This document shows, in pieces, positions 1 to 64,000 of a DNA stretch of 64,000 nucleotides (positions within the stretch are counted from its first letter, which is position 1; each line of letters starts with the position of its first letter). Both the position numbers and the translations under genes were made by a program. Source of the DNA: Protonemura montana (taxonomy: Eukaryota > Arthropoda > Insecta > Plecoptera > Nemouridae); the NCBI GenBank assembly GCA_947568835.1, contig OX387605.1:1736001-1800000 (forward strand), written 5' to 3'. The notes beneath the pieces are model-generated. The model was not told the DNA's origin. It did not search any database and saw only the letters and a program-made list of their open reading frames with translations.

Positions 1-422
1 AAACTTTGGCCTGAACTGCTAGTTTTACGATGATGACATTTAGTCAAAGGAGAACCCTTCTTTGAAATTGTTTACTTCTATTTAATTCTATTTTTGAGGG
101 CAAATAGTGTAAAAACTGTTGGAGTAAAAGCGCCAAAAGGAATCCCTACCCGGCTTGCCTTTTACGGTAGTACTGTAATAGTTGCAAAATTGACTAGTTT
201 GTCACAGACGCTTGGGAATCTTTCCCCTCTGCAAGCATGGAAAAATCAAAATTAAGGGCACGCCGTTTGCCTGGTCCCAACCGACGACATTTCAGAGCGA
301 ACCGCCCAGCTGAAATCACCGTCCCACACGCTAACATCGCCCCAATCTTGATCGAGTTGAATTCAATGTCACGTCCGTGACAAGCTGGCCATTGTCCCAA
401 CTACCTCCAGCACTGTTCTCAC

Positions 423-687
423 CTGGAAGTCGTATCACGCCTGGAAGTCGTGGTCGTGGTGGGCGTGGTCGTGGTCGTGGTGGGCGTGGTCGTGGTCGTG
501 GTGGGCGTGGGCGCGACCTCGTCGGGCGGCGCGGGCCCCGACTTGCGGCAGCAGACAACGCGCGGTGGGGGCACTTCCTGCCCCACAACGCACCTGTTGC
601 TACGAGTTTCCATGGGACCATCGCACTCCGACTTGATTTCGCACCACAAGCCCCAGGTGTTCTTGCGCCCCGGGTCGCAGCGTGCAC
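423..687 (-). CDS. Internal exon: clip-like Cys-rich module plus Thr-rich linker
   Basis: An acceptor (cacgcag at 694-688) and a strong donor (CAG|gtgaga at 423/422) bound an open exon of 265 nt. It encodes six cysteines spaced C-x11-C-x5-C-x10-C-x12-CC, starting CDPGRKNTWGLWC and ending VVCC. A proline stretch (PAPPDEVAP) and a Thr/Pro-rich tail built from an 18-bp repeat follow. A six-Cys module ending in CC and followed by a low-complexity linker resembles the clip domain of arthropod-type serine proteases; a mucin-like secreted protein is another option. No protease domain is in the window, so the function is inferred. The Thr-rich part would be an O-glycosylation target outside the cell. 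Other exons must lie outside the window or be unrecognised. A MITE (710-1132) ends 22 nt from the acceptor. Confidence 0.5.
436..512 (-). repeat. 18-bp coding minisatellite (Thr/Pro linker)
   Basis: About four near-copies of an 18-bp unit made of ccacgac steps. Its length is a multiple of three, so it extends the Thr-rich linker of the exon without breaking frame. The plus strand reads as an RGG-like peptide, but that frame has no supporting context. Confidence 0.6.
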
Positions 688-709
688 CTGCGTGCATCAT
701 CACTCGTGG

Positions 710-1132
710 CGTTGAGTGTAGGTTATAGGTAGAGTTTCAACGTCAATGTTACAGTCTCTGCGTGAAAGATGGCCGCCAAATGACTACCTTACCGACAAAA
801 ATGCAGAGTACCGGAACATCACGTAAAGTGGAGCCACTGTCGTATGAAATTTAATTTCGATATTTCTCGTAGGTTAACTCGCTTTTGAGGCTTTTCATGT
901 TTAAAAAATCTCCATCAATGTTTACCTCAACGATTGATATACACGTAACGATATTAAAAAGCGAGTAACCTACGAAAAATATCGAAATTAAATAGCATAC
1001 GATAGTGGCTCCACTTTACGTGACGTTCCGGTACTCTGCATTTTTGTCGGTAAGGTAGTCATTTGGCGGCCATCTTTCACGCAGAGACTGTAACATTGAC
1101 GTTGTTTCTCTACCTATAACCTACACTCAACG
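710..1132. mobile_element. Fold-back MITE (family FB7), full length
   Basis: The 423-bp element has long inverted arms of about 165 bp each, starting CGTTGAGTG and ending CACTCAACG. It is flanked by a perfect 7-bp direct repeat, CTCGTGG (703-709 and 1133-1139). There is no coding capacity. Other copies are at 22160, 24087, 39363 and 48094, with half copies at 19388 and 47300. Confidence 0.85.
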
Positions 1133-1390
1133 CTCGTGGGCTAATCTAGCAGTCACTCGATCACGCGACCAGGTAGAATTCATGCTCGCATTCGTATTTC
1201 ATCAGAACCAGACAAGAATCTTTTTGGGAAATCACCGACGTATCGAACTCTCTTGGTTCTCAAACCAACATAAGGCCTTCTCTCCCACAAGCCTCATTTG
1301 TATCTTTACCCTCTACGTCCCACAGGACGGCGATAAACCCTATAAAGAAATACTTCCTTCTGTATAGACATGGTATCCGTCTTGTACAAC

Positions 1391-1411
1391 GCCCCCCCCC
1401 CCCCCCCCCCC
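1391..1411. repeat. Poly-C tract
   Basis: About 20 uninterrupted C residues. The stretch 1133-2110 around it has no recognisable gene: a few short open frames between 1440 and 1900 have stops and no splice support. Confidence 0.7.
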
Positions 1412-2129
1412 ACCCTATTACACCAAGGACAAGGCCCATGCTTGGTAATGCAAAATGGGCCTGAAGAATGGCGGAAAGCTGCTATCTACGCTGCGTCCGG
1501 TAATTGAGATCTTACCGACAACGGTCCTAGTCAATCTAGACTGCAGCACATAAAACACAAGCTAGAGCCAAGCATCTGGCCAAAGATTTGTTTCCTGCAG
1601 TGCAGTACAGACACATGCCCAGGACTCTTTACTCGAAGAACTGGAACGAGTCGCAATGTCAGCCGCCTGTCCTTCGAAACTAGGTACACTCTAGGTGGGG
1701 TTGCGAAGAGGTAGCGCCACAAGAAAATTCGCCCCCCCCGGCCCAACAAAGATGGCGACAGTTCGAACCAATGTACAGCTATTAGTGGTAACAGGTTACT
1801 CACCCACGACTTTGTCGGTGTCGCCCGCCGCAGCAACAATATTGACCAAAACACCAGCAGCCAGAGCCAACCGACCCCACGGAGACCACATCGTCAACTA
1901 GTGCAATTCTAGGCAGCTCGACCCAACAGCTTCCGGTGAGCTATCTCTCCAGTGCCGTGCTATCTCCAGGGGCGTTTAGCTACTTGCAAGAGTTATGCAG
2001 ATAGGGGCAATGCCTGGAGTGGCAGTCACCTCTTCACTACTACAAGCATCACAGTTTTAATAATATGTAACATGCAATAATGATATTATTATTATTTATA
2101 TTTTACAACTATTATATAATTGGAAAGGA

Positions 2130-2365
2130 AGCTAGACTGGAAAAATGTGCAACCGAACCGGGATACGAACCCGGAACCTCCCAATTGCCGGTCGGGTGCT
2201 CTACCAACTGAGTTATCCGGACACACATATTCCAGTTTTCGCGGGGGGTGGGATAAGGGATCCCTTCAAGGGGGAAGAAGCTGAGGTAACTCGTATGGAC
2301 GAGTTCGTAAATGGCCACAGGACAGAATGGTCTGTCACTATTCCTCAAATCCCGGATATTGGTAC
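2130..2365 (-). mobile_element. tRNA-derived SINE, family B
   Basis: On the minus strand the head (about 2225-2145) reads as a tRNA: D-arm with AACTCAGTTGGTAGAGC, anticodon loop CCGGCAA (GGC) and T-arm GGTTCCGGGTTCGTATCCC. The acceptor stem does not pair well, so it is not a working tRNA gene. A 140-bp body with ggatcccttcaaggggg follows. The same body and head recur at 30740-30985, and damaged copies lie at 23868-24015 and 41640-42250. Confidence 0.7.
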
Positions 2366-2583
2366 GGCTAGGTAAAGTTCGCTAAAATTGGTCTGACATC
2401 GCTAAAGATCTTTCCCCTCAACTTCAAGCAGGACAAATCGCATTTCTTCCAATAACAGTAAAACCCATAGAAGGAAACTCTGGCTTATAGAACACTGGGT
2501 GTAGTACAATCATAGAGTTTATAGGTTTTAGACGCTTTATTTGTCAAACTGCCCAATCACTGGACCCGTTCCTCGCCGTTGCC

Positions 2584-5500
2584 TCAGAGCAAAGAAATGG
2601 TCTCTTCTTCTTGTTTCTCTGCAACTTCCATCGCATTCATTGGTGGGATGACGCTCACTTCCAGGTCATCCCCTTCCACCAACATCGCCGATATGAGTCT
2701 ACCATTCTCGTAAATACCCTGCATTTGTCACATAAAAACAAAACACTAATTATTAATGATGCAAGTTTATATTGAGTGACATGATCGATCCAGCCAGTCA
2801 TTTGTTCTACTTTGAACAACTATAGATTCAACCAGAGAAACATTTTCTGAAAACATCAAGAGCGCTGTGAAATCTTATTTAAATTGCAAACGCTTGCAAT
2901 GCGCGGGGTATTTTATTATTATCAAAACTAGAACCGTCTCAAAAACTGATGCCCAAACGGGGAATCGAACTCCGCCTGTCGCGAGTGTCGCTCTAACCAA
3001 TTGAGCTACTGGGACACATCATCTGTGGAAGGATTTTAGTGTATTTGATGAGAATGACGGATCTCCAAGTAGTTAGTTATTTATATAACCTCAAGTTTGA
3101 GACGGTTATAGTGTTGATAATAATAAAATACCCAGCGCATTGCAAGCGTTTGCAATTTAAATAAGATTTCATCCTAATACAGCAACGAATCCAACGTCAA
3201 ATTGGAGTTATTCGAGTTTGACAGGTTGTGACGTGATATAGCGTCACTAGAATCAGAGTGACTGTGAGTATTCACAGCATCTTGGTTCTACTCCTTGGAG
3301 ATCCGTCATTCTCATCAAATACACTAAAATCATCTCAAAAAGCCAGTGTCCAAGTAGCTCAATTGGTTAGAGCAACACCCGCGACAGGTGGAGATCGGTT
3401 TCCAAGTAGCTCAATTGGTTAGAGCAACACCCGCGACAGGTGGAGATCGGAGTCCAAGTAGCTCAATTGGTTAGAGCAACACCCGCGACAGGTGGAGATC
3501 GGGGTACAAGTAGCTCAATTGGTTAGAGCAACACCCGCGACAGGTGGAGATCGGGGTTCGTGTCCCCGTTTGGGCATCAATTTTTTAGACGGTTATTAGT
3601 ATTCTTAATAAATAAATAAACGTGACTGCTTTGCTTGCAGAAGCCGATGTGTACCAGACAGCCGGCTCCTGATTGGCTAGTGACCTGAAAGTGCGGTGGT
3701 CGATGATACGCCACTGATCCCGTCTCAAAGAGACAGTTGACGCGTTGACGCCACTTGCACTCGTGCTCGGAGGCATATTCAAACATGTGCAAGCCTACTG
3801 CGCGGGGCAGGTTGCGCAATGTACAATAGTTGCAGCCAGCATCCGTGAAGAGTGTCCCGAGGTTGGGCAGCGAGATGGCAGATGCCTGCGAGGGGTTCCA
3901 AGTGGTCAATGCAAGAGCAAGTAGAATAGTATCGTGTATTGTCATAAAATACCGTTACATTCACAACATGCTGGCAGGAAGAGATATTCAGAGCAGGAAG
4001 CAGATATTCTGTTTGCAGTGTAAATAAGCCTAATTTTTATTTTTTGATCCAAAACTGGCACTAAACTACCATGTACTTAAATATTAATAACTTCTGCGTT
4101 TTTTTTTTATATCTTTATGCGCCTTTCATATATATGTTTCAAATACATGGGGCAAAGATATATTATAATTCTGATTGACAATTAATTTTGATCCAAAACT
4201 GGCACCAGTGACCAGTTATGGATAATAACAGGGATTTTTCAATATTTTTTTTTTAAGTACTAAAAAGTTCTAAAAAATCACAAATCTTATTATTCTGTTG
4301 CTTCGTCTATATTGTCAAATGATGACATTTTTTTTTTATTTTAAAAATGATATTTACTGAGTGAAATTAATTAAATTCCCAACCCTATCCAAAACTGGCA
4401 CTTTACCCTACATTTTGAAATTATTAAAATTACAGATGACAACTGCATGTGAAAAATGCAAAGTTGCAAATGCATCAGGGGTTGGTCAGGGTCTCGCCTA
4501 AGAGAGATGGTTTTTACCATTTAGAGTTGGACTGATTAGAGCTCTCTTCGCTGTTATCTGTAGGGCTTACCAATAGCCGAGATGGTTCATTTCAAGTAAC
4601 TACAGCGCATTTTAACTTAGGACGTTTCATGAACTTGATCGTCAAGAAAATTGCAAGCTATTCTATATTAGTGGAGCAGTCGAGAGAAATTTCTCGTATG
4701 GAATAGGGCACCAAATTGGTTAAATAGACAAAGACCATTCGACGGATTTTGGTCGGGATAGCAAATCATTGGACTCAAATCGAACGCTTTAATTTATCCT
4801 CTGGTTTTTTTGTTAAATATTACCACCGATGAGTATTATTTATATTGTAATATGTAAGCCAATACAGAGATGATAATATTAAAGTTAAACCACAACAAGA
4901 GTAGACGAATCTCTGGTTTTTAAGAAAACTACTTATTTTTTTACCTGAACTTTGCACTTGTTGTCTTCTTGAGTGAAACTAAACACTAGGTCTTGTACGT
5001 CAATGCCGACAGAGTAGTTGCTAGTGTGCTGAGCGTGTACTATCTCCGGTGACACAAACAGCAGCTGCAGGGAGGATGGAACAAGTGCTAAATGTTGTCA
5101 ATATTTGATGATGGATACGATGAAAGACTGACCTTGTATTTGCATCCTTCCACGTTATAACCCCAGCATTGGGCGTTAAATCCCCACGCTTGGATTTGAT
5201 TCACAATGGCATCTTGAACTAGTGGACATGACTGATTTTCAAACTCCCTGTAGTGAATGCGAGTAACCAATTCGAATTAATGTTTGACATATAGTAATAG
5301 ATGTGTTTTTAATTTCATGCTAAACTCTGAAGAGATTTAGATTTACCATTTGATCTTGCAAAAACTTCGAAACTGCCAGAAGAACCAAGGAATGAAACCA
5401 TATTGAAATGCTGCCAGAATTAGAATAAGTCCAGTGAGAAACAAGGCAAATAATCCCCACTCTGTTTCGGTATACCAATTAGTCCAGCTACCTGCAACAC

Positions 5501-5913
5501 GATTTGACACACAAAGTAATTAAAATATATAGATATAAGTAATTAGACAGATAAGAAAATATTAGTGTGAGATTTTTTTGAAACAGAATTATTTAGATTT
5601 TCTTGTGTTTCTTCAAAAAATGAGCCACCGAACCCAGGATCTTTCGACCAGTTTGGTTGTTCTGCCAACAAACCACGATACGAACCAGATTCGCATGCCA
5701 GTTCAGTCGCACATTTTTCCAGCCTTAGCTTCCCCTTAGTTTATGTTACAATAGTGCAGAGAAAGCTTCAATTGTTGTAGCTTGTAAGCTAAGTTTAGGT
5801 CTAGGTAAAAGGTGAAAATGTAATTGTTCTTAGATTTAACAAAACTTACGAGGCCGTTTCAGTAATTCGTTATTTGTTGTACGGTTCTTCTTCGATACAA
5901 AAGCATATTTCAT
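2584..5913 (-). CDS. Single-pass membrane protein, unrecognised, complete, 5 exons
   Basis: Coding exons on the minus strand are 5913-5850, 5491-5347, 5247-5133, 5064-4945 and 2718-2584. All introns are GT-AG, phases agree at every junction, and the sum is 579 nt, giving 192 residues. The start MKYAFVSKKNR follows the first plausible ATG. Residues 1-22 are basic and probably cytoplasmic. Residues about 31-60 (WGLFALFLTGLILILAAF onward) form one hydrophobic span with no cleavable signal, so a type II topology is likely. The outer part has four cysteines (SCP, QCWGYN, GCKYK, KCKVQ) and an acidic tail ending ISLL. I do not recognise the family. Intron 4 (2719-4944) has filled with tRNA-derived repeats and holds a separate small open frame. 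Confidence 0.8.
2868..3176. mobile_element. tRNA-bearing inverted-repeat element, family A
   Basis: Inverted ends of about 58 bp, built around ttgcaaacgcttgcaatgcg and tattttattattatcaa, close at 3111-3175. Between them on the minus strand lies a tRNA-like segment (about 3016-2951) with acceptor, D, anticodon and T arms; the acceptor pairs by G-U and A-T with GTCCCAG/TTTGGGC. Terminal inverted repeats plus an internal tRNA are unusual for a SINE. Many copies occur in the window. Confidence 0.7.
3177..3600 (+). mobile_element. Family A element with four tandem tRNA-like units
   Basis: The family A body (gacaggttgtgacgtgatata, then tcttggttctactccttgg) runs into four head-to-tail 53-bp units from about 3350. 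Each unit is the 5' part of the tRNA-like sequence, GTCCAAGTAGCTCAATTGG onward to GGAGATCGGGG. Only the last continues through the T-arm to tttgggcatcaa. Confidence 0.75.
3577..3945 (-). CDS. Possible secreted Cys-rich ORF, 122 aa, in intron 4 of the membrane-protein gene
   Basis: The frame begins MTIHDTILLALALTTW, which looks like a signal peptide ending near SQASA (residue 22). Six or seven cysteines follow (CNYC, ECKW, NCLF, GCLV, GFCK). It lies on the same strand as the host gene. The last 15 codons run into a family A repeat, so the true 3' end may be a splice or a lost stop. It could be a nested gene, an alternative exon or a chance frame; nothing else supports it. Confidence 0.3.
   Translation of the reverse strand: MTIHDTILLALALTTWNPSQASAISLPNLGTLFTDAGCNYCTLRNLPRAVGLHMFEYASEHECKWRQRVNCLFETGSVAYHRPPHFQVTSQSGAGCLVHIGFCKQSSHVYLFIKNTNNRLKN
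4000..4405. repeat. Repeat D, copy 1 (transposon 3' end)
   Basis: About 400 bp matching 12385-12800, including gcagatattctgtttgcagt and repeated 'atccaaaactggca' phrases. In the second copy it follows a PHD-finger-like coding remnant, so this is probably the 3' end of the same element without its coding part. Confidence 0.7.
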
Positions 5914-6194
5914 ATCACTTGAATACAAGGAAATCATCTCAAATAGAATTGATTTCGAATTTAAAAGCCAACGATTTGTTTAACCTCTACACGGTTTAAT
6001 CATCACAAAATAATGAACCTTCAATTCTGTACAACGCCTGAGAATGACAATTGAAAGTTGAAAGATCGGTGTCAGAAATTATTCAGAAGGCTTTGTCAGT
6101 TCAAAAAATTATCAGTAAAATTTTGTTTGCTGAGACGCTTTAAGTTTGCACTTTGTGATGATTGTATGGTCATGTGTTTAGTTTGTAATTACAG

Positions 6195-6356
6195 CGATGG
6201 CAAGACCAACAGCTACCTCACATTTCAACTTCTCAAATTTCATTGTCTTCTTTCTCGTTTTAGGAGTTTGGTCGTCTTCCGGTCGCCTCTGATCGGGCAA
6301 CTACCTCTACCTCCTTTCCAACACCTCCCGACGGTTGGTTGGATTTATGTATAGAA
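6195..6356 (+). CDS. Possible short secreted frame or terminal exon opposite the membrane-protein gene
   Basis: Two overlapping readings exist. One is a 31-codon frame from the ATG near 6197 (MARPTATSHF, then FIVFFLVLGVW) that looks like a signal peptide and stops at TGA. The other starts after a good acceptor (tttctcgttttag, exon from about 6264), encodes EFGRLPVASDR through LCIEEQLEVLLS, and ends at a TGA near 6380. It lies 280 bp from the divergent start at 5913, so a shared promoter is possible. No family is recognised. Confidence 0.25.
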
Positions 6357-6956
6357 GAGCAATTAGAAGTGCTTTTGTCTTGAACATATTCACTTTGCTG
6401 GCAAAAGTCGGGTTACGCCTATTTTTGTGTTATTTTTTGGATGTTACGTAATTTTAGCGCCTGTTTCTCCTTTATTTTGTTTGGGGTATTTCTCAGGAAA
6501 CTCTTGCTACGGTTCTGATGTTCTCGGCGTCTCTGCATCTTTTCAAATCAAGCTAGATCTAACTTAGAACTTTTGTAAAACAACCAAACAATCTAAATAA
6601 TAGAAACTACTTTGAATGACATTTCTTAGAGTAGTTTTATTGTTTTACTGCCCTGGTGATAGTTTCCCAGATAAAATCAAATGTGTCACGTGATCGATAT
6701 TCATGGTATCTCTGCTGATTTCAATGGAAGACATTTTCCAAGATTCTTGTAAAGAAAATGCGAGTGCAGAGATTCGAAGCAACAAACTTCGAGTCCAGTA
6801 ATCACGACTTATTGTTGACAGGTTTGCAGTCTAAAGATTGTTCGAACATCGGGCAGCATTCGGAGTTCCTCAGAGTGCAGTGTCAAGGTTCAGCCTGTCA
6901 TTTGTCTTACCACTGATTGAACGATGAATGTTGGTCCACTTGAAATATCATACCGT

Positions 6957-7680
6957 ATGAAAGGTCACACAAGGTCACACAAGGTCACACAAGGTCACAC
7001 AAGGTCACACAAGGTTAGACAAGGTCACACAAGGTTAGACAAGGTCAGTCAAGGTCACACAAGGTCACACAAGGTCACACAAGGTCACACAAGGTCACAC
7101 AAGGTCACACAAGGTCACACAAGGTCACGCAAGGTCACACAAGGTCACACAAGGTCAGTCAAGGTCACACAAGGTCAGTCAAGGTCAGACAAGTTCACAC
7201 AAGGTCACACAAGGTCACACAAGGTCACACAATGTCACACAAGGTCACACAATGTCACACAAGGTCACACAAGGTCACACAAGGTCACGCAATGTCACAC
7301 AAGGTCAGTCAAGGTCACACAAGGTCAGTCAAGGTCATACAATGTCACACAAGGTCACACAAGGTCACACAAGGTCACACAAGGTCACACAATGTCACAC
7401 AAGGTCAGACAGGGTCAGACAGGGTCAGACAAGGTCAGACAAGAACAGACAAGGTCAGACAAGGTCAGACAAGGTCAGACAAGTTCACACAAGGTCAGAC
7501 AAGGTCAGACAAGGTCACACAAGGTCAGACAAGGTCATACAAGGGTAATACAAGGGTAATACAAGGTCACACAAGGTCACACAAGGGTCATCCAAGGTCA
7601 CGCAAGGTCACACAAGGTCAAACAAGATCACACAAGGTCAGACAAGGTCAGACAAGGGTCATACAAGTGTCATATAAAGG
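6957..7680 (+). repeat. 10-bp satellite AAGGTCACAC, about 70 copies
   Basis: A nearly perfect 10-bp array. Because the unit is not a multiple of three, all three plus frames stay open as TRSHKVTQGH-type peptides; these are shadows. Every unit holds AGGTCA, the nuclear-receptor half-site, at 4-bp spacing (DR4). Confidence 0.95.
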
Positions 7681-7915
7681 TCACGTGACCCACTCATGGA
7701 CTCCACAAGATTATAGCTATTAAAACCACGTGTGCTACAAAATTTAGATTGAATTCCTCCCGTTTCAGGCACCAGAGACACATACACGGAACTACATAAC
7801 AAGTCGTGACTTGCTTTTAAACGTGGTCTATTTCCAAGAAGCATTGAATCTATGTGATAAATATTCATTGAGATCTGTCAAATTAAGACAACAAACCATC
7901 TCAGCATTACACATG

Positions 7916-8016
7916 TCTTGGGGTATTGGGGTATGGGTGTCTGGGGTATGTCTTGGGGTATTGGGGTATTGGGGTATTGGGGTATGGGTGTCTGGGGTAT
8001 GTCTTGGGGTATTGAA
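7916..8016 (+). repeat. G-rich minisatellite (ttggggta steps)
   Basis: Two 52-bp halves made of cttggggtattggggtatgg steps. The regular GGGG/GGG runs could form G-quadruplexes on the plus strand. Confidence 0.75.
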
Positions 8017-8644
8017 ATGTGTATTTATCTCGATCCTAGGACGTGTATTGAGTGGTTTCCTTGAAATGAACTAATGTGGAGAGTGGCCGAAATGATTGCA
8101 GGGAGCAGCCATCGACTCGGAATGAATTATATTGTGTAGAACATTTGTTTTCTTGTCTGTATAGCTAATGATAGCTAACAATCTCTAGGATTATGAAACC
8201 TTAATTTACTTAAAAAAAAAAAAACTTTGTTTAACTGCGTTTATCTCAGTGCGATTTCACCTAAAACGGTTTTTTGGAAAATTTATCTTTTGTAAAAGTC
8301 GTCAACTCTCAGATTTGAGTAAAATAATATGAAATTTTTGTCTTAATTAGTTAATTCTTATATATGGCGTTTGTCTACAACTCCCGTAAGTCCAGCAACA
8401 GACAAGATCCACTACAATTAGACAGGATATATCGGCAATATTAATGAGCATTACAGCATATTTTAATACTATTTTAACAAATTATTCGTCTAATCGTCGA
8501 AGCTCCTTCGAACCACCAAACTTCGCAGTTAATGTTTTTGCTAGCATTGCACATTGTGTTGTGGAGTCAGTTTTTACGCTTGTGTACAGACCAATGTATG
8601 TGCGCCTTATCAACGTTTCAACGTCTTACGAGTTTATTTAGATG

Positions 8645-9470
8645 AAATCTGTATTTACATTGCAAACGCTTGCAATGCGCGGGGTATTTTATTATTAACA
8701 ACACTATAACCGTCTCAAAAATTGATGTCCAAACAAGAACTTGGACCCCGATCTCCACCTTTCGCGGGTGTTGCTCTAACCAATTGAGCTACTTGGACCC
8801 CGATCTCCACCTGTCGCGGGTGTTGCTCTAACCAATTGAGCTACTTGGACTCCGATCTCCACCTGTTGCGGGTGTTGCTCTAACCAATTGAGCTACTTGC
8901 ACCCCGATCTCCACTTTCGCGGGTGTTGCTCTAACCAATTGAGCTACTTGGACCCCGATCCCCACCTGTCGCAGGTGTTGCTCTAACCAATTGAGCTACT
9001 TGGACCCCGATCCCCACCTGTCGCAGGTGTTGCTCTAACCAATTGAGCTACTTGGACCCCGATCTCCACCTATCGCGGGTGTTGCTCTAACCAATTGAGC
9101 TACTTGCACCCTGATCTCCACTTTCGCGGGTGTTGCTCTAACCAATTGAGCTACTTGGACCCCGATCCCCACCTGTCGCAGGTGTTGCTCTAACCAATTG
9201 AGCTACTTGGACCCCGATCTCCACCTATCGCGGGTGTTGCTCTAACCAATTGAGCTACTTGGACCCCAATCTCCAACTGTCGCGGGTGTTGTTCTAACCA
9301 ATTGAGCTACTTGGACCCCAATCTCCAACTGTCGCGGGTGTTGTTCTAACCAATTGAGCTACTTGGACACCAGCTTTTTGAGACAATTTTAGTGTATTTG
9401 ATGAGAATGACGGGTCTCCAAGGAGTAGAACCAAGAGGCTGTGAATACTCACAGTCACTCTGACTCGCAC
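8645..9470 (-). mobile_element. Family A element with about 12 tandem tRNA-like units
   Basis: Minus-strand copy. After the inverted-repeat end at 8655-8700, about twelve 53-bp truncated tRNA units run from 8717 to 9370, then the family A body (tgatgagaatgacgggtctc). Variation among units (gcaggtgttg, tatcgcgggt) is shared by adjacent groups, which suggests block duplication. Confidence 0.85.
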
Positions 9471-9586
9471 CCCATTTACCCAGACCCTCTGACTATTAAC
9501 TCGATGGTTTAATGTTTGGGGAAACCATGGTTCTGAACCAAGTACAAGCAGGTGCAGGCTTAGGTAAAAATGGAAGGCCGTACTAC

Positions 9587-9706
9587 CGTCGAATCCACCG
9601 ATGACGAACATCATTTCGTCGAGAATGACGGTGGAGAAGTTGCTCCGCGGGTTGAACATCTCGGCGATCGGATGCCAGTCAATCGCACGCAGCAGATCAA
9701 ACAGAT
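9587..9706 (-). CDS. Kelch-repeat exon (KLHL10-like), partial gene
   Basis: The minus-strand frame reads DLLRAIDWHPIAEM, FNPRSNFSTVILDEM and MFVIGGFDG, then a donor G|gtagta at 9587/9586. It has the Kelch blade signature: Trp and PRSNF ahead of a hydrophobic strand and a GG pair. The PRSNF...VIGGFDG stretch resembles the last blade of KLHL10, the substrate-recognition part of Cullin-3 ubiquitin ligase adaptors. The acceptor is probably the ttag at 9710-9707, which is the last unit of the adjacent 9-bp satellite. No other exon of this gene was found, so it is a partial or relic exon. Confidence 0.6.
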
Positions 9707-9707
9707 C

Positions 9708-10136
9708 TAACAGCTCTAACAGCTCTAACAGCTCTAACAGCTCTAACAGCTCTAACAGCTCTAACAGCTCTAACAGCTCTAACAGCTCTAACAGCTATAA
9801 CAGCTCTAACAGCTCTAACAGCTCTAACAGCTCTAACAGCTCTAACAGCTCTAACAGCTCTAACAGCTCTAACAGCTCTAACAGTTCTAACAGCTCTAAC
9901 TGCTCTAACAGCTCTAACAGCTCTAACAGCTCTAACAGCTCTAACAGCTCTAACAGCTCTAACTGCTCTAACAGCTCTAACAGCTCTAACAGCTCCAACA
10001 GCTCTAACAGCTCTAACAGCTCTAACAGCTCTAACAGCTCTAACAGCTCTAACAGCTCTAACAGCTCTAACAGCTCTAACAGCTCTAACAGCTCTAACAG
10101 CTCTAACAGCTCTAACAGCTCTAACAGCTCTAACAG
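9708..10136 (-). repeat. 9-bp satellite AGCTCTAAC, about 48 copies
   Basis: A nearly uniform 9-bp array. On the minus strand the unit is GTTAGAGCT and abuts the Kelch exon acceptor, so every unit repeats the ttag acceptor core. The unit is a multiple of three, which explains the poly-(SNS), (RAV) and (LEL) open frames on both strands; none is taken as coding. Confidence 0.95.
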
Positions 10137-10269
10137 GCTTCTTTGAGATAAAGACTGACCAAAGCACAACTTAAAGCAATATTTTACAGGAAAGATTAAA
10201 ATGTTTTAAGAATCAAGGTGTGACACGGTATTTATGTTTTCTAAAATTCGTCAACCATCTGTAAACTAG

Positions 10270-10352
10270 CATTGTTGGTTAGACGGTCCGTTAATCTGTT
10301 GGTTAGACGGTCCGTTAATCTGTTGGTTAGACGGTCCGTTAATCTGTTGGTT
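10270..10352 (+). repeat. 24-bp repeat, 3-4 copies
   Basis: Copies of ttggttagacggtccgttaa tctg. There is no gene in 10140-10620 otherwise. Confidence 0.85.
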
Positions 10353-10629
10353 ACAAGGGATCCATTTGTTGAAGTTTTTACCTTTGGTGATTTTACCAGC
10401 ACCAAGATATGACATGTAGGGGAGGAGGAGTCTAGTTGTCTCAAAATCTACCTATTTGTGCATATCTTCTAGAAAAATGAAGTTATTCTTATTGTAAACT
10501 TTTTTTATTGATAAATACACATTTGGTTATAATGTGAATTTTTTTGCGATTTATTAGACCGTCAGTTGAGTTGCTATGTCTCTTAGTTGACTTGTAAATG
10601 TTTAAGACTTTTAACCCCACGTGTGGGTC

Positions 10630-11395
10630 AAGTTGTCTCAGACACTGAGGCTAGTTGTCTCACACACTGATGCTAGTTGTCTCAGACACTGATGCTAGTT
10701 GTCTCAGACACTGAGGCTAGTTGTCTCACACACTGAGGCTAGTTGTCTCAGACACTGATGCTAGTTGTCTCAGACACTGAGGCTAGTTGTCTCAGACACT
10801 GAGGCTAGTTGTCTCAGACACTGAGGCTAGTTGTCTCAGACACTGAGGCTAGTTGTCTCAGACACTGATGCTAGTTGTCTCAGACACTGAGGCTAGTTGT
10901 CTCAGACACTGAGGCTAGTTGTCTCAGACACTGAGACTAGTTGTCTCAGACACTGAGGCTAGTTGTCTCAGACACTGATGCTAGTTGTCTCAGACACTGA
11001 GGCTAGTTGTCTCAGACACTGAGGCTAGTTGTCTCAGACACTGAGGCTAGTTGTCTCAGACACTGAGGCTAGTTGTCTCAGACACTGAGGCTAGTTGTCT
11101 CAGACACTGAGGCTAGTTGTCTCAGACACTGAGGCTAGTTGTCTCAGACACTGAGGCTAGTTGTCTCAGACACTGAGGCTAGTTGTCTCAGACACTGAGG
11201 CTAGTTGTCTCACACACTGAGGCTAGTTGTCTCAGACACTGAGGCTAGTTGTCTCAGACACTGAGGCTAGTTGTCTCAGACACTGAGGCTAGTTGTCTCA
11301 GACACTGAGGCTAGTTGTCTCAGACACTGAGGCTAGTTGTCTCAGACACTGAGGCTAGTTGTCTCACACACTGAGGCTGGTTGTCTCAGTGAGAA
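10630..11395 (+). repeat. 22-bp satellite, about 35 copies
   Basis: Unit ctagttgtctcagacactga gg. The only variants are gatg for gagg and cacac for cagac. The sequence from 11400 to 12230 is AT-rich and shows no gene. Confidence 0.95.
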
Positions 11396-12254
11396 ATTTC
11401 GTCTTGTGATCATATAATTAATTTAATTAAAATCTGCATCAGTTACTTTATGACAATACCGAGTCAATGTTCGATAATTTATGTCAAAATAATTTGCCAC
11501 TTTTTCCTGCAACGCAAATTGAGCAGCGCGTAACATGACATCGGGTGCTGCCAGCCCCTGATGAGGTTTTTTTTATAAACTCGTTATAAACTCGTAATTG
11601 TTAAATTTTTGTAAATTGGTTCTGTAAATTTGTAAAAACAATCAATTACTTACAAAACAAACAAAATGAACTTATACTGAAAGCTTCTTCTGGGGTTATG
11701 TCATTCTGTGACAACTAGACCCATCATAGACTTTCAGATTACATTTAAAATTAATATAAATCTCGTGCATAAATTCATCATGTAAGAAAAATTATAAACA
11801 GACAATATGTTTGCTTAAAAGAATATGAATATGCACATTCAATTAGATGGATATTTTTATGTAAAATAGGAAATAACTTAGCAGCAGAAAAGTTACTAAC
11901 CACCTGTCAAAACAAACAATCTCTTCCAGGAGTGTGAATTATGCACCGAAACGAATTACAATTTCAGAATAGTAAGATATTTAGACGTCGAAGCAGCCTG
12001 GATCAGTATTTTGCTTCTGGTATCATTTGGAGTCGAGATTTGAACACTGAGACAACTTGCCCCTGAGACTTTTAGACCCCTCCTCCCCTACCATTTAGAT
12101 GAATATGTGGGTGTAATGATGTTAAGATTTATTATTATTATGATATTATTAAGTATTATTATTTTTTTGTATTATTTATTTATTTATTTATTTATATATT
12201 TATTTAACTATTTCTTTATTTTTTATTTTATTTATAGATATTTATTCCACGGCT

Positions 12255-12419
12255 GGAGATCTTGCGACGCCCTGTGGCGAGTGGAACAAAACATTTGACA
12301 CGGACTGTAATGGAGAGAATTGGTTTTCATGTTTGAAATGTAAAGTGTGGTACCACCTGACATGCCAAGAGCTCCCAAACTTTTCAGAGGAGGAAGCAGA
12401 TATTCTGTTTGCAGTGTAA
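12255..12419 (+). pseudogene. PHD-finger-like coding remnant of a transposon
   Basis: The open frame encodes CGEWN, then NWFSCLKCKVWYHLTCQEL, then SEEEADILFAV and a stop. W-x2-C-x2-C-x2-WYH-x2-C is the second half of a PHD zinc finger (C4HC3). In the next frame the last codons read CLQCK followed by a stop, which fits the final Cys pair of a PHD finger, so a one-base shift near 12405 is likely. The 3' sequence is repeat D, also found at 4000-4405 without the finger. PHD fingers occur in several transposon proteins, and that origin is inferred from the repeat. Confidence 0.55.
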
Positions 12420-12800
12420 ATAAGCCTAATTTTTTTTTTTGATCCAAAACTGGCACTAAACTGCCATGAACTTAAATATTAATAACTTCTGCGTTTATTT
12501 TAATTTCTTTATGCGCCTTTCATATATATGTTTCAAATACATGGGGCAAAGATATATTATAATTCTGATTGAAAATTAATTTTGATCCAAAACTGGCACC
12601 AGTGCCAAGTTATGGATAATAACAGGGATTTTTCAATATTATTTTTAAAGTACTAAAAAGTTCTAAAAAATAACAAATCTTGTTATTCTGTTGCTTTGTC
12701 TGTATTGTCAAATGATGACATTTTTTTTTGATTTTAAAAATGATATTTACTGAGTTAAATTAATTAAATTCCAAACCCTATCCAAAACTGCCACTTTACC
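12385..12800. repeat. Repeat D, copy 2
   Basis: Matches 4000-4405 over about 400 bp with small indels. It follows the PHD-like remnant directly. Confidence 0.75.
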
Positions 12801-13009
12801 CTAGTGTAAAGTGCTATTAGGTACCTACTATAGTAGAACTATTATATACAGTAAAATTTACTATTTTTTCATAGAATATTTTAACGTGGTTTCCGCTAAA
12901 ATTGAAGGGCTATAGTTATCTCAACGAAATTTCTGCTAGTTCAAAAATTTCACAATATTTGTATTATCATTGAGTTTATAGGTAAAGTCAGAGCGGCCAA
13001 CGTAACTAG

Positions 13010-13905
13010 CAAAAACCGAACGGTTCGGCGTGTGGATACACCGGTTCTCGTTAGATCACTGAAGTTAAGCAACACTGCGCTGGGTCAGGTATTGGATGGG
13101 TGGCCATCATACACATGACCAGTTCTGTTCAGGAGAGAGGTTAGAGGGATGAAAGTTAAGCAACACTGCGCTGGGTCAGGTATTGGATGGGTGGCCATCA
13201 TACACATGACAGGTTCTGTTCAGGAGAGAGGTTGGAGGGATGAAAGTTAAGCAACACTGCGCTGGGTCAGGTATTGGATGGGTGGCCATCATACACATGA
13301 CCAGTTCTGATTGGGAGAGAGGTTGGAGGGATGAAAGTTAAGCAACACTGCGCTGAGTCAGGTATTGGATGGGTGGCCATCATACATATGACCAGTTCTG
13401 ATTGGGAGAGAGGTTGGAGGGATGAAAGTTAAGCAACACTGCGCTGAGTCAGGTATTGGATGGGTGGCCATCATACACATGACCAGTTCTGTTTGGGAGA
13501 GAGGTTGGAGGGATGAAAGTTAAGCAACACTGCGCTGGGTCAGGTATTGAATGGGTGACCATCACACACATGACCAGTTCTGTTCGGGAGAGAGGTTGGA
13601 GGGATGAAAGTTAGTACAGCAACTTCACTCGCCTTGCCTATCAACCTCTCGACAGCATGGATTGGTGGAGGAATCCTGTTGTTCACGTTGTACCGTCCTT
13701 CGGAAGAGACGTTAAGCCGGTGGTCCCCTTGGTCTTCGACAGGAGTAGGCTACATATCGGCACCGGGTTCCGCCTCCCCCCTTCTAGTCTCGGTTAGGTT
13801 TGTCATCATCCTCATCATCATCCACTCATTCACCGACGCCATTAGACCAGTGCCGCAAGGCCAGATGTCAAAACAGTGCAAGTTAATCAACACGAACAGC
13901 TTGAA
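13010..13905 (+). mobile_element. 5S-rRNA-derived SINE with six tandem 91-bp units
   Basis: The head (ccgaacggttcggcg ... ctcgttagatcactgaagtt) matches the 5' half and internal control region of 5S rRNA. Six units of 91 bp follow, each with AAGTTAAGCAACACTGCGCT (box A area) and TTGGATGGGTGGCC (box C area). A non-rRNA tail from about 13605 contains ccgtccttcggaagagacgt and ends near cagtgc. It is not a 5S gene: the 3' half of 5S rRNA is missing. Confidence 0.8.
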
Positions 13906-14899
13906 TTCAATTTCCTGGAATACATTTGTTAACCTTTGATTGGCCCGGCAACTTGCTTTAAAACATACAATTCGTCTGTCAACCACCCGCAAAGAAGCAT
14001 ACATTTGATGATGTGATTTTAATATTACATTTTAAACGAACGTGCACCAGAACAACCAATCATAATCTCAATCTTTGGTCTTACTTTAACTGGCGTTGGT
14101 CTTACAGCGTTCGTTTCTCTCTTGAGACTAACATGCGTTTTGTAATTTCAGTTGTCCAACGCTTCGCTGCTCAGTTTCACCTGGGAGCACATTCATTTAA
14201 TTGAACAATTATTAATTATTATGTGTAACTTTTAGTGCACTGATTGAACTCGGTGAATTGTCATCGGTATGACCAACAGATCAGCTCGGTAGGGGATCTA
14301 GCAATGCATGGCTCTCTGATTCCAGTTTCCTGGGATGAAAGTCAAGAACGAATGACTGAAATTAATGTGTGTTTGTCTAGGTATAAAAGTGAGGGTAGTT
14401 GACTGGAGATGTTACCTAACGTTGCTGAACTATGTGGGTCAGACAGAGACAGACTCTTACCCCAGCTGCGTTGTTCGAGAGAGAAGATACTGTCATGGTT
14501 ACTCACATGAACCTGCCTCGTTCACATTCCATCAAAGCAATGCTCGGACTTTACTAGCGAACTTGACTAGAGGTTTTGTGTTGCGTGCTACAATTTAGTA
14601 TCAAAATGTTGCACTAAATGCCCGTTAGTCTCCAGAGAATCCTGACAGCTACTGGTTTGTTTCCTCAGATTCCTCCCTATAATATTACTAATCATCAGCC
14701 CACGCTATGACCCGGAGGTCATGCTAGCGTCTTGGCTGTCATTCTTTCATTCACCGAGGCCCAGACCCCTCTTACACACCCCACCCTGTTGTAATAACTT
14801 GCGTCGTCAAACACCAAAAATCAATGAAATAATTGCATACGTATCTAATTGCTTTCCTAACTTAACCCGTGACGTATGAAGTTCAACGAAGAATCTGAC

Positions 14900-15521
14900 A
14901 TAACCGAACGGTTTGTCGTGTTGGAAACACCGGTTCTCGTTAGATCACCGAAGTTAAGCAACACTGCGCTGAGTCAGCTATTGGATGGGTGACCATCATA
15001 CACATGACCAGTTCTGTTCGGGAGAGAGGTTGGAGGGATGAAATTTAAGCAACACTGCGCTGGGTCAGGTATTGAATAAGTGACCATCATACACATGACC
15101 AGTTCTGTTCGGGAGAGAGATTGGCGGGATGAAAGTTAAGCAACACTGCACTGGGTCAGGTATTGGATGGGTGACCATCATACACATGACCAGTTCTGTT
15201 CGGGAGAGAGATTGGCGGGATGAAAGTTAGTACAGCAACTTCACTCGCCTTGCTTATCAACCTCTTGAAAGCATGGATTTGTGGAGGAATCCTGTTGTTC
15301 GCGTTGTACCGTCCTTCGGAAGGGACGTTACGCCGGTGGTCCCCTTGGTCTTAGACAGGAGTAGGCTACGTGCCGGCACAGGGTTTCCCCTCCTCCCTTC
15401 TAGGCTAGGTTGGGTTCATCATCATCCTCATCATCATCCACTCATTCACCGACGCCATTAGACCAGTGCCGCAAGGCCAGATGTCAAAACAGTGCGTCGT
15501 TAAACACCACAAATAATAATA
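14900..15521 (+). mobile_element. 5S-derived SINE with 10-bp target duplication
   Basis: 5S-like head, three 91-bp units and the SINE tail ending gtcgttaaacaccac plus (aat)n. The direct repeat AGAATCTGAC flanks it (14890-14899 and 15522-15531), as expected for LINE-driven retroposition. Confidence 0.85.
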
Positions 15522-15767
15522 AGAATCTGACGATTTGTTACCTGCGGCAAATCGTTTCCGCTATGGTGAATTGAGAACTGCCCCATGGAGGCAACAGTTC
15601 TAGCAGACACAAGTTGGTCCAGTGCCTGGAAATATGTTCTTATTTATAACATCGCTCAATTATTGAAGGGGGGGGGGGGGAGGGGGGCAGGGTCTAAATT
15701 GTCAACCTTACAAGATTGAACTCGGTGCATTCTCAATAAGTATCAGTTAATACATTTTGGTGGCCTC

Positions 15768-15875
15768 TTCGCTGGGATCACCGAAGTTAAGCAACACTGC
15801 GCTGGGTCAGGTATTGGATGGGTGACCACCGAACGGTTTGGCGTGTTGGAAACACCGATCCTCGTCAGATCACAG
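15768..15875 (+). mobile_element. Scrambled 5S-SINE fragment
   Basis: The box A/box C segment (gttaagcaacactgcgctgg ... ggatgggtgacc) comes before the head (cgaacggtttggcgtgttgg), so head and body are in reversed order, as if left from a tandem array. A poly-G run lies at 15667-15687. The stretch 15880-16690 has no gene, only two imperfect repeats of 'ttcagaaaatccggcc'. Confidence 0.6.
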
Positions 15876-16696
15876 TTTGCTCAATAACTCAAGTTACCAA
15901 GAAATCGTGTTTGTGTTGGGTTTTAGGTACCGTTTGACCCATTCAGAAAATCCGGCCTAAATTTTCTAACCTAACCTCAAGGTACCAAAAACCTATGTAT
16001 GTTCTTATAATTTTACAAGATTTTTGAGTTGCGCCGGGTTTTCGTTTGGTAGTTACAACCGGTTTAGTAACTCTTACTCAAGTCATCAAGAAATCGTATT
16101 GGTGTTGGGATTTGGACGCCGTTTAACCCCTTCAGAAAATCCGGCCCAAATTTTCCTTGTGCCTAAAGGAAGCTGCGCCTAAGGGCGAAAAACATTGAAA
16201 CAATTTCTATTCTCTCGCTAAGCTTTGTCGGCGCTGCCTGACAAAGCCTAGCGTTGCCTGAACTTAGCTAAGCTTAGTCTTGCTATCGCTTTGCGTTGTC
16301 ATAATTATGAGCTTGTGTATTCGGAATTTATTTTTCAGAATGATAAGATTCTGTGAATTTACCTACGTTCTGTTGAATGCCATTTGCAAATAAAATTTTC
16401 ACCAACGCGTAAAAATAACGCGTGTTTCTTGAATTTAAATGTAGAGCAGACCAAACTTTTCCCGGAACGAATGATCGACGCACACTATTGCAAGAAAAGG
16501 TGCGTGAGCGTAAGCATAAAATAACCACTGGTAGGGGATGCTAGTGGTAACCCAGGGCTCAGCCCTCGGTACCGTTACCCGTTTTGTTTCTAGATTTTCT
16601 CTCGGCGTTTAGAGTCAGGGAATTGGATGCCGTTTACGGTTTACCCCTTTAGAAAAGCCCGCCGACATTTTCCTTTTGTCGCAAGGTACCTCTTCT

Positions 16697-18170
16697 GTTT
16701 ATTTATTTATTTATTTGTTTGTGCTTCGTACAATTACAAGGTAGTTGTGTGAGCCTAAGTAGTAGGAACTTCGTCCATAAAGATAGAAATAGGAATATAA
16801 AATTTTAACAATGAATTATAACTAGGGATAAAAGTAATAATAATGATAAAATGAGATAATAGTAGAAATGAAAATAAGAATAATAATAGTGGTAAAATAC
16901 TAGAAGTAAAAGTGGTAGATAATAAAGAGAAAATAACAATGGTGAATATATAAGGTAATAATGGTATAGATGGTTAAGGTAAGGTACCCATCTTGAGATC
17001 TGAGAATTACAGTCTTATATTCCTTAAGTATTAGTTTTGTTTGTGTTTAAGTATTCCTCTAAAGAATAGTAGGGGTTCTGGATTAGGAATGCTTTGAGTT
17101 TGGCGTCGAAAGAGGGGCGAGTTTGCGAGTCGGTAATACATGACGGGAGATGGTTATAAATTTTGGTGCAGAGGTAGTGTGGGCTGTGTTCGAAGAGGGA
17201 GTGGGAGTGGGTGGTTGATTGGATTTCGTGTCTGTTTCTAGTGGCGTATGGATGCTTGGAAGAGTTTAGGGGGAATTGTTTGGGGTGGCTTCGGACGTAG
17301 GTGCAGGCGATTTGGATGAGGGTGGATGCAAGGGTTAGGATTTTGAGTGCAGGGAAGTGGGGTTTGCAGGATTTTTTCCTGGAGATTCCTGCCATTATGC
17401 GGATGGCTTGTTTTTGGGAAGTGAAGATGCGCTTGGCCTGTGGAGATGTACCCCAGAAGAGGAGGCCGTATGAGATGTGGGAATGTAGGTGGGCATGGTA
17501 AACTAATTTTAGGATATGTGGGCTGACTATGCGTTTTAGTCGACGGATGAGGAAGCACGCACTTTTGGTTTTGCCCATTATGTGTTGGATGTGTGGAGTC
17601 CAGTCTAGGTTAGGGGTTATGTAAAGCCCTAGGAATTTGGTGGTTGGGGTACTGGGCACTATTTGGTGATTGACTCTGATGAGGGGAGATGTCAGGGGTG
17701 GTCTGTGTCCAGAGTAGAATAGGATGTGGGACGATTTGGAGGGTTGGATTGTTAGCTTATTATTGAGGCAGTAGTTAAGGATGATTGAGGCTTGATGGTT
17801 GGCTATTTGGGAGATAGTGTCAGGGGGGTTAGTCTTTGGGGTGGTGATAAGGTGGTTGGTGTCGTCAGCAAATTGGAAAAGGTGTCCTTTGGTGATCAAG
17901 CTAGGGAGATCGTTGACATAGAGAAGGAAGAGGAGTGGGGAGAGGGTGGAGCCTTGTGGTACGCCTCGTATTAGTTTTAGAGGGCTGGATTTGATGGGGG
18001 TAGCGTCAGGGGAGAGGGGGTTGAGTTGCACTGATTGTGATCGAAGAGATAGAAATGAGGAGATCCAATGAGGATGAGGTTCTGATAATTTTGAAAAGAT
18101 ATTATGTAGTATTAATTTCTGCCCGTTGTGTTGCATTTTCATGCTGTCTTATTTTTAGCGGTGCATTGCA
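16697..18170 (-). mobile_element. 5'-truncated LINE (Jockey/CR1-like)
   Basis: Contains the reverse-transcriptase frame at 17024-18142 and ends in an (AAAT)n-type tail at 16697-16720 on the minus strand. The 5' half (endonuclease and the first RT blocks) is missing. Confidence 0.8.
17024..18142 (-). CDS. Reverse transcriptase C-terminal part (non-LTR retrotransposon)
   Basis: A 372-codon open frame. It holds the RT motif GVPQGSTLSPLLF (near residue 60), the catalytic box FADDT (near 90), the FLGLYI block, the YGLLFWG thumb motif (near 225) and a C-terminal block with IYNHLPSCI and FLIQNPYYSLEEYL. Order and spacing fit the Jockey/CR1 group of LINEs. It starts inside the RT, so the Met is incidental. 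The frame is intact over 1.1 kb, which suggests a young insertion. Related C-terminal relics are at 21035, 31336 and 42341. Confidence 0.85.
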   Translation of the reverse strand: MKMQHNGQKLILHNIFSKLSEPHPHWISSFLSLRSQSVQLNPLSPDATPIKSSPLKLIRGVPQGSTLSPLLFLLYVNDLPSLITKGHLFQFADDTNHLITTPKTNPPDTISQIANHQASIILNYCLNNKLTIQPSKSSHILFYSGHRPPLTSPLIRVNHQIVPSTPTTKFLGLYITPNLDWTPHIQHIMGKTKSACFLIRRLKRIVSPHILKLVYHAHLHSHISYGLLFWGTSPQAKRIFTSQKQAIRIMAGISRKKSCKPHFPALKILTLASTLIQIACTYVRSHPKQFPLNSSKHPYATRNRHEIQSTTHSHSLFEHSPHYLCTKIYNHLPSCITDSQTRPSFDAKLKAFLIQNPYYSLEEYLNTNKTNT

Positions 18171-18738
18171 TGGCTGATTGAGGTACATTATGTACTTATG
18201 GATTCGCCAAATCTGAATATTCAGCTACAGTAGTTGGCCCCCTTGGTTGATGCTGCCATCTGGATTCAAACAAAACCCACCAGGCAAGTCAGTATGTGGC
18301 CTAGCAGCTGGAAAGTGACAGTTCGGTAAAACGCCTGTATTTGACTCAAAGACCATTTGACTGGCTTTGCCGTCGAGACATAAGATTAAATCGAGGTTTG
18401 GTCGAAGTGGCCGATGACACTGGCTACAATCATACCAAAGAATACGGATAGGTTACATGATGAACGAGTACGAGGATGATTATTTTCTGGAAGAAGATAA
18501 AATGTGAGTTTGACGAGCAATTAGTATACCTTTGTGTTATGATAATAAAGTGAAAATGGCTAATGGCATAATAGTGGACAGGATATCCTTCCATGGATGA
18601 CTGATAAGAAACAGAAATGATAACTGGCCGTGTCAAATAAGTAGCTCTCTTTTGTTTTTCATTTTTCATTGTGTTGTGTCGGACTAGTTTTTGCACAGCG
18701 GTACAGTTCCCATCTCCTTTGGCCTCACCCAACCAACC

Positions 18739-18918
18739 ATGGATCCTTTCAATCAGTCGTTGTACACCCACGGGCCTTACTACCACTACAATTATCAGAG
18801 TCACTATCATGAAATGTGGCCGATGCTGGACGAAGACCGACTGTACGTTCTGCACTCACGGTTTTTAATTCCTGCTATTGTATTATTTAACTTTATGGCT
18901 TCTCTACTGATATTTTAG
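18739..18918 (+). CDS. Candidate 59-aa micropeptide with C-terminal hydrophobic segment
   Basis: The start has a strong Kozak context (CAACCATGG). The N-terminal half is rich in Tyr and His (THGPYYHYNYQSHYHEMW). The C-terminal 20 residues (FLIPAIVLFNFMASLLIF) form one hydrophobic span that ends at the stop, as in tail-anchored small membrane proteins. No homologue is recognised. No repeat overlaps it, and upstream 18200-18730 holds no other gene. It could also be a first coding exon read through its donor. Confidence 0.35.
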   Translation: MDPFNQSLYTHGPYYHYNYQSHYHEMWPMLDEDRLYVLHSRFLIPAIVLFNFMASLLIF

Positions 18919-19387
18919 ATGTGGTATGGATTTATTCTGGCTGTCAACAAGTTTTGTGACTACTTGTAATTGATACAATAAGTAATTATAGATATTTTTG
19001 TTTGTACATTCACAACGATTATTTGCCTAATCGTGAAATTTTACGTGATTTAGACAAGTATTGAGCTAAATTACAATAGAAAACTTGATTGTACATTGAA
19101 GTAAGGCTGTGAAGAAGAATACCATGCCTGAGATATTATCACTAGATACCTTGAAAAAGGAGAGTACTCTTATGTCACCATAATAGATTAAATATTGTCT
19201 TAAAAGTACTCCTGATAAAATATTCTAAAGGTCACCAACCGACTATCCAATAATCATACCATACACACGTCAGGTGCGAGTCACACGTCATTGTAGCGAG
19301 TTTAACATAAAACTCCGTGCTTTTTTACATCCTCAAAGACGGTGGCCATTAACGCAAATCTTTGCCCAAGTTTCTGCCAGAACTCGG

Positions 19388-19650
19388 ATTTCTCGTAGGT
19401 TAACTCGCTTTTGAGACTTTTCATGCTCAAAAAATCGCCATCAATTTTTACCTCAACGATTGATAAACACGTAACGATATTAAAAAGTGAGTAACCTACG
19501 AGAAATATCGAAATTAAATTTCATACGACAGTGGCTCCACTTAACGTGATGTTCCAGTACTCTGCATTTTTGTCGGTAAGGTAGTCATTTGGCGGCCATC
19601 TTTCATGCAGAGACTGTAACATTGACGTTGTTTCTCTCAAGAACCTGCAC
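19388..19650. mobile_element. FB7 fold-back MITE, left arm lost
   Basis: Starts at tttctcgtaggttaactcgc inside the left arm and runs through the right arm to ttgacgttgtttctctc aagaacctgcactca. No 7-bp duplication is visible. Confidence 0.75.
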
Positions 19651-19849
19651 TCACCGATAAAGCCCTTAAACGAAATTATATTTTGATCGTATTCTATCAA
19701 TTTAAAAAGCTACAGCATTGTAAGTACGCATATCTGTATATCCGTGCCGCCCCATTCCGAACGCGATCGTCTCCGCCACTGTTTTTCACACGATTTCAAT
19801 CAACGAATTCGCTCGGTGCTTGTGCGGCGTTCGTTGGTTTTAGGCCGAA

Positions 19850-22800
19850 GACGCAGACGGTCGCTGCCGGGGATCGGCAACGAAGCGGCTTGCATGTGAA
19901 TGTTGACGTTAACGATGACTTGTGAGTACCGCGTGCCCCGATGTAGCTGACCAATCGTACCTCGAAGTGACGCATGTAATCTTGGAGCTAGGGTACAGCA
20001 AACTCGCTTGCTAGGTTACAGATTCTAAACAACTCAAGTTACTGCACCTCCACTCGGCTAGATCTTGGCTAGAAGCCCACGCTTTTCAACAAACTTATTC
20101 TCCTTTTATTAGGATGAAATCTTATTTAAATTGCAAACGCTTGCAATGCGCGAGGTCCAAGGGGTCCAAGTCCCCGTTTGGGCATCAATTTTTGAGACGG
20201 TTATTGTGTTGTTTATAATAAAATTATTCTCATTTTGTTATCAATATTAGGAACACTAAAAACAACTAAAAAAATTTAATCACCACAGCATAAAATGCAT
20301 CCAACGTCAAATTGTAGTTATTCGAGTTTGACAGGTTGTGACGTGATATAGCGTCACTAGAATCAGAGTGACTGTGAGTATTCACAGCCTCTTGGTTCTA
20401 CTCCTTGGAGATCTGTCATTCTCATCAAATTCATTAAAATTTTCTCAAAAATTAACAAAATTGTGCACCGTATGGGCACCAATTTTTGAGAAGTAATTAT
20501 TGTTCCTAATAACAAAATAAATGTTAATCATAGCAAGCATTTGTAATTTAAATGATGTACTTTATGTAAGCTTATAATGTATTTAACTTGAGAATATACG
20601 TTCCCAGCAGAAGTTGTCTCTGCGTTCTGATCTCAGTCAACTTCAATTTAAGACATGCTTTTATTAACTTACCTTGAACTAATAGTAAACAGCAACGACT
20701 TGTGTTTCAACCGGTTACCATCATGCATATTTTCCAATCATTTTACTGACACAAACACAAACATAGACATAGTACACCCACAGTACACCTCGTAGTTTAT
20801 TTATTTATTTATTTATTCCGTTTGATCATGGACATGATATTTGGAATTGTCTTTCAGTTACAGTTCAGTTCAGTTTACAATAAAATATGTTCTCAATGAC
20901 TAAAATATATAGTAGCGTATAAATATGCAACAATAAAATAAAGGTACAATAATAGACAATAATAGATAGTAATAGGTACAATAATTATATAATACCGTGT
21001 CTTATTTATAATCTAAAGCTAGAATTGCATGACTCTAAAGTTCTGGACAGAACGTCGAAACTGAGTAGAAACATTTTTCAATTAAAAAATCTTTTAGCTT
21101 ATACTTAAACCCTGGATTAGACTGTTCTTTTAAAATATTTGGGAGAGTGTTATATATAATAAAATGCCGGCATGAAAAGGGTTCTTCTTTGACGCTTTAT
21201 AATTAATCGGTTGAATCGGTTGCCATGGCGATTTCCAAAGTTGAAACCCCCAGTTGAATAATTTCACACAAAGTTAAGCAACACTGCGCTGGGCCAGGTA
21301 TTGGATGGGTGACCATCATACACATGACCAGTTCTGTTCGGGAGAGAGGTTGGAGGGATGAAAGTTAAGCAACACTGCGCTGGGTCAGGTATTGGATGGG
21401 TGACCATCATACACATGACCAGTTCTGTTCGGGAGAGAGGTTAGAGGGATGAAAGTTAAGCAACACTGCGCTGGGTCAGGTATTGAATGGGTGACCATCA
21501 TACACATGACCAGTTCTGTTCGGGAGAGAGGTTGGAGGGATGAAAGTTAAGCAACACTGCGCTGGGTCAGGTATTGGATAGGTGACCATCATACACATGA
21601 TCAGTTCTGTTTTGGAGAGAGGTTGGAGGGATGAAAGTTAGTACAGAAACTTCACTCGCCTTGCTTATCAACCTCTCGACAGCATGGATTTGTGGAGGAA
21701 TCCTGTTGTTCGCGTTGTACCGTCCTTCGGAAGGGACGTTAAGCCCCTGGTCCCCTTGGTCTTCGACAGGAGTAGGCTACGTGCCGGCACCGGGTTTCCC
21801 CTCCTCCCTTCTAGGTTAGGTTATGTTCATCATCATCCACTCATTCACCGACGCCATTAGACCAGTGCCGCATGGCCAGTTGTCAAAACAGTGCGACAGT
21901 TCATATAAAAATCAATAATTTGGTCTCGTAATAGAATGGCAACATCCTAGGCTAGGTGCGTAGCTCTCGGCTCAAATTGGAAGAGTTTTCATTTGTTGAT
22001 ATTATTGTCAAGCGCTGCTTTCTGTTCGGCCGCTGCTGATGCATCGAAGAAAAACGAAGAAGCCGCGCTGGAAACGTGAGTGTTTTCGCAATTCATTCAA
22101 AACATTTTCAATTGAAATACTTTTCATCAGACTCTTTTTGGCCGGTTTTTCAGCGGCACCGTTGAGTGTAGGTTCTTGGTAGAGAAACAACGTTAATGTT
22201 ACAGTCTCTGCGTGAAAGATGGCCGCCAAATGACTACCTTACCGACAAAAATGCAGAATACAGGAACATCACGTTAAGTGGAGCCACTGTCGTATGAAAT
22301 TTAATTTTGATATTTCTCGTTGGTTAACTCGCTTTTGAGACTTTTCATGCTCAAAAAATCTCCATCAATGTTTACCTCAACGATTGATATACACGTAACG
22401 ATATTAAAAAGCGAGTTAACCTACGAGAAATATCGAAATTAAAATTTCATACGACAGTGGCTCCACTTAACGTGATGTTCCGGTACTCTGCATTTTTGTT
22501 GGGAAGGTAGTCATTTGGCGGCCATCTTTCACACAGAGACTGTAACATTGACGTTGTTTCTCTGCCTAGAACCTACACTCAACAGCGGCACGTTAAATAA
22601 TTAACGGACAGTTAACAAAGTCATCTTCTGATTGGCTGCTGCTTAGCAACCAATGGATCACTAAGAAACCTGACATTAGGCTTTGAGATTTACTATTAAA
22701 AGTGGAGTTGCCAACCTTTTAAACAAGGTCAGCTACAACCTAACCTCACAACCTGACCCGCTTGTCGTTCCAGCTCGGAGGGGGTCGAGATCGCGACACG

Positions 22801-25800
22801 AAGGCTGGTTTTCATTGGCCGTCAGAACCCCGCGTGAGTTGTCGTTAGCGACCCCCGTAGCCTAGCAACCGATTAGCTAAGCCAAGCCCACACAGAACGT
22901 AGAACGAGCACCGTGGACGAAGAATCGCTGTAACCGTAGTTACTGTAAACGCAGCTGTAGAAGTTGAATAAAGAAACTTTTCTACCACCTACCGAGTTGC
23001 ATTCTTTATGTACCTACTGTTACCCAACTACTAATTGTAAGATTATAGTTATAAGATTAAATTGTCTAAATTGTAGCTGAAATCTGTATTTAAACTACAA
23101 ATGCTTGCAATGCGCTGGGCGTCTTATTAATATGAACACTATAAACGTCTGCAAATTTGATGCCCAAGCGGAGACTCGAACCCCGATCTCCACCTGTCTC
23201 ATCAAATACACTAAAATCGTCTCAAAAAGCCAGTGTCCAAGTTGCTAAATTGGTTAGAGCAACACCTGCGATAGGTGGAGATCGGGGTCCAAGTAGCTCA
23301 ATTGGTAAGAGCAAGACCCGCGACAGGTGGAGATCAGGGTCCAAGAAGCTCAATTGGTTAGAGCAACACCCGCGACAGGTGGAGATCGGGGTCCAAGTAG
23401 CTCAATTGGTTAGAGCAACACCCGCGACAGGTGGAAATCGGGGTCCAAGTAGCTCAATTGGTTAGAGCGACACCCGCGACAGGTGGAGATCGGGGTCCAA
23501 GTAGCTCAATTGGTTAGAGCAACACCCGTGACAGTTGGAGATCGGGGTCCAAGTAGCTCAATTGGTAAGAGCAAGACCCGCGACAGGTGGAGATCAGGGT
23601 CCAAGAAGCTCAATTGGTTAGAGCAACACCCGTGACAGGTGGAGATCAGGGTTTGAGTCCCCGTTTGGCCATCAATTTTTGAGACGTTTATAGTGTTCAT
23701 AATAATAAAAGTCTAGATTGTATTTATTAATTATTATATTTTTATAGTAGTAAATAGTAAATTGTAGCATAGAAATTCCAAAATCCAACTAGCAACTGCA
23801 GATTCACCCTGCACAAGATGACTTCGAACGTGAAAGATGGATTTAAATTTTTTTTTTAAATATTGCTCGTGAAAATAAACGTATCAAGTCCCATCCCACC
23901 CTTATCCCACCCGGCAAGAACTGAAATATGTCTGCCCAGATAGCTCAGTTGGTAGATGTCCCGGTTCATATCCCGGTACAGTAGCACAGACTTCTAGCTT
24001 CCCTTCCAAGGAAACATCTGATGCATTGCGGCACAACGTCACTAGAATCAGAGTGACTGTGAGCATTCACAGCCTCTTGGTTCTACCGTTGAGTGCAGGT
24101 TCTAGGTAGAGAAACAACGTCAATGTTACAGTCTCTGCGTGAAAGATGGCCGCCAAATGACTACCTTACCGACAAAAATGCAGAGTACCGGAATATCACG
24201 TTAAGTGGAGCCACTGTCGTATGAAATTTAATTTCGATATTTCTCGTAGGTTAACTCGCTTTTGAGATTTTTCATGCTCAAAAATTCTCCGTCAATGTTA
24301 ACCTCAACGATTGATAAACATGTAACGATATTAAAAAGCGAGTAACATACGAGAAATATCGAAATTAAATTTCATACGACAGTGGCTCCACTTAATGTGA
24401 TGTTCCGGTACTCTGCATTTTTGTTGGTAAGGTAGTCATTTGGCGGCCATATTTCACACAGAGACTGTAACATTGACGTTGTTTCTCTACCAAGAACCTG
24501 CACTCAACGGTTCTTCTCCTTGGAGATCCGTCATTCTCACCAGCAGCCGTCTACCGTTTGTTCCAGGGGCATGACCGTGACGTCGGGGGCTGTGACCGTA
24601 ACCAAGGACGCCGGGAACCTGATCGGCATCAGCATCGGGGGGGGCCCGCCCCACTGCCCCTGTCTGTACATCGTCCAGGTACCCTGCCCCACTGCCCCTG
24701 TCTGTACATCGTCCAGGTACCCTGCCCCACTGCCCCTATCTGTACATCGTCCAGGTACCCTGCCCCACTGCCCCTGTCTACACGTCCGGGTACCCTGCCC
24801 CACTGCCCCTGTCTGTACATCGTCCAGGTACCCTGCCCCACTGCCCCTGTCTACACATCATCCGGGTACCCTGCCCCACTGCCCCTGTCTGTACATCGTC
24901 CAGGTACCCTGCCCCACTGCCCCTGTCTGTACATCGTCCAGGTACCCTGCCCCACTGCCCCTGTCTACACATCGTCCAGGTACCCTGCAAAAATGGTACA
25001 TTTGTTATTAAATATGTCGTATAATTTCATGTAAATAATTACTTTATATAGTTTCTAGTTGTCATTTGAGTAAAATGCTTCTTGCAATCAAAACTGGTCC
25101 AGCTGTTTTTGGAATGCAGTATCACTGGTACAATTTTTTATTGCAAGAGGTAACCTATTATAAAAATATACCCCCGCATAGGCTGGGCTCTTGGTGTAAA
25201 TAGAAAGCTTACTGGTAGTGCACCCGCTGCGTAGGCAGCTGCCATGTGTTAGGTGACAGTTAAGAGTGGTGTGTAGATTTGAATTGATTTCAACAATTTC
25301 AATACCTAGAAAAGATCTTTTTGCCAGCCAGGTTAATTAATGGGACTCAGTGCAAAGGTCACTTCATGTCTGTGGACGTCCTTGTTGGTGGCCACGGTGT
25401 GGTTTCTTGAACGTGTGAGGTTGATAACGTTGTTCAAATAGAGGCATGGGGCAGTTAATATTCCTAGCTTTACTTTAACTTAACTTTCTTTACTTTAAAT
25501 TTAAACATTTTTCAATAGGCAGGGTCGATTAATGTTTTGTTACGTTGTCAGGGTGGATTAATGTGTTGTTACGTTGTCAGGGTGGATTAATGTGTTGCTA
25601 TGCCGACAGGTTTTCGACAACACGCCTGCCGCGAGGGAAGGAACTCTGCAAGGCGGTGACGAATTGGTTGCCGTGGACAACAAACCTGTCAAGGGCAAGA
25701 CCAAGGTCGAGGTCGCCAAAATGATACAGAGCTGTCAGGTGGGTTGCTAGGATACGGTCAGGTGGGTTGCTAGGATACGGTCAGGTGGGTTGCTAGGATA

Positions 25801-28800
25801 CGGTTAGGTGGGTTGCTAGGATACGGTCAGGTGGGTTGCTAGGATACGGTCAGGTGGGTTGCTAGGATACGGTCAGGTGGGTTGCTAGGATACGGTCAGG
25901 TGGGTTGCTAGGATACGGTCAGGTGGGTTGCTAGGATACGGTCAGGTGGGTTGCTAGGATACGGTCAGGTGGGTTGCTAGGATACGGTCAGGTGGGTTGC
26001 TAGGATACGGTCAGGTGGGTTGCTAGGATACGGTCAGGTGGGTTGCTAGGATACGGTCAGGTGGGTTGCTAGGATACGGTCAGGTGGGTTGCTAGGATAC
26101 GGTCAGGTGGGTTGCTAGGATACGGTCAGGTGGGTAGCTAGGATACGGTCAGGTGGGTTGCTAGGATACGGTCAGGTGGGTTGCTAGGATACGGTCAGGT
26201 GGGTTGCTAGGATACGGTCAGGTGGGTTGCTAGGATACGGTCAGGTGGGTTGCTAGGATACGGTCAGGTGGGTAGCTAGGATACGGTCAGGTGGGTTGCT
26301 AGGATACGGTCAGGTGGGTTCCAACCTATGATTGTTGGGATCCAGCTCTGAAGCAAGTATTGTTATGTGGGAAGTTGAGGGAAGATGTTATTTATCAGTG
26401 AAAGATACCAGTATTAGTTTGCAATCTTTCCGTTTGTTGTAAGCCCCGTTGTTAAAATCATAAAAGCTTTAAGTTGGGGATGTTGATGGCCTGGGTCGAC
26501 GTTTGATGGACCTTACAAAAGTCTATCAACTACCATTAAACACATCGAAATTCCATGATATCATGATAATAATAATAATACAAGCATGTTTTTATTGAAT
26601 GAATAGTTACTAATTCTTGACCACAGATCAAATTTAAATCAATCATATTAAAATTTCACCTCCTAGCTTGATATTTTGCTGTCCCATGCAACGTTCTTCC
26701 ACCACAAGGACTTAACATCTGATATCTTGTCTTCCAGGTGCTACCTTTTAAACACTTCATCTTTTCTAGTTTGTGGGACTTGACTTTTTCTGTTAACAGC
26801 TTCTGAAGTGTGTGAATGAGGAACAGTATTTTTTGTTCAGTTTCATTGCATCTGTGGTAGTTATTACAATCTTGTGATAAAATATTATCAGAGATTCAGA
26901 TTTCAGTTGTTGCTCAAGTTTCCGACAGAAACATCTTGAAGGTTGCGTCCTTCCAATGTCCAGTTTGCTTCCCTCGACAGGAGAAGGTCGTCATCGCTTA
27001 CAACAAACTCCATGCGGACCCCCAGCAGGGAAACTCCCTGGACATCGTGCTAAAGAAGGTGAGCATAGGATCCAGCCAGCTGATCTCAAATAACCTGGAT
27101 AGAGCATAGGATCCAGCCAGCTGATCTCAAATGACCTGGATAGAGCATAGGATCCAGTCAGCTGATCTCAAATGACCTAGATAGAGCATAGGATCCAGCC
27201 AGCTGATCTCAAATAACCTGGATAGAGCATAGGATCCAGCCAGCTGATCTCGAATAACCTGGATAGAACATAGGATCCAGCCAGCTGATCTCAAATGACC
27301 TGGATAGAGCATAGGATCCAGCCAGCTGATCTCAAATAACCTGGATAGAGAATAGGATCCAGCCAGCTGATCTCAAATAACCTGGATAGAGCATAGGATC
27401 CAGTCAGCTGATCTCAAATAACCTGGATAGAGCATAGGATCCAGCCAGCTGATCTCAAATGACCTGGATAGAGCATAGGATCCAGCCAGCTGATCTCAAA
27501 TAACCTGGATAGAGAATAGGATCCAGCCAGCTGATCTCAAATAACCTGGATAGAGTATAGGATCCAGTCAGCTGATCTCAAATAACCTGGATAGAGCATA
27601 GGATCCAGCCAGCTGATCTCAAATAACCTGGATAGAGAATAGGATCCAGCCAGCTGACCCAAATAACCTGGATAGAGCATAGGATCCAGCCAGCTGATCT
27701 CAAATAACCTGGATAGAGCATAGGATCCAGCCAGCTGATCTCAAATATCCTAGATAGAGCATAGGATCCAGCCAGCTGATCTCAAATAACCTGGATAGAA
27801 CATAGGATCCAGCCAGTCGATCTCAAATAACCTGGATAGAGCATAGGATCCAGCCAGCTGATCTCAAATAACCTGGATAGAGCATAGGATCCAGCCAGCT
27901 GATCTCAAATAACCTGGATAGAACATAGGATCCAGCCAGTCGATCTCAAATAACCTGGATAGAGCATAGGATCCAGCCAGCTGATCTCAAATAACCTGGA
28001 TAGAACATAGGATCCAGCCAGCTGATCTCAAATAACCTGGATAGAGCATAGGATCCAGCCAGCTGATCTCAAATAATCTGGATAGAGCATAGGATCTAGC
28101 ATCATTTTCGCGGTGATGACAGGTGAAGCACCGTCTGTGTGAAACGATGTCGGCCACGACTGCGGACGCGTTGGGACTCTCGCGCGCAATCCTTTGCAAT
28201 GACTCGCTCGTACGCAAGCTGGACGACCTGGCGCGCACTGAGGCGGTCTACCGTGGTCTGGCGGAACATGCACGCAACGTTCTCAAGGCATTCTTTGCAT
28301 TGCTACAAGTCTACAAGGGTGAGCGCACATTTCATGCACATTTCATGTCGGTCGCTAAAGTACGAAAGCCAAAGCACAAGCATAGCACACAAGGATCTTA
28401 AAACTTGGTTATCATATTGGACTGCACACAATTGACATAGCAATAAGCACAAGCATAGCACACAAGGATCTTAAAACTTGGTTATCATATTGGACTGCAC
28501 ACAATTGACATAGCAATAAGCACAAGCATAGCACACAAGGATCTTAAAACTTGGTTATCATATGGGACTGCACACAATTGACATAGCAATAAGCACAAGC
28601 ATAGCACACAAGGATCTTAAAACTTGGTTATCATATGGGACTGCACACAATTGATATAGCAATAAGCACAAGCATAGCACACAAGGAACTTAAAACTTGG
28701 TTTTCATATGAGACTGCACACAATTGATATAGCAATAAGCACAAGCAAAGCGCACAGTTAACAATGTCCTCAAATGGACTCTACTCATTACAAAGTTACA

Positions 28801-31800
28801 GCTGAGCCTTCTTTGTATAGTTTCAGATTTCAGGTGGCCATTGACCATTTTGTTACATGTCAATTGTTGGTTGACCGTACTGCTCTGTGTTGTTCAGCTT
28901 TTGGTGAGGCCTTTGCCACCATCGGCAACCGTGAGCCTTCAGCCCGGGCCTCTGAGGCATTCCGTCGTTTCGGAGAGATCCACCGGGCTCTGGAGAAGGA
29001 TGGGCTGGGCATGCTGCGGAAGGTGAAGCCGGTGAGTGTTGCATTGTTTGCTTTTTACATGATATTTACATGGTGTCAAAAATTTGGAAAAGTGTACGTA
29101 ACACCAATAAAGTTGAGTAACAGTTATGATTCTAATAGCATAATATCCAGTCAATCGACTTGTGAAGCATCACTTGTTTAGTGTTCATTGTACGGCTGCT
29201 TTATGTAGGTAATCATTTATCAAGTTCTAAACGCAGAAGACACAACCCCTTGATGGACATTAAAGTCACATTCTCAGTCTGTCAGGCTCCACTGAGCCAA
29301 TTAGTATTAAACCTTTTTTACTGATTCTCAATAATTCTTACGAACAAATCTGTTAATGCCAGGTGGTAAGATCTGGAAGATTATGTACGCTCTGGGCAGG
29401 CCAACGTGTTGAGTCTATCAAGGTGCTGGGATCCTGATGCCTAGCGTGGCGGTGTTTTATCTTGCCAGGTGCTGGGATCCTGATAATCTTGCCAGGTGCT
29501 GGGATCCTGATACCTAGCGTGGCAGTGTTTTATCTTGCCAGGTGCTGGGATCCTGATGCCTAGCGTGGCGGTGTTTTATCTTGCCAGGTGCTGGGATCCT
29601 GATACCTAGCGTGGCAGTGTTTTATCTTGCCAGGTGCTGGGATCCTGATGCCTAGCGTGGCGGTGTTTTATCTTGCCAGGTGCTGGGATCCTGATACCTA
29701 GCGTGGCGGTGTTTTATCTTGCCAGGTGCTGACAGACTTGGGCACGTACCTCAACAAGGCCATCCCGGACACCAAGTTGACCATCAACAAGTATGCGGAC
29801 ACCAAGTTCGAGTACCTGTCGTACTGTCTCAAGGTGAAGGAGATGGATGATGAAGAGGTTGGCTACAACGCGTTGCAGGAGCCGTTGTATCGCGTCGAGA
29901 CCGGTAACTACGAGTATCGGTGAGTGACGACATCTGAGCCATTGAGGGACCGAGCATGCACTTCACTTCTCTGCGTGGGCATCGTAGGACGGTAGAAGCA
30001 GGCAGCGAAACTGGTTGAACGAAAGAACATGTATATGACGTTTATAACGATATCAGGAACTCATTTCTTAGAGGTTATCAGTGTTTCTAACAATAAAATA
30101 TTCTGACCATTGCAAGCGTTTGCAATTTTAATCAGATTTCACGGCATAAAATGCATCCAACGTCAAATTGAAATTCGAGATTGACAGGTTGTGACGTGAT
30201 ATAGCATCACTAGAATCAGAGTGAGTGTGAGTATTCACAGCCTCTTGGTTCTACTCCTTGGAGATCCGTCGTTCTCATCAAATACACTAAAATCGTCCCA
30301 AAAAGCCAGTGTCCAAGTAGCTCAATTGGTTAGAGCAACACCCGCGACAGATCAGGATTAAAGGCACCTATTTGGGCATCAAGTTTTGAGAGGTTATTTG
30401 TGTTGCAAGCGTTGGTAATTTAACTAAGATTGAACAGCATTGTTTGTTGTCTCAGGTTGATTCTACGTTGTCGTGGCGATGCCCGAGCTAGGTTTGCTCG
30501 AGTGCGGGCCGACGTGCTTGTGAAGCTGGAGCTGCTTGACAACAAACACGTGCAGGACACGTGCCGTCAGTTGGCCCGCCTCGTGGCCGGACTCTCAGGT
30601 TACCATGGCGACGCTGCTAAACATCTGTCAGCGGCAGCCAAGTTGTTCCCCGTCGAGGTGGATCTTCAGCGCTCCGTCCTGCCCCAGTCCACGCAGGCAA
30701 GCAACTACTAGTTTGTATTTGTATTTTTGTTTTTGGCTCTACCTACTGAGCTATCCGGACACATTTGAGGAATAGTGACGGACCATTCTGTCCTGTGGCC
30801 AACGACGAACTCTTTCATACGAGTCACCTCGGCCTCTTCCCCCCTTCGAGGGAATCCCTTATCCCACCCCTGAGAAAGCTGTAATATGTGTGTCCAGATA
30901 GCTCAGTTGGTAGAGCACCCGACCGGCAATTGGGAGGTCCCGGGTTCGTATCCCCGGTTTGGTTGCACATTTTTCCAGTCTATTTTCCTTTCCAACAACT
31001 AGTTTGTCAGTAATTTGTATTTTATTAGCTGTTGAAGTACATTTTTCAAATGTGTATGCATTGTCATCAGATAATATTACTTGTAGCAATGTAAGAAAAC
31101 ATATATGTCTAGCCAAGCACGCCCTAACCTAATAATCTCTATCATGAAATTCCTCTAAATTATAAAACTCTTCTTGGAGAAGGAAGATCTTGAGGTTTGT
31201 CTTGAATGTATCCCTGCTTTTTATTTATTTTTTATTTGCAATTCATAAAAATAACATAGTGACCTGTGTGAATCAAGTGCTAGGGCATGTACATCAAATT
31301 AAAAACTTATCATCTCATTTCACATTCTTATACTCTTAAATACTGTAAAAACCTTGTTCAAACAAGTACATTCTTAGTAAGGTTTTGAAATGTGACTTAT
31401 TCCTGTTTGCATCCCTTATCACGAGGGGAAGTTTGTTGAAAATACCTCTGTCTGTTTCTTGAACGTTGTCTTCTTATGCTACAATAATCTTGGGTGAGAT
31501 TTCTTGCAACTCTTCTGCTGCCACCTGTCTCCTTGTTCAAAGTGAACGAAGGCACGGCAGTGGCATGATTTTAAGAGATTGGAACCTCTCTTTACAAGAT
31601 TCCCTGGGCCCTAAGCCCTACATTGAACTTATCATTTTTTTGAGCTTTGAAAGTTCGAGCCCCACTGCTGGAAGCAGCCCAGAATACTAGACCATATTGT
31701 ACGAGAGATTAAGCGCATGCAAAGTAAGATGCAATGCATCTCAGTTATTGTGGAAGGTTATTCATGATTTTCACTCCAACATTGAGCAGGTCATCGTCCA

Positions 31801-33368
31801 TGATATTGTCACGACCAGAATTTAGACTGTTGCTTATGCTCGGCCGAAATATCTCGCTTGACAATGTAAGAGGTCGTAACTTGCCGGGATATAATTTAGA
31901 TTCTACTTGGAAAGAAAGGAATATAATTAATTAATTTTTTTTTTTTTTTTTTATTTCACAACTTTGGACATGCTTTTCTTTATAAATGCTATCGGATGTT
32001 GTTATTTTATTTGAATATTGCTAAGTTTAGCCTTCATTTCTTTGGAGATTTTTGGCAATGGTACTACCGCACCTCCCGGCAGATTATTCCATAGACGTAT
32101 CCCCTCTGCGGCTAAACAGTACTTTCCGATGTCGGTTCTTGGTTTTAACTGTTTTATTTTGTGAAGGTGATCTTGTCAGGATAAATATGACGGCGGTTGA
32201 AGGAGCAGGTTGACGTCCTCCCATCCAGGTTCGTTTATATACGCTCGGAATATGGCTATGACTCGTGATCTATTTCGCCGTTCCCTCAGATTTTCCCAGT
32301 TCATGTCACGAACTAGCTGTGTTGGTCCGGGGGTTCTAGCAAAGCTGTTGCATACATATCGAGCTGATCTCCGTTGTACCATGTCTAAGCGGTGGATGTT
32401 TGCAGCTGTGTGGGGGCTCCAGACACTTGTACAGTACTCTAGCTGGGGTCGTATTAGAGTAAGATATGCTATTTCTTTTGCTCTCTTTGTTGCGCCTTTC
32501 AAGTTTCTCATCACAAAGTGCATTGTTTTACAGGATTTCTTTACTGTGGCATCTACATGAGTATTCCATAGGAGATTGTCTGATAATAGAATTCCCAAGT
32601 AATAATGTGTTCACCAAATCTGTGCAAACTGTAGTTGGGGTTAGTTGTAGTTGTTGGGATGAGCATTTACAAAGATTAATTGAGTGTTAACCAGTCTCAA
32701 ATGCTAGTTGTCGGGAGAGAAATAATGGATTTAAATTTCTCAACAGAGTCATTTTGTGGCCATTTTTAGTGAATCCAGTTGAATGTTAGTGCCGTGATAG
32801 AAGGGTAGGATTGTGACAGGTAAGGAGGTTAGGTTAACACCGATGGTTAAACAACGAAGCCTATCACCATAGCAATGTACTAAACGTATTTAAGCTTGCT
32901 GTTTTATTTATTTATTTTGTTTGGCTGCTGACAAGTTACGTGGTAATTGTATGGCCTTATTAAATAAGTTTACAAATGGAGCTGTAAACAAAGATGTAAA
33001 ATATAATAATAATAATAATAGTGATTAAGACTATGATCGGTAGAGTACCTCATAATAAGGTAATAGTTGTTGCTTCTCTGTGGTAGGGTTATTAATAATA
33101 GTAGACTCAGTAGGTACTAATTTCCCAGTAGATACTTAATTTAGTTATCTTATACCAGTCCAGGCTAGGTCATACAACCCCCAAGTCAGATATGTTCCTT
33201 TACCTCCAGTTTATTGCTTGGATCCATTATCAAGCCCTTCACGAGACTGTTATGATGGTTTTGCAGGATCCAGAGGATGACGAGGAGGAGGACCCGGTGC
33301 CGGCCACCGAAGTCACGGAAGATCGTGCCGAGACCGGGGCGTTGCTGCCGAATCTCTTGGACTACTAG
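19850..33368 (+). CDS. PICK1: PICK1, PDZ-BAR scaffold protein, 9 exons
   Basis: Coding exons are (exon 1 tentative, to 19921) then 24567-24678, 25610-25738, 26981-27058, 28123-28318, 28898-29031, 29726-29919, 30456-30696 and 33267-33368. Phases agree at every junction. Exons 2-9 give 394 residues; vertebrate PICK1 has about 415. The PDZ domain spans exons 2-4 (GMTVTSGAVTV, then NLIGISIGGG as carboxylate-binding loop, then VFDNTPAAREG and KTKVEVAKMIQ). The BAR domain spans exons 5-8 (ADALGLSRAILCND, YLNKAIPDT, FEYLSYCLKVKEMDDEE, GNYEYRLILRCR, LLDNKHVQD). The acidic tail (DPEDDEEEDP) ends LLDY. In vertebrates PICK1 dimerises by BAR, binds curved membrane, and its PDZ binds receptor tails including AMPA and kainate subunits and PKC-alpha. 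Intron 8 has a GC donor. Splice sites of exons 2, 3, 4 and 7 are embedded in tandem repeats. The first-exon start codon is unresolved; 19850 is nominal. Confidence 0.9.
19880..19921 (+). CDS. PICK1: Tentative PICK1 exon 1 (3' part)
   Basis: The codons before the donor TT|gtgagt (19921/19922) read HVNVDVNDD and a split Leu. Joined to exon 2 (G|GGC ATG) they give NVDVNDDLGMTVTSG, aligned with the D-x-D-x-x-x-D-x-LG start of known PICK1 proteins. Phase (two bases) matches. No in-frame ATG lies near; the nearest is at 19683, far upstream and not PICK1-like, so an upstream exon or another start is needed. Confidence 0.45.
20110..20460 (+). mobile_element. Family A element, tRNA units lost
   Basis: Holds the inverted-repeat end (ttgcaaacgcttgcaatgcg at 20128) and the body (gacaggttgtgacgtgatata ... 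ctccttggagatctgtcatt), but only the T-arm side of the tRNA-like part. Confidence 0.65.
20790..21193 (-). pseudogene. LINE 3' relic: RT C-terminal tail
   Basis: The minus frame 21193-21035 reads HFIIYNTLPNIL, then GFKYKLKDFLIEKCFYSV and a stop. This is the C-terminal IYN-LP and FL motif block of Jockey/CR1-type LINEs. The tail to about 20790 is AT-rich and ends in (AAAT)n on the minus strand. Confidence 0.65.
21264..21890 (+). mobile_element. 5S-derived SINE, four 91-bp units
   Basis: Starts inside a unit at aagttaagcaacactgcgct, runs through four units with GGATGGGTGACC and then the SINE tail (ccgtccttcggaagggacgt) to cagtgcg. Confidence 0.8.
22160..22584. mobile_element. FB7 fold-back MITE, full length
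   Basis: 425 bp with the long inverted arms of the family. Perfect 7-bp target duplication GCGGCAC at 22153-22159 and 22585-22591. The last base of the right end is A instead of G. Confidence 0.85.
23080..23710 (+). mobile_element. Family A element with eight tandem tRNA-like units
   Basis: The inverted-repeat end near 23100 is followed by eight 53-bp units (23235-23650). Two units share the odd variant 'aattggtaagagcaagaccc', again pointing to block duplication. The last unit carries the T-arm and tttggccatcaatttttgag. Confidence 0.8.
23868..24015 (+). mobile_element. Family B SINE copy with anticodon-arm deletion
   Basis: The body end (cccacccttatcccaccc) is followed by cagatagctcagttggtaga and then directly by tcccggttcatatcccggt; the anticodon arm is missing. 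Confidence 0.6.
24087..24509. mobile_element. FB7 fold-back MITE inserted in a family A element
   Basis: 423 bp, with 7-bp flanks GTTCTAC (24080-24086) and GTTCTTC (24510-24516), one mismatch. The flanking sequence is the family A phrase 'cctcttggttctactccttgg' split in two, so the order of insertion is clear. Confidence 0.85.
24641..24987 (+). repeat. 38-bp array duplicating the end of PICK1 exon 2 and its donor
   Basis: About nine units. The first is the last 28 bases of exon 2 (coding HCPCLYIVQ) plus the first ten of the intron. All units keep CCAG|gtacc or CCGG|gtacc. One unit is 35 bp. The long plus-strand frame through it is a shadow. Confidence 0.95.
25523..25609 (+). repeat. 29-bp repeat ending at the PICK1 exon 3 acceptor
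   Basis: Three units of 29 bp (ggtggattaatgtgttgtta ...). Each ends in gcag, gtcag or gacag, so AG dinucleotides followed by G sit at 25522, 25551, 25580 and 25609. The last is the true acceptor. Confidence 0.85.
25734..26325 (+). repeat. 23-bp array carrying the PICK1 exon 3 donor
   Basis: About 25 units of gtcaggtgggttgctaggat acg. The exon ends TGTCAG|gtgggttgc, so each unit repeats CAG|gtgggt exactly. The rest of the intron to 26980 has no gene. Confidence 0.95.
27061..28097 (+). repeat. 41-bp array filling PICK1 intron 4
   Basis: About 25 units of ataggatccagccagctgat plus ctcaaataacctggatagag c. The array starts three bases after the donor (AAG|gtgagcatagg) and stops 25 bases before the next acceptor, so it is practically the whole intron. 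The same unit fills IR25a intron 2 (55193-55822). Confidence 0.95.
28370..28750 (+). repeat. 73-bp array in PICK1 intron 5, about five copies
   Basis: Unit starts caataagcacaagcatagca and includes ttaaaacttggttatcatat. It begins about 50 bp after the donor. It contains no splice-site copy. Confidence 0.9.
29418..29731 (+). repeat. 46-bp array duplicating the PICK1 exon 7 acceptor
   Basis: About seven units of ttatcttgccaggtgctggg plus atcctgatacctagcgtggc agtgtt. The real exon 7 starts after the last ttatcttgccag with GTGCTGACA, and every unit repeats gccag|GTGCTG. One unit is shortened. Confidence 0.95.
30060..30425 (+). mobile_element. Family A element in PICK1 intron 7
   Basis: Both inverted ends (cattgcaagcgtttgcaatt at 30110 and ttgcaagcgttggtaattta at 30400) and one tRNA-like unit with its T-arm degraded. 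It ends 30 bp before the exon 8 acceptor. Confidence 0.7.
30740..30985 (+). mobile_element. Family B tRNA SINE in PICK1 intron 8
   Basis: Plus-strand tRNA-like segment (gtccagatagctcagttggt, anticodon loop ccggcaa, T-arm gtcccgggttcgtatcccc) at 30891-30968. The left end (ctactgagctatccggacac) is an inverted copy of the tRNA D-arm, so tRNA pieces face each other at both ends. Confidence 0.7.
31336..31770 (-). pseudogene. Decayed LINE reverse transcriptase C-terminus
   Basis: The minus frame ending at the stop 31338-31336 reads RGIFNKLPLVIRDANRN, then FKTLLRMYLFEQGFYSI. Upstream pieces in other frames give SLVQYGLVFWAAS and FKAQK. Motifs match the YG-FW and QK blocks of CR1/Jockey LINEs, with several frame breaks. 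Confidence 0.65.
32176..32720 (-). pseudogene. LINE (CR1-like) RT C-terminal fragment
   Basis: The open part 32598-32176 reads LGILLSDNLLWNTHVDA, then AYLTLIRPQLEYCTSVW, then MVQRRSARYVCNSFAR and LRERRNRSRVIAIFRAY. These are the LG-L-W, RP-LEY-VW, QRR-AR and RR blocks after the RT core of CR1-type LINEs. A frame break lies near 32600. The flanks 31935-32170 (poly-T side) and 32900-33170 look like other LINE 3' tails. Confidence 0.75.
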
Positions 33369-35309
33369 CGGCGAAACGTTAGCATGCCGAGACCAAGCTT
33401 CCCTCACAGATACAACGATGTGGTCCTGAGATTCTCGGCTGCGTTTCAAATCGAGGTTGGCTGCTGGGAACTGCTTCGAGAAGACGAAGCCGATAGATCG
33501 CGGCTGAGCCACCAAATTGTGTGGCAAGAAGCGTGAACACTTTCTCTAGTCATCGTTCGTGTTCAGTCTTCAATTTTGTTACGTTATGTTACATTCCATT
33601 ACATTTATTGCTTAAGTTGTACATTTCACATGATCTGTTGCCAGTACAAACTCCTATGGGGAGCCGAGTCTTATGTTTTACGTACTGAGTGCAAAACTGT
33701 TTTACAGGAATCGAGGGTAACACCTGTGAGGTATTCTGCACGAGGGATTTTTCCCCCAAAGAATCAGACTCTTGCAGCTTGTGGTACATTTCGAAAGGTT
33801 AGTCACCGTAAAGACCGTGCCATGGAAATACAGTCACCTTATCTTACGCTGAATAATTGAATGATGAGAAATTATGGCATAGTCGTATAAAAACCAATGG
33901 TGATTTGCTAGTACAGTTTTAACTCGTTTATTTGATAATATTCTAGTCATAATTTTGTATTTAATTTTGTTTAAATGTGTGAATGTGAATCTCTTTTCTC
34001 ATGCAAACATTTTACAAATGCACTAAATATGATGTCACTTTGGAACATTCTTGATGATAATTGAGTGGCATTGTTTGTTTATTTAAAGTGTTTTTCACAA
34101 GCAATGCAGCGAGCGACCAAACTGAGTCGTTGGATGCAGTAGGTCTGAGCAGTTGAGAAGAATCCCAGATGCCGGTTGCTGAAATGGAATGAAATTTAAT
34201 TCAAGTCTCTTTTGTGTAGAAGAAATTGTGTCAAGGTGATGGAAAGGTTTGAGTCATAAGTACCACATAAGTCATTATCATAAGTATTTAACTCACCCGA
34301 AACGTTGTCTCGGAAGCCACGAGATTACAAGCAGTGAAGAGGTGACGGCGAGAAAGTAATTTTAAACCATAACCAAACGTCGGAATATCAAAGAAAAAAA
34401 TATAAACAAGCTAGAGATTAATTTTTTACGCCGACTTACTTACCGAGCTATTCATTGGATAAAGTCCTTCCTTATCACCTTCCATCATCCTTATCGATCA
34501 GGATCTTGATGTTACTGTCAAATTTTTAAAGTTGGCAGAAATATTTCATTTTAGCATGAAATCCAGAAACTAAATCTATGTAAATACATGTAATTGGGGA
34601 ATACATGAATGGATGAGTGGAATGCATGTTTCCTTAGAATCTATGCCGGGCAGTTTGATGGAAATGTTTTTGCAATTTGGTTGGATAATCGTGGTCTGTG
34701 AAGAATTTTTGCAGTAGAATCGTTTAGTGAGTTCTTATGAATAGAAGCAACATTTTTAGACTTGGACATATTACAATGCTGATTCTTAAAATTTACTTAT
34801 TTAGCTTAAATATGACTTACATTAGCAACTGGTTTGTCAATTTTCTTGGTACACGAGTCAACACTAGCTCTACTACAGCTTAGCTGCACTAAATAAGCAC
34901 AGATTGAGTGGATAAATGCCAATCGTAATAACTCTAGCACGATAATTCTAGCCAAACAAACATTCAACGTAATTGACCCTGGTACATTACGACCCTTTAT
35001 AACATATTGATAACATCTCAGCCTATTTTCAAAGCTAGACACATAGCCTAATCTCCAAGAAAATCAAACAAAACACACACAATAGCAGCGCTACAATGAC
35101 GGCACTGAATTTCAACTCTGGCTTCAGTTTCTCTCTCAAAGTGTCAAGCAATCCATGCACGAACATCTGCCACCTGACAGAAAGATTGTAGGTCGACCCA
35201 AGTCCAGGGCCCGGCAGCCGAAGCAAGGTTCCCGTCGCAAGACTTTGTGACTGACGAGGGATGATTGATTGATGATGTTGATTGATTGATTGCATTGATT
35301 GCAGCGTTG
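33369..35309. other. Convergent intergenic region PICK1 / IR25a
   Basis: Holds the 3' UTRs of both genes. No open frame has support. A minus-strand AATAAA near 34078-34083 could serve IR25a; no clear plus-strand signal was picked for PICK1. There is no tandem array here, unlike the introns on both sides. Confidence 0.5.
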
Positions 35310-38300
35310 CTACCAAGGGTTGTCTACACTGGTCAGGGCATTGGCGGCATGTCGTCTGAAACAAACGCAAACGTCAGGCACACGGAACAAAGCGAATGCT
35401 GTAAACCAAACAAATTGATTTCTTTCCGAGTCAAGTTATTTACTAGCAGAGTATGAGCACACGCTCCAACTATCAGCGTGAGAGTCCGCATGGCAGACAC
35501 CAAGCCACGACAAGGACAACGCTTGCAAAACACAACACTATTTCATAGCTAACCTGAAAGCGCCGAAACGCTTTGCTTCGGAGACGTTCTTGGCGACCGA
35601 GGCCAAGCCCCCGCCAAGGGATGGGGCTGGGGGCGGAGCCGGGAGCGGCACGCGCTTGTACTTGTACCACCAGTACTCGAAGACCAGAGTCACGCAAGCC
35701 AACCCGATGCCGACAAAGATCACGATGAACACGCCGCCTAGAAAAACAGAAACCAGGAGATTGCCGACGATGGTGCAATGACAGCCAAGGAACTAACTGA
35801 TTTTATTATTAGGAACACTACTATCTCAACTATCTCAGCCATCGTGGTTCTACTCCTTGGAGATCCGTCTCTCTCACTTAATGCACTAAAATCCTTTAAA
35901 AAATGACGTGTCCAAGTAGCACAATTGGTTAGACCCGCTACAGATAGAGATCAGGATTAGGGCTTCAATTTGTAGTATTCCTAATAACACAATACTCGCG
36001 CATTGCAAGCGTTTGCAATTAAAATCAGATGGAACGTAAACTAACCAATGTTCTGTATGCTGATGCCATCTGATTGGTCGTCTTCCTTCTCGCAGTCCAG
36101 CTTGCGTTCCGGGTTTGCGTTCCACCAGCGTTCCTTGAGCTTCTCCAGCTTGCGCTTGTTTAGCAACTGCAGTATCCTAGGGACCGGGCAATGCAAGCCA
36201 ACGTCAGACCTGTCAACGTTCTGAGACCCTGATCACCTGCCGCTGCTTGCAACGGTTATGTTCAGTTACACGATATACACTTTGACAACGTGCTATGCGT
36301 AGTGATGGCCCGTAGTGAAATTCCCGTTTCCGGGAATGTTCCCCCAGGGAATATTCCCGAATAAGTAATAGATTCCCAAAACTAGGGTTTATTTTTATTT
36401 TTTCGTTATATGGTTATCAACTTAAGTTGGGACTAGTTATATTGAAGTTTAAACTGCTCCTCATCTGTTTGGCCATTTCTGAGTTAATGTGGCACCTAGA
36501 CTTTTGCTTTTGTTTGTTTTTCTGGAAAATGGGTCGTGTGACAGCCGACGTGTGGAGATCTTTTAAGGCTGTTGGGTGCAAAGCCACTTGGATGTAATGT
36601 AACCATATGTACAAGCACAACAATGTAACTAAGATGGCTAAACTCTTGCAGAAACTTTGCAGAAACTAAACCAAATTTCTCAGCCTTTGCATTTTTTAAG
36701 TTCTCTGAACACCCATTTTAACTCCAAAAAAGTTCTTGCAAATATTCCCTAAATGTTCCCAAAATTCCCAAAATTCCCTTCTTATTCCTGAAGAAATAAA
36801 TTCCGGGAATTTACCCATCACTAGCCATGCGTGACTGGTCTTACGCATTTAACAACGACGAGAAAACAAAAGACTCTTGTTACGATGTGTTCTTCTGTTT
36901 TGCTCTGAGTTGAAGAGATTTGCGGCCGTAGAAAAGGGTCTCACGTTTCAACGAGGTATGGCTCATCATCTTCAGGAGAATTATCTATGTTTTTTCTAGG
37001 GCCGCCAACCTCGTCAACACAGAGCAAAACCAAATTTTTCGAGCCAATTTTTCTCGAAAAATTGGCGTTTTTTCCATACACATAATTAGTTAGTTAAAAA
37101 ACGCCAATATGTTCGAGATCTTATTTCAGAAAATAAAAAATACATTAGTTTTTAAGTTATTGACTCTGATTATTTTGTATAGATGCATATAGGAAGCTTG
37201 AACTTGGTAATTGTTATAATTTTATGTAGTTCTTTTCTTATCGGAAAATTGTCAGGACTGCTCAAACCTCTGAAGAAGTAACTAGTATATGTTACGAAAC
37301 GTCGGTAAATTCAGTTGTTCTTTACTTAGCATTCAAAAACCCAGTTCAAATAGTTTTTGTTAAAACTAGTGCTAAGTTTACATCAAGTAGACATGAGTCT
37401 AAAACCCATCATTCAAAAGCCTCTTGGTTTTCCAGTTTCCCTCTTTCTTGAAATGCCACCTTGAACAAACGATTGTTGCTTTCCTTGGCAACCGTTGCCC
37501 TCGTACTCACGCGTTGTTGAACATATCTTTCAACGGCGAGCCTTGCTGCGTGACCACCGCGTACGGCTTGCGACTGAATTCCTCCCCAACCATCTGAAGG
37601 TCACACGACGTCATCACCTGGTAGCGTATGTCGGTCGCGTCACCTGCCAACCAGACTAGTTTACCAACGTTGCCATGACAAATACACAAAGTGCATGACC
37701 AGATCTAGGTTCAGAGATTTTAAACCTCTCATGAAAACGACATTCAAGTTGGTCCAGTCATTTGGGTGACCATCATACACATGACCAGTTCTGTTCGGGA
37801 GAGAGGTTGGAGGGATAGAAGTTAAGCAACACTGCGCTGGGTCAGGTATTGGATGGGTGACCATTATACACATGACCAGTTCTGTTCGGGAGAGAGGTTG
37901 GAGGGATGAAAGTTAAGCAACACTGCGCTGGGTCAGGTATTGGATGGGTGACCATCATACACATGACCAGTTCTGTTCAGGAGAGAGGTTGGAGGGATGA
38001 AAGTTAAGCAACACTGCGCTGGGTCAGGTATTGGATGGGTGACCATCATACACATGACCAGTTCTGTTCGGGAGAGAGGTTGGAGGGATGAAAGTTAAGC
38101 AACACAGCACTGGGTCAGGTATTGGATGGGTGACCATTATACACATGACCAGTTCTGTTTGGGAAAGAGGTTGGAATGATGAAAGTTAGTTCAGCAACTT
38201 CACTCGTCTTGCTTATCAATCTCTCGACAGCATGGATTTGTGGAGGAATCCTATTGTTCACGTTGTACCGTCCTTCGGAAGGTACGTTAAGCCGGTGGTC

Positions 38301-41300
38301 CCCTTGATCTACGACAGGGATAGGCTACGTGCCGGCACCGGGTTTCACCTCCTCCCTTCTAGGCTAGAGAATGTTCATCATCATCCACATATTCACCGAC
38401 GCCATTAGACCAGTGCCGCATGGCCAGATATCAAAACAGTGCGTCAATCCAGCTGTTTGGCCAGTAGCATGTGAACAAACAAAAATACAAACGCTAATCT
38501 CATCTAACAAAGCCCATTGATTTCGACGGCAAGCCCCGACGTTACCGATATAAGCGAAACCCTCGCTGGACGTGGCCGAGGCTCGGACTCTCTCCAAGGC
38601 CTCGTCCATCGTAGCAGGGAAACCGGCCTCCTTCATTGCCTGCCAGATCTTGGTGTACTTGTCACTGACTGGATAATCCCACACGGCAAGCTTGGCTCGT
38701 TCCACCTGAGACAAGCTGTCGTTGAGCGACATCTCCTTCCAGATCCTGGCGGCAGAACAAAGCCAAACTGTTGAGTGCGTTGATTGTATTAGCGGGAAAA
38801 CGGCAAGGTTAAATGATGGTTTTTAGTCTCATGTCTACTTGATTTATCCTTAGCACTAGTTTTAAGAAAAACTATTTCAACTGGGCTTTGAATGCTAAGT
38901 AAAGGACAACTAAATTTCCCGACGTTTCGCAACATATACTAGTTACTTCTTCAGAGGTTTGAGCAGTCCTGACATTTTTTCGATAACAAAAGAACCACAT
39001 AAAATTATAAAAATTACCTAGTTTTAGTTACCTAATTTAATTCATTTTAATTTTAGTAACCTAATTTTATATGGTTCTTTTGTTATCAGAAAATTGTCAG
39101 GACTGCTCTAACCCTTGAAGAAGTAACAGTTACAAGTTACGAAACGTTGGGAAATTTAGTAGCCCTTTACTTAGCATTCAAAACCCATTTTAAATAGTTT
39201 TTCTTGAGGCAAGATTAAAGTTTGTGCTGAGAAAATGAGCCAGATGGAGGGTGATGCCCGAAGGCACTTGCGGCTGTCCTTTTTAACGAAGCTCTCACTT
39301 AGCAAATAGTAAATGACATTGTGACATTAACACTGTATCATCAATATAAGTATTAGTACAACCGTTGAGTGTAGGTTCTAGGTAGAGTTTCAACGTCAAT
39401 GTTACAGTCTCTGCGTGAAAGATGGCCGCCAAACGACTACCTTACCGACAAAAATGAAGAGTACCGGAACATCACGTTAAGTGGAGCAACTGTCGAAAGA
39501 ATTTTAATTTCGATATTTCTTGTAGGTTAACTTGCTTTTGAGACTTTTCATGCTCAAAAAATCTCCATCAATGTTTACCTCAACGATTGATAAACACGTA
39601 ACGATATTTAAAAGCGAGTAACCTTCAATAAATATCGAAATTAAATTATGTTCCGGTACTCTGCATTTTTGTCGGTAAGGAAGTCATTTTTCAAGCAGAG
39701 ACTGCAACATTGACGTTGTTACTCTACCTAGAACCTGCACACTCAACGGTTTAACATTAACGTTCTGTCTCTACCTAGAACCTGCACACTCAACGGTTTA
39801 ACATAAACGTTCTGTCTCTACCTAGAACCTGCACACTCAACGGTTTAACATTAACGTTCTGTCTCTACTTCAAACCTGCACACTCAACAGTTTAACATTA
39901 ACGTTCTTTCTCTACCTAGAACCTACACACTCAACGGTTTAACATTAACGTTCTGTCTCTACCTAGAACCTACACACTCAACGGTTTAACATTAACGTTC
40001 TGTCTCTACCTAGAACCTGCACATTCAACGGTTTAACATAAACGTTCTGTCTCTACCTAGAACCTGCACACTCAACGGTTTAACATTAACGTTCTGTCTC
40101 TACTTCAAACCTGCACACTCAACGGTTTAACATTAACGTTCTGTCTCTACCTAGAACCTGCACACTCAACGGTTTAACATTAACGTTCTGTCTCTACCTA
40201 GAACCTGCACACTATACGGTTTAAAATTAACGTTCTGTCTCTACCTAGAACCTGCACACTCAACGGTTTAACATTAACGTTCTGTCTCTACCTAGAACCT
40301 GCACACTCAACGGTTTAACATTAACGTTCTGTCTCTACCTAGAACCTACACACTCAACGGTTTAACATTAACGTTCTATCTCTACCTAGAACCTGCACAC
40401 TCAACGGTTTAACATTAACGTTCTGTCTCTACCTAGAACCTACACACTCAACGGTTTAACATTAACGTTCTGTCTCTACCTAGAACCTGCACATTCAACG
40501 GTTTAACATAAACGTTCTGTCTCTACCTAGAACCTGCACACTCAACGGTTTAACATTAACGTTCTGTCTCTACTTCAAACCTGCACACTCAACGGTTTAA
40601 CATTAACGTTCTGTCTCTACCTAGAACCTGCACACTCAACGGTTTAACATTAACGTTCTGTCTCTACCTAGAACCTGCACACTATACGGTTTAAAATTAA
40701 CGTTCTGTCTCTACCTAGAACCTGCACACTCAACGGTTTAACATTAACGTTCTGTCTCTACCTAGAACCTGCACACTCAACGGTTTAACATTAACGTTCT
40801 GTCTCTACCTAGAACCTACACACTCAACGGTTTAACATTAACGTTCTATCTCTACCTAGAACCTGCACACTCAACGGTTTAACATTAACGTTCTGTCTCT
40901 ACCTAGAACCTGCACACTCAACGGTTTAGCATTAACGTTCTGTCTCTACCTAGAACCTGCACACTATACGGTTTAAAATTAACGTTCTGTCTCTACCTAG
41001 AACTTGCACACTCAACGGTTTAACATTAACGCTCTGTCTCTACCTAGAACCTGCACACTCAACGGTTTAACATTAACGTTCTGTCTCTACCTAGAACCTG
41101 CACACTCAACGGTTTAACATTAACGCTCTGTCTCTACCTAGAACCTGCACACTCAACGATTTAACATTAACGTTCTGTCTCTACCTAGAACCTACACACT
41201 CAACGGTTTAACATTAACGTTCTATCTCTACCTAGAACCTGCACACTCAACGGTAATACTGTTGTTAGAAGTTAAAAGTGCACAGACTCATAAAACCGAG

Positions 41301-44300
41301 TTTCAATGTCTGCCATGCGCTGGAAGTATGTCATGGCCGCCGAGCCGTTCAGCGGGGCGTAGAGGATCTTGTATTGTTTGCTGAGATCGTCGAGTGACTC
41401 AACGGGAGATTCCAGTCTCGAGACTGTGAGGAATGCGGCCAAGTTGGCCGTGTACGACGCTATGATGATGAAGCCAAACAGCCACCAGGTGGCGGCTACC
41501 AGTCGTCCAGAGAGGTTCTTGGGGGCCTCTCCTCCGCCCTGTTGGTCAATACCAAGGGCTTGGGGTTATTATTTAAATATTTGGAATTTGTTAGCAATGT
41601 TACAATTGCAGGGTTTTTGGTTTTTTTGGTGATTATACGCGGGAGCTGAAACCAGCAAGCAATGGATGGAAAGGGGAGCTGGACTGGAACCGAACCAGGA
41701 TACGAACCCAGGACATTCCAATAGGGAAATCTCTTTAAATTTGAAACTATTTTTTTGTTTTTTTGTGAGAAAATAATGAACATGTATTTTTTTATTTTCT
41801 TCTAATTCCAATTTTGAATAAAATATCAGTGTTTAAAATTTTTGCGTTTGAATCTCGTACGAAAACGAGGGTTGCCATTTTTTATGACATGAAGTGAAAT
41901 CTGACGTCAGTATGACGTCAAAATACGTCAAGAAACAGAAGCGAACGCAAAGGAGACCCAAAATGACGTCAGAACACTATTTCTGACGTCACAGCCCGTT
42001 TTCATCCCGCCACGAGAATTCATATTTTGGCCATTCTTAAAACAAATATAAATAGAAAAGTTATGATCGGATTGTAAAAAGAAAAAATATGTCAGATTTT
42101 ATTTTAAACACGTATTTGAACACAATGATAATAATTAAATAATAATCTTAAGAAGATTTCCCTATTGCTGGTCAAAAGTTCTACCAACTGAGCCATCTGG
42201 GCACACAGATTCCAGTTTTGCAGGGTGGGATACGGGATCCTCTCATGAGGTAAGAGACTGAAATCTAACTAAATCTTGAAATCCAACGACAGGAATCAGT
42301 TGCAATGCATTTGACAGGCCTGTCAATGGGCAAAACTTGGATACCTAACAAAATATTTAACCACCTCCCGATCTACATCAAAGAATCCTCTCTACGCAGC
42401 ATCTTCGACTCCTACCTACGTAACTTTCTCATCCAAAACCCTTTCAACAACTTCGAGGAATAACTGACCTCTACACGACACCATCTCCCCCTGGCCCATC
42501 AACAATGACGACTTAGAACAACCACCTAACTATTGATGCTAGTTCCTAATCATTACTTTTAGTAAACCATTATTATTGACATTATACATAAGTTATTGTC
42601 AAATTAGAACCTAAGATTATTATATTTTACAACCTATACTATACCATTAAGCCACTATCCTTACCATTACTACCACTATTATATTTATAATTATATTATC
42701 TTATTATATTATTAACCTTATATAAAAGGCTTAAATCTGCGATGTTCAACTTTTTAGTTTGTATCTGGCGACCAGCTGGGGTAACATTTTTCTGTACATG
42801 TTGATTTAAATTGCGAAATTTGGTTAAAAACGTGTGCAATTGGGTTATAATTGTTCAAAATTAAAATCTCTATCCTATTGTGACACTTTGAGGGTGATTT
42901 GAAAGCGTTTTTTTGGTGAAATATTGATAATTGTGTTTGAAATTTCCTGCCTAGGAAAATTGGAGCCATGTCTCACAGTTCGATTTTTATTTCATTCAAA
43001 ACTTGCCTTTAAATGACCTGCAGCAGTTTGGTAATACTGTTTATGCATGCCTATGAAAGTTATTGAAGAAATTGAGCACAAACGCTGTTATTTACGTTCG
43101 TTTTAAGTGAAATAGAAATAATTTTGCAAAAAGAGTGACATATGCATTCATTTGTTTGGTTTTTTGACCACTGCAGGGTGAACGAATTCTTAAACTTATC
43201 TTTGCGGCAGTGCATTCAGGATATTAAAACGTCAAACGGGATTAAAACGTCAAATACTTTTAAGAAACCGGTCAAACATTGCTGGGAATAATTTTAAATT
43301 GTACATGACTTCAGAGCACGACCCAACGCGACATTTATACGGTGATTTGATGGGATTTTCGTTATGAATTTTATTTAAAACTGGCTGGCAAGGGAAGGTT
43401 TTGACAGTTCTCAAACAATGTCAAACAACTTAATTACCGAAAAAACTTACATTTTGTCAATTTTAAATGCATATCCGTTCTTTAAACACGTTTTTAGTAA
43501 GATCTGGTGGAGATGTAAAAGGTATTTCACAAGTTTCACTCTCTAAAAAATATTTCAAGATATTATGCACGCAAAATCTTTTGACAGCCAACTTCGTTTG
43601 TTTTCGAAATTGTCATCGTGGTCACTTTGGAATTCACAGAGTTTCCACAATGCAGTGACCCCAAGTGAAATAAGCGGCAAATTTCAAATAAAATAAATGG
43701 GGGTACTTTTGGTTGTGGTCCCATTAGAGGCTTTACATTAAAACCAAAATGCACAATCCCTCAAAATCTTAAGGTGCCGTTAGGCATCGGGTTCTGCTAG
43801 TAGTATATACAACTCTACCGTTATTACTATTTTATCACCTTTAGTTACTTTTTCATGTTATAAACGGAACAATATTACCATGTTACCTACATATAAAAAT
43901 CTTTACTAGAATAGGCCGATACAACCACAATGTATTTGTCAGCAGCCAATAAACAAATATACAAATATATACAATCACATACCTGTGGGGTCAGTGAGGT
44001 CATGCAGAACCAGAGGCACTCCTTGAGGTTGAACTCTCGCTTCTCCTCGTCGAGCTTGTACTTGTCGCGATTGTTCTGGTACGAGTACGGACTCCATCGG
44101 TCGAACACCCACATGAGGAAGCTGCGGAGCAAAGCCAGGTGCTGGAGATGCTCAAAGTTTTACCCAACCTGAACCAGCTGTTCATTGACACTAATTTCTT
44201 TTATTTTGTTTAGATGCATTTAGGAAGCTTGAACTTGGTAATTGTTATAATTTTATGTGGTTCTTTTGTTATTGGAAAATTGTCAGGACTGCTCTTACCC

Positions 44301-47300
44301 TTGATAAAGTATCAGGTACAAGTTACGAAACGTCGGGAAATTTAGTTGTTCTTTACTTAGCATTCAAAACCAAGTTGAAATAGTTTTTGTTAAAACTAGT
44401 GCTAAGGATAAATCAAGTAGACATGAGTCTAAAAACCATCATAAAGTTCAAACCAGTTGGCAGCGTTGTGGTTTTAAGTATGGAAACTGGCGTCAGCATT
44501 GGTGCTGGTATAATTGAGACATATTAATGTGCTATCAATAAAAAACAATGGAGTGATTCTGAGAAGACAGTTAAGCAAAATATTTACTTCCCGTGTACAC
44601 GTCTTTAGAGCCAGAAAAGTTTGAAACCTCGGTGTACTATAAAAGCACTTGCTACTTTATGAAATCTGTATTTAAATTTCAAACGCTTGCAATGCGCGGG
44701 GTATTTTATTATTCACAAACGGGACCAAACGGGGACTCGAACCCCGATCTCCACCTCTAGGAAATCTTGCAGCAGTGCACTTGGAAGTGGGATATTTTCG
44801 CGCGGAGTTCAGATCCATTACAGGGATTCGGGTTATTAAAAATGACCAATTCACGCAAATGAATTGTTGAACGACAAAAACAACCAGTCAATTACATAAT
44901 TGTAAACAAAACCATAGAAAACTATTATATACTTATTATTAAATTGTTTTTTTCTAAAGTCTAGGGGAATCGATGATTCCCTTGATTCTATGGACTGCAT
45001 GCCTCTGCACAAAGGCCATGTCCAAGTAGCTCAATTGGTTGGAGCAACGCCCACGACAGGTGGTGATCGGGGTCCAAGTAGCTCAATTGGTTGGACCAAC
45101 GCCCACGACAGGTGGAGATCGGGGTCCAAATAGCTCAATTGGTTGGAGCAACGCCCACAACAGGTGGAGATTGGGGTCCAAGTAGCTCAATTGGTTAGAG
45201 CAACACCCGCGACGGGTGGAGATCGGGGTCCAAGTAGCTCAATTGGTTGGAGCAAAACCTGCGACAGTTGGAGATTCGGGTCCAAGTAGCTCAATTGGTT
45301 AGAGCAATGCCAGTGACAGGTGGATATCGGGGTCAAAGTAGCTCAATTGGTTAGAGCAACACCCGCAACAGGTGGAGGTAGGGGTGGCCAACAGGTGGAG
45401 GGTACTCTAGCCCCAAACATTGTAGCCAGCTCACCTGGTAAAGAAGTACGCCACGAGGATACAGACCCACACGTCGTTCTCGAGCACGGTGAGGAACTTG
45501 AAGAGCGACGTCGGGGTCTTGGGCTTCTTCATGAGGATCGTAATGCCGACCAGGTCGTAGTAGGGCACCGTGAAGTCGACCACGTTCTCTCGTTCAGCCA
45601 TCACGGACATGGCACCAAGGGCAATGTCAGCACGCTTTGCAAGGATTCAAGATCTGTGTAAGCTTTATCTGTGGCAGTCTTTGCCTCATAAGGATGGAAT
45701 ATCTGTGCAAGCTTTATCAGTGTTAGTCTTTGCCTTATAAGGATGGAATATCTGTGCAAGCTTTATCTGTGTTAGTCTTTGCCTCATAAGGATGGAATAT
45801 CTGTGTAAGCTTTATCTGTGCTAGTCTTTGCCTCATAAGGATGGAATATCTGTGCAAGCTTTATCTGTGTTAGTCTTTGCCTCATAAGGATGGAATATCT
45901 GTGTAAGCTTTATCTGTGCTAGTCTTTGCCTCATAAGGATGGAATATCTGTGTCATCATATTGGTTAGTGAAATTGAACGTGGTTGTTATTGGAAAACCT
46001 GTTATTGGCGGTATGCAACAGAAATGCGCTTGCCTTCTCGATAAGCTCTTTGACGGCTCCGTTCCACTGTCCGTTGTCGTCCATGTTCCCGTATTGCTTG
46101 TCCGGTGCCTCGTAGATCTCGTACTCAAAACCTGTCAGGTTGCGTATCTCTTCGAGCAGGTCCACGCAGTAACCTTGGTAACGTGGAGTTGCACCTGCCT
46201 TGGCATCGTCCAAGAAGACAAACGGCCGCTGCTGCAAACGTGGTCGACGTTAGGGTTGCCTCAGCAAAGGGAGGCTTCTGGTCAGAGTGGATGGTAGGTC
46301 AGAGTGGATGGAAGGTCAGAGTGGATGGAAGGTCAGAGTGGATGGAAGGTTAGAGTGGATGGTAGGTCAGAGTGGATGGAAGGTCAGAGTGGATGGAAGG
46401 TCAGAGTGGATGGAAGGTTAGAGTGGATGGTAGGTCAGAGTGGATGGAAGGTCAGAGTGGATGGAAGGTCAGAGTGGATGGAAGGTCAGAGTGAATGGAA
46501 GGTCAGAGTGAATGGAGGTCAGAGTGGATGGAAGGTCAGAGTGGATGGAAGGTCAGAGTGGATGGAAGGTCAGAGTGGATGGAAGGTCAGAGTGGATGGA
46601 AGGTCAGAGTAGATGGAAGGTCAGAGTGGATGGAAGGTCAGAGTGAATGGAGGTCAGAGTGGATGGAAGGTCAGAGTGGATGGAAGGTCAGAGTGGATGG
46701 AAGGTCAGAGTGGATGGAAGGTCAGAGTGGAAGGAAGGTCAGAGTGGATGGATATAACTACTTATGATTTGAAAGGGCTCTGATGCAGATATTGTTGTTT
46801 TAGGCCTAGGAATATTTTGACTCCAAATAATTAAGGTGATGTTTTTGGGGATTTCTTGCGCTATTAAAAAAAATGAGGGAAATGAGCCGGTGTTTGGTAA
46901 ATATAGAAATATTTCACAGAATAGTTAGCTTGGAAAGAAGCTTGCAAAAGATTAGCAATAGAAAACTGGGAAAGAGAGTTTAGGGAGAATAATATTGTGG
47001 ACTTGAAAGAAATTATCGGCACCACATACCGGATGGATTCACTGTGACTGGAAACCAACGATCAAAGAAACTATCAGCTATAAAGACAAGAGGTCATCAA
47101 AGATTTAATAAAACAAATTACTTGATTTTCAAGAAAGGTTCAGAACTTGTAAACTTTTTGTTAAAAGAAATAAAGAACGTCCTTGTTGAAGGATGAACTT
47201 TAACAAGCAATAAAAAGGTCAAACAGGGCGTAAAATTGACCAGAAACTTCGAAAAACATTTGAAAAACGTGAATAAATCTTGAATGCGAGGACTTTCAAA

Positions 47301-50300
47301 CCTGCCGTGTTTATCAATCGTTGAGGTAAACATTGATGGAGATTTTTTAAGCATGAAAAGTCTCAAAAGCGAGTTAACCTACGAGAAATATCGAAATAAA
47401 ATTTCATACGACAGTGGCTCCACTTAACGTGATGTTCCGATACTCTGCATTTTTGTCGGTAAGGCAGTCATTTGGCGGCCATCTTTCACGGAGAGACTGT
47501 AACATTGACGTTGTTTCTCTACCTAGAACCTGCACTCAACGGTGGTGGGTACTCACGATTACGGTAACGACCCTGTACACGATGGTGACGGAGAAGTTGG
47601 CCAAGGTGTCATGTTTCTTTACACGGATCGGAGAGTCGAGTCCCGCACGCCACGAACCAACGTCCTCGACGCGAGCTGCCCGTCCCTCAGACATCTCTAC
47701 ACGTTCAACACGAACGGAGAACTCCGGGAAGCTGTGACCGTTCGTTGACACCACCAGGGGGGCGTAGCTTGGAGATACAGTCACCTAGCAATTCAGTCAC
47801 AACAAGCTTTAGTCTAAAACCCGTTCATAGTTCAATTATTTTCCTAGATTTTTAGATGAAATCTGTATTTAAATTGCAAACGCTTGCAATGCTCGGGGTA
47901 TTTTATTATTATCAACACTATAACCGTCTCAAAAATTGATGCCTGAACGGGGACTCGAATCCCGATCTCCACCTGTCGCGGGTGTTGCTCTAACCAATTG
48001 AGCTATTTGGACACTGGATTTTAGTGTATTTGATGAGAATAATGGAGTTCCAAGGAGTCCCCGTTTGGACATCAATTTTTGAGACCGTTATAGCGTTGTG
48101 TGTAGGTTCTAGGTAGAGGCGTCAATGTCAGAACGTCAATGTTACAGTCTCTGCGTGAAAGATGGCCGCCAAATGACTACCTTACCGACAAACATGCAGA
48201 GTACCGGAACGTCACGTTAAGTGGAGCCACTGTCGTATGCAATTTAATTTCGATATTTCTCGTAGGTTAACTCACTTTTGAGACTTTTCAAGCTTAAAAA
48301 ATCTCCATCAATGTTTACCTCAACGATTGATAAACACGTAACGATATTAAAAAGCGAGTAACCTACGAGAAATATCGAAATTAAATTTCATACGACAGTG
48401 GCTCCACTTAACGTGATGTTCCGGTACTCTGCATTTTTGTCGGTAAGGTAGTCATTTGGCGGCCATCTTTCACGCAGAGACTGTAACATTGACGTTGTTT
48501 CTCCACCTAGAACCTGCACTCAACGGTTATAGTGTTTATAATAATAAAATGTTCCAAGATTTGTTCCAAGAAGTTTGCCTTGTAGGGGAGAGTCACCGTT
48601 GCAAGAAAACATCGCATTTTTCACCACTCAGTATTTAAAAAAACTCATCCAAACTACACTTGTTAACCTTTTTAGGGTTACATAATTTTTTTCAAGTTTT
48701 TATGATTATTTTTGAGTCATAATTATTAAATTGTAGAGGTTTGTTAAAACGGACGGCCACAACCGCCATCAAGTGGCAAGCACCGTCGCCACAAGTTGCT
48801 GGTCTCGTTTGCTCGGCAGAGAGCGTAAAATTATAATGGTTTCTAGACCCATGTCTACTTGATGTAAACTTAGCACTAGTTTTAACAAAAACTGTTTCAA
48901 CTGGGTTTTGAATGCTAAGTGAAGAACAACTGAATATCCCGACGTTTCGTAACTTGTACCTGCTACTTCTTTAGAGGTTTGAGCAGTCCTGACAAATTTC
49001 CAATTTATATGTGGTTCTTTTGTTATCGGAAAATTGTCAGGACTGCTCAAACCTCTGAAGTAACTAGTTTATGTTACGAAACGTCGGGAAATTTTAGTAG
49101 CCCTTTACTTAGCATTCAAAACCCAGTTCAAATAGTTTTTCTTTGAGCGTAAAATTATCGCAGTGACTCTGACTTCATAACCTCAACGCTACAAAGTTTC
49201 CGAGAGGCTCGGCACGTTGTTTCTATGTTCGCACCTCGCGCAGTGCCTTGCGGAGGTTGAGATCGACGCGGATCAACTCGCTGCCCTCGGTGTACTTGGC
49301 GCACGTCGCAAACTGCATCTCCTTCGGCCACGCCCCACTCTCCATCATCGACCTGCGACATTCAAACGAGGTCCGGATTAAGAGGAAATCTGTATTTAAA
49401 TTGCAAGCGCTTGCAATGCGTGGGGTATTTTATTATTAACAACACTAGAACACTTGTACCTGTTACTTCTTCAAGGGTTAGAGCAGTCCTGACAATAATT
49501 GAATTATTAAAAAAATTAAATTACATTAAAAATAATAATAAAATTAATAAATAATAAAATTTAAATAATAATATAACAAAAAAGTTACAATTCTGTTCCT
49601 ACGCTACACTACTTCTTGTGTGTCTGATCCTATGCATGATGGAACCTTGCCCCATGTCAGATTCAGGCCATCTCCGTGAAAATCGCTGGTCGTGCAGGAA
49701 ATACTTTGTCCTCGTGACTCACGCGACTGCAAGCATTGATCGAAGGTAGAGATCGAAGTAGAACGTTGCCGTCACCTCCGGCTGCCCGGTGAGACCGTGG
49801 GCCGAACGCAGGTCTACCAACCGATGACGAGACACCTCGTCTGGTTCGGGGCGGAGAAGCAATACGCTTGCGTTCGCACAATTGCATTTCACTTGTCCTG
49901 CAGATTCCTGGAGCAACAAGATTCATTAATCTGTCAGTAGCACCAAGAAGAAACCCAGACCTCGATTGGTGCTAGAAGGGAGGAGGGGAAACCCGGTGCC
50001 GGCACGTAGCCTACTCCTGTCGAAGACCAAGGGGACCACCGGCTTAACGTCCCTTCCGAAGGACTGTACAACTCGAACAACAGGATTCCTCCACAAATCC
50101 ATGCTGTCGAGAGGTTGATAAGCAAGGCGAGTGAAGTTGCTGTACTAACTTTCATCCCACCAACCTCTCTCCCGAACAGAACTGGTCATGTGTATGATGG
50201 TCACCCATCCAATACCTGACCCAGCGCAGTGTTGCTTAAATTTCATCTCTTCAACCTCTCTCCCGAATAGAACTGGTCATGTGTATGATGGTCACTCATC

Positions 50301-53300
50301 CAATACCTGACTCAGCGCAGTGTTGCTTAACTTTCATCCCTCCAAAATCTCCCGAATAGAACTGGTCATGTGTATGATGGTCACCCATCCAATACCTGAC
50401 CCAGAGCAGTGTTGCTTTACTTTCATCCCTCCAACCTCTCTCCCAAACAGAACTGGTCATGTGTATGATGGTAACCCATCCAATACCTGACTCAGCACAG
50501 TGTTGCTTAACTTTCATCCCTCCAACCTCTCTCCCAAACAGAACTGGTCATGTGTATGATGGTCACCCATCCAATACCTGACCCAGAGCAGTGTTGCTTA
50601 ACTTTCATCCCTCCAACCTCTCTCCCAAACAGAACTGGTCATGTGTATGATGGTAACCCATCCAATACCTGACTCAGCACAGTGTTGCTTAACTTTCATC
50701 CCTCCAACCTCTCTCCCAAACAGAACTGGTAATGTGTATGATGGTAACCCATCCAATACCTGACTCAGCACAGTGTTGCTTAACTTTCATCCCTCCAACC
50801 TCTCTCCCGAACAGAACTGGTCATGTGTATGATGGTCACCCATCCAATACCTGACCCAGCGCAATGTTGCTTAACTTTCATCCCTCCAACCTCTCTCCCG
50901 AACAGAACCGGTCATGTGTATGATGGTCACCAATCCAATACCTGACTCAGTGCAGTGTTGCTTAACTTTCATCCCTCCAACCTCTCTCCCGAACAGAACT
51001 GGTCATGTGTATGATGGTCACCAATCCAATACCTGACTCAGTGCAGTGTTGCTTAACTTTCATCCCTCCAACCTCTCTCCCGAACAGAACTGGTCATGTG
51101 TATGATGGTCACCAATCCAATACCTGACTCAGTGCAGTGTTGCTTAACTTTCATCCCTCCAACCTCTCTCCCAAACAGAACTGGTAATGTGTATGATGGT
51201 CACCCATCTAATACCTGACCCAGCGCAGTGTTGCTTAACTTTCATCCCTCCAACCTCTCTCCCGAACAGAACTGGTCATGTGTATGATGGTCACCAATCC
51301 AATACCTGACCCAGCGCAGTGTTGCTTAACTTTCATCCCTCCAACCTCTCTCCCGAACAGAACTGGTCATGTGTATGATGGTCACCAATCAATACCTGAC
51401 TCAGTGCAGTGTTGCTTAACTTTCATCCCTCCAACCTCTTTCCCGAACAGAACTGGTCATGTGTATGATGGTCACCAATCCAATACCTGACTCAGTGCAG
51501 TGTTGCTTAACTTTCATCCCTCCAACCTCTCTCCCGAACAGAACTGGTCATGTGTATGATGGTCACCAATCCAATACCTGACTCAGTGCAGTGTTGCTTA
51601 ACTTTCATCCCTCCAACCTCTCTCCCGAACAGAACTGGTCATGTGTATGATGGTCACCAATCCAATACCTGACCCAGTGCAGTGTTGCTTAACTTTCATC
51701 CCTCCAACCTCTCTCCCGAACAGAACTGGTCATGTGTATGATGATCACCCATCCAATACCTGACCCAGCGCAGTGTTGCTTAACTTTCATCCCTCCAACC
51801 TCTCTCCCAAACAGAACTGGTCATGTGTATGATGGTCACCCATTCAATACCTGACCCAGCGCAGTGTTGCTTAACTTTCATCCCTCCAACCTCTCTCCCA
51901 AACAGAACTGGTCATGTGTATGATGGTCACCCATCCAATACCTGACCCAGCGCAGTGTTGCTTAACTTTCATCCCTCCAACCTCTCTCCCAAACAGAACT
52001 GGTCATGTGTATGATGGTCACCCATCCAATACCTGACCCAGCGCAGTGTTATTGCTATGGTGAGGACCAGTGTTTCCAACACGTCAAACCCTGACCCAGG
52101 TTGATGATGCGTAACTCACCAATGTAATGGCGTGCCATGCATATTTGCGTCCGAACAGCTGAGTGGCTGCCGCAGCGTCTAGTACCGCGTTGATCGTGGA
52201 CATCCGGCCGATAATGAAGAAGTTGAACAGGTCGAGGTCGCGCAGACGTGAAAGCTGCTTCCGAACGTTGGTTGCCGACACCTCGACGATAACGTGGCGT
52301 GTCGGGATGTTTTGTAGCAGCGACTTGTACTTGTGTTCCATCACTGCCCAACGCAAGCGCTTTGTTGACAATCATATGATCCCGTGATTTACCGGCATTT
52401 GTTGCAAGTTATTTATTTCTTTATTTGCTTACTTATAGCTTTGGTATTACGATAATTACCTGAGGCTAAAAGAATTACAATAGTGTTTCTAAAATTTAAA
52501 ATAGAAATTCGTAGAATTTTTTGGTTAGTTTGTAAATTTACAGTGGTATTTCATATTTTTTGGAAAGGTAGTCAGCGCATTCCAGTCTAATTGATCGAGC
52601 AAAAAAGGCTTGATGGCCCATGTCGCTATTGTACCCAGGGAGGTACAAGAAGGCTTGATGGCCCATGTTGCTATTGTACCTAGGGAGGTACAAGAAGGCT
52701 TGATGGCCCATGTTGCTATTGTACCTAGAGAGGCACAAGAAGGCTTGTTGGCCCATGTCGCTATTGTACCCAGGGAGGTACATGAAGGCTTGATGGCCCA
52801 TGTCGCTATTGTACCTAGGGAGGTACAAGGAGGCTTGATGGCCCATGTCGCTATTGTACCTAGGGAGGTACAAGAAGACTTGATAGCCCATTTTGCTATT
52901 GTACCTAGGGAGGTACAACAAGGCTTGATGGCCCATGTCGCTATTGTACCCAGGGAGGTACAAGAAGGCTTGATGGCCCATGTCGCTATTGTACCTAGGG
53001 AGGTACAAGAAGGCTTGATAGCCCATGTCGCTATTGTACCCAGGGAGGTACAAGGAGGCTTGATGGCCCATGTCGCTATTGTACCCAGGGAGGTACAAGA
53101 AGGCTTGATGGCCCATGTCGCTATTGTACCTAGGGAGGTACAACAAGGCTTGATGGCCCATGTCGCTATAGTACCCAGGGAGGTACAAGGAGGCTTGATG
53201 GCCCATGTCGCTATTGTACCCAGGGAGGTACAAGAAGGCTTGATGGCCCATGTCGCTATTGTACCTAGGGAGGTACAAGAAGGCTTGATGGCCCATGTCG

Positions 53301-56211
53301 CTATTGTACCTAGGGAGGTACAAGAAGGCTTGATGGCCCATGTCGCTATTGCATCTAGGGAGGTACAACAAGGCTTGATGGCCCATGTCGCTATAGTACC
53401 TAGGGAGGTACAAGAAGGCTTGATGGCCTGCAGCTTCCTTGCAAAGGCACCTCACCCATCTTTGGCACAAAACGGCACTTAACGGAGATTTATTCGGGTT
53501 TCCTCGTACAGTTGTGTGGTTTGGGTCGTTTGGAAGAGATGTATGATAATGTTCATATTTTTTTTAATTTTGATTCTAATTTAATACTTGGAAGGGGTAT
53601 TCATTGCCTAGGGTTGGTAAGAATGCTTCTCTGCTGACAGCTAAGTCTGGTTCAGAGCTTAGAGTATCTGGTCAAGTGTATAAAAATTATTGATCAGCAG
53701 AACAAAATCTTCAACTTCACCTTCATTTTTTGCTTTTTTGTTGGCCCTATACCGACCAAACGCCTGCTTGGATTTGAACCAAATTTTAAGAGCACATTTT
53801 TGTGTTCTCAACTTGGACCCCCTGCACTTTTCAAAAAGATCAGTCAAATTTTTTTGTAACTATTCAAAATTTTACAAACATTCTCAGATTTTGTAAAAAC
53901 TTTTTGGAGTTGTTTCGCCAAAAGCGTTTGATATTTTTTCACCAAACTTTGCAAAGATGTGAAATACATAATTGTTCAGTAGATCTAAAGTTTTTTACTC
54001 TGTAAGTGTTTTCTTTCTCTTTTCATTCACACATTTTCCATGGGCTTTGATCTAAACAATTGATCGACTTCACATTTTATCCTCTCAAAATACCACAACG
54101 CCACTACCATTATATCGTTTGGGCCACACAAGACAAGAAGCTACTCACCGAACGAATCATCGAAGAGGATTCCAGCGTTGGTGATGTTCTGCGTTTGTAC
54201 CAAGCTTCTTACGGCCTCAGGAGCCATATCTGCCGGCGGCATCAACTGCACCATGTACTTCTCCTTCTCCTCGTCCAGAGTACGCCACTGTCTGCACAAA
54301 GACAACGCTGCACTGAGTCAGGGTTCACGCTAGACATTCAAGTGCATTCCGGGGCTCAGAGGAGTTGTCGTGGATTCATATTTAACTTCCTGGGGGATGT
54401 TTTCCAGGGAACAAAATACAATTTTTTATTTTTTATTTGGGGTTGGTCAACTAAACAGATTAATTAACTAAAAAATTTCTTCTTGCATTTTTCTGGAAAA
54501 TTTGTTCTGAAAAAAAAATTTCACAACTAGATTCAACAACAGAGAGCGGCTTTTCAAAATGTAATTTTTTTTTATGTAGTACCGGAAATTGCCACCCGAT
54601 GGCGCTTGCGCCTGTTCTTCTAAACAAACCTCTACAACATCAATACACGTTTATCAAAGGTTGAGGTTAGCATTAACAAAGATAACTTGAAGACAAACCA
54701 GTCTCAAGTGCAAGTAATCTGCAAGAAATTACTAAATTAAACTTCTTATCATTCGAAACAACGCTGACTTCACCCCTATTTTGTCAGTAAAATAGACATT
54801 GAAAGGCCAATTTTCTCAAAGACAAGTTAACATTAGTTTTTTGTTCGTAAGGTGCCGACCCAGCATGAAAGGCAGCAGAGACTGAATCAAGTGCCGACCC
54901 AGCATGAAAGGCAGCAGAGACTGAATCAAGTGCCGACCCAGCATGAAAGGCAGCGGAGACTGAATCAAGTGCCGACCTAGCATGAAAGGCAGCGGAGAGT
55001 GAATCAAGTGCCGACCTACCGGATGTCCTTCTCCTGACCGAAAGATGCGCTGACGGTGGGCAATGAGAGGGCGGCGGCGAACGACTTGACTGTCTCGGAC
55101 GGGACACCTGTCATCGTAGCGTCCAGCAACAAGTGGGGGGGTGTTCCCCCCTCCACAGCCCCATCATACACTCTGCAAACTGTAACCATGGTGATCTCAA
55201 ATAACATGGATAGAGCATAGGATCCAGCCAGATGATCTCAAATAACCTGGATAGAGCATAGGATCCAGCCAGCTGATCTCAAATAACCTGGATAGAACAT
55301 AGGATCCAGTCAGCTGATCTCAAATAACCTGGATAGAGCATAGGATCCAGCCAGCTGATCTCAAATAACCTGGGTAGAGCATAGGATCCAGCCAGCTAAT
55401 CTCAAATAACCTGGATAGAACATAGGATCCAGCCAGCTGATCTCAAATAACCTGGATAGAGCATAGGATCCAGCCAACTGATCTCAAATAGCTAGGATAG
55501 AGCATAGGATCCAGTCAGCTGATCTCAAATAGCCTAGATAGAGCATAGGATCCAGCCAGCTGATCTCAAATAACCTGGATAGAGCATAGGATCCAGCCAG
55601 CTAATCTCAAATAACCTGGATAGAGCATAGGATCCAGCCAGCTGATCTCAAATAACCTGGATAGAGCATAGGATCCAGCCAGCTAATCTCAAATAACCTG
55701 GATAGAGCATAGGATCCAACCAGCTGATCTCAAATAACCTGGATAGAACATAGGATCCAGTCAGCTGATCTCAAATAACCTGGATAGAGAATAGGATCCA
55801 GTCAGCTGATCTCAAATAACCAAGCTATGCAGCTTGCATCGAGGGACTGTCCCAGCGTCCGACTCACTGTCCTCGAGCTGCGCCTGCGCATTCTCCCCCG
55901 CGACGGCGACGCGACGCACATCGGCCACGCGCAGGCGCGCAGACTCGTTGTTAGCTGCGCGCAGGAAGCTCAGCACGGCGTCCAGCGCCTGCGCAGCCAC
56001 CGCGTTGCCAGCCTCGTTAACAAACACTGCAACCGCATGGCGACGTTAGCAACCGCCGGTAGCAACCGACTTAACCAACCGTTATCAACTGTTAACGGCG
56101 GGTTAGACACTTACACACGTTGATCGGGTGAACTGTCGGCTCGGTTCCTCGCAGGCAAAACAACAACAAGACTGTCACCAGCAAGCCGTGGCCAAGTGAC
56201 GTCTTTGCCAT
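35310..56211 (-). CDS. IR25a: Ionotropic receptor IR25a co-receptor, 17 exons, complete, 928 aa
   Basis: Coding exons on the minus strand: 56211-56115, 56026-55868, 55170-55020, 54291-54149, 52343-52120, 49907-49723, 49352-49235, 47784-47557, 46231-46034, 45634-45435, 44121-43983, 41538-41288, 38745-38546, 37643-37511, 36176-36046, 35737-35554, 35355-35310. The sum is 2787 nt and all phases agree. Order: signal peptide (about 1-22, [13 protein letters not shown]), amino-terminal domain (to about 400, with NVLFVNEAGN and [16 protein letters not shown]), ligand-binding S1 (436-550, [17 protein letters not shown]), M1 ([17 protein letters not shown]), pore (about 600-615), M3 with [13 protein letters not shown]2 ([28 protein letters not shown]) and M4 (about 855-875). 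The S1 Arg and the S2 Asp that bind glutamate in related receptors appear kept. IR25a is known as a broadly expressed co-receptor of chemosensory, thermal and humidity IR complexes in cilia. Intron 9 has a GC donor. Confidence 0.93.
35800..36035 (+). mobile_element. Family A fragment in IR25a intron 15
   Basis: Body (tggttctactccttggagat) plus one decayed tRNA-like unit and the inverted-repeat end (attgcaagcgtttgcaatta). It ends about 12 bp from IR25a exon 15. Confidence 0.65.
36300..36823. mobile_element. hAT-type MITE
   Basis: 524 bp with ends TAGTGATGGCCC and, inverted, TAGTGATGGGTAAATTCCCG, typical of hAT terminal repeats. The 8-bp flanks are GCTATGCG (36292-36299) and GCCATGCG (36824-36831). 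There is no transposase. Confidence 0.8.
37180..37425. repeat. Repeat E (GACGTTTCG family), half copy
   Basis: Shares attgtcaggactgctcaaac, ctctgaagaagtaactagta and cgaaacgtcg with the palindromic copies at 38823 and 48836. Confidence 0.7.
37768..38445 (+). mobile_element. 5S-derived SINE in IR25a intron 13
   Basis: 5'-truncated copy with four 91-bp units, the usual tail and cagtgcgtc end. Possible 13-bp target repeats TCCAGTCATTTGG and TCCAGCTGTTTGG differ at three bases. Confidence 0.75.
38823..39207. mobile_element. Repeat E, palindromic copy
   Basis: Two inverted arms of about 150 bp: left with gaatgctaagtaaaggacaa and cgacgtttcg, right with cgaaacgttgggaaatttag and ctttacttagcattcaaaac. 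This is a fold-back element without coding capacity. Confidence 0.75.
39363..39745. mobile_element. FB7 fold-back MITE, degraded right arm
   Basis: The left arm is normal; the right arm has a deletion around 39640-39700. The right end does not stop but runs into the 47-bp satellite. Flanks GTACAAC (39356-39362) and GTAATAC (41253-41259, beyond the satellite) look like a decayed 7-bp duplication. Confidence 0.75.
39720..41252. repeat. 47-bp satellite grown from a MITE end, about 32 copies
   Basis: Unit cctgcacactcaacggttta plus acattaacgttctgtctcta cctagaa: the last ~35 bases are the FB7 right end. Variant units recur at exactly 470 bp (actatacgg at 40211 and 40681; acattcaacg at 40021 and 40491; tacttcaaac at 40101 and 40571), a ten-unit higher-order repeat. 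The array ends 35 bp from IR25a exon 12. Confidence 0.95.
41640..42250 (-). mobile_element. Family B SINE split by an inverted-repeat insertion
   Basis: The T-arm side (aaccaggatacgaacccagg) is at 41690 and the D-arm side (ctaccaactgagccatctgg) at 42180. Between them is about 440 bp bounded by caatagggaaatctctt and its inverted partner agaagatttccctattg, an insertion with no coding capacity. Confidence 0.65.
42341..42463 (+). pseudogene. LINE 3' relic: RT C-terminal tail
   Basis: The frame reads [16 protein letters not shown], then [19 protein letters not shown] and a stop, closely like the C-terminus of the LINE at 17024 (IYNHLP, FLIQNPYYSLEE). It is on the plus strand in IR25a intron 11. 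Confidence 0.7.
42464..43982. other. AT-rich part of IR25a intron 11, no feature seen
   Basis: No open frame with support, no tandem repeat and no recognised element. It has a composition shift to AT-rich against the exon flanks. Confidence 0.5.
44205..44450. repeat. Repeat E, half copy in IR25a intron 10
   Basis: Holds tgtcaggactgctcttaccc, cgaaacgtcgggaaatttag and aaactagtgctaaggataaa, matching one arm of the palindromic copies. Confidence 0.7.
44655..44762 (-). mobile_element. Family A fragment
   Basis: Inverted-repeat end (caaacgcttgcaatgcgcgg) fused to the T-arm side of the tRNA-like part (gactcgaaccccgatctcca), with the middle deleted. Confidence 0.6.
45012..45400 (+). repeat. 53-bp truncated-tRNA array, seven units
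   Basis: Seven units of gtccaagtagctcaattggt ... ggtggagatcgggg with no family A ends on either side. It stops about 35 bp from the donor of IR25a exon 10. Confidence 0.85.
45640..45957 (-). repeat. 49-bp array next to the IR25a exon 10 acceptor
   Basis: About six units of aaggatggaatatctgtgca plus agctttatctgtgttagtct ttgcctcat. On the minus strand each unit holds ggcaaag|act, like the true acceptor ttgcaaag|CGT at 45634, so the acceptor core lies within the repeated sequence. Confidence 0.85.
46262..46752 (+). repeat. 17-bp array ggtcagagtggatggaa, about 29 copies
   Basis: In IR25a intron 8, beginning about 30 bp from the exon 9 acceptor. It includes a longer block (about 150 bp, containing a 16-bp unit 'aatgga') present twice. 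Open frames through it are shadows. Confidence 0.95.
47300..47541. mobile_element. FB7 MITE right half, 15 bp from IR25a exon 8
   Basis: Starts in the centre (atcgttgaggtaaacattga) and runs to the standard end cactcaacg at 47541. IR25a exon 8 ends at 47557, so the first 15 bases of intron 8 are all that separate donor and element. Confidence 0.8.
47850..48550 (-). mobile_element. Family A element interrupted by an FB7 MITE
   Basis: Complete minus-strand inverted-repeat end and one tRNA-like unit with T-arm (47865-48015). The element resumes after the MITE at 48526 with gttatagtgtttataataat. Confidence 0.75.
48094..48525. mobile_element. FB7 fold-back MITE with perfect 7-bp duplication
   Basis: 432 bp, flanked by GTTATAG at 48087-48093 and 48526-48532. 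The uninterrupted family A sequence elsewhere has a single gttatagtg, which confirms the duplication. Confidence 0.9.
48836..49145. mobile_element. Repeat E, palindromic copy in IR25a intron 7
   Basis: Inverted arms with cccgacgtttcgtaacttgt and gttacgaaacgtcgggaaat around a short centre (aaatttccaatttatatgtg). Another fragment (acttgtacctgttacttctt) is at 49448-49492. Confidence 0.75.
49380..49450 (-). mobile_element. Family A inverted-repeat end
   Basis: Holds gaaatctgtatttaaattgc and cgcttgcaatgcgtggggta only. It starts 28 bp from IR25a exon 7. Confidence 0.55.
49940..52090 (-). mobile_element. 5S-derived SINE with about 21 tandem 91-bp units
   Basis: Minus-strand copy filling IR25a intron 5. 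The head (gacgtgttggaaacactggtcctc) is at 52090-52050, about 21 units run to 50161, then the tail to 49940. Each unit keeps the 5S control-region phrases (GTTAAGCAACACTGCGCTGG and GGATGGGTGACC, here inverted). Groups of neighbours share variants (gtaacccatcc; accaatcca), as expected from block expansion. Confidence 0.9.
52605..53430. repeat. 45-bp array with an internal hairpin, about 18 copies
   Basis: Unit gcttgatggcccatgtcgct plus attgtacctagggaggtaca agaag, in IR25a intron 4. Each unit contains TTGTACCT-AGGG-AGGTACAA, an 8-bp stem with a 4-base loop. The length is a multiple of three, so both strands show frames near 300 codons; these are not genes. Confidence 0.95.
53431..54148. other. 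Rest of IR25a intron 4, no feature seen
   Basis: AT-rich single-copy sequence. Short frames are unsupported. Confidence 0.5.
54852..55019 (-). repeat. 39-bp array repeating the IR25a exon 3 donor region
   Basis: Four units of gtgccgacccagcatgaaag plus gcagcagagactgaatcaa. On the minus strand the intron starts CG|gtaggtcggcac, and each unit repeats ctaggtcggcac or ctgggtcggcac. Confidence 0.9.
55193..55822 (+). repeat. 41-bp array filling IR25a intron 2
   Basis: About 15 units of the same 41-bp sequence as in PICK1 intron 4 (27061-28097), in the same chromosomal direction although the two genes are on opposite strands. It covers about 90% of the 697-bp intron. Confidence 0.95.
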
Positions 56212-56214
56212 CAC

Positions 56215-56872
56215 TCTTGACGGGATTCTAGGAGGCCGTGCAATGGTAAGGGCACACTGACGGGGTGCTAGGAGGCCGTGCAATGGTAAGGGCACACTGA
56301 CGAGGTGCTAGGAGGCCTTGCAATGGTAAGGGCACACTGACGGGGTGCTAGGAGGCCGTGCAATGGTAAGGGCACACTGACGGGTTTCTAGGAGGCCGTG
56401 CAATGGTAAGGGCACACTGACGGGGTGCTAGGAGGCCGTGCAATGGTAAGGGCACACTGACGGGGTGCTAGGAGGCCGTGCAATGGTAAGGGCACACTGA
56501 CGGGGTGCTAGGAGGCCGTGCAATGGTAAGGGCACACTGACGGGGTGCTAGGAGGCCGTGCAATGGTAAGGGCACACTGACGGGGTGCTAGGAGGCCGTG
56601 CAATGGTAAGGGCACACTGACGGGGTGCTAGGAGGCCGTGCAATGGTAAGGGCACACTGACGGGGTGCTAGGAGGCCTTGCAATGGTAAGGGCACACTGA
56701 CGGGGTGCTAGGAGGCCGTGCAATGGTAAGGGCACACTGACGGGGTGCTAGGAGGCCTTGCAATGGTAAGGGCACACTGACGGGGTGCTAGGAGGCCGTG
56801 CAATGGTAAGGGCACACTGACGGGGTGCTAGGAGGCCTTGTAATGGTAAGGGCACACTGACGGGTTTCTAGG
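56215..56872. repeat. 40-bp array at the IR25a start codon, about 16 copies
   Basis: Unit tgacggggtgctaggaggcc plus gtgcaatggtaagggcacac. It begins four bases upstream of the IR25a ATG, so it occupies the 5' UTR or core promoter. An in-frame upstream Met exists in the array (minus 56295) but would place 28 basic residues before the signal peptide. Confidence 0.9.
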
Positions 56873-58140
56873 AGGTCTGAGTTCTTCTTCCCGCCGTGGG
56901 CTGTCGACTGTTTGCTTTTGGCAGCTGTGTTGTGGAACGATGCCTGACGAATTGTTGGTGGTCACCATGGTGACCACCAACAAGGTAATCAGGTGCATTG
57001 GTTATTGATGAATTCATAATGAGGTCGGTCCGTGTGTGGATTCCGCCACGCAAAGGTCACGCCGATTGCTGGTCTAATCAACGATCGATACCTGAATTAT
57101 GTGCGGTGTCGTGCGATTCGATATTGGATATTGATTTGTGTTGCGTGCCGGCCTGTTATTTTGTTGCAATGGTAATCAAAGTGTAATCAAACTCCGATCT
57201 TCCGGTTGTCTTATCTGGAATGGACGTTTCACAGTCTCAAACATCTTCTTTAATAGCAGCTATTTTTACATGTATGCCGTTTTACTATTCTTATATCCAC
57301 CCTAAACTTTTGTTTATAAAAACAAAATTGATGATTGAATCATGGTTGTAATTTTTTAATCGACCCTGCAATTTGTTTGCTGCTAAAAGCTTACACAGAC
57401 CGTGCCTCCGTGGAAAGTTGCACTTGTTTGTAAAGGCACAAACGTTCTTGCTACGAAAAACCTCAATTTTGATTAATTCTTGAAAGATTTATATCATCTT
57501 TTTTATAAAATAAGTAATATTATTCTCTACTTGGGTCCTGGGAGTTCTCGTGATCGCAATATGGACTGCCAGGTACTTGTAACAACCGATCCTGGTCTGG
57601 TGATGATTGATTTTAAGATTGATATTCTGGTCGCTCGGCTCTCGTCAGAACCTAATTGCTTCTAATTGATTGACAAGATCTCGTATTAGTAATTAATGAA
57701 CGGTTACGGAAGCTCGTTGAAAGCACGAAGCTCAATGAATTGCCGGTCAAAGTACAGACATCGGTCTAGCACCCGATTATGAACTGGGCGACGTGACGGT
57801 AACATTGGCACGTAGACCAACCACTCAAGAATCCCTGATTTCACTGATTTCAAGGGGCAGATGGTGCTACGTGATCGCTGCACGTGCACGTGTTCGCTAC
57901 GTGCCCGAGAGCAACTTCTTTGTTAGTTCACGAACAAAAACGCTTTATCAGTCAAGGACTGATTTTCGGCCGTGAGTTTCTTGAATTAGTTCAAACACCG
58001 ATTTTGCGTTGAAATAGTTTTTAGAAAGTTTTAGATTGAATAATTCGCCGCATAAACAAATACTGACAGTCTTTTGTAGCCAAGCTTCAAGGAGAAATTA
58101 CAAATGACAGTCCCGTTCCTTCGAATCCTACAGAAGCGAC
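56873..58140. other. Intergenic region IR25a / HMG-like gene
   Basis: The two genes diverge here, so promoters of both are expected. No exon is recognised. An ATG at 58104 starts MTVPFLRILQKRR and reaches a stop inside the 7-bp repeat; it could be a first exon only if spliced over a 41-nt intron in another phase. Confidence 0.4.
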
Positions 58141-58141
58141 G

Positions 58142-58182
58142 GTAGAGTTTAGAGTTTAGAGTTTAGAGTTTAGAGTTTAGAG
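58142..58182 (+). repeat. 7-bp repeat gtttaga at an exon acceptor
   Basis: About six copies, each with tttag; the last tttagag is the probable acceptor of the exon at 58183. Confidence 0.75.
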
Positions 58183-61100
58183 ACTGGTCAAGCTCGAAAG
58201 CTTCTTGCGCAGGTTTCCGCGCAGTTTCACAACGACGATGCTGCGCAGGACGCTGCGCAGGATGGGGGTCAGATTGCGCAGCACGAGAGAGCAGCAACGG
58301 AGGAGAGCACCGATCTTCTGAACGCAGTCGAGGGAAGCCAACAACCCTCGACTTGGCCGGAGTCTAGGTGTGTCCTACTAAAGTCATACACATGACCAGT
58401 TCTGTTCGGGAGAGAGGTTGGAGGGATGAAAGTTAAGCAACACTGCGCTGGGTCAGGTATTGGATGGGTGACCATCATACACATGACCAGTTCTGTTCGG
58501 GAGAGAGGTTGGAGGGATGAAAGTTAAGCAACACTGCGCTGGGTCAGGTATTGGATGGGTGACCATCATACACATGACCAGTTCTGTTCGGGAGAGAGGT
58601 TGGTGGGATGAAAGTTAGTACAGCAACTTCACTCGCCTTGCTTATCAACCTCTCGACAGCAGGGATTTGTGGAGGAATCCTGCTGTTCGAGTTGTACCGT
58701 CCTTCGGAAGGGACGTTAAGCCGGTGGTCCCCTTGGTGCTCTTCGACAGGAGTAGGCTACGTGCCGGTACCGGGTTTCCCCTCCTCTCTTCTAGGCTAGG
58801 TTAGGTTCATCATCATCCTCATCATCCTCATCATCATCCACTCATTCACCGACGCCATTAGACCAGTGCCGCAGGGCCAGTTGTCAAAACAGTGCGTCGT
58901 TAAACACCACAATAATAATACTACTAAAGTCAGGGTCACGGTCCGAGCAAGTGCGACCACTTAGATGATTGACACTCAGCTTTTTCCCCCTTCCAGTGGC
59001 GAGGGTACATACCAAGAGATCGGCGCCGTGTGCGCTGATCAGCTTCCAAGCTGGTCTTCCCCGGTGCCATGGCCGCCCTCGACGTGTCCTTCTGGGACCT
59101 TCCAGCCAGGAGCGGCTCCCCAAGGCTTAGGCCCTCCCGGTACGGGGCATCCCGGGATGGGAATTCAAGGAATGCCACAAAGCATGGGCCCTCCGGAAAT
59201 AGTTCCTTCAGGAATGGGACATCCTGGAATTGGACGTCCTGTAATGGGACATCCTGGAATTGGTCATGCTGAAATGGTTTCTCCGGGAATGAGCCCCCAG
59301 GAATGGGCCCCTCCCAATATAGCTCCCCCAGGAATGTTCCCTGCCGGCATGGGTCCCCCGGGAATGTTCCCTGCCGGCATGGGTTCCCCTGGGATGGGCC
59401 TCCCGCCTGGATTCTTGCGCTTCCGTGCATGTCAAGCCCCACCGATGATGTACCGCCTGTGCTACCCTCAACCGAAGTCCCCGCCCGCGCCCAGGAAGTC
59501 CCGCAAGCGGCGACGCGAGCCGCGCTCAGACCCCGAGGTGCCCGACCGACAGACCCGACTTCATCTTGTACATCAGTGCCCCTCTGTGACGGCACTTATA
59601 TTAATTGAAAGCGCTTACAGGGGAGCGAGACGCCGACGACGTCGGTAGCCGATGCATCGGGACGTCCGTACACGCCCAGGGCGTCAAAGGTCACCGCTCA
59701 GAGTCCAAACACGGTGGGTATCAGGATCCCAGCATCTTCGCTGGGCAGCTGCCCCGTCCAGGTCAGGCCATTTAGGAGCTTGCCTGCTTAGCTGGACTGT
59801 CGCAAAGGGTTCATGTGCTGGTAGGTATTGACATGGGGTTTATAGGTTAGGTAGCTTGATATTCATAGTACTGATTGGTACTCCCCTCGCTCTGGTTAAG
59901 GACTCCTAGCCTCTGGCACGATGCCAAGTACCCCCTCTTTAGCTCGCATATTTAGCGCTATCGTTGGCACTATCCTAATATTGAGCCCGTGTCAAAATTA
60001 CGAGCCGGCTGCTGGTTGGAAAATAGGCGGCCCAAAACAACTCGGATATTGCAGATAAAGTGAACGGAAATAAATACGGTCAAACTAGTTATAAGTGGAG
60101 ATAATAATTTCTTTTAACAACTCACATATTGAGACGAAGTTCAACTCGCTCAAGGTCCAATCTTAGAATGTCCAGACCCTCAGTATGGGGTAGCAATTAA
60201 AAACGCAATTTCCTAGACGCGTTGCAAGGAAAAATGTGGAACTCTTTGGAGTATTCTCGGGCCAGGAAATCAATGTCAACGAGTTTTAGACGTTCACTAA
60301 GATGATTCGACTTGCACAGATTTCACTCTTGCGAGAAAAAGGTGTGGTACTGTAGCCAGGCTGAAGAAATCTCCAGATTTACATTGCTCAAAAAGTTCAA
60401 ATCTGACAGCCACTGAGTCCTAGACATGATCCAACGAAGAAGCCAATTAGCAAAGGAACACACACACCACAATATATCTATAAGTACACACGGAGGGCGC
60501 GTTGAGTTTGTCGGTAAACTCGCTTAAGCGAAGCAATGCGATGCATGTTCCCGGCAACCTAACCCGATCTGACGGAACAGAGACGCCGTTCGAACCGCTC
60601 GGCAAAACGCACAGGGTGGAACCACACGTATCTGATCTAAACACAAGCATCTTATATGATGTGAGATCTCAGAGTTCTTATTTCCATGCACTTAACATCC
60701 GTCGAACCAACCACGCCGAAGCGCTCCGTGGTATAATCAGGATTGCCAAGTGCCAACATAACAGAAAAATATGCAGATGTTTGGCATCAAAGACCATTTG
60801 GCATTCAAAGGATTCGCTCAATGTCAAATGTCAAACGCGTGGATACACCCTGGCGGATGATTTGAATGTACTCCAATATGGCGACAGGCTGACGACCAAC
60901 TGACGAGTATCCTCAGTGATCCCCAGCCTGTCGAGGCTTAGCAACAAGCGTCAACACTGATTCATCCAGGGCGCGTCTGACATGCTGGTGGAGGCACTGC
61001 GCCGTGGTCCAGACGCCGCGCTGCGCATTGCCCGGACGCTGTTCAGCAAACGCATGCTCACGCTCTATGGCTGGCTGTACCCACAAGGCGCACGCAGGGA

Positions 61101-62112
61101 CGTCAAGCTGAGCATCGCGCGGCTCTGGGACCGCCTGCCCAGTGCTGAGAAGCGTTTCTACCTGGCTCAGGTACCGTGGGCAGCATGGAGGGCATGGTCC
61201 CGGTCTAGGATCCACACTGACCTCCTGACCTCTGCACACAGGCCGAGGGCGGCTTCGGGTCACGCGGTGGACGACCCATGGTCAACCCTCAGCTGGCCGC
61301 GCTTGCTGGCCTCCCGGAGGTCGTCGACGGGCACGTCAACGTCACTGGAACGCAGGGCGAGACGGAGCAGGCCGTCAACAACCTCCTACTACTCGGCGAC
61401 GAGGACGAAACGGCTAGCCTGGTATGAAAATACTGCCCCCTATCTCAATGGTCGCTTCTGCCTAAGACTACACCAAGACAGTAAGCTTGGACACCAGTCA
61501 ACCAGCAGACTTAGGGTGCAGGCTGTGGCTGTGACCTCCTCGTCTTTGCAGACGTCAACGACGGACCCGTGGTCCAGTACCGACCCTGACGACGACGGCA
61601 ACTCCCTGGGACTGCCGAGGTTGCTGGAGCTAGCTCGCCAGGCGGGAGACGAGTACTTTAATGAGCAAGGCTCCCAGAACAACCCGTCCACAGACCAGTT
61701 CCTCGACGAGCAAGGCTCTCGGAACGTCACCTCCACAGACCAGTTCCTCGACGAGCAAGGCTCTCGGAATAATCCGTCCACAGACCAGTTCTCGTTGATC
61801 ATCAGCGCCATGCACGAGTTCTCCGCGGAAGACGGGCTCCTTGACGACTTGGCTTCAGACAGATGTCACTCAAGCAGCAACCTCGAAGACGAGTTCCCCC
61901 CGGAAAACAACTTCTTGGCCGATAGCATTATGTGCAATGACCACGATGGTACGTTCATCTCAGAGGACATCACCGAGGGAGAGCTGCAAGAGGAAGTATA
62001 CCAGGAGGGAGAGTACCAGGACGAAGGGTACCAGGGGGACCAGCTGTTTGATGAGGACTTCAAGATCGGTCGCGAGGTGGTGCTTTCTGCAGATGGCGAG
62101 GAGATCCATTGA
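58183..62112 (+). CDS. Unrecognised protein with Gly/Met/Pro repeats and HMG-box-like segment, 3' part of gene
   Basis: Exons 58183-58367, 58997-59537, 59621-59713, 60970-61170, 61242-61421 and 61552-62112 join in frame (1761 nt, 586 residues and stop). The first exon (ARKLLAQVSAQF, QDAAQDGGQIAQ) and the second join in matching phase, SS-GEGTYQEIG. Exon 2 is low complexity (PGMGIQGMPQSMGPP, MFPAGMGPPGM) and ends basic (RKSRKRRREPRSD); its donor may instead be at 59577, also in phase. Exon 4 (FSKRMLTLYGWL, SIARLWDRLPSAEKRFYLAQ) has the spacing of the last two helices of an HMG box, with W-x2-L-x3-EK-x2-Y. The last exon has three DEQGSRN-x3-STDQF repeats and an acidic tail ending EEIH. A chromatin or RNA-linked nuclear role is only inferred. 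The start codon is not found. Confidence 0.6.
58387..58920 (+). mobile_element. 5S-derived SINE with 12-bp target duplication
   Basis: 5'-truncated copy with two to three 91-bp units and a complete tail ending (aat)n. The direct repeat CTACTAAAGTCA lies at 58375-58386 and 58921-58932. It sits in an intron of the HMG-like gene. Confidence 0.9.
59714..60969. other. Intron of the HMG-like gene, no feature seen
   Basis: A 133-codon plus-strand frame at 60502-60903 has ordinary composition and no splice or start support, so I do not call it. No repeats. Confidence 0.5.
61664..61797 (+). repeat. 45-bp in-frame coding repeat, three copies
   Basis: Encodes NEQGSQNNPSTDQFL, DEQGSRNVTSTDQFL and DEQGSRNNPSTDQFS. 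DNA copies are nearly identical (ctcgacgagcaaggctctcg), so the expansion is recent, and the frame is kept. Confidence 0.9.
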
Positions 62113-62249
62113 CCTTGCATCGTGCAGATTGCTCTTTGCTACAAGTTTCATTTTTAGATCCTAGATTTTGTTTGTAAGGTAACATATTATATTTCTTAAG
62201 ACCATAATGGACACAATGAAAAATTACACTATCGGCTTTATAACTACGT

Positions 62250-62257
62250 TTTTATTG
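62250..62257 (-). terminator. Ferritin polyadenylation signal
   Basis: AATAAA on the minus strand, about 95 bp after the ferritin stop codon. Confidence 0.6.
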
Positions 62258-62348
62258 AAACGACAATAAGAATTATCACAATATGGTAAATTACAGTATT
62301 ATTATTGCCCGACCGATGAATGTGTAAGGCTTGGCACTGGGTCTACGC

Positions 62349-62507
62349 CTAGAGTGGCTCGCCATTGAGGAGCTTCTTGTCGTAGAGGAACTCAGCTAGC
62401 GGACCCTGGGCGTGGATCATCTTGCTCAGCGTGGCGATCCTGCCGGCCAACTCCCGTTGACCGTGAAGCTGCTCCTCCAGGAAGTCCCCAGTGAGATAGT
62501 CGACCAG
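62349..62507 (-). CDS. Ferritin, last coding exon (partial gene)
   Basis: After an acceptor ttacag (62513-62508) 52 codons and a stop read LVDYLTGDFLEEQLHGQREL, AGRIATLSKM, GPLAEFLYDKKLL. This is the end of helix D and helix E of an iron-storage ferritin: DFLE-x2-Q, the turn before the short helix and AE-x-L-x-DK. Ferritin forms a 24-subunit shell that oxidises and stores iron. The di-iron ligands lie in earlier exons beyond the window, so H-type activity, secretion signal and any iron-responsive element cannot be judged. It converges with the HMG-like gene, 236 bp between stops. Confidence 0.85.
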   Translation of the reverse strand: MVDYLTGDFLEEQLHGQRELAGRIATLSKMIHAQGPLAEFLYDKKLLNGEPL

Positions 62508-64000
62508 CTGTAACCAGGACAAGACATGGTCAGTTGGTTAGATAGCAACACCCAACCTGATTCTTTCTGGCAAGGAACAGGAGGTAGGGGACAGGATATG
62601 CCTATACATGGGAGGTAGGGTATCCATAAGTATTGGCATCAGTATTAGAGATATTGTCATCAATATCATTGGTATCAGTAAGCTTGCATGGAATTCACAT
62701 TAGACAGGATGTGAACCATACAAATATATGACTAATTTGTTGTTGAAATATCTGATACCTCTGCGACTTGAGATGCGTAATAGGATGCAAGCGGCGTGCA
62801 ATCAAGGTATGACAACTTTCAAGTCTCATCTGGCATTTCCTGGTCGTCACGTTTGACTCAGCCTGGCCCTTGGCAGTTTACCCAACACTGTCTACAAGGC
62901 CTAGAGCTGTTGCATTATTTATAATTTAATAATAATTGCCAGCGTGAGGATGGGAGGGTGCACCAAACAAACCTACTTGAGAGGGGACAAGGCTCAAGGG
63001 GCAGACGTTGACCCGAGAGTTGGGACACTATCAGCAGAGTAATCTGTAGCAAACATGGTCTGCTTTTAAGTTTGAATTACATGTGACCATGACAGCAAAT
63101 GAGTCAGCAAATACACTACTCACAGTTAATGAGTCACTTCCATGACTACTGATGGCATAAAGCAATCCTATTCTCGGATGTCGCGTTTTTATTTTAGGAC
63201 TGGTGTGGAAATCTTTTGCAATGACAGCAGGGTACTGAGAAGTACGCCTTCCTGAGTCGATTTAAGACAAAGGTTGTCAGCGTGATATACGACTAGAAAG
63301 TACCTGTGCTCTGAAAGAACGGTTACCAGACTTGGAGCATGCACATACCAGTCCTAGCTAGTCTAGCACAGCATCTCTCAGATAGTTTGCACATACAAAG
63401 TTTGTTCGACAAGACTTGCAGTAGATATTAATTTATTTCTATACGGATGATCATGCAAGTAGCTCAAACTGAGAAATTTCATTGTAAAGCCAATACTGCT
63501 TGGAAATCAGATGTTGGTCCTTCTAGCATTGCCAAACAAAGCCCCCTGGCTATGACCAAGCTGTTTTTTTTTTTTTTATATGGAGGAAACGATAGAATCT
63601 CGTTAGACGACAGCTTTTCCTGGGGTCAAGTGATCTATTGTCTGTCAGAGTGGATGATTAGCAGGCCTGGCATGTGTCTGCTTGCACGTAGCCCCCACTC
63701 AACTGATAACAGCTGATAGCGTTGTTTGCAGGCCAATGTTCACCGATCAAAATATCTTCTACATCGAGAGCATTCAGCGTATCAACCTTCCCCCCCCCCC
63801 AACCCCCCCCCCCCACTGCCTGGCATGCTAGGCTAGCATTCTAGGTGTCTAGCTATACTTGAGAGTGTACGGCAGTCACCCACCCAAAGATTCACTCGAT
63901 GCATTGTTGCTTAACTTGTACCTCTGCCAAGCAATGGGCGGGTACGGTTCCATCAAATTCTTTTGGATGCTTTTATGCCATACATTGTTAACTGCACCTG
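62508..64000 (-). other. Ferritin intron, poly-C tract and 5S-like fragment
   Basis: No further ferritin exon is seen to the window end. The frame at 63447-63716 is unsupported. A broken poly-C tract is at 63777-63815. Confidence 0.5.
63860..63940 (-). mobile_element. Second type of 5S-derived fragment
   Basis: On the minus strand it reads gtacaagttaagcaacaatg, then gggtgggtgactgccgtaca, which are the box A and box C surroundings of 5S rRNA. The sequence between and after differs from the 91-bp family, so it is a separate derivative. Confidence 0.5.

Follow-up and report, generated by a model that had tools for sequence, protein, structure and literature searches.

Minisatellite arrays at exon-intron boundaries of the PICK1 gene of Protonemura montana

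The PICK1 locus and its arrays

The window analysed here is a stretch of 64,000 nucleotides of Protonemura montana (Plecoptera, Nemouridae; assembly GCA_947568835.1, contig OX387605.1, positions 1,736,001 to 1,800,000), in which two neighbouring genes were compared. PICK1 lies on the forward strand at 24570..30711, where seven coding exons, covering a PDZ plus a BAR domain, were found (24570-24678, 25610-25738, 26981-27058, 28123-28318, 28898-29031, 29726-29919 and 30456-30711). Once joined, these exons give an open frame of 364 residues, and the identity of the gene rests on this frame together with PDB matches of the protein to the PICK1 PDZ chains (4.6e-35) and to arfaptin-2 (2.4e-11). The neighbouring gene (35554..56211, reverse strand) is an ionotropic receptor of about 16 exons with Lig_chan-Glu_bd (1.5e-31) and Lig_chan (1.7e-23) matches, which we take to be Ir25a-like; its exon edges were read from the sequence, three of them being set by hand (55179, 41288 and the exon at about 49725-49906).

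Six tandem arrays were identified in PICK1 by TRF and direct reading, and four of them include or reach a splice boundary, as the initial annotation of this DNA had proposed. Two of the four lie at donors and two at acceptors, one of the acceptor cases (29-bp unit) being borderline, and a single splice signal comes to be present in as many as 26 copies. Exon bases are contained within the units of three of them: 31 in the 38-bp unit, 5 in the 23-bp unit and 6 in the 46-bp unit. Every unit had also been said to share an AGG or AGGT core. AGGT is indeed present at three of the four array-bearing junctions, but the AGG core of all units carries little weight, since units this long would often contain AGG by chance. 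The 258-Mb assembly was searched for the 38-, 23-, 46-, 41- and 49-bp units.

Arrays spanning splice boundaries

The 38-bp array (24648..24988, forward strand; 9.1 copies by TRF) multiplies the donor of the exon ending at 24678, exon 2 of the initial annotation, into nine donor copies. The coding bases in its first unit number 31 and not 28 as first reported, and because the codons of the unit come from a part of the protein for which mammalian PICK1 gives an alignment, the direction of copying was from exon to array. The 23-bp array (25734..26320, forward strand; TRF and reading) covers the donor of the exon ending at 25738, exon 3, and provides 26 donors in units almost identical to one another, the previous estimate being about 25 copies. 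At the other end of an intron, the 46-bp array (29421..29731, forward strand; TRF and reading) presents eight copies of the acceptor of the exon starting at 29726. Pattern searches of the 258-Mb assembly place all three units at this locus alone: a 28-base pattern of the 38-bp unit with up to 3 mismatches gave 8 matches, an exact 33-base pattern of the 23-bp unit gave 19, and a 23-base pattern of the 46-bp unit with up to 2 mismatches gave 6, all of them here. These single-locus units, together with the exon bases that they contain, make the arrays look like tandem duplications that included a boundary.

The fourth and weakest case is the 29-bp array (25520..25609, forward strand; TRF and reading) at the acceptor of the exon starting at 25610. 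An AG recurs every 29 bp, as had been noted, with CAG at 25520, 25549, 25578 and 25607, and the true acceptor stands in register beyond a degenerate last copy; TRF, however, recovers only 2.7 copies (25520-25597) and stops short of the acceptor.

Could these copies be wrong in number or position? Tandem arrays are easily mis-assembled, but here variant units occur dispersed over the length of the arrays, whose flanks are clean coding exons, so that an assembly artefact is extremely improbable.

The initial annotation had offered intron gain as one origin, the arrays being relics of the tandem duplication of AGGT-containing exon segments. Such a process has been described in the tandem genomic duplication model of Rogers, the available text of which presents a potato RdRp case and cites a multi-copy fission-yeast case with a 24-bp AGGT unit (PMC4974935), and the AGGT at three of four junctions is in keeping with it. 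In a gained intron of this type one duplicated segment would give both the 5' GT and the 3' AG. No PICK1 intron shares an array between its donor and its acceptor: every array is confined to one side, with 621 bp (38-bp array) and 660 bp (23-bp array) remaining from the donor side to the acceptor, and 841 bp (29-bp array) and 389 bp (46-bp array) separating the acceptor-side arrays from the donor. This absence leaves the proposal unsupported and renders intron gain highly improbable. Neither do the arrays resemble mobile introns of the introner type, which exist as dispersed copies with their own splice sites, the 38-, 23- and 46-bp units having been found at a single locus and the PICK1 junction being absent from the dispersed 41-bp unit.

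A different question is what the extra sites do. Full-length protein is predicted from three of the nine exon-2 donors, from one of the 26 exon-3 donors and from one of the eight acceptors of the exon at 29726, and the outermost copy is included in each case (the first one at exon 3). Consequently, normal splicing is predicted to be kept despite the extra sites, on a reading-frame argument. Selection might instead have held the multiplied sites as a splicing device tuning PICK1 isoforms. Splicing at donor copies 4 and 7 of exon 2 is predicted to leave the frame intact while lengthening the protein by 37 or 75 residues, and the intronic minisatellite CeRep25B of C. elegans has been linked to alternative splicing in the available text of PMC4039745. 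Nevertheless, 25 of the 26 exon-3 donors and seven of the eight acceptors at 29726 fail to yield the full-length protein, and the near identity of the 23-bp units is that of young arrays, which makes a selected device very unlikely.

Dispersed satellites and other intron arrays

The two remaining PICK1 arrays are of another nature. A 41-bp array (27061..28100, forward strand; TRF, reading and genome search) fills 1040 of the 1064 bp of the intron beginning at 27059. It does start next to the donor, at intron base 3, as previously observed, but it was not seeded there by splicing: the junction is absent from its unit, which belongs to a dispersed satellite with 10,940 exact 33-base matches in the assembly (5256 forward, 5684 reverse) against none for the reversed control. 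A 73-bp array (28372..28756, forward strand; TRF) lies 53 bp from the donor inside its intron without touching any junction, and its unit is also present at another of the loci analysed (L036).

Arrays near exon edges occur in the ionotropic receptor gene as well, all on the reverse strand and called by TRF. A 49-bp array (45641..45953) comes to within 6 bp of an acceptor, that of the exon starting at 45634; it was considered as boundary-derived and dropped when the genome search, with 2260 + 1514 matches at up to 3 mismatches and none for the reversed control, showed a dispersed satellite. A 39-bp array (54852..55016) starts 3 bp past the donor of the exon ending at 55020, the junction not being clearly within its unit. 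The 41-bp satellite recurs (55192..55821), with a gap of 12 bp to the acceptor of the exon that starts at 55179; relative to its gene, this second array runs the other way round from the one in PICK1.

Placement of arrays relative to chance and to contig ends

The placement of arrays was evaluated under a null model in which founding duplications fall at random over introns plus junctions. Within PICK1, finding at least four of six arrays at junctions has p=0.009 under random placement, and at least three of six, with the 29-bp case uncounted, p=0.066; that the four arrays not seen as dispersed all span junctions gives p=3.8e-4, a test defined post hoc. Over both genes, at least five of 16 intron arrays, the 49-bp array counted, gives p=0.054. 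The fairer count is at least four of 16 (p=0.16), since the 49-bp array is dispersed. At least four of the seven arrays taken as not dispersed gives p=0.004, and when the 16 arrays of both genes are tested for their distance from exon edges p=0.001. The junction arrays of PICK1 are thus locally unusual, not astronomically so, in a gene picked post hoc. Elsewhere, in 220 kb of other loci, none of 16 arrays overlapped a called exon edge; these edges come from a purpose-built exon caller that was trained partly on the same loci and that covered 28 of 28 PDZ matches, all of them also in its training set.

The position of arrays along contigs was also compared. Among the arrays of three motif listings, each of 100 matches, 14 of the 21 placed fall within the terminal 10% at one or the other end of their contig against 4.2 expected (p=4.5e-6), a count that leaves out five of the 26 listed (two on contig C4, two on C13 and the one at C14:582467). 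The array content of 20 loci also drops with distance from the contig end (rho -0.61, p=0.005), and PICK1 is probably rich in arrays because its contig end is rich in minisatellites. In vertebrate genomes minisatellites are concentrated toward chromosome ends; the arrays described here are likewise concentrated near contig ends, which may not be telomeres.

Donor-motif arrays across the assembly

Preferential slippage at splice signals was the other origin raised in the initial annotation. More generally, mutation in this lineage might be biased towards tandem duplication where splice junctions are active, for example through breaks linked to transcription or splicing at the edges of exons, most of the excess being hidden elsewhere by purifying selection and PICK1 being a hot case that displays the raw bias. 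The four of four non-dispersed arrays in PICK1 (p=3.8e-4) and the edge-distance result (p=0.001) speak for such a bias, as do triples of GGTAAGT, with 172 matches against 64 for the reversed motif, and a loose donor pattern, with 3986 against 2269. Among the 100 matches listed, both come from few, long arrays. Triples of GGTGAGT go the opposite way, with no excess across the assembly (140 matches, the reversed motif having 278) and, among the matches listed, three arrays against seven for the reversed motif over the same stretch. Considering this lack of excess, the absence of overlaps among the 16 arrays elsewhere, the four of 16 over both genes and the post hoc selection of PICK1, both slippage at splice signals and the wider bias are unlikely. 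If it were true, the boundary arrays known from amphioxus and those of the present arthropod would be products of one splicing-linked process. Selection against boundary arrays could in itself hide a junction bias.

The loose pattern was set aside as a test: its listed matches, the best 100 of 3986, belong to a microsatellite of (AGGT)n type and to a single array of 46-bp units, while its totals oppose the reading favoured below. Flanks were read for seven donor-motif arrays beyond PICK1, drawn from eight among the 100 listed of the 140 GGTGAGT matches. Four begin at the donor of an apparent exon and one adjoins an apparent acceptor, but four of seven is near the base rate, as donors are already called at 15 of the 34 GGTGAGT words sampled in 284 kb. 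The apparent exons were recognised by their open frames and splice signals. One of the five has a near-threshold JHBP match (2.3e-6, 27.4 bits for a cut-off of 29.2), another a weak match (0.01), and three have none.

Probable random birth of arrays and tolerance at boundaries

Altogether, the counts agree better with repeats arising at random near chromosome ends than with a mechanism directed at splice sites. The boundary arrays of PICK1 are probably ordinary minisatellites born at random near contig ends and tolerated at boundaries. The founding event would be the tandem duplication of a 23-46 bp segment in which a pre-existing exon-intron boundary was caught by chance, followed by growth through slippage or unequal exchange, and recombination near chromosome ends may be the driver. 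Founding positions would be near random within introns and intron edges. Arrays arising within exons would be lost to purifying selection, whereas those spanning boundaries would persist because their outermost copy, the first donor or the last acceptor, can still be used by the spliceosome with the reading frame kept. Against random birth stand the four of four arrays in PICK1 (p=3.8e-4), the four of seven over both genes (p=0.004) and the excess of GGTAAGT and loose-pattern matches. If random birth plus tolerance is true, such structures should be expected in any minisatellite-rich genome with no need for a special mechanism.

Comparison with known systems

The amphioxus parallel drawn in the initial annotation proved correct. 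In the available text of PMC3087553, minisatellite-like duplications across exon-intron boundaries are described in Adh3 and in the globin genes BflGb6 and BflGb9 under the name of mirages; both 5' and 3' boundaries are hit, and many units include AG/GT signals and exon bases. The intron-gain idea presented there resembles the one proposed for PICK1. Like the amphioxus mirages, the PICK1 units span donors and acceptors and hold splice signals together with exon bases. Unit sizes are 23-46 bp in PICK1, 10-72 bp in amphioxus Adh3 and about 150-160 bp in the globins (PMC3087553).

Other systems share single aspects. As in the cases that the available text of PMC4974935 presents, PICK1 has segments with AGGT repeated in tandem at boundaries within the gene, but in those cases a new intron receives both of its ends from the copies. 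CeRep25B is a dispersed 24-bp intronic minisatellite found near alternative exons, with a statistical tie to splicing and, in the available text of PMC4039745, no description of junction-containing units, in contrast with the single-locus junction units of PICK1. The minisatellite repeats of an earthworm metallothionein intron are not described as junction-spanning in the available text of PMC12783039.

The PICK1 structure is of the same kind as the amphioxus mirages, in a new host lineage. It differs in lying in an arthropod, with four boundaries affected in one gene, and is known from the sequence of one assembled haplotype. The mitochondrial gene order points to a pancrustacean host and away from amphioxus: contig C34 carries trnL2 between cox1 and cox2, the pancrustacean arrangement, in a prediction of 24 tRNAs of which two look spurious. 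Boundary-spanning minisatellites are hereby extended to an arthropod from a literature that, in the parts of the sources available, consists of amphioxus plus the cited multi-copy AGGT case of fission yeast. This genome allows their frequency to be set against chance, and PICK1 offers a natural test of splicing choice among up to 26 near-identical donors.

Arrays at the splice junctions of PICK1

Seven coding exons of PICK1 were found on the plus strand (24570-24678, 25610-25738, 26981-27058, 28123-28318, 28898-29031, 29726-29919 and 30456-30711), and together they give an open frame of 364 residues in which the PDZ region resembles solved PICK1 PDZ domains (4.6e-35) and the BAR region resembles arfaptin-2 (2.4e-11). 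Six arrays were identified in its introns with TRF, and these calls, combined with reading of the sequence, revealed that four of them include or reach a junction on the plus strand: a 38-bp array lies over the donor at 24678, a 29-bp array runs up to the acceptor at 25610, a 23-bp array lies over the donor at 25738 and a 46-bp array over the acceptor at 29726. The 29-bp array is the weakest case: its final copy has degenerated, and the TRF call ends 12 bp short. A 41-bp array takes up almost its whole intron (1040 of 1064 bp), and a 73-bp array makes contact with no junction.

The 38-bp unit contains 31 exon bases, and at this array the boundary would have given rise to the array, not the array to the boundary, since those bases encode part of the stretch alignable with mammalian PICK1. 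Counting the outermost site in each case, a full product is obtained from 3 of 9 exon-2 donors and 1 of 26 exon-3 donors and, for the 29726 exon, from 1 of 8 acceptors. Use of an inner site would thus break the protein in most cases, so that the outermost copy is presumably the splice site in use.

Local and dispersed units

Assembly-wide searches placed all matches to three of these units at PICK1: a 33-base pattern from the 23-bp array has 19 exact matches, every one inside this array, and the 46-bp and 38-bp units have six (at most two mismatches) and eight (at most three), all at their PICK1 arrays. The initial annotation had also linked a fifth array, in intron 4, to its donor. This is the 41-bp array (27061-28100), whose unit has 10,940 exact 33-base matches genome-wide (5256 + 5684) and none for the reversed pattern, and which recurs in the window at 55192-55821, in an intron of the neighbouring ionotropic receptor gene (minus strand), in the opposite orientation relative to its host gene. 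The array is therefore a dispersed satellite, also seen in another locus of the assembly (L031), rather than something produced from its donor.

The neighbouring gene, which we take to be Ir25a-like, contains a 49-bp array beside an acceptor (45641-45953), and this unit is likewise dispersed, with 3774 matches at up to three mismatches against none for the control; on contig C1, every listed match with one mismatch is no more than about 1.0 Mb from the start or 2.0 Mb from the end. The 73-bp unit also occurs in a further locus, L036. An apparent GC-AG intron was observed in the receptor gene at 46034, minus strand (GAGAAG|GCAAGC).

Placement of the arrays relative to chance

If founding duplications fell at random over introns and intron edges, each PICK1 unit would span a junction with a chance of 10-29%. 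Under this model at least four of six arrays at junctions has p=0.009, at least three (the 29-bp case uncounted) p=0.066, and four of four, among those with no dispersed copies seen, p=3.8e-4 (23-, 38- and 46-bp units searched genome-wide), values that are optimistic because PICK1 was selected for being striking. For both genes together, at least five of 16 arrays gives p=0.054, a tally that includes the dispersed 49-bp array, at least four of 16 gives p=0.16, and at least four of the seven taken as not dispersed gives p=0.004; an edge-distance test on the 16 arrays gives p=0.001. This nominally significant local excess would fit a process biased to splice junctions, and selection could conceal such a bias.

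A comparison set from elsewhere in the genome comprised 22 stretches totalling 220 kb, 20 around PDZ-coding exons and two flanking the window, and contains 16 arrays (3.6% of bases), of which none overlaps an exon edge called by a custom exon finder, the nearest edge being 40 bp off. Three GGTGAGT copies with 12-42 bp gaps matched 140 times in the assembly against 278 for the reversed pattern, and three arrays against seven were marked from C1 to C5:11.17 Mb. GGTAAGT gave 172 matches against 64 for its control, which counts against random births, with 36 of the first 100 supplied by a single 44-bp array; the loose AGGTRNGT pattern gave 3986 against 2269, the first 100 being (AGGT)n and one 46-bp array. 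Two of the three totals thus favour a junction bias; taken together, in what is a coarse test, they show no consistent excess, and such a bias is unlikely.

Array density varies with position along the contig. Arrays occupy 14,775 of the 64,000 bases of the window, against the 3.6% of the comparison set, and on its 27.2-Mb contig the window is only 1.74-1.80 Mb away from an end. Over 20 loci, array content declines away from the contig end (rho -0.61, p=0.005), several of these loci being neighbours and so not fully independent. The outer 10% at either contig end holds 14 of 21 placed motif arrays (4.2 expected) and 11 of 25 groups of exact 49-bp matches (5 expected). The arrangement in PICK1 is probably due to minisatellites born at random in a region that is rich in arrays and close to a contig end, together with tolerance of the extra splice sites.

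Apparent recurrence of boundary arrays

Upstream flanks were examined for seven of at least eight GGTGAGT arrays among the first 100 of the 140 matches. The array starts at the donor of an apparent exon in four (L038, L039, L042, L043), with exon bases within the unit in the last three; at L037 an apparent exon on the opposite strand has its acceptor adjoining the array, and no exon was seen in the flanks of L040 and L041. The L042 exon has a JHBP match near threshold (2.3e-6, 27.4 bits against a cut-off of 29.2) and that of L039 a weak family match (0.01); the other three have no family match, and the apparent exons are otherwise supported by open frames and splice signals. The structure thus apparently recurs in this genome. 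Four of seven at donors is about the expectation for random founding segments, because in 284 kb of sequence, most of it gene-rich, 15 of the 34 occurrences of GGTGAGT are called as donors anyway. A 44-bp array near PDZ-coding exons (G000:C3:26928084-26929718) carries many GGTAAGT copies and is possibly another boundary array, and a 46-bp array at G000:C1:1371141-1372574 has units containing AGGTGGGT.

Other features

A long inverted-repeat element, alike by eye at about 22130-22590 and 24070-24510, has end sequence similar to a 47-bp array at 39706-41254. Arrays of 52 bp, in four places in the window, have a tRNA-derived look, and a tRNA model match (23599-23671) lies at the end of one. Arrays of 91 bp, in six places, look 5S-like; an Rfam search of 20000-58700 detected no 5S sequence.

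The mitochondrial contig (15,885 bp) reads I-Q-M-nd2-W-C-Y-cox1-L2-cox2-K-D-atp6-cox3-G-nd3-A-R-N-S-E-F, the pancrustacean ground plan; this order and the ionotropic receptor gene point to an arthropod rather than amphioxus. A COX1 copy at G000:C4:5760925-5762262 scores equal to that of the mitochondrial contig, with a second partial copy close by, and both are likely nuclear mitochondrial DNA. At G000:C1:6015301-6018763 one myosin-head segment is matched six times in a row, resembling the mutually exclusive exons of muscle myosin.

Comparison with known systems

No arthropod case of boundary arrays was seen among the papers listed in searches of the open-licence literature, whose partial coverage makes this weak evidence of absence. 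The Rogers model of intron gain by tandem duplication requires the same duplicated segment at both intron ends (PMC4974935), whereas the PICK1 arrays lack this arrangement. They do share, as far as can be judged from sequence, the structural features of the amphioxus mirages (PMC3087553), minisatellites spanning exon-intron boundaries. The PICK1 boundary arrays are real and of a known kind, here in another phylum.
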